A stretch of 45,150 bases of DNA from Dehalococcoidia bacterium (GTDB lineage: Bacteria; Chloroflexota; Dehalococcoidia; GIF9; AB-539-J10). Where the stretch lies: NCBI GenBank assembly GCA_030602785.1, contig JAUVZB010000001.1, forward strand, positions 127,843 to 172,992, written 5' to 3'. This document shows, one piece after another, positions 1 to 45,150 of the stretch. Numbering within the stretch: the stretch's first letter is position 1; each line of letters opens with the position of its first letter. The translations under genes and the position numbers were made by a program. The notes under the pieces were generated by a model. That model was given only the letters and a program-made list of their open reading frames with translations, searched no databases and was not told where the DNA came from.

Positions 1-141
1 GGCGGGCATCACAGGATTCTGCAGTAAGAGCGGGGACGCGTTGCCGGGTGCAAGGACTACATCCAGTCGTATCGAACGTTCCACGATGTTTCAATTATCG
101 CAGCAGGCCCAGCATGGCGCAACAGCAGACGGCAAGTCACA

Positions 142-150
142 TGCTACAAT
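142..150 (+). promoter_or_regulatory. Extended -10 promoter element before rimI
   Basis: TGC followed by TACAAT (145-150) forms an extended -10 box. The ATG at 159 lies only 8 bases downstream, so transcription would start at or next to the start codon. The same arrangement recurs in front of uvrC, the xer recombinase and other backbone genes in this window, which supports it. No convincing -35 is visible. Confidence 0.45.
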
Positions 151-158
151 CGCTCAGG

Positions 159-812
159 ATGACGACCGCAAGTTGTCTCTTTCGGTCGATGACGGAAGCC
201 GATATCCCGCAGGTATACGCCATCGACCATGAAGCCTTCCCCGCCGAGTCCCTTTTTCGGCCGTACTCCAGCTATGCGCGGGAACTGCAGAATTCCATGG
301 CCCACTACATTGTCGGCTGTGTTCCCTCGACTCGACGAATGAGAAGGATGAGCCGGCCATGGTACAAGCGCCTTCTGAGGTGGCACCATTTCGAAGATGC
401 CGCCGTCGCCTACAGAGCGAGCGATCTGCTGCTTGGATTCGCGGGGTTCTGGATTATGCTGGATGAAGCGCACGTCATCGCAATCGCCGTACGAGAGCCG
501 TGCCGTCGGCAAGGCATCGGGCAAGGGCTTCTTGTCTCGATTATCGACATGGCGGCCAGGTTGCACGTGCGCGTGGTCACACTCGAAGTGAGAGACGGAA
601 ACAAGAGCGCCCAGGCGATGTACCTGCGGCACGGTTTCCACGTTGCCGGCAGACGACCGCGATACTACTCGGATAACCAGGAAGATGCCGTGCTGATGAC
701 GACCGACGATATCCACTGCGCCGAATATGTGGAACGACTGAGAGGATTGAGGGCAGAGTCACTCCGAGACGGGTGGCTGGCCCATCCGTCACTAATCCCC
801 GACTCCGAGTAG
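159..812 (+). CDS. GNAT-family N-acetyltransferase, RimI-like
   Basis: The protein has about 217 residues. The acetyl-CoA binding motif A of the GNAT fold is visible as VREPCRRQGIGQGLL, followed by a helix and the beta-strand VVTLEVRDGN. The later segment with AMYLRHGF matches the C-terminal half of RimI-type ribosomal protein acetyltransferases, which acetylate the N-terminus of S18 or related proteins in the cytoplasm. The frame is open back to a GTG at 48. I chose the ATG at 159 because a TACAAT box ends 8 bases before it and homology to the fold begins just after it (MTEADIPQVYAIDHEAFP). Between motif regions there is a basic insert with many Arg residues (about residues 60-85) that is longer than in compact RimI proteins. 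The specific substrate is not certain; it could be another GNAT enzyme. Confidence 0.75.
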   Translation: MTTASCLFRSMTEADIPQVYAIDHEAFPAESLFRPYSSYARELQNSMAHYIVGCVPSTRRMRRMSRPWYKRLLRWHHFEDAAVAYRASDLLLGFAGFWIMLDEAHVIAIAVREPCRRQGIGQGLLVSIIDMAARLHVRVVTLEVRDGNKSAQAMYLRHGFHVAGRRPRYYSDNQEDAVLMTTDDIHCAEYVERLRGLRAESLRDGWLAHPSLIPDSE

Positions 813-823
813 GTGACAGGAAG

Positions 824-1957
824 CTAGCTGTACTTGGCCAGGATATCGCGGAACGCACACAGGACGGTGTCCAGTTCCTCAGTCGTAGCCGCGAACGTCG
901 ACATCTTCAGCGCTCTCGTCTGACCGGGCTGTACGCCCCAGATGCCCCGCTCCTTCAGCTCCTTATAGAGGAAGTACCCGCGCTCGCGGACTCGCTGTGA
1001 TATTTCGTAGAAGCCGGGAGTCTCAAAGGCCATCAGGTCGTGTCGGTGCGGTTTCTCACCAAGCTGCGAGAACCCCATCTGTTCCATCGCGGCCGAGAAC
1101 CGTTGGGCCTTCGCCACCTGCTCATCCCACCGCTGGACGCGCGCGCTCACCTCAGGAAACGAGGCCATCAGCGTTGCGAGCGGAACTCCCCGCAGTGTGC
1201 AGCCAAGGCACTCGACCTCTTTCTTCTTGCTCTCCGCCGACAGCCGCAGCACCACGTCGCGCCACTTTGTCTTCAGACCAAGGACTCCGGACGGACCTGC
1301 GGATGCCATGCTCTTGTGGCCGCTACCGACGAGGAAATCGGCATGGAGTGCGTCCATCCGGACGGGCATGCGGCCGACAGCGTAGGCTCCGTTTATGAGG
1401 TAGGGCACGCCCGCTGCCTCCGCAATCTCGCCAACCCGGGCTGCATCGGCGAGGTTCCCGTACTTGCCGTCAGGGTAGGTCAGGAGCACTACCGCTGGCT
1501 TCCGCTCTCGAATCAGCTCCGCGTAGGCCTCAACGTCCACTATGTAATCCGGGTGGCCCGAGCGGGGCACCGGCACAAGCTCGATACCTGCCCGCTCCGC
1601 CGCTACCGCGGTGCTGTAGTGCCGGTTCGCATCAACGACCACGACATCACCCGGCTTTGTCATAGCATGAAGGACCATGAATATCCCATCACGCGCACCG
1701 TACGTAAGCACTGCGTGGTCGCAGCCCAGGAACTCGGGCAGCATCTGTTCCACGAACTTGTTCACAGGAGGATTGGCAATGCCCGCAAGGCGGCCCTGGC
1801 AGAAATCACAGACCGAGTACCCGTCACCGAACTCCACAAGCGCACGACGTGCAGCGGCGGTCAGTATGCTGCCCGTCTGCAAAGGCATGATGTTTATCAT
1901 GTCTTTGTGCGGCCGCTGCAGGTTGGCCAGTTTGTCGAAATCAGATGAGTTGTCCAT
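824..1957 (-). CDS. pscS: O-phospho-L-seryl-tRNA:Cys-tRNA synthase (SepCysS)
   Basis: This 377-residue PLP enzyme converts O-phosphoseryl-tRNA(Cys) to cysteinyl-tRNA(Cys) with a sulfur donor. Family hallmarks are visible: the N-terminal CDFCQGRL pair of cysteines, the PLP-lysine segment GSGHKSMASAGPSG, and the downstream ECLGCTLRG cysteine. These three cysteines are the sulfur-relay residues known from archaeal SepCysS. The ATG at 1957 is preferred over upstream in-frame starts: it follows a GGGGAG ribosome-binding site and lies 13 bases after the sepS stop, so the two genes are clearly co-transcribed. The length matches archaeal homologues. In the family, SepCysS acts only with phosphoseryl-tRNA synthetase, and its partner is the next gene upstream. 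The pair is typical of methanogenic archaea and known only from few bacteria, so lateral origin or deep retention is likely. Confidence 0.9.
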   Translation of the reverse strand: MDNSSDFDKLANLQRPHKDMINIMPLQTGSILTAAARRALVEFGDGYSVCDFCQGRLAGIANPPVNKFVEQMLPEFLGCDHAVLTYGARDGIFMVLHAMTKPGDVVVVDANRHYSTAVAAERAGIELVPVPRSGHPDYIVDVEAYAELIRERKPAVVLLTYPDGKYGNLADAARVGEIAEAAGVPYLINGAYAVGRMPVRMDALHADFLVGSGHKSMASAGPSGVLGLKTKWRDVVLRLSAESKKKEVECLGCTLRGVPLATLMASFPEVSARVQRWDEQVAKAQRFSAAMEQMGFSQLGEKPHRHDLMAFETPGFYEISQRVRERGYFLYKELKERGIWGVQPGQTRALKMSTFAATTEELDTVLCAFRDILAKYS

Positions 1958-1970
1958 TCTAGTCACTCCC

Positions 1971-3485
1971 CTACTCCGCAGGCCGCACCTCAATGGTGAC
2001 GAAAACAGCGCCGCCGACTCCGATCTTCTTCTGCTGCCGTTCGATATGCTGCCTCACCGCATCGGGCAGCTCCAGGTTGAGATCGGAGAGGTGTCTAATC
2101 ATCTTCACCTGCAGTTGGCCCGGCTCCGTCGCATCCTCGGCCATGGCCGCGGCGGCCATCGCGATGCCTCGCATGTAGTTGATGCCGGTATACACGCCCG
2201 AAGGCTCAAGATCACTATAAATGGTCCCGTCTCCGACGCAAATCTCGTTCAAGCCGGCCGGTCCCAGCAATTTTTTGCCTTCCTCGCGCTCGACCAGTTT
2301 GACTTCAACCTTGTTGTCCTTGAACGCGATGAACTCGCACGGTGACAGCTCATCTTTGTGCTTCTTCGCGCTGCCCTCGATGCCTTTCGCAATCTTCAGC
2401 CCACGCTCGGTCTTCGGAGCCGAGATGTACGATAGAGACTGCGCCAGGTCCTCATCGGAGAAATCGGCAATGGAGAACTGAGGAAAGACAAGCTTGCGGA
2501 TGTCCTCCGCCTCGTTCAGAATCATCGCCATCCGTTCAATGCCGAAACCGGCATTGAAGACGGGATAGCGGATATCAAAATTGGCGAGCGCAATCGGTGA
2601 GTACATGCCGATATCAGCCAACTCAAGCCAGTCGCCGCGGTACTTCACGAACACCTCTTCCTCATGTCCCGGCGCGTAGTACTTCGACGTGGCCGACTTG
2701 GTTTCGAACCGGACATCCTCAAAGCCGTAGTCGCGCAGCACATCCGCGGCTATGGCGCGTCCTGCCTCCAGCGACATCTCAGGGTCCATGACAACCATCG
2801 ACGCTGAATGATGCACACGAAGGTGGTGGGCATCCTCTCTCTGTTCGTTTCGGTACCGAGGGCCAACGGCGAACAGCGCCAGCGGGTATTGCGCTCTATC
2901 CTGCATGGCAGCGAGCGTGTGAAACCACGTGGCCGACATGTGGCTGCGCAAGGTTCTGTCGGTAGGAACCGGTTTCAAGTTGTATAGTTCGGGAAAGACC
3001 TTGTGGATGACTTCGGTTGCCTGGTCGTCAGTGATTCCCAGGCCAGTCATCAACATCTCTGTGAGGTCATCAGCTTCGATGTCGCCGCGTTTGTAGCATC
3101 GCAGGACTACCTGTAGTTGCTCCACGTCGACCGCGCGGCCCACTATCTTTTCGACGTGCTGGATGCGCTGCGCGCTCACGCCAATCTCCGGGCGCGGCAA
3201 TTCGGCGAGGTAGAATGCCCTGTCAAGGATGACGAGCGCCTCAGGGCCGTACTCCTTGGTCACATCAGACGCGGGCAGAATAGTCCGATTCTCCGCCTCA
3301 TCAAATCCTCTGGCCAGCAATATCTCTCTCGAGCGCTGCATGAGCTCCCTGAGGGGGTGTGGTCTGCCTTGTTCGGGCAGGGTCACGGTCGTGCTGTGTG
3401 GCAGCAGGTTTGCTGCCGACAGCCACGTAGTAATGAATTCATCCTTGGCTTGTTGTCGGATTGATGAGATGTCAAAGACCGTCAT
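1971..3485 (-). CDS. sepS: O-phosphoserine--tRNA(Cys) ligase (SepRS)
   Basis: This 504-residue class II aminoacyl-tRNA synthetase charges tRNA(Cys) with O-phosphoserine. Class II motif 2 is visible as GPRYRNEQRED and motif 3 as NAGFGIERMAMIL. The N-terminal region with NRTILPASDVTKEYGPEA is typical of SepRS rather than of PheRS alpha, its nearest relative. The C-terminal 150 residues are the SepRS anticodon-recognition region. The size is close to archaeal SepRS. The ATG at 3485 has GGGAG about 10 bases upstream. It lies in an operon pncC-sepS-pscS with gaps of 19 and 13 bases, so the product is handed to SepCysS encoded immediately downstream. A third partner, SepCysE, is not recognisable in the window. 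No cysteinyl-tRNA synthetase or tRNA(Cys) lies here, so whether this is the sole route to Cys-tRNA is open. Confidence 0.9.
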   Translation of the reverse strand: MTVFDISSIRQQAKDEFITTWLSAANLLPHSTTVTLPEQGRPHPLRELMQRSREILLARGFDEAENRTILPASDVTKEYGPEALVILDRAFYLAELPRPEIGVSAQRIQHVEKIVGRAVDVEQLQVVLRCYKRGDIEADDLTEMLMTGLGITDDQATEVIHKVFPELYNLKPVPTDRTLRSHMSATWFHTLAAMQDRAQYPLALFAVGPRYRNEQREDAHHLRVHHSASMVVMDPEMSLEAGRAIAADVLRDYGFEDVRFETKSATSKYYAPGHEEEVFVKYRGDWLELADIGMYSPIALANFDIRYPVFNAGFGIERMAMILNEAEDIRKLVFPQFSIADFSDEDLAQSLSYISAPKTERGLKIAKGIEGSAKKHKDELSPCEFIAFKDNKVEVKLVEREEGKKLLGPAGLNEICVGDGTIYSDLEPSGVYTGINYMRGIAMAAAAMAEDATEPGQLQVKMIRHLSDLNLELPDAVRQHIERQQKKIGVGGAVFVTIEVRPAE

Positions 3486-3504
3486 AATCGTTCACTCCCG
3501 GGCG

Positions 3505-4002
3505 CTACTTAGTGGATTGTAACAAATGCGCCCTCAGCATCATCAGGGCGGCCTGTACGGCGGCATCCTTGTTGGCTTCCCTGTCTCGGTCGAAGTGGAA
3601 CTCCCTCACTTCGCACATCTCCCGCGACGCAAGGGCTAGGAAGAAGAGACCTACGGGCTTGGTTTCAGTGCCGCCCCCCGGGCCTGCGATGCCCGTGTCG
3701 GCAACGCACAGGTCCGCGTCAAGTGCGCGCCGCCCTCCTTCGGCCATCTCACGCGCGACTTCTTTGCTCACAGCGCCATGCGCGTGCAGCGTTGCCGTTT
3801 TCACGCCCAGAAGCCGCTGCTTCGCCTCATTGCCGTAGGCGACAACTCCTCCCGCGACATATGCGGATGCCCCGGCCACGTTGGTCAGGGTATCTACAAT
3901 GCGGCCCGCGGTAGCGGACTCTGCAGTCGCAATCTGCAGACTGCGCCCACCGGCTCCCGGGTGCGAGGCCGCAAGGGCGGCTATCTCTTCTTCCACGCGC
4001 AC
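3505..4002 (-). CDS. pncC: Nicotinamide-nucleotide amidohydrolase (CinA C-terminal domain)
   Basis: The protein has 165 residues, the usual length for a stand-alone PncC, which deamidates nicotinamide mononucleotide to nicotinate mononucleotide in pyridine-nucleotide recycling. The family signatures are ATAESATAGRI near the N-terminus, GGVVAYGNEAK, and GIAGPGGGTETKPVG. The first motif is usually ESCTGG, so Cys and one Gly are replaced by Ala here. The frame is open to 4077, but the GTG at 4002 is chosen because GAGAGGAGA lies just before it and the length then fits. It is the first gene of the operon with sepS and pscS, 19 bases before sepS. No functional link to cysteine synthesis is obvious; shared transcription may be incidental. 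Confidence 0.85.
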   Translation of the reverse strand: MRVEEEIAALAASHPGAGGRSLQIATAESATAGRIVDTLTNVAGASAYVAGGVVAYGNEAKQRLLGVKTATLHAHGAVSKEVAREMAEGGRRALDADLCVADTGIAGPGGGTETKPVGLFFLALASREMCEVREFHFDRDREANKDAAVQAALMMLRAHLLQSTK

Positions 4003-4438
4003 TGGTCTTCTCCTCTCGCCGCTTCTCAGAGGGCCATCAGTTCCATACCGCCACCGGGCAGCCGGGTGGCGAAGCATCTGCTAATCCCGATTCCGCCCCG
4101 GCCTGCATGCGGATAGGGAGTCCGGCATGATGAAGTGACAAGCCGGTCTGTGGCTGCGGCAGCGATACGAGTAGATGAGGACAACAATCGAGGAGTGTGG
4201 AGCTGGGGGTGCAACGGGGACTGCTCTGTGAAGGCTGTAACAACAAAGAAGAGGAATCCCCTGGCAACGGCATATTTTCCCAAGGAGTTGCCCCCTAAGT
4301 ATCGTCTGCGCTGGAGCGTTTCACTGCCGTGTTCGGAAAGGAAACGGGTGGTTCCACTCCGCTCTAGTCACCAAGAGATTCCTCAGCTCAGGTAGTATAC
4401 AACACGGGCACGGCGGAGACAAGTTGGAGAAAGAGAAG
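4003..4438. other. Intergenic region between divergent pncC operon and DUF72 gene
   Basis: About 435 bases without a convincing gene. Short open frames on both strands have no recognisable domains. It must contain the divergent promoters of the pncC-sepS-pscS operon and of the DUF72 gene, but I could not pick a clear -35/-10 pair. I saw no tRNA fold and no T-box or other riboswitch pattern. Confidence 0.5.
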
Positions 4439-5179
4439 ATGGTCTGTTCCGGTGCGAGGATACGCGTGGGTTGCAGCGGCTGGCACTACGATGACTGGCG
4501 AGGCCGGTTCTATCCGGCAGGACTGGCCAGGTCCGGCTGGCTCGGCTTCTACAGCGGGATATTCGACACTGTCGAACTCAACAACACCTTCTACCGTCTT
4601 CCCAGCGAGGCTGCAATGACCCGATGGTTCGACGTAACCGGTAGCGAATTCATCTTCGCGGTCAAGGGCAGCCGCTACATCACGCACGTGCGCCGACTTG
4701 AAGGGGTCGAGGCGGCTGTGAAGGAGTTCCTGGAGCGCCTGACAGCCCTGGGCGGCAAGCTGGGCCCCGTTCTATGGCAACTACCGCCACGCATGAGCCG
4801 TGACGACCGGCGCCTTGAGGCGTTTCTTCGACTCCTGCCTCGGAGCCCACGGCACGTCATCGAGTTCCGTCATGCCTCCTGGCGCAACAACGACGTCTAC
4901 TCCATGCTGCGTAACTATGGAGTTGCCACATGCCTCGTGGATGCGCCGGAGTTCCGGTCCCCGGCAGTCGCGACCACGGACTTCATCTATGTGCGCTTTC
5001 ACGGGCTCGAAAGCCTCTATTCCGGCAGCTATGAGCATGAACGGCTGGAGCGCTGGGCTGCGGATATCACAGGCCTGAGCCAGGGGGTGCGTCCGGTATA
5101 CGCATACTTCAACAACGACTCGAACGCGTACGCCGTGGACAATGCGCTCACACTTCGGCGGCTGCTAGTTGCTCCCTGA
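4439..5179 (+). CDS. DUF72 domain protein (YecE family)
   Basis: The 246-residue protein begins with the family signature RVGCSGWHYDDWRGRFYP and continues with FDTVELNNTFYRLP, FAVKGSRYITH, LGPVLWQLPP and IEFRHASW. The C-terminus has YVRFHGLE and VYAYFNND. DUF72 proteins are TIM-barrel-like and of unproven biochemical function; a nuclease or metal-dependent hydrolase role has been suggested from structure only. The ATG at 4439 follows GGAGAAAGAG; a TTG at 4424 is an alternative. The last 32 bases overlap the 3' end of the convergent uvrC gene. Confidence 0.85.
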   Translation: MVCSGARIRVGCSGWHYDDWRGRFYPAGLARSGWLGFYSGIFDTVELNNTFYRLPSEAAMTRWFDVTGSEFIFAVKGSRYITHVRRLEGVEAAVKEFLERLTALGGKLGPVLWQLPPRMSRDDRRLEAFLRLLPRSPRHVIEFRHASWRNNDVYSMLRNYGVATCLVDAPEFRSPAVATTDFIYVRFHGLESLYSGSYEHERLERWAADITGLSQGVRPVYAYFNNDSNAYAVDNALTLRRLLVAP

Positions 5180-7007
5180 CAACCCGGGCGACCGACAGCG
5201 GGATGCCGGCTTTCTCGGCAAGTTCCTCGGCTGTGGCCTTGCACATTGCGTCCATCGTCTCAAAGGCGCGCAGCAGCGCCCCTTTTCGCGCCGGGCCGAC
5301 GCCCGGGACACTATCCAGCACCGACGCCATCGCCGTGGAGTCGCGCAGATTCCTGTGGTACGTGACCGCGAAACGGTGTGCCTCGTCCCTGACAGCCTGC
5401 AGAATCCGGAGGCCAGGCGAGTCCTTTGGAAGATTCACTGGTTCAGATTTCGACTCACAGTAGACGTATTCGTGTTCTTTGGCCAGACCGACGATTGGTA
5501 TGCGGTTCCCACCCCGCAGGTTGCGCGCATCCAGCGCAGCCCCCAGTTGCCCTCGCCCACCGTCGACGAGTATCAGCGAAGGGCTTGAACCAAAGCCGCG
5601 CGCAGGTCCCGCCACTCCGACACGACTAGACCCCCGCTCCAGCCTTCCCAGGCGCCTGCGCAGAACCTCGCGGATCATCGAATAATCATCCTGGCCGGCA
5701 ACCATGCGTATCCTGAACCGCCTGTAGCCCGATGGCTTCGGCACGCCGTCCTCGAAAACCACCATGCTCCCGACCGCCTGGTGACCCTGTGTTGTCGAGA
5801 TATCGTATCCCTCGATACGGTGCGGTACCGTTGGGAGTCGCAGCACATCTTTCAGCTGCTTCAGCCCGGCTCCCCTGAGTTCAAGACCATGACCGGAGTT
5901 CGCCTGCAGCAGCGCGAGCTGGCGCGCGACGCTGTTCGCGACGTTGTCCACTACCTGTTTGCGTACGCCCATTCGCGGTACAAGCAGTTGCACCCTTCCT
6001 CCGCGGCGTTCACACAACAGGTTGCGGACAAGGCCGCCGTCCGCGATTGAATGCTGCAGAAGAATGGTTGGAGGCACTCTCGATGCAATCACATAGTACT
6101 GCAGGACGAAACCACGAAGGACCTCAGGAGGTGTCAGAATGCCGGTCCCTTCGATCGGGTAATCCTGCCTTCCGAGAACCCTGCCGTCGCGCACAGAGAA
6201 GACCTCGACGAGGGCGGAATCGCGGTCCTGCGCCACGGCAAGGATGTCCTGGTCCCCTCTTAGCGCGGTAACTCCAGTGTGCCGGTTCGTGACAAGATCA
6301 ACCGCCTGCACGCGATCGCGGAGCAGCGCCGCGCGTTCGAAGTCCATCCGCATGGACGCTTCTTTCATCCCGGCGATGAGAGAATCGAGCACCTCACGGT
6401 GTCGTCCTTCAAGAAAAAGAACTATCTGGTCTATCGTCTTTCGATACTCTTCTCTCGTAATCGCGCCAATGCACGGTCCTGGACAGAGACCGATTTGCAT
6501 GTTGAGGCAGGCCCTGGGCCGCGTGCCCTCAAGGGGCCCGGAACAGACCCTGAATCGAAATACCTTGCGTATAAGGCGCAGCGTTTGACGGACAGAACGC
6601 GCATCTGCAAATGGCCCGAAATACACCGACCCGTCCGCCACGCGACGCCTGGTTACCGCGACCGTAGGCCATTCATTTCGAACGTCAACCTTGAGGAAAG
6701 GAAAGCTCTTGTCATCCTTCATTCGTGCGTTGTACTGAGGCCTGTAGCGCTTGATAAGATCCGCCTCAAGAACGAGTGCCTCCTGCTCGGTGCTCACCAT
6801 GAGGAACTCAAGATCGCTTATCTCCGACACGAGTCGCCTGGTCTTCGTGCTCAGTCCGGACTTCGAGCCGAAATAGCTTCGCACCCGGCTGCGGAGATTC
6901 GAGGCTTTGCCGGCGTAGATAACCTGTCCGAGCGCATCCCGAAACAGGTAGACCCCCGGTGACTGCGGGGCCAGCGCCATCTTGCGGCGAATCGCTTCTG
7001 AAGCCAT
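5148..7007 (-). CDS. uvrC: Excinuclease ABC subunit C
   Basis: This 619-residue protein is the nuclease subunit of nucleotide-excision repair, making both incisions around a lesion in the UvrB-DNA complex. The GIY-YIG domain is at the N-terminus (SPGVYLFRDALGQVIYAGKA at about residues 14-33). A UvrB-binding UVR region follows near residues 200-240 (MRMDFERAALLRDRVQAVD). The C-terminal RNase H-like nuclease starts near IEGYDISTTQGHQAVGSMVV and includes LILVDGGRGQL. A helix-hairpin-helix tail follows (DSVPGVGPARKGALLRAF). All domains are in order and full length. The ATG at 7007 lies 9 bases after a TAGAAT box, suggesting a leaderless transcript. It is divergent from the xer recombinase gene, 70 bases away, and its 3' end overlaps the DUF72 gene. 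Confidence 0.95.
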   Translation of the reverse strand: MASEAIRRKMALAPQSPGVYLFRDALGQVIYAGKASNLRSRVRSYFGSKSGLSTKTRRLVSEISDLEFLMVSTEQEALVLEADLIKRYRPQYNARMKDDKSFPFLKVDVRNEWPTVAVTRRRVADGSVYFGPFADARSVRQTLRLIRKVFRFRVCSGPLEGTRPRACLNMQIGLCPGPCIGAITREEYRKTIDQIVLFLEGRHREVLDSLIAGMKEASMRMDFERAALLRDRVQAVDLVTNRHTGVTALRGDQDILAVAQDRDSALVEVFSVRDGRVLGRQDYPIEGTGILTPPEVLRGFVLQYYVIASRVPPTILLQHSIADGGLVRNLLCERRGGRVQLLVPRMGVRKQVVDNVANSVARQLALLQANSGHGLELRGAGLKQLKDVLRLPTVPHRIEGYDISTTQGHQAVGSMVVFEDGVPKPSGYRRFRIRMVAGQDDYSMIREVLRRRLGRLERGSSRVGVAGPARGFGSSPSLILVDGGRGQLGAALDARNLRGGNRIPIVGLAKEHEYVYCESKSEPVNLPKDSPGLRILQAVRDEAHRFAVTYHRNLRDSTAMASVLDSVPGVGPARKGALLRAFETMDAMCKATAEELAEKAGIPLSVARVVREQLAAAEV

Positions 7008-7016
7008 GAGAGTTCG

Positions 7017-7025
7017 ATTCTAACA
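7017..7025 (-). promoter_or_regulatory. Extended -10 promoter element of uvrC
   Basis: On the minus strand TGT-TAGAAT (5/6 match to TATAAT, with the TGn extension) ends 9 bases before the uvrC ATG. This spacing would place the transcription start at the start codon. Confidence 0.45.
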
Positions 7026-7059
7026 AGGCCGCACGCCTCGGGCAAAAGGGCATTTGCTG

Positions 7060-7068
7060 TGTTACAAT
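7060..7068 (+). promoter_or_regulatory. Extended -10 promoter element of the xer recombinase gene
   Basis: TGT-TACAAT (7060-7068) precedes the ATG at 7078 by 9 bases. There is no ribosome-binding site between them, which again fits a leaderless message. The -35 region has no TTGACA-like hexamer, consistent with an extended -10 promoter. Confidence 0.5.
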
Positions 7069-7077
7069 AAAATTCCC

Positions 7078-7932
7078 ATGGAGCAGGAGATCACGGCTTT
7101 CCTCGACTACCTGGTTAAGACCAAGGGTTCTTCACAGAACACCGTGGCTGCCTACCGCAATGACCTCACCCAGCTGTCGGAATTCATGACGGCTGAGAAG
7201 GCGAAGGGCATACTGGCGTCCCAGGAAGAACTGCTCATGGCCTATCTTGTGAATCTCAAGGGAAAGGCGTACTCGCCGGCCACCGCCGCGCGCAAGATTG
7301 CATCGGCGAGGTCATTCTTCAAGTACCTCGTGGCCAGCGGGCAGCTCAAGGAAAACCCCGTGAGAAACCTGATGAGCCCTCAGGTCAACAAGAAAGCGCC
7401 ACGTGTGTTGACACAGGCCGAATACCTCAGGCTGGTGGCCGTTCCTGGCTCTCTCTCGACGCCGGAAGCCCGGCGGGACGTGGTGATGCTGGAGCTCCTC
7501 TATGCAACCGGGCTCAGGGCAAGCGAGATCGTGTCACTGCAACTGCGCGACATCGACCTCCGGCAGTCGACCTTGTACTGTCGGCACGGCGAGTCCCACA
7601 GACAGATTCACCTGTCGGCCGACGTGGTGGGCCTTTTGCGAGGGCACGTTACGGATGGGCGGCTCGACCTCCTGTATGACGAGAAGGAACAGGCGCTCTT
7701 CCTCAACCGGCGTGGGCACCAGCTCACGCGCCAGGGATTCTGGCAGATAGTCAAGAACTACGCGGTCAAGGCAGAGCTTGGTGACCGCGTCACTCCTCAT
7801 ACGCTGCGCCACAGCTTTGCTGTCAGGAAAGTGCAGGGCGGCACAGACTTGCGTTCACTCCAGCAGACGTTGGGGCATGCGTACATCTCGAGCACACGGG
7901 TCTACAAGCAACCCCTCTCTACGGTTAAGTAG
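7078..7932 (+). CDS. Tyrosine recombinase, XerC/XerD type
   Basis: This 284-residue site-specific recombinase has an N-terminal SAM-like DNA-binding domain (about residues 1-85, with SSQNTVAAYRNDLTQL) and a C-terminal catalytic domain. The catalytic residues are visible: Arg in ATGLRASEI, His and Arg in HTLRHS, His in LGHAYISS, and the nucleophile Tyr in TRVY. Length and architecture fit the housekeeping Xer proteins that resolve chromosome dimers at dif sites. The genomic setting next to uvrC, with no attachment site nearby, favours a housekeeping role over an island integrase. The last residues after the catalytic Tyr are short. Whether it acts alone or with a second Xer protein cannot be told here. 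It is distinct in sequence from the integrase remnants near 12 and 32 kb. Confidence 0.85.
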   Translation: MEQEITAFLDYLVKTKGSSQNTVAAYRNDLTQLSEFMTAEKAKGILASQEELLMAYLVNLKGKAYSPATAARKIASARSFFKYLVASGQLKENPVRNLMSPQVNKKAPRVLTQAEYLRLVAVPGSLSTPEARRDVVMLELLYATGLRASEIVSLQLRDIDLRQSTLYCRHGESHRQIHLSADVVGLLRGHVTDGRLDLLYDEKEQALFLNRRGHQLTRQGFWQIVKNYAVKAELGDRVTPHTLRHSFAVRKVQGGTDLRSLQQTLGHAYISSTRVYKQPLSTVK

Positions 7933-7937
7933 GTCAT

Positions 7938-8198
7938 ATGGGAAAGAAGCAGCGTCGCAATCAGTCACGCAAGAATGCAGCCGGAGCACTGCGCCCTGCC
8001 GCGGCATTCTCCGTAACCGCACCCGCGCAGGCGGACGAGCCCCGACGCGCCCCCGTTACTGCGAAGGCGCGACCGGGCGCCACATGGGCGGAGTTCGGCG
8101 AGCGCTACCGCTACGTGAATGCCGAATTGAAGCAGATCGGCATTCTTGCCGGTTCCTTCCTCGTCGTGTTACTCATTCTCAGTGCCGTGATCGGCTGA
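7938..8198 (+). CDS. Small membrane-anchored protein, unknown function
   Basis: The 86-residue product starts with a very basic segment (MGKKQRRNQSRKNAAG), has an Ala/Pro/Arg-rich linker, and ends with a single transmembrane helix (GILAGSFLVVLLILSAVIG). The start lies 5 bases after the recombinase stop, so it is probably co-transcribed with it. No known domain is recognised. The basic tail and C-terminal anchor suggest binding of the inner membrane face, possibly with nucleic acid or ribosome contact, but this is only inferred from composition. Confidence 0.65.
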   Translation: MGKKQRRNQSRKNAAGALRPAAAFSVTAPAQADEPRRAPVTAKARPGATWAEFGERYRYVNAELKQIGILAGSFLVVLLILSAVIG

Positions 8199-8223
8199 AC
8201 GCCTATCTCGAGGTTGACTCTAC

Positions 8224-8862
8224 GTGGGTCTCGAGGCAGCCAGAACACTGCTTTTCAAACATCTCTCGTGGGAGATTGGCGACCGGCGAGTCGTCGAGGC
8301 GATGAAGCGTGTCCCGCGCGAGAAGTTTGTTCTGCCGGATGACGTGCAGGCAGCTTACGACGACCATCCTCTAAGCATCGGCTACGGCCAGACCATCTCT
8401 CAACCCTTCATCGTCGCGCTCATGATTCAAGCTCTCCACCTGAAGAGCAGTGACACAGTCCTCGAACTGGGAACCGGCAGCGGCTATGTCGCAGCCATAT
8501 TGGGACTGCTGGCTGAGAAGGTCGTGAGTGTGGAGATTGTCCCCGAACTGGCGGAGTCCGCCGCAGACGTTCTCGGCAGACTCGGACACACAAACGTCGA
8601 CGTCCACCTCGTGCCGAAGTCGACCCTCGGCTGGCTGGACGATGCCCCCTACGACGCAATCATCGTTTCCGCTGGGGCACCCTCGGTGCCGCCGATGCTC
8701 CTCGGCCAGCTCAAGTGGAAGGGTCGCCTCGTCATTCCGGTCGGCTCGAGGTTCCAGCAGGACCTCCTGAAGATAACGAGGCTGCATGAAGGCGACACAG
8801 TCGAGAACATGGGCTCTTGCTACTTCGTGCCCCTCATTGGGGACGACGCATGGCGAGGATGA
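8224..8862 (+). CDS. pcm: Protein-L-isoaspartate O-methyltransferase
   Basis: The 212-residue enzyme methylates isoaspartyl residues in damaged proteins using S-adenosylmethionine. The SAM-binding motif I is VLELGTGSGYVAAIL. The PCMT signature region with GYGQTISQPFIVALM precedes it, and YDAIIVSAGAP corresponds to motif II/post-II. Start is a GTG; the upstream GAGG is rather distant (13 bases), so the exact start is less sure. It lies 25 bases after the small membrane protein gene and probably ends the xer transcription unit. It is convergent with tRNA-Glu. Confidence 0.9.
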   Translation: MGLEAARTLLFKHLSWEIGDRRVVEAMKRVPREKFVLPDDVQAAYDDHPLSIGYGQTISQPFIVALMIQALHLKSSDTVLELGTGSGYVAAILGLLAEKVVSVEIVPELAESAADVLGRLGHTNVDVHLVPKSTLGWLDDAPYDAIIVSAGAPSVPPMLLGQLKWKGRLVIPVGSRFQQDLLKITRLHEGDTVENMGSCYFVPLIGDDAWRG

Positions 8863-8874
8863 GAGGAATGGAAT

Positions 8875-8947
8875 GCCCCCAAGGGGATTCGAACCCCTGA
8901 TCTCCAGCTTGAAAGGCTGGCGTCCTAGGCCTCTAGACGATGAGGGC
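8875..8947 (-). tRNA. tRNA-Glu (anticodon UUC)
   Basis: A full cloverleaf folds on the minus strand. The acceptor stem GCCCTCA pairs with TGGGGGC with one G-U pair, the anticodon stem is CCAGC/GCTGG with loop CTTTCAA, and the T arm is AGGGG-TTCGAAT-CCCCT. CCA is not encoded. It starts 11 bases after the argC stop and is probably co-transcribed with argC. Confidence 0.95.
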
Positions 8948-8958
8948 GTGCAGGAACT

Positions 8959-9999
8959 TCACGGGTAGACTGGCAGCGCGCCGAGGCCGCAGGTCTCAGG
9001 GAACCCACACATCAGGTTCATGTTCTGGACGGCCTCCCCTGCCCCACCCTTGACAAGGTTATCAATACAGCTGATGACGAGCAAACGAGCCGTCCGGAAA
9101 TCGAGTCGCGGGAAGACGTGGCAATAGTTGCTGCCCCACACGTGTTTCGTGGCCGGAGGCAAGTCGACGACCCGCACAAACGGCGCATCCGCGTAGAAGT
9201 CGCGATAGGCCTGCACGACTGCCTGCTCAGGGTCGAATGTGCCCTGCAGCCAATCCTGTGACAGGCGCAGGTAACACGTGCTCAGTATGCCCCTCGTCAT
9301 CGGAACGAGATGGGGCTGAAAGATCACCTCGCCCGCGTTTGAGTCGAGTCGCGCGCACTCCTGTCGAATCTCCGGCATGTGCCTGTGTCCTTCCACCGCA
9401 TATGCGGCCACGCTCTCGTTGCACTCAGCGAAATGAGTCGAGAGGGTGAGGCTGCGGCCGGCTCCGGAGACGCCCGACTTGCTATCAACAATTATGTCCC
9501 CTTCTGCCATACCCGCCGCCATCGCCGGCGCCAATGCCAGTATCGCGCCTGTTGGATAACAGCCGGGGTTCGCCACGAGCTGCGCCTGCGCGATCTCGGT
9601 GCGGTGCAGCTCCGGCAGGCCGTACACCGCGGACGCGAGAAGCTGCGGGCATGGATGTGGGCCGCCATACCAGGTTTCGTACTGGTGCGGGTCCTTGAGC
9701 CTGAAATCGGCGCTGACGTCGATGACTCTTAACCCCTGCTTCACCAGGGGCTCGACGACCTCCGCACTCGCCTTGTGAGGCATGGCTGAGAAGACGAAGT
9801 CCACCGACGTGTCAAGCTCGGGCTGTATCACCAGTTCGGAGCCTGCGAGATGCGGGAAGACCTCAGACAGGCGTTTGCCGGCAAGACTGCGCCCGGTCAC
9901 GCAACAGAGGTCGACCTCGGGGTGCTGCAGAAGCAGGCGAGCAAGGTCAACCCCGATGTAGCCGGTGACGTTTACGATTGCGACGCGAATCTGTGCCAT
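8959..9999 (-). CDS. argC: N-acetyl-gamma-glutamyl-phosphate reductase
   Basis: The 346-residue enzyme catalyses the NADPH-dependent third step of arginine synthesis, reducing N-acetylglutamyl phosphate to the semialdehyde. The N-terminal Rossmann segment is RVAIVNVTGYIGVDLARLL; here the usual Gly-Ala after the first strand is replaced by NVTGYIG. The catalytic Cys lies in VANPGCYPTGAI, and the substrate-binding region includes KSGVSGAGR and GHRHMPEI. The length matches the family. No other arg gene follows in the window, so it is a lone arg gene here, co-oriented with tRNA-Glu. A TATAAT box sits 14 bases before the ATG. Confidence 0.95.
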   Translation of the reverse strand: MAQIRVAIVNVTGYIGVDLARLLLQHPEVDLCCVTGRSLAGKRLSEVFPHLAGSELVIQPELDTSVDFVFSAMPHKASAEVVEPLVKQGLRVIDVSADFRLKDPHQYETWYGGPHPCPQLLASAVYGLPELHRTEIAQAQLVANPGCYPTGAILALAPAMAAGMAEGDIIVDSKSGVSGAGRSLTLSTHFAECNESVAAYAVEGHRHMPEIRQECARLDSNAGEVIFQPHLVPMTRGILSTCYLRLSQDWLQGTFDPEQAVVQAYRDFYADAPFVRVVDLPPATKHVWGSNYCHVFPRLDFRTARLLVISCIDNLVKGGAGEAVQNMNLMCGFPETCGLGALPVYP

Positions 10000-10013
10000 G
10001 GTTCAGAAATCCA

Positions 10014-10019
10014 ATTATA
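10014..10019 (-). promoter_or_regulatory. -10 box of argC
   Basis: A perfect TATAAT on the minus strand ends 14 bases before the argC ATG, predicting a 5' leader of only several bases. No good -35 hexamer lies 16-18 bases upstream. Confidence 0.45.
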
Positions 10020-10086
10020 CACTACGAACGCTCGCGGCTCGCGAGCTCCGGACAAGCGGGAGGGAGCGACACAGGCGGCAACCACT

Positions 10087-10116
10087 TTGACTGACAGTTG
10101 GGCCATGCGATAGAGT
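10087..10116 (+). promoter_or_regulatory. Putative promoter of the Re-citrate synthase-like gene
   Basis: TTGACT (10087-10092) and TAGAGT (10111-10116) are separated by 18 bases. This gives a leader of about 27 bases to the ATG at 10150, which, unlike the leaderless genes, has a proper GGAGG ribosome-binding site (10137-10141). Confidence 0.35.
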
Positions 10117-10149
10117 TTGACCTTCATCTTTTGCATGGAGGCAGAAACA

Positions 10150-11388
10150 ATGCCCGGAATCTACTTCCTGGACGTAACCAATCGCGACGGTGTTCAGACC
10201 GCCCGACTCGGTCTTTCCAAGCTGGAAAAGACGATGCTGAACCGCTATCTCAACAGGATGGGCGTGTTCCAGTCCGAGTTCGGCTTCCCGACCACGAAAC
10301 ACGAATCCTTGTATCTCCAGGCCAACCTCGAGCTGCAGGAGATGGACAAGATGCGCCCCATCCGCCTGGCTGGCTGGCTCAGGGCGACCGTCGAGGATGT
10401 TCACACCGCTTTCAGCATGGTGCCGAAACTGAAGCACCTGAACCTCTCCATCTCAACTTCTCAGCAGATGATTCAAGGGAAGTGGGGCGGCCGCGTGACA
10501 GAAGACGATGTCATAGCGTCCATGACCAAGGCTCTTGATGCCGCCAAAGAACATGGAGCGGAGTCTGTGGGCATCAACGCGGAGGACGCGTCTCGAACCA
10601 GTCTTGACTTCCTCATCAAGTTCTCCCGCGCCGCCAAGGAACACGGTGCCGACAGGGTGCGTTACTGCGACACTCTCGGCTACGACAATCCGTTCACCAT
10701 CTACGATGCGGTGAAGACTCTTGCCGAGACGATCGAGTTGCCGCTTGAAGTGCACTGCCACGGCGACCTGGGGATGGCGGTAGCGAACTCCCTCGCCGGC
10801 GCCAAAGGCGCGCTTGACGGCGGCCAGGATGTCTACATCAACACCACGGTGAATGGTATCGGCGAGCGCGCAGGCAACGCAGATTTGGTCGCCACCATCC
10901 TCGCCGTCACCAAGTCGAGAGACTTCGCTGGCAAGTACGAACTCGGCAAGCCTATCACCTTGACCAGGGCATGGAAGACGGCGCAGTTCGCCAGCTACGC
11001 ATTTGGCGTCCCCATCCCCATCAACCAGACAGGTGTGGGGGCGAATGCATTCGCGCACGCATCGGGGATTCACGCGGACGGCGTCCTGAAGGACCCGGAA
11101 AACTACGAGCTCTACAGCTTCTCTGAGCTCGGGCGGGGCGAACCGGAACTTGTTGAGACCGGCAGAGAGATCTGCTCCGGCGAGTATGGCGGTGTTTCCG
11201 GCTTCCGCCACCTCATGGGCCGAATGGCCGTGACATTCGATGACGCGGACGACGCACGCGAGAAACTGGAGCTGGTGCGCTACGCCAACGTGCTGGCGCA
11301 GAAGCCGCTTACCACAGACGAACTCAAGTTCATCTGCAAGTACCCGGGCATTGCGCGGAAGCTGCTGACAATGGTGCCGCCCGAATAG
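10150..11388 (+). CDS. Re-citrate synthase / homocitrate synthase-like DRE-TIM metallolyase
   Basis: The 412-residue protein belongs to the isopropylmalate/homocitrate synthase superfamily, which condenses acetyl-CoA with a 2-oxoacid in a metal-dependent TIM barrel. The first strand motif is DVTNRDGVQTARLGLSKLEK instead of the usual DTTLRDGEQ. I recall this variant from Re-citrate synthases of Dehalococcoides and Clostridium kluyveri, which make citrate from oxaloacetate in organisms lacking ordinary citrate synthase. Metal ligands are in VHCHGDLGMAVAN and the second signature is TTVNGIGERAGNADL. A C-terminal region with GVGANAFAHASGIHADG follows, but there is no LeuA-type regulatory domain, which also fits. 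Start ATG 10150 has GGAGG 8 bases upstream. Homocitrate or citramalate synthase remain possible from sequence alone. Confidence 0.75.
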   Translation: MPGIYFLDVTNRDGVQTARLGLSKLEKTMLNRYLNRMGVFQSEFGFPTTKHESLYLQANLELQEMDKMRPIRLAGWLRATVEDVHTAFSMVPKLKHLNLSISTSQQMIQGKWGGRVTEDDVIASMTKALDAAKEHGAESVGINAEDASRTSLDFLIKFSRAAKEHGADRVRYCDTLGYDNPFTIYDAVKTLAETIELPLEVHCHGDLGMAVANSLAGAKGALDGGQDVYINTTVNGIGERAGNADLVATILAVTKSRDFAGKYELGKPITLTRAWKTAQFASYAFGVPIPINQTGVGANAFAHASGIHADGVLKDPENYELYSFSELGRGEPELVETGREICSGEYGGVSGFRHLMGRMAVTFDDADDAREKLELVRYANVLAQKPLTTDELKFICKYPGIARKLLTMVPPE

Positions 11389-11400
11389 CACGCACCGACC

Positions 11401-11429
11401 TTGACACACATCGGCGCGCAGCCGATAAT
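11401..11429 (+). promoter_or_regulatory. Sigma-70-type promoter of tRNA-Gly
   Basis: A perfect TTGACA (11401-11406) and GATAAT (11424-11429) are separated by exactly 17 bases. The predicted start is about 6 bases before the tRNA-Gly 5' end at 11442. Confidence 0.75.
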
Positions 11430-11441
11430 GAAAAGCCGCGA

Positions 11442-11516
11442 GCGGGTGTAACTCAGTGGTAGAGTTCCTGCTTCCCAAGCAGGCTGTCGCGGGTTCGAAT
11501 CCCGTCGCCCGCTCCA
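11442..11516 (+). tRNA. tRNA-Gly (anticodon CCC)
   Basis: A complete cloverleaf is present. The acceptor stem GCGGGTG pairs with CGCCCGC, the D arm is ACTC/GAGT, the anticodon stem is CCTGC/GCAGG with loop TTCCCAA, and the T arm is GCGGG-TTCGAAT-CCCGT. The discriminator is T and the CCA end is encoded. Its 3' end is the attachment site of the genomic island that follows. Confidence 0.95.
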
Positions 11517-11527
11517 CCACTCGCAAG
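11500..11527 (+). repeat. Left attachment site (attL) in the 3' end of tRNA-Gly
   Basis: An 18-base core (TCCCGTCGCCCGCTCCAC) is shared exactly with 32107-32124. The similarity runs on for 10 more bases (to 11527/32134) with two mismatches. The core covers part of the T arm, the acceptor 3' strand and CCA, a standard target of tyrosine integrases. Confidence 0.8.
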
Positions 11528-11547
11528 GGGGGTGCCTGCTTCCCACT

Positions 11548-12485
11548 TTGGATGTCAAATCTCTCCTCAACCGCTACGAACGCCACACCCTCGCATCCGC
11601 ATACAGTCCCAAGACCGTTTCCCATGTGCGTCACCCCGTCTCCGCTTTCGCCAGTTTTCTTGCCGGTGTCCCTGCTGTTTCCTTTGTCACGGATGAGGAC
11701 TCGCAGGACTACATCATCGAACTAACAACGCGACCGCGATGGGAAATACAGCCGCAGGAGAAGGTCGAGCGGACCTTGAGCCAGACCTCCAGCAACACCT
11801 ATGTGCGCGGCATCAAGGCGCTTTGGGCATGGCTCCTCGCCAACAAGGTCTTCAGCGAGAATCGCCTCGAACCAGTGCGCACACCCAAGCTGCCGCAGCG
11901 CCTTCCCAAGGCTCTCAGTCCCCATGACGTTGAGGCAGTGTGCAGATGCTGCAACTCTTCCCGGGACCAGGTGATAGTGTTGCTGCTCATCGACACACAC
12001 ATGCGGCTGTCGAAACTCGCCGGCCCCAGGATAGACAGCTTCGATGAGAGCGAGAGCCGCATACGAGTGATTGGCAAGGGAAACAAGGAGCGTCCCGTCT
12101 GCCTCTCAGGGTGGACCAATGCTGTACTCACGACCCACCTTGGCTTCGAACGACCGGGCGAGCTATTCTGCCGGGACCGCTCCTCAAGACTCAGGATGGC
12201 TATGCGCGCACTGCGGCGCGCATCCAGAAGATACTGGAACGCCTGGGAGTGGAAGCAGGTCTGCGGCACAGGCTTAGACCACGCAAGCTACGCCACACGT
12301 ACGCAACCGAGAGCCTCAAGCACGGTGCCAACCTTGAGCATATCCGGCGCACGCTAGGGCACACAGACATCAAAACCACCGAGATATACCTCGGACTCGT
12401 CGACAAGGACATCCAAGAGGCGCACAAGTCGTTCTCGCCCGTGTCCGACTTGGGGCTGTCGCCGTTACGCAAACGGCGGCAGTAG
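11548..12485 (+). pseudogene. Island tyrosine integrase, frameshifted
   Basis: The N-terminal part runs from a TTG at 11548 (DVKSLLNRYERHTLASAYSP) through a SAM-like core-binding domain into the catalytic domain (LLIDTHMRLSKLAGPRIDSF, carrying the first catalytic Arg region, and VIGKGNKERPVCL). Near 12195 the frame is lost; adding one base after CTCAGG restores reading into DGYARTAARIQKILERLG. The C-terminal part contains LRHTYATESLKHG, LGHTDIKTTEIYLG and ends at 12485. The usual HxLRH motif has Arg instead of the first His (PRKLRHT). Joined, the protein would be about 312 residues. It lies just inside tRNA-Gly, the typical place for an integrase. The last 152 bases of the catalytic region recur at 31961. 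Confidence 0.8.
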
Positions 12486-13453
12486 GGTTGGGCGAACAGG
12501 GGACCGCATCGATTGCCGCGTTGCGTCTCCAGGGCCAGAGAATTGCTTGCTGCGCGACTGGCAAGACGCGCATGAACTCCACCACGCTTGCGATACGCCA
12601 AGCTTGTGGGGATGGGGCCGCCGCAAACAGCCACGATTCACGGTAGGTGATGTCGACACCAGGACGACTGAGACATGTCCAGGTCTTGCCGACAAGAACG
12701 TCTAGGGGGCGGGCAGCTGCTTTTGGCCCGTAACCAACATGCCAATTGGTCACGCTGGTAGGCGTCAAGAGCGATAGGTAATCACATCCTTCTGCGGGCT
12801 ACTCGGGTCGTTCAACCACGGTGCTTGCAGATAAGTGCGTGTTTCCTTTGCAGCTTGGTTGGCATACTGCAACCACCTGCCGCAACCAAAGCTGTTGGTT
12901 TCGATTCTCTTCCTGCTTCCTTTCCTTTTCCCATTCCGCATGTCTTGTTGTAGGCTCTAGTCAATCGAATGGGCATGCTAGAAGTACTCGCTCCACAGAG
13001 CGAACTCGGAGAAGAGGGAACGGAAAGGGTAGGTCCTCGCGGTCTCCGCAGCGACGAGCTTGGAGATTGGGGTAGCCGAGGTGCTCGGTGGCGGTGAACT
13101 CCCCTCACACAAGCCCGACAGCATGCTCTTTCGAGTGCATGAGGTCAAGCTGTTTTTCGAGATGTGGTCGATTCCTGGTATGTCACTGACCGCCCACTGC
13201 GGGGGGCGTATCGCGGAAACATGCTGATGGCCCAGCGACCGCTTGGCGTCGGCAGCATTGGCGGTGTAGTGCCTCCTGTGCATTGGCCAGGCGAGCACTG
13301 CTGGGTCGACGCCGCCGACGTCAAGAATGCCGCCCACGAATCGGAAGGGAAATCTCCCGGCGCGCGAAGTATGACGGATAGTCGACGTTGTGACTTTGTG
13401 GTCACTGGTGTTACGGCTACGGATTGCTGTAACATGGCCTCCGGGGTTGAGAG
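12486..13453. other. Gene-poor stretch inside the island
   Basis: Nearly 970 bases carry no convincing gene. Open frames on both strands lack recognisable domains and ribosome-binding sites. A reverse-strand frame around 12560-12768 has a stretch loosely like the C-terminus of a LysR-type regulator, too weak to call. A pyrimidine-rich tract lies at 12897-12935. It may be the leftover of genes lost after integration. The promoter of the LuxR-type gene should lie at its right end. Confidence 0.5.
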
Positions 13454-14110
13454 TTGAACAATCAGCCTGAAGTCGTTCTTGCTGCGTCTGCAAGTCACGT
13501 GCTCTGCGCGGGTCTTGGCGCCTTGTTGGAGCGTCACGCGATCGACGTTGTCGGGTGCGCTACTGAAGCAGACGAGGCTGCGGAGATTTCTTGCAGCCTC
13601 AAGCCTGACGTGCTAGTGATCGGAACCACCCTGCTCCGAAAGTCTGGGCTTGAGGTCTTGACTAGGGTGAAGCGATGTAGTCCCGCCACCGCGATCCTAG
13701 TGTTCAGTGACTGCAGAACCGGCGAGTACGTTCTTCTTTCCATGAGAGCCGGCGCTCTCGGCTATGTCTGGGATAGCTGTTCCACCGAGGATCTGGTGAG
13801 TTCCATTCTTTCAGTTCGAGCGGGTGAAGAAGTATTCGCTCGCATACCTACGATGGAGGCGTTGCACGTACTCGCACGTGGTTCAGCTGAGGCGACCGCA
13901 GATGTGGAACAGCTAACTGCTCGTGAACTCGAGGTGCTTGGGTTTGTGAGCAAGGGCATGTCCAACAGGGATATTGCGTCTCATCTTGGCATCAGTGACC
14001 GCACAGTACAGTCACATCTGATCAACATCTACGCGAAACTCAGGGCTACTTCTCGAACACAGGCAGTAGTTATTGCTGCGAAGAGAGGGCTGATTCTTCT
14101 GGACGCCTGA
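13454..14110 (+). CDS. LuxR/NarL-family regulator with degenerate receiver domain
   Basis: This 218-residue protein has the layout of a NarL-type response regulator: a receiver-like domain (about 1-120) and a C-terminal LuxR helix-turn-helix (about 150-210, with LTARELEVLGFVSKGMSNRD and SDRTVQSHLINIYAKL). The receiver is atypical. The acidic pair at the end of strand 1 is replaced (VVLAASASHVL), the phosphoacceptor Asp position reads VLVIGTTLL, and the conserved Lys before the last helix is missing (GALGYVWDS). Phosphorylation is therefore unlikely. No sensor kinase gene is adjacent. The start is a TTG without a strong ribosome-binding site. It is the only regulator in the island and probably controls the sulfur operon to its right or the transporter operon beyond it. 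Confidence 0.85.
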   Translation: MNNQPEVVLAASASHVLCAGLGALLERHAIDVVGCATEADEAAEISCSLKPDVLVIGTTLLRKSGLEVLTRVKRCSPATAILVFSDCRTGEYVLLSMRAGALGYVWDSCSTEDLVSSILSVRAGEEVFARIPTMEALHVLARGSAEATADVEQLTARELEVLGFVSKGMSNRDIASHLGISDRTVQSHLINIYAKLRATSRTQAVVIAAKRGLILLDA

Positions 14111-14318
14111 CCCTAGTTCCTACTTGTCAGCCTGTTCACCGTTTTGGCACAGGGCGCTTGAGCACATAAGAATGAGCCAATTGGCGGACAGCCTCTTCTC
14201 GGAGATTGAACAGTCAAACCAAGACCTATGCTCCTGCCTATTGCACGAAGCAACCGGCCATCCCACGCTTCAGGCTTGGCGGGGCAACGAACAAAGGCCT
14301 GTGCTGGACTGACACAAA

Positions 14319-15143
14319 CTACATGTAGCCCAGTTGGCGCAGTCTCGCCATCATCTCTTCCTTGTCTTGTCGACGGCCAGCCCGTTCCTTGGTGTGCTCC
14401 AAGTCTTGCTCCCAAGCAGGAACACCTGCCTGGGCAATGGCGCTCGTCGTCCTTGCACCTAAGGAACGGTATCCCTGCTCATAGAGGACGCAATGTGGGA
14501 TCTTGAAGACTTTGTATGTGTCCCACAAGAGCCGCTCGGTGAAATGGAGGATTGGCTTGACGCGGACATGTTCTGGTATTAGATGGGCTGCTTCTCTTGT
14601 TTCGCAATACTCGTCAGCCACCCTGGCTCCCTGCTCGTCTCGCCGAAGGCCTTGAAAGATTGCCTTGACATTGTGTCGCTCAATATACTTGTTGAACTCG
14701 ACGGTCTTCATAAGGTGGTTGCCGACGTAGGACTCTGCCTCAAAAGGGAAGGCGCTGCCCGAGAAGTCGATTCGTTTCAATTCTGCCCTGTTCCGCTCAT
14801 CGAGATCGGCCACTTTGACCGTCGCGTTGAGTTCCCCCCTTGCGGCTCTGACCACGTCGTCATTCCTGCACCACTCAAGTTCGAGAGCCCACTCTTTGGC
14901 ATATCTCTCCATGAAGTCATGAATCTCCTGGAATACGTCGAATTCGTCAATCGTCATGACCTTTGGCAGCTTGATGCCATGCGCTAGGCAGAATCGCCGG
15001 ATTATCCAGAGTGTCAGTGTGCTGTCCTTTCCACCAGTCCAAGTGATGGCCATATCTTCTGGCCTGAAATCCACGAAGGCCTCTCGTACAACCTGCTCGG
15101 ATTTCGCAACCGCATACTCGCATGCTTTCTCTCTATCTGTCAT
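14319..15143 (-). CDS. PP-loop protein, CysD/PAPS-reductase family
   Basis: The 274-residue protein carries the PP-loop ATP-binding motif TWTGGKDSTLTLWI at residues 33-46, FQGLRRDEQGAR in the middle, and YEQGYRSLGARTTS near the C-terminus. It ends with ERAGRRQDKEEM...RQLGYM, which resembles the tail of CysD, the small subunit of the heterodimeric ATP sulfurylase. The catalytic ECGLH cysteine tail of true APS/PAPS reductases is absent, so it should not be a reductase. No CysN (GTPase subunit) gene is in the window. It is the last gene of a leftward operon with sat and a sulfatase-like gene, 29 bases after the latter. It may bind APS or sulfate together with Sat, or adenylate another substrate. 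Its exact activity is open. Confidence 0.7.
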   Translation of the reverse strand: MTDREKACEYAVAKSEQVVREAFVDFRPEDMAITWTGGKDSTLTLWIIRRFCLAHGIKLPKVMTIDEFDVFQEIHDFMERYAKEWALELEWCRNDDVVRAARGELNATVKVADLDERNRAELKRIDFSGSAFPFEAESYVGNHLMKTVEFNKYIERHNVKAIFQGLRRDEQGARVADEYCETREAAHLIPEHVRVKPILHFTERLLWDTYKVFKIPHCVLYEQGYRSLGARTTSAIAQAGVPAWEQDLEHTKERAGRRQDKEEMMARLRQLGYM

Positions 15144-15172
15144 CTCTTTCCTCCACGGCTATCTTGTTCAGT

Positions 15173-16387
15173 TCAAGCAGGATTTCTTCCCCATCGACGG
15201 ACGCGCGGCTTCAATAGGACTTTGAGCTTGGCTGCGTCAACCGACGAATCCACGATGTTCTCCTGTTCGCTGGGATCGTCCGCCAAGTCATACATCTCCC
15301 AAGTGTCCAAGTAGGCGTGGTATAACAGCTTCAGATTGTCTTTTCGACAGAAGTAGGAGTCCCGGCCAATATCCCCGCCACGCTCGGTCTTCTGATCAAG
15401 GGCCTCTCCAAATACGAGTCTCGGGACGTAGTATTCGACGGGTATCAGCGACGCGCCACGAAACTCCTCGACTGGCTCGAGTCCGCACAGCTTCACTACA
15501 GTGGGCGGAACATCAATATTGCTCACCAGCTTATGACAGCGAGCCATGCTCTCCCGTTCTGACTGATAGACCAGCAGGGGTATGTCAAGCAGTTCGGAGT
15601 AAAGTTTGTTGTCGTGAGAAAGCCCCCCATGCTCGGCGAACTCATCACCGTGATCGCTGGTGATTAGAACCGACGTGTCCGGAAGTACATCGAGCGACTC
15701 CAGCGAAGCGAAGAGTTCGCTCAGGTAGTCATCCACCTCGCGTACTTGGGCGTCATACAACTTCTTCAAGAGTCTCACCTGCTCTGGGTCAGATACGTCT
15801 CGCTTGAGCAGAACATCTTGAAAGAGAGCGAACATCTCCTGCTCATTCAAAGTAGTAGATGGCTCAACAAGTTCCAAGTATCGTCGCGGTGGAACATATG
15901 GTTCGTGAATATCCATATAGTGTATCCATAGGAAGAATGGGCCGTGAACTCTTTCAACATGTGATGATAGCCACGCCATAGCCTTCGTGTTGATCACGTG
16001 CCCCTTAACATACGGAGCTTTCTCATCCACCTCGTCCTGCATAGAGTCGTAGAAGACATCCCAACCCCGATTCCATCCGAGGTACGCGCAGAGATGGGGA
16101 TTGGAGTGGAACGCTGCAGTTGTGATACCGACCTCTCTAAGTGGCTCGGATATGAGAGTTCTCTCAGGAGCTAGCCCTCGCGGCCTGCCATAGTCCAAGT
16201 AGTAAGATGAGGTGAGTAGACCTGGAAAAGATGCTTGCGTATAGGGCCCTGTGGACTGCGCGTTGGTGAATACTAGACACTTGTCCACCAACGAATCGAC
16301 AAAGGGCGTCAACCCGTCATTGTTGCCGTAACACCCAAAGACATCCTTGCGAATCGCATCGATCGTTACGAGAACAACATTGTTCAT
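15173..16387 (-). CDS. Sulfatase-like hydrolase (alkaline phosphatase superfamily)
   Basis: The 404-residue protein starts with the metal-binding strand NVVLVTIDAIRKDVFGCYG, typical of type I sulfatases. It contains HYMDIHEPYVPP and the second metal site LITSDHGDEFAEHGG. At the position of the formylglycine motif (CxPxR or SxPxR) it has TGPYTQASFPGLLTS, so the nucleophile is probably a Thr or Ser that is not converted to formylglycine. Such variants occur in the phosphoglycerol-transferase and phosphodiesterase branches of the superfamily, so sulfate-ester hydrolysis is not assured. There is no signal peptide, so it acts in the cytoplasm. The start overlaps the sat stop as ATGA, indicating translational coupling. 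Confidence 0.8.
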   Translation of the reverse strand: MNNVVLVTIDAIRKDVFGCYGNNDGLTPFVDSLVDKCLVFTNAQSTGPYTQASFPGLLTSSYYLDYGRPRGLAPERTLISEPLREVGITTAAFHSNPHLCAYLGWNRGWDVFYDSMQDEVDEKAPYVKGHVINTKAMAWLSSHVERVHGPFFLWIHYMDIHEPYVPPRRYLELVEPSTTLNEQEMFALFQDVLLKRDVSDPEQVRLLKKLYDAQVREVDDYLSELFASLESLDVLPDTSVLITSDHGDEFAEHGGLSHDNKLYSELLDIPLLVYQSERESMARCHKLVSNIDVPPTVVKLCGLEPVEEFRGASLIPVEYYVPRLVFGEALDQKTERGGDIGRDSYFCRKDNLKLLYHAYLDTWEMYDLADDPSEQENIVDSSVDAAKLKVLLKPRVRRWGRNPA

Positions 16388-17559
16388 TCGGCATTCTGTC
16401 CTTGGTAGTAGGTCGCGAGAATGTCTGCCACTTCTGGCCGCATGAGCTCCTCAGGCGGGTGTTCTCCGACCCTAAGCAATCGGCGCAGCTCAGTGCCACT
16501 CACGGTCAGATGATCTTCCTCGCCATGGGGACATGTCCTTTGGGAAGCCACCGCTCCGCACCTTCGACACCAGAAGGCCGTGTCTAGTTTCAAGGGCCGA
16601 ATATGGAGATCGCCTGGCTCAAGTTCATCGAAGATGAGTTGGGCGTCAAACGCGCCGTAGTAGTTTCCAACCCCCGCGTGGTCGCGCCCGACAATGAGAT
16701 GACTGCAGCCAAAGTTCTGGCGAATAATGGCATGCAGAATTGCCTCCTTGGGGCCGCCGTAGCGCATCTCCAGCGGGTAGACCTTGAGTGCGACTCTGTT
16801 TTTGGGATAGTAGTTGTCCAGAAGCGCCCTATAGGTCTCCATCCGTACCTCTGCGGGGACATCACCGGTCTTCAGTCTCCCTACAAGCGGATGAATGAGA
16901 ATGCCGTCACAGATCTCCATGGCAAGCTTCGTAAGGTACTCATGTGAGCGATGCATCGGGTTCCGGGTTTGGAACGCTGCCACAGTCTTCCAGCCGCGCC
17001 CAGAGAATATCCTTCTGGTCTCTTTGGGTGTGGCGAACTCTGGAAACCTGTCGCGATATCCCGCTTCCGAGAAGACCTGCACTGCACCGGCGAGATAGGC
17101 TTCTCCCTGCCTGCAAAGATTTGCCACGGCTGGATGACGTTCATCTTCGGTGCGGAACACCTGTCGCGCTTCCAGCTTCTTGTCGTAGGTGTATGTCTCC
17201 TCCACGACCATGGTGCCGACGATTTCTGACGCATCTGGGTTGAAAAGCGCCACTTGTTCGTTGATGGCAATACTCGCAGCCGTCTCGTTTGAAACTGGTA
17301 GCGTTATTGGAATTGGCCAAAGCGTGCCATTTGCCAGATGCGACTCGTTCAACACATTGAGATAGTCTTCTTGCTTCAAGAATCCTGTCAGTGGACTAAA
17401 AGCACCCATACCGAACATGACTACATCCGAGAGTGCCTGTGAACTGAGGCCGACTTTCCGCATTCGGCGTGCCTCGGTGAGCGCGTACTCGCGCGCTGCA
17501 CCTTCTGCTATCATAAGAGGCAGTAGCGTTCCCCCATGTGGCGCTACTAGGTCGCCCAT
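16384..17559 (-). CDS. sat: Sulfate adenylyltransferase (ATP sulfurylase)
   Basis: This 391-residue homo-oligomeric ATP sulfurylase makes adenylylsulfate (APS) from ATP and sulfate, or the reverse. Visible signatures are the N-terminal PUA-like start (MGDLVAPHGGTL), the nucleotide-binding AFQTRNPMHRSHEYL, LIVGRDHAGVGNYYG, and the zinc-binding segment FWCRRCGAVASQRTCPHG followed by VSGTELRRLL. All catalytic regions are intact. The ATG at 17559 is chosen: GGAGGG lies 11 bases upstream, and the family usually starts just before LVAPHGG. A GTG at 17595 is the longer option. It is the first gene of the leftward operon sat-sulfatase-cysD-like. No APS kinase or APS reductase is present in the window. 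Confidence 0.93.
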   Translation of the reverse strand: MGDLVAPHGGTLLPLMIAEGAAREYALTEARRMRKVGLSSQALSDVVMFGMGAFSPLTGFLKQEDYLNVLNESHLANGTLWPIPITLPVSNETAASIAINEQVALFNPDASEIVGTMVVEETYTYDKKLEARQVFRTEDERHPAVANLCRQGEAYLAGAVQVFSEAGYRDRFPEFATPKETRRIFSGRGWKTVAAFQTRNPMHRSHEYLTKLAMEICDGILIHPLVGRLKTGDVPAEVRMETYRALLDNYYPKNRVALKVYPLEMRYGGPKEAILHAIIRQNFGCSHLIVGRDHAGVGNYYGAFDAQLIFDELEPGDLHIRPLKLDTAFWCRRCGAVASQRTCPHGEEDHLTVSGTELRRLLRVGEHPPEELMRPEVADILATYYQGQNAE

Positions 17560-18067
17560 GCCGTCTTCAACCCTCCGATGTGAAATCCTAACCACATGAA
17601 CTCCGGATTCCGAGCGTCTCTCATCACGACCCTCTGCTATCTGTCGATCTGTCGACCTTCCACTTAGTCAGCGACTGAGCGCTTGGATCTTGGCATTCGG
17701 TTCTTCGTCTGACTTTGGATGCGCTGAACCATGAGTCGCTTGTATCCGCGTGTATCAGCACAAGAAACCACTTGATAGCGGCGCTCCTGACGATGCCTTG
17801 CCGCGTCATCCAACCGCACGACTCAGATGGTAACGCTCTAGCTGGTATTGACCACGAACACCTCTCGGGACTCTCGGCGTCCACTACGCTACAGCCTGTC
17901 CGTCACCCTCCAGGTCGACTGGAACTCCGGGCCACTATAGGCGAAGTGCCCGACTTGACATTGCTCCCCTGCTACTACATCACGTCCCAGGGCATGACAC
18001 AAGCGCCATGTGGCGCACCTCTAGTTAGGCAAGTGTACTAGGCCACATGGCTTAGATGTCTTGGCTG
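17560..18067. other. Intergenic region between divergent sat and TRAP operons
   Basis: About 500 bases with no recognisable gene; short frames on both strands are featureless. The sat promoter must lie at its left end but no strong hexamer pair stands out. Direct or inverted operator repeats for the LuxR-type regulator were not evident by eye. Confidence 0.45.
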
Positions 18068-18096
18068 TTGACAGGAGGAGCATCTCGGAGTTGAAT
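18068..18096 (+). promoter_or_regulatory. Putative promoter of the TRAP-ASST gene series
   Basis: A perfect TTGACA (18068-18073) is followed after 17 bases by TTGAAT (18091-18096, 4/6 match). The leader to the dctP ATG at 18252 would be about 150 bases, long enough for post-transcriptional control, although I saw no clear riboswitch fold. Confidence 0.4.
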
Positions 18097-18251
18097 AGCT
18101 AAAAGGGCTTGATTCAATTGACGTGGGCAGTTTGCGAAGAGATTCTAGGAGACAGCAAGGCGGGAGAGTGCTGCGATGTTGCGGGTGTGGAGCTGATGAG
18201 GAAGTAGGATGACCGCAGCTGCAAAATCTAGAAATTGGAGGGAAACTAGTG

Positions 18252-19298
18252 ATGAAGATGAGGCTTACAGTAGTGGCTCTAGTGGGCGCGTTGATCTTGG
18301 TTGGTAGTGCGGTGAGTTGTGTTGCGGATGGCTCTGCCGAGACCTATGAGCTGTCACTCAACACGTGGGTCTCCAATGAGAGTCATCCTCTATACGTCAA
18401 CATCTTGAAGCCGTGGGCCGATGAGATTGAAAGCAAGACGAACGGTAGAGTTAAGACAACCATACACGTCAACCAGGGTCTGGCTAGTATGGCGAACTCC
18501 TACGACGCATGTGTGGATGGTGTCTGTGACATCACCGGAATAACAGGCGCAGCCATGGTCGGTCGTTTTCCGCTTGCAAGCATGCCTTTGTTGCCGGTGC
18601 TCTACATGAGTGCGGAGGAGGCAACATTGGGGCTTCAGGATTTGTATGCGGAATACCCGCAGTTCTTGGAGGAGGAATTGGGTGCAGTCCACGTGCTGTG
18701 GGACAACACCAATGATCCAACAAATCTGCTGAACGTTAGTGATACACCCGTCGAGACTCTGGAGGAGCTGCAAGCACAGGTGGTGGGGACGTTTGGTGCA
18801 GCCACCGACATGCTGAAGTTGCTTGGAACGAATCCTGCCGTAACGACGCAGCCCGAGGTCTATGGCATGATGGAGAGGGGGGTCATAGACTCCATTGTCA
18901 CTAACTGGGGTTGGTTTAGGGCCGCTCACATGGAAGAAGTGACAAGCTCGTACACCCTAGTTGGCTTCTATGCTGACCACATGATGTACGTGATGAACAA
19001 GGACGTGTATGAGGGTTTCCCGGATGACATCAGGGAAGTCATAGATGAGGTCAGTGCTACCAAAGGCATAGAAGCGGCCAAGATGTTCGACCGCGTGGCC
19101 ATTGAGACAACAGACTGGCTGAAGCAGGAGTATCCAGAGAAGCCCATTGCTAGTCTGGATCCCGACGAACTAGCCCGATGGAGGGACATGATTGCCCCGT
19201 TGCACGATGTCTGGGTTGACGAAGCAACGGAGAAAGGGTACCCGGCACGTCAGATGTTGGACGACTACATCGAATTCTGCTTGCAGCACCGAGAATGA
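18252..19298 (+). CDS. dctP: TRAP transporter solute-binding protein (DctP family)
   Basis: The 348-residue protein has an N-terminal signal segment (MKMRLTVVALVGALILVGSA) ending in AVSC, so it is probably a lipoprotein anchored outside the membrane. The mature part begins YELSLNTWVSNESHPLY, a typical DctP/TRAP-SBP start, and continues with DITGITGAAMVGRFPLASMP and VETLEELQ. TRAP binding proteins capture organic anions, usually carboxylates or sulfonates, through a conserved Arg. The exact ligand cannot be read. GGAGGG lies about 10 bases before the ATG. The membrane subunit follows without a gap. Confidence 0.9.
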   Translation: MKMRLTVVALVGALILVGSAVSCVADGSAETYELSLNTWVSNESHPLYVNILKPWADEIESKTNGRVKTTIHVNQGLASMANSYDACVDGVCDITGITGAAMVGRFPLASMPLLPVLYMSAEEATLGLQDLYAEYPQFLEEELGAVHVLWDNTNDPTNLLNVSDTPVETLEELQAQVVGTFGAATDMLKLLGTNPAVTTQPEVYGMMERGVIDSIVTNWGWFRAAHMEEVTSSYTLVGFYADHMMYVMNKDVYEGFPDDIREVIDEVSATKGIEAAKMFDRVAIETTDWLKQEYPEKPIASLDPDELARWRDMIAPLHDVWVDEATEKGYPARQMLDDYIEFCLQHRE

Positions 19299-21236
19299 TT
19301 GCCCAATGTATTCCCGCGGGCGGACCGAGTGCTGCAGGCAATTGACAGCATTGATCAGCGACTGCAGAAGGTCACCAGCGCGATAGCTCGTGTCTGCACG
19401 ACAGCGGCTGGTGGCCTTCTACTGGGCATGATCCTGCTCACCGCTATCGCGGTGATGGCTAGATACTTCTTCCGCAGACCGATAGTGGGGGCCGAAGAAG
19501 TCCTTACGCTGTCGCTCGTGGGATTGATCTGGCTGGTGCTGCCAGAAGTCGAATTGCGTGGGCGCCACATCAAGTCCACTATCTTGGTGGATAGATTCTC
19601 CACACACACCCGGCTGGTTCTGGACGGGGCGCTCAGTATCATCAATATAGCCATAATGGCTTTAATCACTTGGAGCATAATCCAACTGGCGTACAAGAAC
19701 CTGGCCGAGGGACACCTTAGTATGATCCTGCGTGTTCCGCTCGGTGCCGTCATGATAGTACTGGCTATAGGGGCCAGCGTATCAGGAATCGCGTTCCTAT
19801 CCACGTTTGTCCACAAACTGAAGGATGTGGTTAGGGCAGGAAGGCGCATGGTCTGGTTGCTTGTGCTGGGTTGTGCCATAGTCGTGGCCCTGTTCCTAAT
19901 GCCCTTGTTGTATGGCCTACTGCCAGGGGGCATAGACAGGTTCGTGGTTGGTCTGGTCGGATTCGCATTCATGCTCGTGATTCTGTTTTTGGGTGCTCCG
20001 ATTGGGAGTGCCATGTTTCTGACGGCGTATCTCGGCACAGCCTACATAGTCAGCATGAAGGCATCCCTCTCCAACCTCGCCTTGATTCCATTTGACGTCG
20101 GCGTAACCTACACGTGGGTTGTCGTTCCGCTGTTTATCGCTATGGGCAATCTCCTCTACCACGCCGATCTCGGCCGGGACCTGTATAGCACGGTGAACAA
20201 ATGGATCGGCCACCTGCCTGGGGGATTGGCGATGGCGACCATAGGCGCCTGCGCTAGCTTCGCTGCCGCTTGTGGTGAAAGTTTGGCTACGGCAGTCACC
20301 ATGGGTACAGTTGCGCTGCCTGAGATGCGCCGCTACAAGTATGACTCCAAGATCGCTACCGGTGCAGTCGCAGCTGGAGGGACGCTGGGTATCCTGATAC
20401 CGCCGAGTATCGGCTTCATCGTCTACGGGATAATCACTGAGCAGTCAATCGGGAGGCTGTTCATGGCTGGCATCATTCCAGGTATCATGCTTGCGAGCTT
20501 CTTCATGTTGGTCATCTACGTGAGGGTCCGCATGAACCCTTCACTGGCGCTGCCAGCCCCCCGACATAACATGAAAGAGAGACTTGCGTCGCTCCCCAGT
20601 GGACTACCCATACTCGCCTTGTTTGTCCTCGTAGTGGGGGGCATCTACGCCGGTCTGTTCGCTCCCAGCGAAGGTGGTGGGATTGGTGCCTTTGGTGTGC
20701 TGCTGATTGGCTTGATAATGGCGAGGTATACCTGGCGGAAGTTGGGGGAAGCAGTAAGGGATGCTGTTGTTACCAATGCCTCTGTGTTCTACATATTCAC
20801 GGCCGCCATAACGTTTGGGTATTTCGTTACGGTAAGTCATGTACCGCTGAGGTTGTCGGACATCCTTATGTCAGTCCCTGCTGGCCGGTACACAATCCTC
20901 TCCCTCATACTACTGATGTACATACTCCTCGGCTGTGTGATGAATATCCTGCCCGCGATGATAATCACGCTGCCTATCATCTTCCCTACCGTGGAGGCAC
21001 TGGGCTTCGACCCGATATGGTTTGGAGTGATCATGGTAATCACGATGGAGATGGGACAGATTACCCCGCCCGTAGGAATAAACGTATTCGGAATAGCAGG
21101 AATAGTACCGGATGTGCCTATGGGCACCATCTTCAGAGGGATTGTGCCCTTCTTTGGCATGATGTTGCTTGCCATCCTTGTGCTGTTGCTGTTCCCAGGC
21201 ATTGCTACGTTCCTGCCAAACCTGCTGTATCCGTAG
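19299..21236 (+). CDS. Fused TRAP transporter permease (DctQ-DctM)
   Basis: The 645-residue membrane protein combines both TRAP permease subunits. Residues about 1-170 form the small DctQ part with four hydrophobic segments (including VLTLSLVGLIWLVLPEVELRG, with the conserved Glu-Leu-Arg-Gly). From about residue 190 to the end lies the large DctM part with GVTYTWVVVPLFIAMGNLL, GACGESLATA-like SFAAACGESLATAVTM, GGTLGILIPPSIGFIVYG and, near the end, GQITPPVGINVFGIAGI. The gene starts with TTG directly after the dctP stop. It drives sodium- or proton-coupled uptake of the ligand bound by DctP. QM fusions are known in the TRAP family but less common than separate genes. Confidence 0.9.
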   Translation: MPNVFPRADRVLQAIDSIDQRLQKVTSAIARVCTTAAGGLLLGMILLTAIAVMARYFFRRPIVGAEEVLTLSLVGLIWLVLPEVELRGRHIKSTILVDRFSTHTRLVLDGALSIINIAIMALITWSIIQLAYKNLAEGHLSMILRVPLGAVMIVLAIGASVSGIAFLSTFVHKLKDVVRAGRRMVWLLVLGCAIVVALFLMPLLYGLLPGGIDRFVVGLVGFAFMLVILFLGAPIGSAMFLTAYLGTAYIVSMKASLSNLALIPFDVGVTYTWVVVPLFIAMGNLLYHADLGRDLYSTVNKWIGHLPGGLAMATIGACASFAAACGESLATAVTMGTVALPEMRRYKYDSKIATGAVAAGGTLGILIPPSIGFIVYGIITEQSIGRLFMAGIIPGIMLASFFMLVIYVRVRMNPSLALPAPRHNMKERLASLPSGLPILALFVLVVGGIYAGLFAPSEGGGIGAFGVLLIGLIMARYTWRKLGEAVRDAVVTNASVFYIFTAAITFGYFVTVSHVPLRLSDILMSVPAGRYTILSLILLMYILLGCVMNILPAMIITLPIIFPTVEALGFDPIWFGVIMVITMEMGQITPPVGINVFGIAGIVPDVPMGTIFRGIVPFFGMMLLAILVLLLFPGIATFLPNLLYP

Positions 21237-21305
21237 TTGGAGGCAAAGGTTCTGCGACCGGGAGACGTTAGCCTTCAAGAGACTGGACGCTATGGAGGAC
21301 TGGTT

Positions 21306-22484
21306 ATGAGTATTTCTCGAACGGCCAAGAAGGGCGTCACCTACTACAATCCTTCGAAGGCCTACAACGGCTACACGTTGTTCGCGCCCTTGTACACGAG
21401 GGATGTCTGGCTGATCGATATGGAGGGAAACATCGTCCAGCGATGGCGAATGCCGTACATACCAGGCCAGCACGCGTATATCCTGCCGAACGGCAATTTG
21501 CTGTGGGCGGGGAAGCAGAAGACCCCTGACGAACTGGGTTTGCCACTCGAGTTCGGCGGAATCGGCGGCTTGCTTCGCGAGATAGACTGGCAAGGGAACG
21601 TAGTGTGGGAAGCTCAGGTCCCCTATCAGAACCACGACTTCGTTTGCATGAGCAACGGTCATGTGCTGTTCCCTTCCTACTCGCCAGAGGGAGTGGTTCC
21701 TTCCGAGATGGCTGCGAAACTCCGCGGTGGTTTGCCTGGCACCGAGTTCGAGGGCAAGGTGTTTGGCGACTGCGTCCTCGAAATCGACAGGACAGGTGAG
21801 ATAGTGTGGCAATGGATAGCTCACCAGCATCTCGATCCCGAGATTGACGTGATGTGTCCACTCGAGAACCGCAACATATGGCCACTGCTCAATGCAGTGT
21901 TTCTGTGCAAGGATGGGAGCTTGTTGTTGAGTGGCCGCAATTGCAGCGAAATCATAAGGGTCAAGTACCCTGAGGGGCATGTGTTGGCACGCTACGGCCG
22001 GGGCAAAATAAGCCACCAGCACGATCCAAGGGAGCTTGAGAACGGAAACATATTGGTCTTCGACAACGGGGCTCACCGGCAACATGACTACAACGAGAGT
22101 CCAAGCTTCTCACGTGTGGTCGAGATCGACCCGAAGAACGATGAGATAGTATGGGAGTACCGTGCCGACCCTCCTACCGACTTCTATAGCGCCCTTACGA
22201 GCGGTGCTGAGCGAATGCCAAACGGCAACACGGTGATTTGTGAGTCGTGGCAGGGAAGAGTCTTCGAGGTGACGCATGAGGGGGAGTTGGTGTGGGAGTA
22301 TGTCAGCCCTTTCGTCGGCCGATGGCCAGCATGGGACACGAACGCCATGTGGCGGGCACATCGCTACTCGCCTGAGTATCCGGGCTTCGAAGGCAAGCCG
22401 CTGGATCCAGCAAGATTCGAATGGGAGAACCGCACATACGGACCTAGAGCCCTGAACAGCGAAGTCAACGTTTGCATTGTCTGA
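21306..22484 (+). CDS. Arylsulfotransferase-like beta-propeller protein 1
   Basis: The 392-residue protein resembles the ASST/Arylsulfotran_2 family. Repeated blade motifs of the type xNGNxLx occur in LPNGNLLW, SNGHVLF, LENGNILVF and MPNGNTVI, together with EIDxxGEIVWxW strands. The hallmark SHQHDPRELENGNILVFDNG holds candidate catalytic His residues. Arylsulfate sulfotransferases move sulfate from phenolic sulfates to other phenols without PAPS, and known enzymes are periplasmic. Here no signal peptide is visible, so a cytoplasmic location is predicted. The ATG at 21306 has GGAGG 7 bases upstream; the frame is open back to the dctQM stop. It is followed by a paralogue, and both lie in the TRAP operon, suggesting they act on the imported compound. 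True sulfotransferase activity is not proven; a binding or sensing propeller is possible. Confidence 0.7.
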   Translation: MSISRTAKKGVTYYNPSKAYNGYTLFAPLYTRDVWLIDMEGNIVQRWRMPYIPGQHAYILPNGNLLWAGKQKTPDELGLPLEFGGIGGLLREIDWQGNVVWEAQVPYQNHDFVCMSNGHVLFPSYSPEGVVPSEMAAKLRGGLPGTEFEGKVFGDCVLEIDRTGEIVWQWIAHQHLDPEIDVMCPLENRNIWPLLNAVFLCKDGSLLLSGRNCSEIIRVKYPEGHVLARYGRGKISHQHDPRELENGNILVFDNGAHRQHDYNESPSFSRVVEIDPKNDEIVWEYRADPPTDFYSALTSGAERMPNGNTVICESWQGRVFEVTHEGELVWEYVSPFVGRWPAWDTNAMWRAHRYSPEYPGFEGKPLDPARFEWENRTYGPRALNSEVNVCIV

Positions 22485-22497
22485 CGAATCGTCAGAC
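22479..22497. repeat. Palindrome at the junction of the two arylsulfotransferase-like genes
   Basis: GTCTGACGA-A-TCGTCAGAC is a perfect 9-base inverted repeat around one base. It begins within the last codons of the first gene and lies 25 bases before the second start. It could be an operator, a short hairpin that protects or attenuates the message, or chance. There is no following T run, so a classic terminator is unlikely. Confidence 0.4.
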
Positions 22498-22521
22498 CTG
22501 CGGGCTGCAAGGAGGCGATAG

Positions 22522-23718
22522 ATGGGCTACGCTCGGAATTCGATCAAAGGTGTTGTCTTCTGTGACTCCAGACGGACACTCAATGGGTACACGCTTCTCA
22601 CGCCGGTCAACGGAACCGCCACGTGGCTGATCGACATGCGGGGTCGCCACGTCAACCACTGGGATACTCACTTGGAAGCGGGGTGCCACAGCGAGCTGCT
22701 GCCCGGCGGGAGCCTTGTCTATGGCGGGAAGACCGCCGACAGAGCGCTGCCTGACTTGGAGGGAAGCTGCGGAGCAGTGCTGGAGTTGGATTGGGACAAC
22801 AGGAAGGTCTGGGAACATAGTGAGCCCTACATGCACGATCAATTCCATCGGCTCAGGAACGGTAATACTCTGATCATCAAGTGGGTGCAAGTGCCGGAAA
22901 CAGTAGCGAAAATGGTTGAAGGCGGCAACTCGGGGACGGAGAGAGACGGAGTTATGTGGGGCGATGCGATTCAGGAGATTGACGCGAATGGAGAAGTGGT
23001 CTGGGAGTGGGTTGCGCACGAGCACCTCAGTCCTACGGAAGACCGCATCTGCCCTTTGTGCACCCGAAAGGAGTGGACGCACGCAAATGCCTGCGCCGAG
23101 ATGGCCAACGGCAACATACTGGTCAGTTTCAAGAAGACCAACAGCGTAGCCGAGATTAACAAGAGGAGCGGCGAAATCGAATGGAGTTGGGGTGCAGATG
23201 ACCTGAGTCATCAGCATTCCCCAACAGAACTGGACAACGGCAATATCCTCATCTTCGACAATGGGTTTCACCAGTGGCATTTCCCTCACGGGTACTCCAG
23301 GCTGGTGGAATTCGACCCGAGAACTCAGAGTGTAGTGTGGACCTACAACGGCTCGGAGCGCATGCCACAGCACTTCTATTCATCCGCAATGTCCAACTGC
23401 CAGCGGCTGCCGAATGGGAACACCCTAGCGTGTGAAGCAGTGAGCGGGAGGATACTCGAAGTGACTGAGCGAGGTGAGTTGGTCTGGGAGTTCGTCAACA
23501 ACCTGCCTTCGTACGGGGCAGCAACTGTGACAGCCAAGTCATTGCCCGTGTTCGGCGCTTTCCGCTATGGCATGGACTACTCTGGCTTGAAACGTGATTC
23601 AAGGGGAGCCGAGGAAAGGCAAGCCGCGCCGGGCACTGCAACTGCCGGGGCAGAGGAACGAACGTCAGCCGCTATGGAGGAAGAGGTGACTGCTCGTCTG
23701 CTACGTCTTGGCTACTAG
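22522..23718 (+). CDS. Arylsulfotransferase-like beta-propeller protein 2
   Basis: This 398-residue paralogue of the preceding gene product shares its start (NGYTLLTPVNGTATWLIDM) and the blade repeats (RNGNTLII, MANGNILVS, LDNGNILIF, LPNGNTLAC). The same family hallmark is present as SHQHSPTELDNGNILIFDNG followed by FHQWHFPHGYSRLVEFDP. The C-terminus has an added Ala/Glu-rich tail of about 40 residues. No signal peptide is visible. AAGGAGG lies 7 bases before the ATG. The two copies are clearly diverged, indicating an old duplication and perhaps different substrates or a hetero-oligomer. Confidence 0.7.
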   Translation: MGYARNSIKGVVFCDSRRTLNGYTLLTPVNGTATWLIDMRGRHVNHWDTHLEAGCHSELLPGGSLVYGGKTADRALPDLEGSCGAVLELDWDNRKVWEHSEPYMHDQFHRLRNGNTLIIKWVQVPETVAKMVEGGNSGTERDGVMWGDAIQEIDANGEVVWEWVAHEHLSPTEDRICPLCTRKEWTHANACAEMANGNILVSFKKTNSVAEINKRSGEIEWSWGADDLSHQHSPTELDNGNILIFDNGFHQWHFPHGYSRLVEFDPRTQSVVWTYNGSERMPQHFYSSAMSNCQRLPNGNTLACEAVSGRILEVTERGELVWEFVNNLPSYGAATVTAKSLPVFGAFRYGMDYSGLKRDSRGAEERQAAPGTATAGAEERTSAAMEEEVTARLLRLGY

Positions 23719-23786
23719 TCTGGAGGTCCTTCGAACTAGTTTGACCTACATGCTTGGTGGCGTGCGTGGACGTTCTCGGTGAAGCA

Positions 23787-24350
23787 ATGGCTGAAGGATA
23801 CGTTGGCAGGATACTCTTCGTAGACTTGGGTGAGGGCTGGCTCTGGGACGAGAAACTGAACGCGCAGTTCTGTCAGCGGTACATCGGTGGCTACGGATTC
23901 GACGTGATCATGATACGTGACCATCAGAACATTGGAGCGGACCCTCTGGGCCCCAACCATGCGTTGTGCTTTCTCACCGGTCCTCTAGCCGACAGCGAAC
24001 TGCCATTCGGCTCATACCTCTCAGCAGTCAATGGCCCGTGGCCGATGCTTCCGGACGTATGGCACGTCAATCGGCTTGTAAGGTGCCATGGTACTTGGGG
24101 ACGCATCAGTGAAAATTGGGGGGGGTGGCGTCGGGGATTTCCCCCAGTCGAGCCTGGTCGGTGGCGAGAAGCTGGCCGCGCGAGTCCGTGGGCGATACGC
24201 ATGTTTCCGTTGCCCACTCGGGTTGGGCGGGCATGTTGAGGCTGGCGAGGAACATGGCTAGGTTGCTGGCGAGGAAGTCGGAATACGAGATGTTGGCTGC
24301 ATTTGGCCCTTTCTGTCTGAACGACAACCTAGAATCCTCCCGCCTGCCGT
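23787..24350 (+). pseudogene. Remnants of an aldehyde ferredoxin oxidoreductase
   Basis: The first part (from the ATG at 23787) reads GRILFVDLGEG, FCQRYIGGYGFD, ADPLGPNHALCFLTGPLADS and FGSYLSAVN, which follows the N-terminus of the tungsten-containing AOR family in order. After about 100 residues the match stops. In another frame near 24275-24325 a later AOR segment appears, SEYEMLAAFGPFCLNDNLES, corresponding to the family motif around PEYETLAALGxNxxxDDLE. Roughly 150 or more internal residues and the entire C-terminal half are missing. The gene is thus a deleted, frameshifted relic. The ancestral island probably carried a working aldehyde or carboxylate oxidoreductase step. Confidence 0.7.
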
Positions 24351-24402
24351 CTTTGCCTTCACCGGGAAACGGAGGATGTCTGTCTAGGTTTGGGAATCCG
24401 TA

Positions 24403-25155
24403 ATGTGCCGCCTTACTGTCATTCCATGTGGCAGATTGTTGATTGACAAGGGGGTCAATCTGACCCCAGGCTATGACCTCGGGGTACAGATCCGTATCCC
24501 GGTGACAGCCTACCTGATTGAGATAGGGAAGAAACGTATTCTCATCGATTCGGGTCTTAACCCCCTGGTTATTGAAGACCCAGTTCGAGCTATTGGTGAC
24601 TACATTCAAAGCAATACTCCCTTGGTTTCCCGGGCGGATCATATCTTGTCGAGGTTGAGCCAGATTGGTATGGGCCCAGACGATATTGATATGGTCGTAT
24701 GCACGCACCTTCATTTTGACCACGCAGGTGGCAACCAGTTCTTTGGAAGTTGCGACCTGATTGTCCAGAAATCGGAGATCGAAAGTGCCCGCAACTCTCC
24801 AGACTACATCCGTCACGATTGGGATTATGCCCACCTCAACTATCATCAGATCGAAGGAGATGAGGAAATCATGACAGGCGTGGATCTGATTAGTACACCG
24901 GGGCATAGCGCCGGACACCAATCCGTTTTGGTGAACTTGCCCAAGACCGGGGCAGTGTTGATAGCCGGTGATGCGGTTGCGCACTCAGACCATTGGTGCC
25001 GGGATTCGCCCGCACTGGCTGTCGACAAAGACCTGCTGGTCAACAGCCGCTTGAGACTCAAACATATTGCTGATACCAAGCAGTGTCTAACATTGTTCAG
25101 TCATGATCCGGAACAATGGAGTGCTCTAAGGGTCTTGCCCGACTACTACGACTAA
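24403..25155 (+). CDS. MBL-fold metallo-hydrolase, lactonase-like
   Basis: The 250-residue protein shows the metallo-beta-lactamase fold motif HLHFDHAGG (binuclear metal site). A first strand region with AYLIEIGKKRILIDSG, a later His in TPGHSAGHQSV, an Asp in LIAGDAV and a final His in LFSHDPEQW complete the site. This arrangement is that of the AttM/AiiA lactonase branch, which opens lactone rings. In this setting, between uptake genes and several catabolic enzymes, it more likely opens a lactone intermediate than a quorum-sensing signal. The ATG at 24403 begins right after the AOR remnants, and there is no strong ribosome-binding site. Confidence 0.8.
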   Translation: MCRLTVIPCGRLLIDKGVNLTPGYDLGVQIRIPVTAYLIEIGKKRILIDSGLNPLVIEDPVRAIGDYIQSNTPLVSRADHILSRLSQIGMGPDDIDMVVCTHLHFDHAGGNQFFGSCDLIVQKSEIESARNSPDYIRHDWDYAHLNYHQIEGDEEIMTGVDLISTPGHSAGHQSVLVNLPKTGAVLIAGDAVAHSDHWCRDSPALAVDKDLLVNSRLRLKHIADTKQCLTLFSHDPEQWSALRVLPDYYD

Positions 25156-25215
25156 CCGGGTGGAACTGGATAGGCCAAGACCCTACATCAAAGAGATCGG
25201 AAAGGATTGTGTCTC

Positions 25216-25977
25216 ATGCAACTAATCAATAGAGTCGCACTCGTTACCGGTGGCAGCAGAGGCATAGGGCGAGCAATCGCCTTGGCTCTTGCACAAGAGG
25301 GAGCCGATGTAGCCGTGAACTTCCACCGGGCGGAGGCGGAAGCCGAGCAAGTTGTGGGCAAAATCAGAGAGATGGGGCGGAAAGCGGTCGCCGTTCAGGC
25401 AGATGTCGCTATTCTCGAAGACGTTCAGCGGATGGTCGCAGCCACCGTAGATGAGTTCGGCAGAATCGATATCCTGGTCAACAACTCCGGCTGGGTCAAA
25501 GCGACACCTTTCTTGGAAATGAGCCTTGAAGAATGGGATCGCGGTATAGCGGTAAACCTTCGTGGTGTCTTCTTGTGTGGTCAAGCCGTAGCCCGGTTCA
25601 TGGTTCAAAACGGAATCCGAGGAAAGATCATCAACATCGGTTCAGTCTTGGGATTCACTCCTTTGCCGGGCCGGGCACACTATGGCCCGGCCAAAGCTGG
25701 GGTGCATAGCCTCACGAAGATCATGGCTCATGAGTTGGGCCCCTATGGAATAGTTGTTAACGGTATTGCCCCGGGCACTGTGGACACAGACATGATGGCC
25801 CAATTCTACGAGCCAGCGGGAAACAAGGAGGTCTTTGCCGAATCTATTCCGGTGGGCCATATCGGCCTGCCGGAAGAGATTGCTCCTATTGCTGTTCTGC
25901 TGGCTAGCGATCAGGCTAGTTTCATTGCAGGAACAATGATCCTGGTCGACGGCGGCATGCTGGCCTGCCTGCACTAA
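25216..25977 (+). CDS. Short-chain dehydrogenase/reductase, FabG-like
   Basis: The 253-residue SDR has the cofactor motif TGGSRGIG near the N-terminus, NNSG (family NNAG) after strand 4, and the catalytic Ser and YxxxK in NIGSVLGF and HYGPAKAG. The C-terminus GTMILVDGGM is typical of classical SDRs such as FabG. The residues after strand 2 (NFHRAEAE) suggest NADP or NAD preference cannot be set safely. The ATG at 25216 follows AAAGGA. In this operon it probably oxidises or reduces a hydroxy or keto intermediate of the catabolised substrate. Confidence 0.88.
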   Translation: MQLINRVALVTGGSRGIGRAIALALAQEGADVAVNFHRAEAEAEQVVGKIREMGRKAVAVQADVAILEDVQRMVAATVDEFGRIDILVNNSGWVKATPFLEMSLEEWDRGIAVNLRGVFLCGQAVARFMVQNGIRGKIINIGSVLGFTPLPGRAHYGPAKAGVHSLTKIMAHELGPYGIVVNGIAPGTVDTDMMAQFYEPAGNKEVFAESIPVGHIGLPEEIAPIAVLLASDQASFIAGTMILVDGGMLACLH

Positions 25978-26081
25978 GAACTTCAAGGAGATGCGCTGGG
26001 ACAGCAAGACCAGTATCTCAGACGGACAATGACTATCTGGACTAAGCCTCGATCAGATCGCTCGAGGTTCATCTGATTTGT

Positions 26082-26924
26082 TTGAAGAGACTTGAGCCCC
26101 GGAGAGTAGCTGAAATGGTTCAAAACGGATGGCAACATACTCTGGACATGGCCGCCCTATCACCAGCCAAGTTCCGTGAGATCGCAGCAGATGGTGGCTG
26201 GACCGATACTACTGATGACATTTGCTACGGCTACGCACAGGCCAACCTTGTAGCTGTGCCGGAAGCAAATGCCCTGGAATTCATGCTGTTTTGCTTCCAC
26301 AATCAGCGTGCTTGCCCCATGCTAGATGTTACTGAGCCTGGGAGTCCGCACCCGCTGATGGTCGCACCGCAAGCGGACTTGCGTCACGACCTGCCGCAGT
26401 ACCGTATCTGGAAGGATGGACAGGTGGTGGCTGAACCTGTGGATGCCACCGTCTATTGGCGCGATGACCTGGTTTCCTTCCTGCTGGGTTGCAGCCAGAC
26501 CTTTGAGCAAAGCCTCAAGGCAGCAGGCGTCCAATTCCGCCGTCTCGGGTGTTTCACTTCCACTATACAGTGTACACCGGTAGGCAGTTTCAAGGGGGGC
26601 ATAGCGGTTTCGGGGCGGCTGTTCCAGGGAATGCAAGATGTCATGCGCGCTATTCAAATCTCGTCACGTCTTCCATCGGCGCACGGTGCACCCTTGCACA
26701 TAGGTGATCCGCGAACGATAGGGATCGAAGACATGAGCAAACCGGATCTCGTTGCCTATCCGAAAGCCGTAATCGCGGAAGCTGATGAAACGGCGCTCTG
26801 GTGGGCCTGTGGCATAACACCACAGACTGTTGCCAGGGCAGCCAGGTTGCCGTACATGATCACTCACTATCCCGGCAAGATGTTCATTACTGACAGATTG
26901 AGCGAGCAGTTCGCAGTGCTCTAG
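26082..26924 (+). CDS. DUF1445 putative hydro-lyase (D-glutamate cyclase-like)
   Basis: The 280-residue protein matches the DUF1445/YcsI family. The family core is visible in GYAQANLVAVPEANALEFML, CPMLDVTEPG, LPQYRIWKDG, WRDDLVSFLLGCSQTFE, SAHGAPLHIGDPRTIGI and WACGITPQTVA, with MITHYPGKMFITD at the end. Members are annotated as hydro-lyases, and the mammalian relative DGLUCY is a D-glutamate cyclase. The bacterial reaction is mostly unknown. Start TTG 26082 lacks a good ribosome-binding site; internal ATG 26115 is possible but would cut into conserved sequence little. It lies in the island's catabolic series and could dehydrate or cyclise an acid intermediate. Confidence 0.82.
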   Translation: MKRLEPRRVAEMVQNGWQHTLDMAALSPAKFREIAADGGWTDTTDDICYGYAQANLVAVPEANALEFMLFCFHNQRACPMLDVTEPGSPHPLMVAPQADLRHDLPQYRIWKDGQVVAEPVDATVYWRDDLVSFLLGCSQTFEQSLKAAGVQFRRLGCFTSTIQCTPVGSFKGGIAVSGRLFQGMQDVMRAIQISSRLPSAHGAPLHIGDPRTIGIEDMSKPDLVAYPKAVIAEADETALWWACGITPQTVARAARLPYMITHYPGKMFITDRLSEQFAVL

Positions 26925-27000
26925 CCACTGACATGCTTCTGCACAAGGGGGCGAGAGCGTTGCTCCAGTTTAGTCTATGGATTACGTAAGGGGGAGGACA

Positions 27001-27987
27001 ATGACTCAGGAAATCTACGAAGCCGCGCTGGAGGAGGATAACCTCAACAAGTGCAGGGGGCACATACACACCAAGTTTGCGTACGGATCCACAGAGCCAG
27101 AAGAGTCGCGCCTACTTGCCCCGTTGTTCGAGATCGGTCGTGTCTGGGCGCTGATGGATGGTGCGATAGACACGCATGTGCACAGCGGTCCGGATGCCTA
27201 CAACACAAGGCTGTACGACGAGATGGAAATGGCAATCCAGGCATGTCAGGCTCATATGAAAGCCGTCGTGTTCAAGTGTCATTCCACTCCAAGTGCACGG
27301 TCTGCAGCAATCGTGCAACCCATGGTCAACAAGTGGGCTGATGAACACGGTCTGCCGAGAGTCGATGTTTTCGGTGGGGTTGTGCTCAACTATTCGGTTG
27401 GTGGTCTGAATCCCGAGGCGGTCAGCGTCAGCTACAGGGTCGGAGGCAAGGTGGTATGGCTGCCCAACATGGATGCTTCTTTTCATCGCAAAGTATTCGG
27501 GCAAGAGGGTGGAATCGAAGTACTCGACGAGAACGACAGACTTGTACCGGAGTTGATGGAAATCCTCGCAATGGTCAAAGAGGGTGACATGATGCTGTCG
27601 ATTTGTCACCAGAGCACAAAAGAGAGGTTCGCGATAGTCGATGGAGCTCACAGGATGGGCATCGAGCGTGTTGAGATTATCCATCCCACGCAGATGGTGT
27701 CCAAGATGACCGTCGAGCAAATGAAGACTGCCGCCGACAAGGGCGCGTATATTAGCTTCTACTGCGTCGATTTCGCGCCAGACCAATGGTCTTGGGAAGT
27801 CTTCCTGGAGGCAATCAAGGTTGTGGGTCCCGACCGTCTTGTTGCAGGCACGGACGCTGGTCACTTCGCCCTGCCAATGCCTGCCGACGCAATGCGGAGG
27901 TTCATCACCGAGATGTTGCTGCATGGGGTGTCCGAAGCAGACATCGAGAAGATGGTCAAGAGGAATCCGTCGAATCTTCTCTACTGA
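27001..27987 (+). CDS. DUF6282-type amidohydrolase-like protein
   Basis: The 328-residue protein has the metal-binding motif AIDTHVHSGPD near residue 50, FKCHSTPS, SICHQST, IIHPTQMV and AGTDAGHFALP in the order of TIM-barrel amidohydrolases. The DTHVHSGPD motif is typical of the DUF6282 group, for which no substrate is established. Metal ligands appear complete. The ATG at 27001 follows AGGGGGAGG closely; a longer frame starts at 26977. About 50 residues precede the first metal motif, longer than in many relatives. In this operon a ring-opening or decarboxylating hydrolase of the imported acid is plausible. Confidence 0.75.
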   Translation: MTQEIYEAALEEDNLNKCRGHIHTKFAYGSTEPEESRLLAPLFEIGRVWALMDGAIDTHVHSGPDAYNTRLYDEMEMAIQACQAHMKAVVFKCHSTPSARSAAIVQPMVNKWADEHGLPRVDVFGGVVLNYSVGGLNPEAVSVSYRVGGKVVWLPNMDASFHRKVFGQEGGIEVLDENDRLVPELMEILAMVKEGDMMLSICHQSTKERFAIVDGAHRMGIERVEIIHPTQMVSKMTVEQMKTAADKGAYISFYCVDFAPDQWSWEVFLEAIKVVGPDRLVAGTDAGHFALPMPADAMRRFITEMLLHGVSEADIEKMVKRNPSNLLY

Positions 27988-28127
27988 CGGGTGTGTTGCT
28001 TCCGAGACGCGTTGGACTTGATCATACTGGGTGCTGTCACTATGACTTGGCCTAGATACAAGGCTTGCAGCCAGACTGTCCGGTTTGACTTCGTCCTTGC
28101 CGGATACGCTTGCTTGCGGCGCGTTGA

Positions 28128-28226
28128 CTAGGAGTGTGTCCGAGTAATCCCTGAGTCAAAGCTAGAGCAACCTAAGAATCGGGGGCATTTAGCTTCAGGC
28201 AAAACATTACTCCGACAGGCTCCTAG
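28128..28226. mobile_element. Miniature inverted-repeat element, 99 bp
   Basis: The ends are CTAGGAGTGTGTCCGAGTAAT (28128-28148) and, inverted at 28206-28226, CTAGGAGCCTGTCGGAGTAAT, matching at 18 of 21 positions. The interior of 57 bases codes for nothing. The outer CTAG may be a palindromic target. It looks like a MITE or the collapsed remains of an insertion sequence in the gap between the amidohydrolase and the PLP enzyme genes. Confidence 0.6.
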
Positions 28227-28320
28227 TAGACCTCAACGCACAATAGTGCCTAGGTCGAAGATGTAGTTTCTGCGCACAGGCACTACGTCCGTCTCGATTG
28301 CGGACGTGTTGGAGGTTTTA

Positions 28321-29526
28321 ATGAGCGTGTATGACCAGTTCGGTGTAGTTCCAATCATAAACGTCGCCGGCGCGATGACACGTTATGGTGGCGCTCTGGT
28401 GGACCCACAGATAGAGACCGCAATGGTGCTAGCTGGAAGGGAATCCGTGCGACTGGACGAGCTGGAGGCTGCAGCAAGCAGGATGATATCGCGCCTGACG
28501 CACGCCGAGGGGGGCATCGTGACTTGTGGGGCGAGCGCAGCGTTGACTCTTGGAGTCGCGGCCTGCATAGCGAAACTCGATGTGTCGATCATGAATCGGT
28601 TGCCGAACACGTGTGGATTGCCGGACGAGGTGGTCATGCCTTGGCACCAGATATCGGGCTACGACCATTCGATATTGGCTGCGGGGGGGAAGCTCATAGG
28701 CGTTGGCACGCCGAACGATACGTCGCCTCCTCACGTAGTCAGTCCGATCTCGTGGCGTCAGATTGAGGCTGCGATCACGACGCGTACGGCAGCTATTGCC
28801 TATGCTGCGCGTCCTTCAGCACATCCCAGACTTGAAGACATCGTCTCGCTAGCACATCGGAGAGGGTTGCCGGTGATTGTTGATGCGGCTGCAGAGGTTC
28901 CTCCCCTCCACAACCTTCACCGGTTCGTCGACATCGGTGCTGACTTGGTCTCCCTTAGCGGAGGCAAAGGTATCAGAGGACCCCAAGCGAGCGGCATCCT
29001 ATGTGGGCGAGCCGATTTGGTCTCTTCGGCGTTACTGCAGATGCTGGACATGGCAGGCGAACCCTATGAAGACTGGGATCCTCGACGAGAGCTCATCCCC
29101 AAAGACCAGCTGTGCGACAGGCCCCTGCATGGTATCGGCAGGGGGATGAAAGTGACCAAGGAAGCCGTTGTTGGTCTTCTGACGGCGCTCGCGTCTTGTA
29201 CCGAAGAGCACTTGGAGGCAATCCTAATGGAACGTCGCGAGGTTCTAAGCAGTATTGCCGATTGTCTTGAAGGCGTTCCCGGCCTTCGAACTCGAATTGA
29301 CGAACCTTCGGGCCGGTATCCGCTTCTGGAATTGGCGATCGACGCCTCAGTTGCCGGCAAGAGCGCCAAGCAGATCACAACCTGCCTGCGTCACGGTCGG
29401 CCCATCATCTATGTCGATGAGAGCCGTGTTGAGGATGGAGTCATAGGTGTTGACTCGCTCAATGTCGATCGGGACATAGCCGAGCTTGTGCGTCACAGGC
29501 TGCGTGAGGTGGTTGCGACAAGTTAG
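28321..29526 (+). CDS. SelA-like PLP-dependent enzyme
   Basis: The 401-residue protein belongs to the fold-type I branch that holds SelA, YhfS and D-glucosaminate-6-phosphate ammonia-lyase. The N-terminus VVPIINVAGAMTRYGGALV and the PLP-lysine region SLSGGKGIRGPQASG are diagnostic. IVDAAAEVPPLHN supplies the Asp that pairs with the pyridine nitrogen. It lacks the N-terminal tRNA-binding domain of true SelA, so it should act on small molecules, probably as an ammonia-lyase, aldolase or racemase. The ATG at 28321 has GGAGG 7 bases upstream. A RidA-family gene follows, which fits an enzyme that releases enamine or imine intermediates. Confidence 0.8.
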   Translation: MSVYDQFGVVPIINVAGAMTRYGGALVDPQIETAMVLAGRESVRLDELEAAASRMISRLTHAEGGIVTCGASAALTLGVAACIAKLDVSIMNRLPNTCGLPDEVVMPWHQISGYDHSILAAGGKLIGVGTPNDTSPPHVVSPISWRQIEAAITTRTAAIAYAARPSAHPRLEDIVSLAHRRGLPVIVDAAAEVPPLHNLHRFVDIGADLVSLSGGKGIRGPQASGILCGRADLVSSALLQMLDMAGEPYEDWDPRRELIPKDQLCDRPLHGIGRGMKVTKEAVVGLLTALASCTEEHLEAILMERREVLSSIADCLEGVPGLRTRIDEPSGRYPLLELAIDASVAGKSAKQITTCLRHGRPIIYVDESRVEDGVIGVDSLNVDRDIAELVRHRLREVVATS

Positions 29527-29653
29527 TTGGGCCGCTTCAGAATGTCGCATGGCCACCTACACAAGGACGCAACAAGCTGGAGACCGTTTGTAGCCTGGTT
29601 TGGGCATGATTGATTCAGTCGGGGCGACCGCGGAGATAACGAAGGAGATTCGG

Positions 29654-30112
29654 ATGATTGTTGAACAGACACTGGCGAGTCTTGGTATGAGACTTCCTGC
29701 ACAGTCGAGCCCAGTGGCGAACTACGTTCCAGCGGTTCGGGTTGGAGACCTGGTCTTTGTCTCTGGGCACGGGCCGTGGGACGATGGTACGACAGCAATG
29801 CGAGGAAGGGTGGGCGCCGAATTGACCATCGATGACGGCTACCAGGTCGCGCGCAACGTAGCCCTGAACTGCCTTGCGTCGGTGAGGACGGTTTTGGGGG
29901 ATCTTGACAAAATTCGACGATTCGTGAAGGTGTTCGGTATGGTCAATTGCACAGAAGCCTTTCGGGACCATCCGAAAGTCATGAATGGGTGCTCCGACTT
30001 ATTGATCGAAATCTTCGGGTCCGCGGGAAAGCACGCTCGATCCGCAGTTGGCATGCAGTCGCTACCGTGTGGCATACCGGTTGAGATTGAGATGATTCTT
30101 GAGGTCAATTGA
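29654..30112 (+). CDS. RidA family protein (YjgF/YER057c/UK114)
   Basis: The 152-residue protein matches the RidA fold: VRVGDLVFVSGHGPWDD at the N-terminal half and KHARSAVGMQSLPCGIPVEIE at the end. The Arg in ARSAVG is the position of the catalytic Arg that anchors the 2-imino acid carboxylate in RidA. These proteins speed hydrolysis of reactive enamines made by PLP enzymes. The ATG at 29654 follows AAGGAG; a longer frame begins at 29606. It directly follows the SelA-like gene, a functional pairing seen in PLP-lyase pathways. The N-terminal extension of about 20 residues is typical of longer subfamilies. Confidence 0.85.
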   Translation: MIVEQTLASLGMRLPAQSSPVANYVPAVRVGDLVFVSGHGPWDDGTTAMRGRVGAELTIDDGYQVARNVALNCLASVRTVLGDLDKIRRFVKVFGMVNCTEAFRDHPKVMNGCSDLLIEIFGSAGKHARSAVGMQSLPCGIPVEIEMILEVN

Positions 30113-30332
30113 GAAGGGATACGAACTGGCGCCGGGCAAACCGCGCCGTATCGACACATTTCGATTGCTTTGATGGACACGCGAGGCTGGTGCATTTGCG
30201 TGTGCGAGAATCGAAAGAAGGGATATGCCGAGACGGCTGGGGCGAGGTGGCTGCCGAGCTCTCGTGCCTTCCAATCCATGGTCTGTCCTTGTCTTCCCAG
30301 GTGCCATGCCTGAAAGGGTTCAAGCTCGTGGG

Positions 30333-31385
30333 ATGAGAAAGCTACGCAACTGGTTGGGACCGGTGCGACCCCACGCCGCGCGGAGACGCGTTGGCTCAGG
30401 AACAAGGCTCCTTAGACGCGGACTCTTGACTGGAGTCAATGGCGCAGCGGCTGGTCGGCGCAGACAATTGATCCCAGTTCTCGGCGTGCTCGCAAGTCTT
30501 GGAATCCCCTTGCTTGCTGCTGGAATCCCATCTTCAACGTCGGACATGCAGCTCTGGGTGTGGCCGGTGCTTCTCTTCGTATTCTGTTTCGGGATCGGAG
30601 TTGTAGCGCCGTTGACTGGAGTCGGCGGTGGGGTGCTCTACGTACCCCTCGTAAGTGCATTCTTCCCATTCCACATTGACTTCGTCCGTGCCGCGGGCCT
30701 TCTTGTGGCGATGTCTGGCGCTCTGGCCGCAGGACCACATCTGCTCAGATGTGGCCTTGCCGACCTGCGACTTGCCCTACCTGTCTCTCTCATTGCGGCT
30801 TCATCCGCCGTGCTTGGCGCCCACATAGGCCTCGCGTTGGCTACTCATGTTGTGCAACTGTTGTTGGGAGTGCTCGTGATAGTGGTCGCGAGCGTGACTA
30901 TGATGAAGCGGAACTTGGAGACTCCGCTGGTCCAGTCCTATTGTCGATTGGGGACTAGATTGGGACTTGGGGGTCAGTACACGGAACAGACCTCGGGGGC
31001 CAGTGTTGAGTGGAGGACTCATCGGACTGCGCTAGGTCTTCTGTCGTTCGTTCTCGTTGGTCTTGTGGCGGGGATGTTTGGCCTCGGGGCCGGGTGGGCG
31101 AATGTTCCAGTCCTCAATCTGGTGATGGGCGTGCCTTTGAAAGTTGCGACTGGGACAAGCAACTTCCTGATTGCCTACACGGGCGCTTCCGCAGGCTGGG
31201 TATATCTGCATAGGGGGGCATTCCTTCCCTTCATAGTGGTGCCGTCGATTGCCGGACTGATGGCGGGAGCGAGTCTCGGTGCCCGTCTCTTGCCGCAGAC
31301 AAGACCCAGGGTCATCAGAGTGCTTGTCATAGTTGTGCTCTTGTTTGCCGGTGCCAAGATGCTGTTCGAGGGCCTAACGGGATGA
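30333..31385 (+). CDS. TauE/SafE-family membrane exporter
   Basis: The membrane protein of about 350 residues shows the duplicated TauE/SafE pattern. The first half has GIGVVAPLTGVGGGVLYVPLV and the second half has GLVAGMFGLGAGWANVPVLN, each with the conserved Gly-rich loop. About eight hydrophobic helices are present. The family exports sulfite, sulfoacetate or related sulfur compounds, mainly after sulfonate degradation, and this fits an island with sulfate activation and arylsulfotransferase-like genes. The frame opens at 30225 and several ATGs are possible (30306, 30333); none has a strong ribosome-binding site, and a basic N-terminal tail precedes the first helix. Its 3' end overlaps the next gene as ATGA. 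Confidence 0.82.
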   Translation: MRKLRNWLGPVRPHAARRRVGSGTRLLRRGLLTGVNGAAAGRRRQLIPVLGVLASLGIPLLAAGIPSSTSDMQLWVWPVLLFVFCFGIGVVAPLTGVGGGVLYVPLVSAFFPFHIDFVRAAGLLVAMSGALAAGPHLLRCGLADLRLALPVSLIAASSAVLGAHIGLALATHVVQLLLGVLVIVVASVTMMKRNLETPLVQSYCRLGTRLGLGGQYTEQTSGASVEWRTHRTALGLLSFVLVGLVAGMFGLGAGWANVPVLNLVMGVPLKVATGTSNFLIAYTGASAGWVYLHRGAFLPFIVVPSIAGLMAGASLGARLLPQTRPRVIRVLVIVVLLFAGAKMLFEGLTG

Positions 31386-31834
31386 GAAGCAGGCTCGACG
31401 GGAATCGGTCTAGACGTCCCCTGAATAGGATGCGAGCCATTGACCTTGACCCACAGCAGTCGGCACGCTGTGCAACGCTGCTGTTCTATGGTGTGAGGGT
31501 ATCTGGAGCTCTTCTGGTCGTCACGTATACGCTGTATGCCTGCGGCCTTGTCGAGCCCCTCGTGCCGATCTCCGTTCTGTCCTCCAACTGGTCGCTGCCA
31601 GCAAGTCGTTTCATGCAGTCTACTAGCGCGCCAGAAGGGTGGGACTGGGTGAGTGTCGTCGCCAAGGGCGACTATCTCAACATGCTTGGAATCGTGCTGC
31701 TTGGTGGCACCACCATCGCAAGCGTGGTCACTCTTGCCATTGGATACCTTGCAGCGCGTGTTTGGCTTCAGGCTGGATTCTCGATCGCATTGACGCTGGT
31801 TCTTGTCGTGTCGTTTTCCGGTTTGATTCACTAG
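31382..31834 (+). CDS. Small membrane protein linked to TauE/SafE
   Basis: The 150-residue product has three hydrophobic segments (around residues 33-56, 98-124 and 127-148) and a basic N-terminus. Its start overlaps the TauE/SafE stop (ATGA), implying coupled translation and a joint function. DUF1634 proteins often sit next to TauE/SafE genes, and GDYLNMLGIVLLGG resembles their second helix, but the match is loose. It is probably an accessory subunit of the exporter. Confidence 0.65.
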   Translation: MRSRLDGNRSRRPLNRMRAIDLDPQQSARCATLLFYGVRVSGALLVVTYTLYACGLVEPLVPISVLSSNWSLPASRFMQSTSAPEGWDWVSVVAKGDYLNMLGIVLLGGTTIASVVTLAIGYLAARVWLQAGFSIALTLVLVVSFSGLIH

Positions 31835-31879
31835 TTGGGAGGCCGAGTCCCTGATCTGAACTGCGGCACCGTGTCGGTG

Positions 31880-32176
31880 TCACCGGCACGCACTCTAATC
31901 GTCCAGAAGCACATCGGGAGGACATTGGGCCTACGCTATTGACTAGGTTCCCACATACTGCGCCACACGTACGCAGCCAAAAGCCTCAAGCACGGTGCCA
32001 ACCTTGAGCATATTCGGCGCACATTGGGTCACACGGACATCAAGACAACCGAGATATACCTCGGACTAGCGGACAAGGACATCCAAGAGGCGCACAAGTC
32101 GTTCTCTCCCGTCGCCCGCTCCACTACTCACAAGCGAGTATCCGCTGCCCGCTTCGTAGGTCGATCCTCTGCATGA
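31880..32176 (+). pseudogene. Second integrase C-terminal fragment at the right island end
   Basis: Reading in one frame gives LIVQKHIGRTLGL, an in-frame TGA at 31940-31942, then SHILRHTYAAKSLKHGANLE and LGHTDIKTTEIYLGLADKD. The part 31961-32112 aligns without gaps to 12291-12442 of the left integrase at roughly 90 percent identity. Unlike that copy, it keeps the His of the HxLRH motif. The frame runs directly through the attachment core (VARSTTHK) and stops at 32174. It is a relic of another integrase, possibly of an element formerly in tandem. Confidence 0.75.
32107..32134 (+). repeat. Right attachment site (attR) of the island
   Basis: The core TCCCGTCGCCCGCTCCAC repeats the tRNA-Gly 3' end at 11500-11517 exactly. 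The next 10 bases differ at two positions. No tRNA gene surrounds it, as expected for the distal junction. Confidence 0.8.
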
Positions 32177-32268
32177 AACACGCTCTTCGCGCTGCTTCAT
32201 CCGGCTATATTCCCAAGACCGTCACGCATGTTCAACACTGCAGAGCGTGGCGTAGCTGGACATGGTAA
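32173..32268 (+). pseudogene. N-terminal remnant of a further tyrosine integrase
   Basis: A short frame starting with an ATG at 32173 reads MKHALRAASSGYIPKTVTHVQH before a stop at 32266. It resembles the start of the left integrase (RHTLASAYSPKTVSHVRH). It lies directly outside attR, the same relation that the intact left end has to tRNA-Gly. This suggests a former second integrase gene downstream of the att site. Confidence 0.5.
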
Positions 32269-32342
32269 ATTTCGGACCGCCGGAGACAGTGCCAGCGAAG
32301 TTCTAGAGTCGCTGCTTCTACCAGCACAACCCTTCGGCCACC

Positions 32343-32611
32343 CTTATGCGGACTTCAAGGGAAGAAGACTCGCAGTTGGGGGAAATCGTGGCAGCCAAGC
32401 TCAACAAGGCCGATGGAGCGACGCAGAAGGACAGCCGTTCCATGACGTGGTGGCGGATAGTGCCTTCCTGCAGAGCCTGAAGCGCTCGCTAGCGGCGGGC
32501 GTCGGGCTCACAGAGATTGACGTGCACATCAACGACTCGACGTTCGCCGACGAATGCGTAAATCTGTTGCTGGGGCTTATCTCTCGAGAAACAAAAGGGA
32601 GCAGACATTGA
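32343..32611 (+). pseudogene. Decayed Tm-1-like ATP-binding protein (UPF0261)
   Basis: One frame gives LMRTSREEDSQLGEIVAAKLNKA, which follows the late part of UPF0261 proteins (RTxxEE...LGxxIAxKLN). The sequence then shifts frame and continues RWSDAEGQPFHDVVADSAFL and TEIDVHINDSTFADECVNLL to a stop at 32609-32611, the standard C-terminus. About ten residues around the shift and the whole N-terminal two thirds are missing. UPF0261 genes are commonly followed by a PEP-hydrolase-family gene, as here. The loss of the 5' part probably came from the integration history next door. Confidence 0.72.
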
Positions 32612-33444
32612 GAATACCCAGGACTGAGTGTTTGGAGAAGCTTCGGGCTACCATTGCGGAAGGGAAACCGATTCTCGGAGTCGGTGCCGGTATGGGCCTT
32701 TCCGCCAAGTGCTTCGGAGCAGGAGGGGCCGACATTATCGTCATATACAACTCCGGGCGCTACTGAATGGCGGGACGGAGTTCGATGTCAGGCCGCATGC
32801 CCTATGGAGACGCAAATGCGATTGTCCTTGATATGGCGGGCGAAGTGCTGCCAATCGTCCAGGATGTGCCGGTACTGGCGGGCGTCTGTGGCACTGACCC
32901 TTTCCGGCTTATGCCGGTCTTCCTGAAACAGTTGTGCGACATGCAGTTCTCGGGCGTGCAGAATTACCCGACGATCGGGCTCTACCCTGAGGGCAGCGAC
33001 ACAAGGGAGAACCTTGAAGCCTCCGGCACGGGTTTTGGCCTTGAAGTGGAGATGATTAAGACGGCTCGCGGACTTGACATGCTCACCTGTCCATACGTCT
33101 TCACCGTCGACGAGGCTCGAAGGATGGCAGCGGCCGGGGCAGACCTGCTGGTTGCCCACATGGGATTGACCGCCAGTGGGACCATCGGCGCCCACGTTGC
33201 CATGTCTCTCGACGAAGCGGTTGAGAGGACACAGCGAATCCACGATGCGGGGAAGGAAATCAATCCGGGCGTCATAGTAATCTGCCACGGTGGTCCGATT
33301 GCTGAGCCGGACGACGTACGGTACGTCCTGAGTCACACCAGCGGCATTGGCGGGTTCTTTGGTGCCTCGAGCATTGAACGTCTCCCGGTCGAGCGGGCAA
33401 TCACTCAGCAAGTAAGAGATTTCAAGTCGATACCTTTGCGCTGA
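32608..33444 (+). pseudogene. Phosphoenolpyruvate hydrolase family gene with in-frame stop
   Basis: The frame starts at TTG 32608 (LEKLRATIAEGKPILGVGAG, GADIIVIYNSGRY), meets a TGA at 32764-32766, and continues in the same frame with MAGRSSMSGRMPYGDANAIV, VLAGVCGTDPFRLMPVFL and LLVAHMGLTASGTIGAHV to 33444. In the family an Arg usually stands at the TGA position, so CGA to TGA is the likely change. Joined length is about 278 residues, the family norm. The codon after the TGA is ATG, so reinitiation could yield the C-terminal 225 residues, but the first strands of the TIM barrel would be lost. The start overlaps the stop of the UPF0261 remnant as TTGA. Members are TIM-barrel proteins of poorly known substrate. 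Confidence 0.78.
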
Positions 33445-33589
33445 GCGGCCGTCCCCCTTCCACGCGTCTGTGATATTGCTTTCGAGCCGTACATCGGTGC
33501 ACAATCATCTTGCCCCCCTTTCCTCCCCGGATGGGAGGCGAACGAAAGGCTGCGGCGTCCGCCGTCTGCCGCAGTTTTGGAGGTGATGT

Positions 33590-34285
33590 GTGGAGAGGCG
33601 ATGTGCTCGCTTGCTGGTTGCTTTCTTTGTCTGCCTTTCTTCCCTGTTGTTGGCCGGGTGCTCTACACCAGAGGCATCCCCAACGTCGCCCGCCGTTGAT
33701 TCCGGAGAGCCGAGCACCGAGACTTCGCAAGAAGAGACCGACGCGACGACCGTCGAGTCATCCGACCAGGAGGAAACAAAGTACACCGTCACCTACTCGG
33801 CCCTTGGACGCAGACTCAGGTCCAACATACTCCGTGGTTCTCTGGAAAAGCTCTGGAAACAGTACACGGTTCGTACCGGCGGCTACATCGAGATCCACGT
33901 TGGAACGGGAGGCAACGTATACGCCTTCAAGAAACTGCCCGTTAACGATGTGCTTGTGGCTGAGAGCCTCGTCGAGGATGCTGTGTCTCTCCTGATTGAT
34001 GGCAAGTTGCCAACCGAAACGCATGCAAAGCCTATCGAGCCGGACAAGGTCATGGGCATTCTGGGCGAGGCGTATGACCTTCTCGAGGCCTTCCGTTCGG
34101 CCAGCTTCCAAGAGGAAGCGCAATTCACCGAGTGGATCCAGGCCCAGGAACACAGTGACGTAGCAACCGAGGGAACTGTACAGCAGATCGTTGAGGAATT
34201 CGATTTCATTCGCGAGTGCGTGAGCAAGACGGCGGATGTGATTTCTGAGGTATCAGAGGAACTGCCGCTTGCTGTGGAGGGCTAG
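33590..34285 (+). CDS. Lipoprotein of unknown function
   Basis: The 231-residue protein has a lipoprotein signal (LLVAFFVCLSSLLLAGC), with the lipobox Cys at residue 24. A Ser/Thr/Glu-rich linker of about 40 residues follows, then a globular domain with alternating strands (GGYIEIHVGTGGNVYAFKKL) and a helical C-terminus. No known domain is recognised. The start is a GTG with a very strong GGAGGTGAT ribosome-binding site 6 bases away. It would sit outside the membrane. It stands alone, with no partner gene within 150 bases upstream or 430 bases downstream. Confidence 0.75.
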   Translation: MERRCARLLVAFFVCLSSLLLAGCSTPEASPTSPAVDSGEPSTETSQEETDATTVESSDQEETKYTVTYSALGRRLRSNILRGSLEKLWKQYTVRTGGYIEIHVGTGGNVYAFKKLPVNDVLVAESLVEDAVSLLIDGKLPTETHAKPIEPDKVMGILGEAYDLLEAFRSASFQEEAQFTEWIQAQEHSDVATEGTVQQIVEEFDFIRECVSKTADVISEVSEELPLAVEG

Positions 34286-34719
34286 CGTCCACACATTGTC
34301 GAGTGTCCGAAGAAGCGGATGAGCGAACCCCGGCGTTCATTCAGGCCCCTGGTCCTCGGCAAGTGCGACAGTTGGTCAACCGAATTGATGCAAACGCGCC
34401 ACTATCCATGACAACCCCAATCATGAGGGTGCGCGTACAGTTGGAGGTCTGGGTTTTTCCAGGAACACTATCCCTGCGTATGCCAACCGCCACACGCGAT
34501 GTCATCACGGACGATGGTACGCCTTCAGAGGCTTTGAACCCGGGCCTTCTCTTCGCGGCCTCCGCATGAAATGCATGAACGGAGTCTAGCCGGATGGCGC
34601 AAGCCAATGCCGCCGGTAACTGCCGCTGGGAACATTCTTCGTCCACAACAGTGCCGAGATCAGGTCCAGATTGGCTGTCGAAAGAAGCGAACAACATCGA
34701 CCGGGGGTACAGAGGGGCG
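34286..34719. other. Intergenic region without recognisable genes
   Basis: About 430 bases between the lipoprotein gene and the convergent deaminase gene. Short open frames have no domains or ribosome-binding sites. I saw no tRNA fold or strong terminator hairpin. Confidence 0.45.
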
Positions 34720-35202
34720 TCAGGGAAGCAGGCTCACATGAATTGGCGGCGGAGGCAACAGGTCAAACTGGATGCCAGCCTCTTCAAACATCTCGCGAAA
34801 AGAATCCTCGGAGTACATTCCGCAAGTCACGAATCTCGCGATGCGCGCATTCACCAGCATCTTGGCGCACAGGACGCACGGAGAGTGCGTGCAGTAGATG
34901 GTCGCTCCCACCATGCTCACCCCGTGAAGCGCAGCCTGGATAATGACGTTCTGTTCGGCATGAATCGCCCGGCATATCTCGTGGCGCGTGCCCGACTCGA
35001 TACCCAGTTCGTCGCGCAGGCATCCGAGCTCCAAGCAGTCTTTCAGCCCTGCAGGTGCGCCGTTGTAGCCGGTAGTCAGGATGTGCTTGTCCTTCACTGC
35101 AACAGCCCCCATGTGGTGCCGCAGGCACGTTGAGCGCTCCGCCACAACCGAGGCAATCTTGAGGAAATACTCGTCGAGTCCCGGTCTTGCACCTGTACTC
35201 AC
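34720..35202 (-). CDS. dCMP deaminase family protein
   Basis: The 160-residue zinc deaminase has the HAEQN motif (zinc His and catalytic Glu) and the second zinc motif SPCVLCAK. The N-terminal part with RSTCLRHHMGAVAVKDKHIL and TGYNGAPAGLKDC is typical of ComEB/dCMP deaminases rather than of cytidine or guanine deaminases. The enzyme converts dCMP to dUMP for thymidylate synthesis. The GTG start overlaps the stop of the upstream kinase-like gene (GTGA), so both are co-translated. A dUTPase of archaeal type is encoded divergently next door, completing a dUMP-supply set. Confidence 0.85.
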   Translation of the reverse strand: MSTGARPGLDEYFLKIASVVAERSTCLRHHMGAVAVKDKHILTTGYNGAPAGLKDCLELGCLRDELGIESGTRHEICRAIHAEQNVIIQAALHGVSMVGATIYCTHSPCVLCAKMLVNARIARFVTCGMYSEDSFREMFEEAGIQFDLLPPPPIHVSLLP

Positions 35203-35747
35203 TTGAGGCCCTCCGCAACGACACCCGCCCGCCTTTCCAGGTCCTGGAACGAGTCCTCGTTGACGAGCGTTATGTCCGCCATGGCGATGGGGCCACCTTT
35301 GTTTATCTTCTCGATCTCAGACCTGTCACGGCTCGCGGACTCCTCCGGCGTCAACGGCCTCTCCGGCCGGGTTGCCAGACGTTCCTGCCGCGTCCGCGGC
35401 GATGCGACAACCGCCACTGTCACAAGCCGCTCACCGTAGCGTTGCTTCAGCACCACGTACTCCTCCCAAGAGTACAGCCCGTCCACCACGACGCCGGCAG
35501 TCGCAAGCGCCGCGTCGATGCGCGAGACATTGAGCAGCGCGTACGCCGCCATTCCGTGCGCGCTCCGAAGCTCCTCCCTGATCTGACGCTCGTTCGCCTC
35601 GTTGACCGGAAGCCCGCGCCGATCCAACTCCTGCTCTGTCAGGTCGCCGAAGCGGATGCGAGTCAGCCCCACCACTTCCAGGACAGCAGCGACCACCGAC
35701 TTGCCGGCGCCGGCCATTCCCACAATAGCGATAATGCGATTTGTCAT
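35199..35747 (-). CDS. UPF0200-like P-loop nucleotide kinase
   Basis: The 182-residue protein starts with a Walker A motif (IAIVGMAGAGKSVVAAVL). RIRFGDLTEQELDRRGLPVN, VVVDGLYSWEEYVVLKQRYG, ASPRTRQERLATR and the final DITLVNEDSFQDLE follow. This order matches archaeal UPF0200 proteins, relatives of dephospho-CoA and adenylate kinases with no settled substrate. It is the first gene of a leftward two-gene unit with dCMP deaminase, and the overlap suggests a nucleotide or deoxynucleotide substrate. Dephospho-CoA kinase is an alternative. The start ATG at 35747 has no clear ribosome-binding site. Confidence 0.75.
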   Translation of the reverse strand: MTNRIIAIVGMAGAGKSVVAAVLEVVGLTRIRFGDLTEQELDRRGLPVNEANERQIREELRSAHGMAAYALLNVSRIDAALATAGVVVDGLYSWEEYVVLKQRYGERLVTVAVVASPRTRQERLATRPERPLTPEESASRDRSEIEKINKGGPIAMADITLVNEDSFQDLERRAGVVAEGLK

Positions 35748-35791
35748 ATTGGCGTATACCTGCGCTTCGCTGCCCCGGTGGCAGTGGGCGT

Positions 35792-35820
35792 ATTATATAT
35801 GTCGCTTCGCTCCGCGTGAA
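35792..35820 (-). promoter_or_regulatory. Putative promoter of the kinase-deaminase operon
   Basis: On the minus strand TTCACG (35815-35820, 4/6) is followed after 17 bases by a perfect TATAAT (35792-35797). The leader to the ATG at 35747 would be about 40 bases. Confidence 0.4.
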
Positions 35821-35886
35821 CCGAGGCCCTTGCCCGCTCTTTGTCCGAAAGCGTCGGAGGCCCACGCATCAGCAGTTCTCATACGG

Positions 35887-35892
35887 TACAAT
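35887..35892 (+). promoter_or_regulatory. -10 box of the dUTPase gene
   Basis: TACAAT ends 12 bases before the ATG at 35905, giving a near-leaderless message as for other backbone genes here. No matching -35 hexamer is seen. Confidence 0.4.
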
Positions 35893-35904
35893 GCACCACG
35901 TCTC

Positions 35905-36435
35905 ATGACAGACCAAACGATGAAAGACACGGTACTCACCGATCGCCAGATTCGCCGACTGCTCGATGCAACACCGCCGCTGCTGGAGGGCATCAGGGAC
36001 AGGGCCACACAGATTCAGCCGTGCGGAGTCGACCTGACCGTTCGCACCGTCTCCCGGTTCGACAGTCCCGGCGCCATGGGATATGACAATGCCGACCGCA
36101 CGCTCGCATCCACAACGCCTCTGCCGTGGAGCGACGGCTGGCTGGAGCTGCCGGCAGGGCCGTACCACATCGTGTACAACGAGCAAGTGAACCTCCCTGG
36201 AGACATCATGGCGCTCGCATACCCGCGCTCTTCCCTCATGCGATGTGGAGTCACCGTCTACTCGGCAGTGTGGGACCCCGGATATTCGGGCCGCGCCGAG
36301 GCGTTGCTGCTTGTGCACAACCCGCATGGATTTCGTCTCAAGCAAGGTGCCCGGGTCGTGCAGCTCGTGTTCACAAGACTTGCAGCGCCTGTCGGGTCAC
36401 GCTACGAGGGTAGATTCCGCGGGGAGAACGTGTAG
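35905..36435 (+). CDS. dut: Archaeal-type dUTPase (Dcd/Dut family)
   Basis: The 176-residue protein belongs to the dCTP deaminase/dUTPase superfamily. Visible segments are QIQPCGVDLTVRTVSRFD, YPRSSLMRCGVTV, WDPGYSGRAEALLLVHNPHG, and KQGARVVQLVF with RYEGRFRGENV at the end. The WDxGYxGRxExLLxVHNPHG pattern follows the stand-alone dUTPases of haloarchaea, as I recall them, more closely than Dcd. The TLEL segment with the catalytic deaminase Glu of Dcd is absent. The enzyme should hydrolyse dUTP to dUMP. It is divergent from the dCMP deaminase/kinase unit. A longer frame opens at 35602, but homology and a -10 box support the ATG at 35905. Classical dCTP deaminase activity is a less likely alternative. 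Confidence 0.75.
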   Translation: MTDQTMKDTVLTDRQIRRLLDATPPLLEGIRDRATQIQPCGVDLTVRTVSRFDSPGAMGYDNADRTLASTTPLPWSDGWLELPAGPYHIVYNEQVNLPGDIMALAYPRSSLMRCGVTVYSAVWDPGYSGRAEALLLVHNPHGFRLKQGARVVQLVFTRLAAPVGSRYEGRFRGENV

Positions 36436-36570
36436 CACCCGATAGCCGACATCCGGCGTGTCTCCCGTACTGTCCGGGGCCACGAGCCGGCAGTCGCGCC
36501 GCACAGAGAAGCAGCCTGTATCTTGGCCGGCGAATGGAAGGAGCCCGAACAGAGAGAAGGTAGACGGACG

Positions 36571-37317
36571 ATGCGCACACCACGGTCACGATGGCAACTG
36601 CGGCTTGGTCTCGCACTCCTTGCGCTATCCATAACAGGGTACGTGCTCCACTATGCCATCTTCCGCGATGTCCATCACATCCTCATCTACCTTGTGGGCG
36701 ACATCGCCTTCGTGTTCGTCGAGGTACTGCTGGTGACAATCATCATTCACGAGGTGCTCAGCCAGAGGGAGAGTCGCCAGAGACTGGAGAAGCTCAACAT
36801 GGTAATCGGGGCTTTCTTCAGCGAGGTCGGGGTGAAGCTTCTGAAGCACTTCTCCGCCTGGGACGTGGACCTCGAACCTATGCGCAGCAGGCTCCTGATT
36901 ACGGCTCGATGGACTGAGACGGAGTTCGACGCCGTCGAGACAGCCCTCAGGGCCCATTCATTCCGCGTGGATGCTGACAGGATAGCCATCGCGGAGATGC
37001 GGACTTACCTCGCCTCCAAGGTGGACTTCCTGCTGCGTCTGCTTGAGAACCCCAATCTTCTGGAGCACGAGTCCTTCAGCGACCTCCTGCTGGCGGTGTT
37101 CCATCTTGCCGAGGAACTGATGGCTCGCGAGAATCCAGATGCCCTGCCCGATTCGGACCGCCGACACATCGCCGGCGACATTGAACGCGCGTACGCCCTG
37201 CTCACTCACAGGTGGCTGGACTACATGAAGTACCTCAGGGCGAACTACCCGTACCTGTTCTCCCTCGCCGTGCGCACGAACCCGTTCGACCGGACCGCCT
37301 CGCCTGTCGTCGACTAG
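36571..37317 (+). CDS. Two-helix membrane protein with helical cytoplasmic domain
   Basis: The 248-residue protein has two transmembrane segments near the N-terminus (LGLALLALSITGYVLHYAIF and LIYLVGDIAFVFVEVLLVTI). A mostly helical soluble domain of about 170 residues follows, rich in Leu, Glu and Arg (ESRQRLEKLNMVIGAFFSEV). No known enzyme motif is seen. The soluble part is likely cytoplasmic by the positive-inside rule. The start ATG at 36571 has GAAGG 10 bases upstream; a TTG at 36523 is possible. Function is unknown. Confidence 0.7.
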   Translation: MRTPRSRWQLRLGLALLALSITGYVLHYAIFRDVHHILIYLVGDIAFVFVEVLLVTIIIHEVLSQRESRQRLEKLNMVIGAFFSEVGVKLLKHFSAWDVDLEPMRSRLLITARWTETEFDAVETALRAHSFRVDADRIAIAEMRTYLASKVDFLLRLLENPNLLEHESFSDLLLAVFHLAEELMARENPDALPDSDRRHIAGDIERAYALLTHRWLDYMKYLRANYPYLFSLAVRTNPFDRTASPVVD

Positions 37318-37460
37318 CGCGTGGCGCCGTCGGGCATGTTGCGATGCGCGCCGAGGCATCCGCTTCCCTGCGAAAGGCGTGGGCTACGGCAGACTACGTT
37401 GCCTCGCCTGTCGGGCCCCCGACATACTCCCCTTACCGAGGAAACACTTCGGCTTGCCGG

Positions 37461-37940
37461 TCACCCACTTGCGGCCGCCGCAGGCAGGTCACCCCGGTTC
37501 ACCTCGCGACGAATCGTAAGCCAGTGATAGAGGTACACGGGGATTCCCACAAACAACAGCGCAAGTGCAGTGGCCGCCTGGCGCTCTCGCCTCGCCGCGA
37601 CGGGGTCAAGCTGTGCCTGTTGCTCGCTCCAGCGCTCGTAGTCAGCCAGCCATCTCTCCATCGTCGCTTGCTGGTCCGCAGTCAATTCCAGAGACCCGGG
37701 CGCCTCTTTCATCACGTCGAGTGAATACGGCATTGGAGGCTGTTTGGCATAGAGGCGTTCCTCCGCGTCGGCCTGCGTCAGGACGGTCGACTTCAGAATG
37801 AGCTCAAATACCTGAACTCCACCACCGATGATCAATCCAAGGCCGACCAGCGTAGCCACGTACAGGTACACCGTCCGGATACTGCGGCTTCGGTTCTTCT
37901 CCATTTTACTGCGTTTCCTCCTGCGGTATGCTCGGAGCAT
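37461..37940 (-). CDS. Two-helix membrane protein, unknown function
   Basis: The protein has 159 residues from the ATG at 37940, or 147 from the ATG at 37904. One hydrophobic helix lies near the N-terminus (VYLYVATLVGLGLIIGGGVQV) and a second near the C-terminus (ATALALLFVGIPVYLYHWL); between them is a charged region with LTADQQATMERWLADYERW. The layout resembles membrane proteins with a DUF5671-like helix, but this is not firm. The upstream ATG lies 8 bases after TACAAT, matching the leaderless pattern, while AGGAGG precedes the second ATG by 11 bases. Both may be used. It is divergent from the UPF0182 gene. Confidence 0.65.
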   Translation of the reverse strand: MLRAYRRRKRSKMEKNRSRSIRTVYLYVATLVGLGLIIGGGVQVFELILKSTVLTQADAEERLYAKQPPMPYSLDVMKEAPGSLELTADQQATMERWLADYERWSEQQAQLDPVAARRERQAATALALLFVGIPVYLYHWLTIRREVNRGDLPAAAASG

Positions 37941-37948
37941 CTTCTTGC

Positions 37949-37954
37949 ATTGTA
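37949..37954 (-). promoter_or_regulatory. -10 box of the membrane protein gene at 37461-37940
   Basis: TACAAT on the minus strand ends 8 bases before an in-frame ATG at 37940, the same spacing as for rimI. Confidence 0.4.
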
Positions 37955-38185
37955 CGGCGGAACGCCGTGGGATGCCACAACGGGCCGTATCCGCATACAA
38001 GCACAACGCCGGCCGCAGCCGGCAGGTTGAGTCCGAATCGTGCGCGGACTCCGGCCTCGTCTTTGTGCCGTCTTTGACCGCCAACACGCGCCAGTGCTAT
38101 TGTGTCCCGTAGCGGCCGCGAATGGCCGCCAACACGGAAATAGAGGGGGGCGCGCCCGGTGTGCGCGTCGAAAGGGAGTAGTAAC

Positions 38186-40957
38186 GTGAGTCAACTACAG
38201 CGTGATATTGAGCGCTGGTTCGGAGAAGCCGGCAAGAAGCCGCCCGGCGGCCAGGCGACCGGGGGCGTCAGTCGTCGCCGGCTCATGATAGTCGGGGTGC
38301 TTGTGCTGCTGGTGGCAGTGGCCTGGGTCGCGAAATCCGTGTATACCGAGTGGCTATGGTTTGGCACCCTCGGCTACACAAGCGTCTACATGAAGATTCT
38401 CCTGACGCGCGTTGGTCTGTTTGCAGTCGCGGCAGTAGTCTTCGCGGCGCTGTTCGCAGGGAACATCGCCCTCGCCTCCCGACTCTCCCCGAAGGGCAAC
38501 GCTGACCCCACGACGCAGTCGGTGCTTCCATACCTGCAGCGTTTCAACCGGGCGGCCGTAGTGGCTATCACACTCTTCCTGTCACTCATGTTCGGTGTGG
38601 CCGCCCAGGCGAACTGGGAGCTGGTGCTCCGTTTCTTCAACGGGCAATCGTTCGGCGTGGCCGACCCCGTGTTCTTCAAGGATGTCGCTTTCTACGTATT
38701 CTCATTGCCATTCCTCAGCCTCATCCGCGGCTGGGTGCTGACCGCAGTCATCTTTTCGCTGCTTGCCGCGGTGGCGGTCTACGCGATTGCCTACAGCTCC
38801 CGGGGGAAGCGGTTCGACTTCGCCCGGCCCGTGCTCACTCACGGAGGTGTGCTGATTGTCGCCGTGGCCCTGCTGGCAGCGATGAGCTACTGGCTTGGCA
38901 TCTGGGACCTCGTCTACTCACCGCGGGGAGCGGTGTTTGGCGCCGGGTACACGGATATGCACGCCCAACTGCCTGCGCAGTGGATACTCGTGGGCGCGAC
39001 GCTGCTGCTCGGAGTCCTGATTGTCCTCGCGCTGATACGGCGCAAGGTCCGCTGGGCCACGTACGGTCTCGGCCTCTGGGTGGTCCTGAGTATTGTTGTG
39101 GGACAAGTTGTGCCCGGGCTCATGCAGCGACTCCAGGTGCAACCCAACGAGCTACAGCTGGAGACTCCCTATATCGAATACAACATCGAGGCTACCCGCG
39201 AGGCGTTTGGCCTTACCATGATCGAAGAGCAGGCCTTCCCTGCGGAGCCGATGCCCACCGTCCAGGAAATTCAGGACAATGAGCTGACTATCAGGAACAT
39301 CCGGCTGTGGGACCACAGGCCCATGCTGGACACATACACACAGATACAGTCTATCCGCACTTACTATGACTTCATCGACATCGACGTAGACCGGTATGTT
39401 ATCGATTCCGAGTATCGCCAGGTCATGCTGGCAGCGAGAGAGCTGTCCAAGGAGAAGCTCCCCTCGGAGGCACAGACCTGGGTCAACAGGACCCTGCAGT
39501 TCACACACGGGTATGGAATCGCCATGAGCCCTGTGAACGAAGTGAGAGCCGAGGGAGGTCTGCCCGTCCTCTGGATCCAGGACATTCCACCGACGGGCAT
39601 CATGGACATCGAACGGCCACAGATTTACTACGGAGAGAAGACCGATGACTACGTCATAGTCGGCGCGCAGGCGCAGGAGTTCGACTACCCGATGGGCGAC
39701 AGCAACGTCTATGGCTCGTACGAAGGAGCAGGCGGCGTGCCCATCGGCAGCATTCTCCGACGGGCGCTGTATGCGTGGGAGCTCTCAGACTTCAACGTTC
39801 TCATCAGCGGGCAGATGACAGGCGATAGCAAGTTGCTGTACCACCGCGACATCATAGAGCGCGCACACCACATAGCGCCGTTCCTGTCCGTCGACGACGA
39901 CCCCTACATCGTTGTGCTCGACGGTCGTCTCGTGTGGGTACTCGACTGCTACACAACGAGTTCGCGCTATCCCTATTCCGAGCCACTCGAGGGAGGCATC
40001 AACTACATCCGCAACAGCGTGAAAGCCGTGGTGGATGCCTACGACGGCACGGTCGACTTCTACGTCGTGGACCAGGAGGACCCCATCCTCCAGACGTACG
40101 AGGCCATCTTCCCGGACCTGTTCCAGCCTGTGGAGGCCATGCCCGAAGGACTGCAGGAACACCTCCGCTATCCCCTCGACATGTTCTCCATTCAGTCGGC
40201 GGTGTATCGCAGCTATCACATGCGCGATGCCCGTGTTTTCTACAACAAAGAAGACCTCTGGGCGGTCCCGAAGGAGATCTACTCCGGAGCGGAGCAGCCC
40301 ATGGAGCCCTACTACGTCATCATGCGCCTGCCGGGTGAGGAGGAGGAGGAGTTCCTCCTGATGCTTCCTTACACGCCCGCCAACAAGAACAACACTATCG
40401 GCTGGATCGCCGCTCGTTGTGATGGAGAGAACTATGGCCGACTGCTCGCGTATCTCTTCCCCAAGGAGCGGCTCATCTATGGCCCGAGTCAAATCGAGAA
40501 CCGCATACAGCAGGACACCGTAATCACAGAGCAACTTGCACTGTGGGCCAGGGGCGGCTCGCGTGTCATCCGCGGCAACCTCCTCGTCATCCCCATCGGC
40601 GAGTCCAACATCTACGTGGAGGGCGTCTTCCTTCAGGCTGACGCAGGCGGACTGCCGGAACTGAAGCGAGTCATCGTTGCCGCCGGCGACGAGATAGCCA
40701 TGGAGCGGACACTCGCTGAGAGCCTGTCAGCCGTCTTCGGGGCCGGCGTTGGCGATGGCACGACCGACCTGCCGCCGCAGACGCCCGACGAGCCGGCAGA
40801 AGCCCTGCCGGACGACGTACGTGCTCTCGTCGAACAAGCCCAGGAACACTTCACCCGCGCCCAGGAGTACCTCACGCAGGGTAACTGGGCTGGCTACGGC
40901 GAAGAGCTAGCGGCGCTGGAGGCAGTGCTTGAGCAGCTTGCAGGTGTGACCCAGTAG
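38186..40957 (+). CDS. UPF0182 family large membrane protein
   Basis: The 923-residue protein matches UPF0182/COG1615. About seven transmembrane helices lie in the first 310 residues (beginning RRLMIVGVLVLLVAVAWVA). A large extracytoplasmic domain of about 550 residues follows, with NEYNIEATR-like YIEYNIEATREAFGL, RLWDHRPMLDTYTQIQSIRTYY and MLPYTPANKNNTIGWIAARC typical of the family. The last 60 residues form a helical tail after an acidic Pro-rich linker. No function has been established for the family, which is common in Actinobacteria, Firmicutes and Chloroflexota. The GTG at 38186 with AAAGGGAG upstream is chosen over the GTG at 38159. The gene ends just before a hairpin shared with the convergent gene. 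Confidence 0.88.
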   Translation: MSQLQRDIERWFGEAGKKPPGGQATGGVSRRRLMIVGVLVLLVAVAWVAKSVYTEWLWFGTLGYTSVYMKILLTRVGLFAVAAVVFAALFAGNIALASRLSPKGNADPTTQSVLPYLQRFNRAAVVAITLFLSLMFGVAAQANWELVLRFFNGQSFGVADPVFFKDVAFYVFSLPFLSLIRGWVLTAVIFSLLAAVAVYAIAYSSRGKRFDFARPVLTHGGVLIVAVALLAAMSYWLGIWDLVYSPRGAVFGAGYTDMHAQLPAQWILVGATLLLGVLIVLALIRRKVRWATYGLGLWVVLSIVVGQVVPGLMQRLQVQPNELQLETPYIEYNIEATREAFGLTMIEEQAFPAEPMPTVQEIQDNELTIRNIRLWDHRPMLDTYTQIQSIRTYYDFIDIDVDRYVIDSEYRQVMLAARELSKEKLPSEAQTWVNRTLQFTHGYGIAMSPVNEVRAEGGLPVLWIQDIPPTGIMDIERPQIYYGEKTDDYVIVGAQAQEFDYPMGDSNVYGSYEGAGGVPIGSILRRALYAWELSDFNVLISGQMTGDSKLLYHRDIIERAHHIAPFLSVDDDPYIVVLDGRLVWVLDCYTTSSRYPYSEPLEGGINYIRNSVKAVVDAYDGTVDFYVVDQEDPILQTYEAIFPDLFQPVEAMPEGLQEHLRYPLDMFSIQSAVYRSYHMRDARVFYNKEDLWAVPKEIYSGAEQPMEPYYVIMRLPGEEEEEFLLMLPYTPANKNNTIGWIAARCDGENYGRLLAYLFPKERLIYGPSQIENRIQQDTVITEQLALWARGGSRVIRGNLLVIPIGESNIYVEGVFLQADAGGLPELKRVIVAAGDEIAMERTLAESLSAVFGAGVGDGTTDLPPQTPDEPAEALPDDVRALVEQAQEHFTRAQEYLTQGNWAGYGEELAALEAVLEQLAGVTQ

Positions 40958-40966
40958 ACATTCGGG

Positions 40967-41007
40967 GTCCCTGAAGCATGAGGCATTATGCCGCTTGCTT
41001 CAGGGAC
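40967..41007. terminator. Bidirectional hairpin between convergent genes
   Basis: GTCCCTGAAGCA (40967-40978) and TGCTTCAGGGAC (40996-41007) form a perfect 12-base stem with a 17-base loop. It lies between the stop of the UPF0182 gene and the last codons of the convergent membrane protein gene, partly inside the latter. There is no T run, so it may be a Rho-assisted or RNA-protecting hairpin for both transcripts. Confidence 0.5.
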
Positions 41008-41666
41008 TCCATCGTCCGACGCATGAAGCGCAGTTTCTCGAGCTGGGCGGGCGTCAGGGACGCCTCGTAATCCGTCAGGGCCTGGTCCAACCGGTCGCGC
41101 GTCAGGTCGCGATGCTCCCCACGAGGCCGCGTCACGCGAGGACGCCTCTCAGCAACCGGCTCGTCGTCTTCGGGCTCCGGCAGCTCGAGGTCCTCGGCCT
41201 GCCGGCCCGGGGCGGGGTGCAGCAACCACCCGGCAAGCAGGTCCCCGAAGCTCATGATGCCGCCGTCCAGCCGCGACAAGTATCGCGAGAACCAGAAAGG
41301 GGGCCGGCCGCGAGAGCCAAGAGCGGCCTGAAGCAGGGTGCCTGCTGCGGCGTAGTAGAAGCAGACCGTACACAGTGACGCAAGTGCAGCGCCAACCAGG
41401 AAGACGCCTGCTAGAGCAGACCCCGGCGACGGCACAGCGTAGAGCAACCTCGAGACCAACGCAACCGTGCCCCACAACGCAGCGAGTACGAGGTAGAGGA
41501 CCATTCGGACCTCTACGGGCTCCGCCCAGCTGAGGGGAACCCGCAGGCCAATTGCCACATCCACACCCCGCCGGTACATGACGAATAGCACTGCCGCGAG
41601 GCCGAGCGCAAGCCCGGCGCCCACTGCCAGAAGGGGTGTTGTCAACAAGCCGGCGATAGTCTCCAC
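40986..41666 (-). CDS. Membrane protein with charged C-terminal tail
   Basis: The 226-residue protein has about three hydrophobic segments in the first 120 residues (TTPLLAVGAGLALGLAAVLF, VLYLVLAALWGTVALVSRLL, ALAGVFLVGAALASLCTVCF). A cytoplasmic tail of about 80 residues follows, rich in Glu, Asp and Arg, ending in a helix (LTPAQLEKLRFMRRTMESL). No catalytic motif or known domain is recognised. The GTG at 41666 is the likely start; no strong ribosome-binding site is seen. It is convergent with the UPF0182 gene, and the last codons form part of the shared hairpin. Confidence 0.65.
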   Translation of the reverse strand: METIAGLLTTPLLAVGAGLALGLAAVLFVMYRRGVDVAIGLRVPLSWAEPVEVRMVLYLVLAALWGTVALVSRLLYAVPSPGSALAGVFLVGAALASLCTVCFYYAAAGTLLQAALGSRGRPPFWFSRYLSRLDGGIMSFGDLLAGWLLHPAPGRQAEDLELPEPEDDEPVAERRPRVTRPRGEHRDLTRDRLDQALTDYEASLTPAQLEKLRFMRRTMESLKQAA

Positions 41667-42132
41667 TCAGTTCCTCGAGTCCACAGAGTTGCGTTTTCTC
41701 CAGCTACACGCGGTTCATAGGATAACAGGTTGGTAACGGCCGTACCCTCGGCACGGAACTCACGCCAGCCAGGGCACGCCACAACCAGACCGCAGCCATT
41801 CACGTAGTACAACGAGAGAAAGCGCCTGCTGGTTGCCCCAACGCTGCGCCGGAACAGCGTCATAGCTCTCCAAGACGGACTCCGGCTCGATATGCGCCAG
41901 ATGTGCAGAGAGAAGGATGAATCCTGCTGCGGCAGTATCGCCCGGGAATCGTAATCTCTCCCTGTGCGGGGCGAAGCCCTACCGCAGAGGAGGCGTTTGC
42001 CTCGCGACTCTCCGACACCCCCACGTCCAAAGCAAGTAAGCCCTCCGCAGGGCGGATCGCCGGGCGCGACCACCCATTGACACAGCCGCTCGAGGCTTCC
42101 TGCCGCGTACGTGGCCACGTACGCCGCCGCGA
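41667..42132. other. Intergenic region without recognisable genes
   Basis: About 465 bases with several short G+C-rich dyads around 41930-42070 but no clear gene. A long reverse-strand frame here lacks domains and is probably fortuitous. Confidence 0.4.
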
Positions 42133-42161
42133 TTGACACTGCCATGAGCCGTCAGTATAAT
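42133..42161 (+). promoter_or_regulatory. Perfect consensus sigma-70 promoter
   Basis: TTGACA (42133-42138) and TATAAT (42156-42161) are both perfect and separated by 17 bases. The ATG at 42174 follows 12 bases later, so the leader is only about 6 bases. This is the strongest promoter match in the window and may also drive tRNA-Lys. Confidence 0.75.
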
Positions 42162-42173
42162 CCCAAGACGTCC

Positions 42174-42458
42174 ATGAGGGTGAAACTCAAGATAGAGCAG
42201 CTCAATGCACTGAAACAGCAGTTGCCGTTTGAGGTCGTACTCGACCATCCCAGGGACGTCAAAGGCTTCCTCGAGATACTCGGCCACGACATGCCGTGGA
42301 ATGACGCGGGGCTCACCAAGTTTGGAGAGCCCATCAAGAGGCCCAACCGGGTCGCGTTCTCAGTCGAGTCGACCGAGGACGGGTACATCTGTGATGTGCA
42401 CCCCGCGTTCGCGTGGTACATGTCAAACATGCTGGATAAGAATCGTAGCCGCGACTAG
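42174..42458 (+). CDS. Small conserved-looking protein, unknown function
   Basis: The 94-residue protein (start MRVKLKIEQLNALKQQLPFE) has no transmembrane segment and no recognised domain. It contains DHPRDVKGFLEILGHDMPWN and a C-terminal half with VAFSVESTEDGYICDVHP. The start is chosen from the consensus promoter directly upstream; the frame is open to 42111 but those codons overlap the promoter. The tRNA-Lys gene begins 18 bases after its stop. Strong promoter strength implies an abundant protein. Confidence 0.65.
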   Translation: MRVKLKIEQLNALKQQLPFEVVLDHPRDVKGFLEILGHDMPWNDAGLTKFGEPIKRPNRVAFSVESTEDGYICDVHPAFAWYMSNMLDKNRSRD

Positions 42459-42476
42459 AGGCAGCCACTCACACAT

Positions 42477-42549
42477 GGGCCGTTAGCTCAGCTGGCAGAG
42501 CACCTGACTTTTAATCAGGGTGTCGTGGGTTCGAACCCCACACGGCCTA
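42477..42549 (+). tRNA. tRNA-Lys (anticodon UUU)
   Basis: The cloverleaf is complete: acceptor GGGCCGT pairs with ACGGCCT (terminal G-U), anticodon stem CCTGA/TCAGG with loop CTTTTAA, and T arm GTGGG-TTCGAAC-CCCAC. CCA is not encoded. It follows the 94-residue protein gene by 18 bases and is probably on the same transcript. Confidence 0.95.
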
Positions 42550-42765
42550 CTCTCTTCCCGTTTCCAGAGCCGAAGCGGCGCGTTATCTCGCCTTGTGATC
42601 CAGTCAAGCAATTCCGTGACACCCTGCTTAGCTATTGACCCGGACGCTGACTCAAGGTGCTTTCACCGTCGGCAGGGAGAACCGCGATTAGCGCACCGTT
42701 ACCTGAATCCGGCCCGTGGAGGAAGGACTACAACCCCACCAGCAGTCACAGTTGCGACACGGCAG

Positions 42766-43320
42766 TCAAACGTGGCCCATGAGTTCCGGCCAAATTTGCT
42801 CGATGTACGGCTTGAGCTCGAACATGCTGTCTTCTACCGCGTCTATTGCTATTTTCACTTCGCGTTGTGACATAGGAGACGATATGCAGAACATGGCCCG
42901 GTCCGGGATAAGGATGCCACGGTGGAGCAGCGAAAGGTGAAACAGATGCAGAAGTTCCCTGTTGGTGGTATTGCGCGAAGTGTGTCCATCCACCACCGGA
43001 ACAGGGCCGAAGTGGACGTTGCGCAGGGACCCCATCCCTGCCACCTGCCCCTTGATCACGGCCTTCCGGAAGACCTGGCGCATACCCTCCGCCAGTTCAC
43101 CGCCGAGTGAGTTCAGCCGTTCAATAAGCTCCGGCGTGATCTGTTCCAGCTGCGCCACGCCCGCAGCGCCCATCAAAGGATTGGCATTGAGTGTGCCCGC
43201 ATGCAACAGAGTCTGAGACTCGGGAGAGTATTGCTGCATGAGGTCGTAGCGGCCGCCGAACGCTGGACTGGGCGTGCCGCCAGCCATGATTTTGCCGAAC
43301 GTGGTGAGGTCGGGATTCAT
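42766..43320 (-). pseudogene. 5'-truncated glutamate-1-semialdehyde aminomutase-like gene
   Basis: The frame of 184 residues begins MNPDLTTFGKIMAGGTPSPAFGG, which is the PLP-lysine region in the middle of class III aminotransferases of the HemL type. It continues with HAGTLNANPLMGAAGVAQLE and a normal C-terminus. The first 250 or so residues, including most of the cofactor site, are missing; homology may extend a few codons upstream (LQHLEG) and then ends. A GGAGG lies before the internal ATG, but the fragment cannot be an active aminomutase. It is beside another broken gene, in a decaying region after tRNA-Lys. Confidence 0.75.
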
Positions 43321-43451
43321 CCCCTCCAGGTGCTGCAGGTCTCCATGGATTGACTGGTCACGAGATAGGCGGCATGAAGAGAAAACACTGACGGTGTGCG
43401 TATCGCCTTTCCCTTCGGAGCCCCGGACTATCGCCGGGCGAACAGCGCGGG

Positions 43452-45046
43452 CTACTTGCTCTTTCGGATGTGCAATGGGAGCAGCTTGCCCGTTGCAGTC
43501 ATGACCGGATGTTCCCGTACAACTCGGAATGTCTTGGCATCGGACCAGATGCGAGTCATCATCCGTCGTCCGTCCGTCCCCTTGCCGAGTTCGTCGAGGA
43601 TGGTCCGAATGACCTCTCCCTCGTCCAGATGGCCGACCTCGGGGCCTGCCAGTAGCGTCATCCGGGTTTGAGCCCTCTCATCTTCTTCTTCAATCATCTG
43701 GTAGTCTGTCGACGATCCGCCGAACCTTGCAGGTAGCAGATGCTCAATGATGTGAACCATGTCCGTGCCAACGAATGTCACGCCTTCACCACTCAGTTTG
43801 TCGAAGCCCCGAATGGTGTGGACATGCTGGGTCAAGCCCAGTTCTTCGAACTTGCAGCCGCACTGTCTTTCCTCGACAACGCCGTAGTCGCCGCTCTCCA
43901 GGTTGAGCAGCATCTTGGGAGCCGACGGCAAGAGCGTGGTGAAGAGAAAGGCATCGACCGATGTTCCGGCGTGTGGCACCTGCCGCGGATACTGAACCAG
44001 GGCAACGGTGTCCATCGCAAGGTGTACTTCGTCAACGGCATCAGGATTGATGCAGCCGTAGCCGACTAAGCCGGCCTCCATGAACGTGTAGTCTGGATAC
44101 AAGACCGCTCCTGCCGATTCGATCTCACTTCGCTTGGTCACGGTGATGGGTTCACCGCCTACGATGAAGACCATCCCGCCCATATCGATGCCGTCAGTTC
44201 TGGCTGCCTGACACACTCTGACTGCAAGGCTGGTGTATGTACCAAGGCAACACCCGCCGGACTGGCTGACAGTGTCAGCCATCCAACGGGCCACCACGGA
44301 CGCGTCGCTCGGGGCAACGTACTCCGGTGTTGGAAGCTTCGCTCCAGAGACTCTCCCCGCATGGACGATGTAGTTGGTGCCCATCCTGCTCCTGAGGGAT
44401 GGCCGGATACCACTCTTCTCAACCGGCGAAAACCACCTGACCGGGACACTATTGGCTTTGGTCAACGAGAGCAACCATGCCGGTCCGCATCCCGGCATTA
44501 TGGGGACCCACATGGCAAGCGGCACCCGAGTCAGTCCGTAGGCATCGAACCTGACAGCGTCGGAACATGCCCAACACTCGGTCAGGAACTCAAAGTCATA
44601 TGCCGTTCTTGTCCCTGCGCTCCGAGTCCCGCCGCTGCTCGCATCGAGATGGCGCGACACGAGAGGATTGTCAAAGTCGCTTTCCTTGAACTTGAAAACC
44701 TTGTCGCCGCGGACGAGTTCCTTCTTGCCCTTGAATTCCTCGATACTTGCGTAGACACCTGCCTTTCGCAGTGTGCGAAGCGTGGGCTCAATACCGCCCG
44801 AGTGCACCATTCGTTCGAGATCTCCGTACTCGCAGCCTACGAGGCTGAGCAGTTGAAGGGGCTGTTCTTATTCTCATATACAGCCCTCTCGAGTATGGTG
44901 AGTAGATTCCTCTCCCTGTTCTCGAGCCGCTGCTCTATCATCTGGCGGCTCTGTTCAAGCGTGATAGGCTCCTTGAGGAATGCCCTCAGGCCTGAAGTGA
45001 ACCGCCAGTACCGTAATCCGTGGATTGATGGGAACGGTGGGTGCAT
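43452..45046 (-). pseudogene. PaaK-like adenylate-forming enzyme, frameshifted
   Basis: From the ATG at 45046 the N-terminus reads EPITLEQSRQMIEQRLENRE and LERAVYENKNSPF, then meets a stop. Adding one base near 44850-44857 restores the frame into LLSLVGCEYGDLERMVHSGG and the 43452-44810 frame. The long part has a P-loop-like SSGGTRSAGTRT, GGEPITVTKRSE, YTFMEAGLVGYGC, NLESGDYGVVEERQCGC and IRGFDKLSGEGVTF, in the order of phenylacetate-CoA-ligase/F390-synthetase-type ANL enzymes. The total is about 530 residues. Members activate a carboxylate as acyl-AMP. A single shift could be a mutation or a sequence error. The substrate is unknown. Confidence 0.7.
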
Positions 45047-45150
45047 GTGGGCTTTGCCGCCACGCTGAGGCGGTTTCTTGGACGGTGATGGGCCGTTGGT
45101 CCGGCGTCGAAGACGCTCAGTATCAACCGGAGAGCACGGATGAGAGCAAC

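Follow-up and report, generated by a model that had tools for sequence, protein, structure and literature searches.

What might two proteins of the arylsulfotransferase (ASST) family that lack an export signal do directly behind a solute importer? The question is raised by a 45,150-nucleotide stretch of DNA from a Dehalococcoidia bacterium (hereafter, the window), in which genes for a TRAP transporter are followed by a tandem pair of such proteins. The ASST protein family is already known, and for most of its members neither the natural sulfuryl acceptor nor the physiological role is known (PMC13426309).

The TRAP genes and the tandem ASST-family pair

The original prediction of a DctP and a fused DctQM permease followed by two ASST-like proteins was confirmed by profile matches to PF03480, PF04290, PF06808 and PF05935 across positions 18249–23718 (Table 1). 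With DctP, DctQ and DctM all represented by profile matches in the window, the importer belongs to the TRAP transporters. The four genes lie on the same strand in the order dctP, dctQM (directly adjoining), ASST-A and ASST-B. An alternative start of DctP is possible at a Met codon at 18252, and the start of ASST-A was placed at Met24 (21306) from an alignment.

Table 1. Features of the locus and its surroundings, with the evidence for each (window positions).
Feature	Position	Strand	Evidence
DctP, TRAP solute-binding protein	18249..19298	+	PF03480 3.2e-24; hydrophobic N-terminus
Fused DctQM TRAP permease	19299..21236	+	PF04290 (DctQ) 3e-17; PF06808 (DctM) 1.1e-92
ASST-A, predicted six-bladed propeller	ORF 21237-22484 (415 aa); probable gene 21306..22484	+	PF05935 2e-22; PF14269 4e-16
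ASST-B, tandem paralog	22522..23718	+	PF05935 1.1e-21; PF14269 2e-21; C-terminal RLLRLGY tail
ATP sulfurylase (SAT)	16384..17595	-	NF003166 520 bits (cut-off 387); TIGR00339 418 (cut-off 323)
SULF, alkaline-phosphatase-superfamily protein	15173..16387	-	PF00884 8.7e-39; overlaps SAT by 4 bases
CysD-like/PAPS-reductase-domain PP-loop protein	14319..15143	-	PF01507 3e-21; TGGKDS PP-loop
Aldehyde:ferredoxin oxidoreductase (AOR) remnant, N-terminal domain only	23754..24239	+	AFOR_N 2e-12; homology ends near 24029
Metallo-beta-lactamase-fold, AHL-lactonase-like protein (peripheral)	24403..25155	+	PF00753 4e-16
SDR-like oxidoreductase by sequence (peripheral; SDRs common)	25207..25977	+	ORF
TauE/SafE-family anion exporter (peripheral)	30225..31385	+	PF01925 3e-35

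The two ASST-family proteins share 39% identity with each other, and no further PF05935 protein was found in the 2.57-Mb genome. Both score above the curated cut-offs of PF05935 and PF14269 (24.2 and 27 bits, respectively), with 80.1 and 59.8 bits for ASST-A and 77.7 and 77.4 bits for ASST-B. Their AlphaFold models (pLDDT 81 for ASST-A and 78.9 for ASST-B) predict the six-bladed propeller fold of the ASST type. The best structural match of both models is Cpz4, the caprazamycin ASST of Streptomyces sp. MK730-62F2 (PDB 9kf4/9kf6), with Z of 33.1 for ASST-A and 34.3 for ASST-B; the superpositions on 9kf6 (Z 33–34) cover 312–322 residues with an rmsd of 2.4–3.0 and 20% identity. AssT of Escherichia coli follows as the second match of the predicted models, and unrelated propellers come next with Z ≤22.8.

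Neither protein has a hydrophobic N-terminal segment, the maximal 12-residue mean hydropathy being 0.7–0.8 vs 2.96 for DctP, and the absence of signal peptides from the pair was thus correctly foreseen. AssT of E. coli CFT073 (PDB 3elq) is a periplasmic enzyme with an N-terminal beta-sandwich domain and DsbL/DsbI as partner (PMC13426309). The window's proteins share its propeller fold (Z 27–29) and possess equivalents of its His436 and Asn358, but they have neither an export signal nor the beta-sandwich, starting instead at the propeller; they also differ in forming a tandem pair, in having APS-enzyme partners and in the loss from each of one of His356 and Arg374 (E. coli numbering). Cpz4, like the pair, has an ASST-type propeller and is not a Gram-negative periplasmic enzyme. 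It is encoded by a single gene within an antibiotic pathway and, according to a sequence alignment, carries both the H-x-N and the R motif, which in the window are split over two paralogs; we know of no SAT, SULF or CysD partners of Cpz4. Given this closest solved relative and the signal-less ASST homologs that are common in the window's class, the earlier statement that known ASSTs are periplasmic was too broad. Signal-less singletons of this class (L065–L083; surveyed loci are cited by L numbers) belong to the same family, are of similar length and are 40–45% identical to ASST-A. They differ from the pair in that His356, Asn358, Arg374 and His436 are all intact, and neither SULF nor a CysD-like gene was found in their neighbourhoods.

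A divergent operon and its recurrence in other genomes

Absent from the original prediction was an operon on the opposite strand (14319–17595), situated 653 bases upstream of dctP and divergent from the TRAP/ASST genes, which encodes SAT, SULF and the CysD-like protein. SAT exceeds the curated scores for ATP sulfurylase and is the only PF01747 protein found in the genome. In SULF, the nucleophile position is occupied by Thr (GPYTQAS/A, of the form Y-T-(Q/E)-A) in every aligned ortholog. Identity as a formylglycine sulfatase was rejected, this motif replacing C/S-x-P-x-R in all aligned orthologs, and SULF is therefore probably no sulfatase; from what is known of the superfamily, Thr at this position may signify phosphodiesterase-like or transferase chemistry rather than sulfate-ester hydrolysis.

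The CysD-like protein is the only one with a PAPS-reductase domain (PF01507) found in the genome, and the solved structures closest to it are those of FAD synthase, CysD and PAPS reductase. With this PP-loop family it shares the TGGKDS motif, the GYRSLGA(R/K)TT region and a CysD-like C-terminus. Its best NCBIfam match, CysD, gave 67 bits, under the cut-off of 195, and, unlike the family, it showed no CysN-like partner among the gene products identified at these loci. A CysH-type PAPS/APS reductase was also rejected, with 42 bits against a cut-off of 154 (NF002537) and ER(A/G/S)GR at the site where the catalytic Cys of ECGLH would be expected. Dissimilatory sulfate reduction was rejected as the context for the window's genome (G000) since no aprA was found there; among 16 genomes, aprA was above cut-off only in G414 and G488. 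Because the cassette holds the genome's only SAT and only PF01507 protein and no aprA was found, any APS made or used by SAT has no standard reductive consumer that turned up in these searches.

The tandem ASST pair recurs in 13 loci, and the arrangement is therefore not a matter of chance. SAT, SULF and the CysD-like protein turn up again alongside ASSTs and TRAP or ABC importers on contigs titled Chloroflexota, Proteobacteria, Deltaproteobacteria and Spirochaetes; these records are metagenome-assembled and their titles supply the taxon names, so that binning errors are possible, but several independent records agree. Co-directional cassettes are seen in L113 (DctP-DctQM-SAT-SULF-CysD-PDE-ASST_A-ASST_B-ASST) and L127 (ASST-DctP-DctQM-PDE-SULF-CysD-SAT-TauE), PDE being a PF01663 phosphodiesterase present in several cassettes. 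L108 has the order ASST-DctP-DctQM-PDE-SULF-CysD-SAT, with a TauE-like open frame at the locus edge, and L024, titled Deltaproteobacteria, that of SULF-CysD-DctP-DctQM-A-B. With L130/L027, titled Dehalococcoidia, the SAT/SULF/CysD-like and TRAP/ASST groups are on one contig together with TauE. Homologs of the fused DctQM were identified in L024, L028, L107, L108, L113, L127 and L130. The association of TRAP genes with two ASSTs is hence conserved across genomes, which supports the original prediction. The predicted coupling to a TRAP importer holds for the window and several other loci but not always: the Proteobacteria-titled L023/L111 and the Spirochaetes-titled L026 have an ABC importer in its place. 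Among loci, the binding proteins of the TRAP systems form a diverse set, and the cargo may therefore vary.

Among the 393 genomes of the window's class, 2 yielded orthologs of the CysD-like protein (E ≤1e-50), and among 85 of another class 5 did so; all eight CysD-like loci in the 478 genomes searched adjoin SULF or ASST; the sole locus without ASST (L126) is a contig of 3.7 kb. SULF (E ≤1e-90) was found in 3 of the 393 class genomes, every time beside an ASST. Two gene fusions were also observed. A single 707-aa frame (L128:7622–9745), with an ASST-like gene and a TRAP transporter as neighbours, joins SULF to the CysD-like protein, a fusion that further distinguishes the latter from its family, and a 766-aa frame (L032:291–2591 and L033:12547–14847) joins ASST-A to ASST-B. 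Some pairs stand alone (L025/L129), and no SAT, SULF or CysD was found near those of L025, L029 and L064.

Complementary residue losses in the paired propellers

In E. coli AssT, the sulfated residue is His436, and His252, His356, Asn358, Arg374 and Thr501 surround the sulfuryl group (PMC13426309). The equivalents in ASST-A, numbered according to the 415-aa ORF, are His79 (His252), Asn219 (Asn358), Arg234 (Arg374), His262 (His436) and Thr321 (Thr501), with Leu217 in place of His356. ASST-B keeps the equivalents of His252, His356 and Asn358, has His232 as that of His436, and carries Lys in place of Arg374; the Thr501 position is not conserved. Catalytic correspondence to E. coli AssT therefore extends to the nucleophilic His and Asn358, retained in both propellers, but not to the complete sulfuryl-binding set of His252, His356 and Arg374, of which His252 alone is common to the two. 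As this set is incomplete in each, ASST-A and ASST-B are described here as ASST-family homologs and not as ASST enzymes. The original prediction had named, as speaking against it, the combination of missing catalytic residues in both proteins with the lack of a conserved neighbourhood; what was found instead is retention of His and Asn358 and a conserved neighbourhood.

A maximum-likelihood tree resolved an A clade of 12 rows (support 97/94) and a B clade of 14 rows (98/93). His356 is lost throughout the A clade (12/12; replaced by Tyr, Leu or Cys), all members of which keep Arg374, and the B clade has lost Arg374 in 13 of 14 members and kept His356 in 11 of 14. The first-position proteins of L027, L028 and L113 retain the full set of His252, His356, Asn358, Arg374 and His436, and in these loci it is the partner B that lacks His356, leaving exactly one His356 per tandem pair in all 13 pairs scored. 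A composite active site across an A–B dimer was considered from this regularity and is not claimed, because the AssT active site sits within one propeller and the tree needs few events.

Both His356 and Arg374 are kept in 3 of 35 cassette-clade members vs 24 of 25 proteins outside the clade (Fisher 2e-12, a descriptive value as the rows are related), and classical aryl-sulfate transfer is therefore not to be assumed. The loss of one or other residue in the remaining 32 members favours the strongest rival explanation, that the propellers are no longer sulfotransferases and would serve as ligand-binding, scaffold or regulatory parts of other chemistry, such as phospho- or adenylyl-transfer on the imported compound. 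It would also accord with the single ASSTs of L034 and L110, which lack both residues and are still linked to SULF, with the B half of the fused A–B proteins (L032, L033), in which Asn replaces the nucleophilic His (QN for QH), and with the nature of the partners, namely a Thr-type alkaline-phosphatase-superfamily enzyme, a PP-loop protein and a PF01663 phosphodiesterase. However, 32 of the 35 members keep the His436 equivalent and all 35 keep Asn358, the three first-position proteins are complete, and both ATP sulfurylase and TauE recur as partners. A binding or scaffold function is thus a serious possibility, if a somewhat unlikely one.

A candidate sulfuryl-exchange module and its neighbours

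The explanation we prefer, with a probability of roughly 0.5, is that the propellers belong as a pair to a conserved cytosolic organosulfate-handling module and exchange sulfuryl groups with an adenylyl acceptor such as APS. A TRAP importer, or an ABC importer in some genomes, would bring in an anionic compound, and the two propellers, as a paired unit, would move the sulfuryl group of this cargo through a histidine-bound intermediate on one or both of them, to or from APS, a similar adenylyl acceptor or another internal acceptor. ATP sulfurylase would link APS to ATP and sulfate, and the CysD-like and alkaline-phosphatase-superfamily enzymes may process adenylyl or phospho intermediates. The genes, their recurrent linkage, the fold, the retained nucleophilic His, the complementary residue losses and the fusions are observed; from them we infer an organosulfate cargo, the transfer of sulfuryl groups and the joint action of A and B, whereas the choice of APS as partner and the direction of flux are speculative. 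The sulfuryl-handling step for an imported compound that was originally proposed fits this context, because ATP sulfurylase, the CysD-like protein and TauE-type exporters share the neighbourhoods, but it was too simple, each propeller lacking one canonical residue. In its most specific form, the proposal would be of a heteromeric ASST-type pair with reciprocal catalytic losses that, independently of PAPS, interconverts imported organosulfate plus AMP with APS, such that ATP sulfurylase recovers ATP, or that in reverse makes organosulfates directly from APS; this form is doubtful.

A biosynthetic direction, in which SAT would form APS from ATP and sulfate and the pair would draw on APS in place of PAPS for the sulfation of a cytosolic product, would agree with the presence of SAT in the cassette of a genome where neither a CysH-type nor an AprA consumer of APS was found, and with the role of Cpz4 in biosynthesis. 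It is nonetheless unlikely, since importers are the most recurrent partners, accompanied in some loci by AOR, MTTB and amidohydrolase genes of catabolic look, and since the sulfuryl donors of known ASSTs are aryl sulfates (PMC13426309). That chance has brought an ordinary TRAP operon together with diverged duplicates of an ASST and with a sulfate-assimilation operon unrelated to it, as the divergence and spacing of the window's two gene groups and the solitary pairs might suggest, is very improbable in view of the co-directional cassettes in records of several phyla, the gene fusions and the almost exclusive occurrence of the CysD-like protein and SULF at such loci, all of which point away from chance.

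No description of a module in which a pair of reciprocally degenerate ASST-type propellers is combined with SAT, a CysD-like protein and a Thr-type SULF was found in the open-access literature, most subscription papers lying outside that scope. For signal-less ASST-family proteins of uncultured bacteria, the module provides an entire conserved pathway setting, and it connects them with ATP sulfurylase and with a dedicated CysD-like protein, a connection for which no precedent was found in the open-access literature. Whether ASSTs can use APS could be tested on it directly and, if organosulfates do feed ATP sulfurylase, it would constitute an unrecognised route to energy or sulfate from sulfated organic matter.

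Several neighbours of the window's pair have counterparts elsewhere. AOR genes adjoin several ASST pairs, an intact copy being located beside the pair in L064, and TauE/SafE homologs recur beside the SAT group in L030, L127 and L130. A weak homolog of the AHL-lactonase-like protein (27.8% identity, 1e-15) lies beside the pair in L027/L130, and an SDR-like homolog (36% identity, 3e-39) near the TRAP genes in L130. The same-strand genes that follow the pair in the window (24403–27987) encode the AHL-lactonase-like protein, the SDR, a D-glutamate-cyclase/hydro-lyase and a DUF6282 protein. A gene for an MTTB-superfamily methyltransferase (PF06253) was observed upstream of ASST-A at L023:1413–2870, with a homolog at L064:4434–5915, which may hint at a methylated amine within the cargo.

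A C-terminal RLxxLGY tail is common to otherwise unrelated cassette proteins, namely ASST-B, the CysD-like protein, PDE and a second SULF (window 23682–23715 and 14319–14350; L024, L027, L029–L032, L064, L108, L113 and L128). On ASST-B, it seems to occur mainly where no PDE adjoins, and the exact DNA pattern of the tail with its immediate stop matches only ASST-B in the window's genome. The tail is possibly a docking peptide, a reading that stays a lead because the tail of the CysD-like protein may be ordinary CysD ancestry.

Elsewhere in the window, a phage-integrase-family recombinase (PF00589) is encoded at 7054–7932 and a large UPF0182 protein at 38159–40957. Genes for SepCysS (824–1993, minus strand; TIGR02539, 507 bits against a cut-off of 365) and SepRS (1971–3485, minus strand; TIGR00470, 431 bits against 381) overlap by 23 bases; these genes for tRNA-dependent cysteine synthesis are typical of methanogens.
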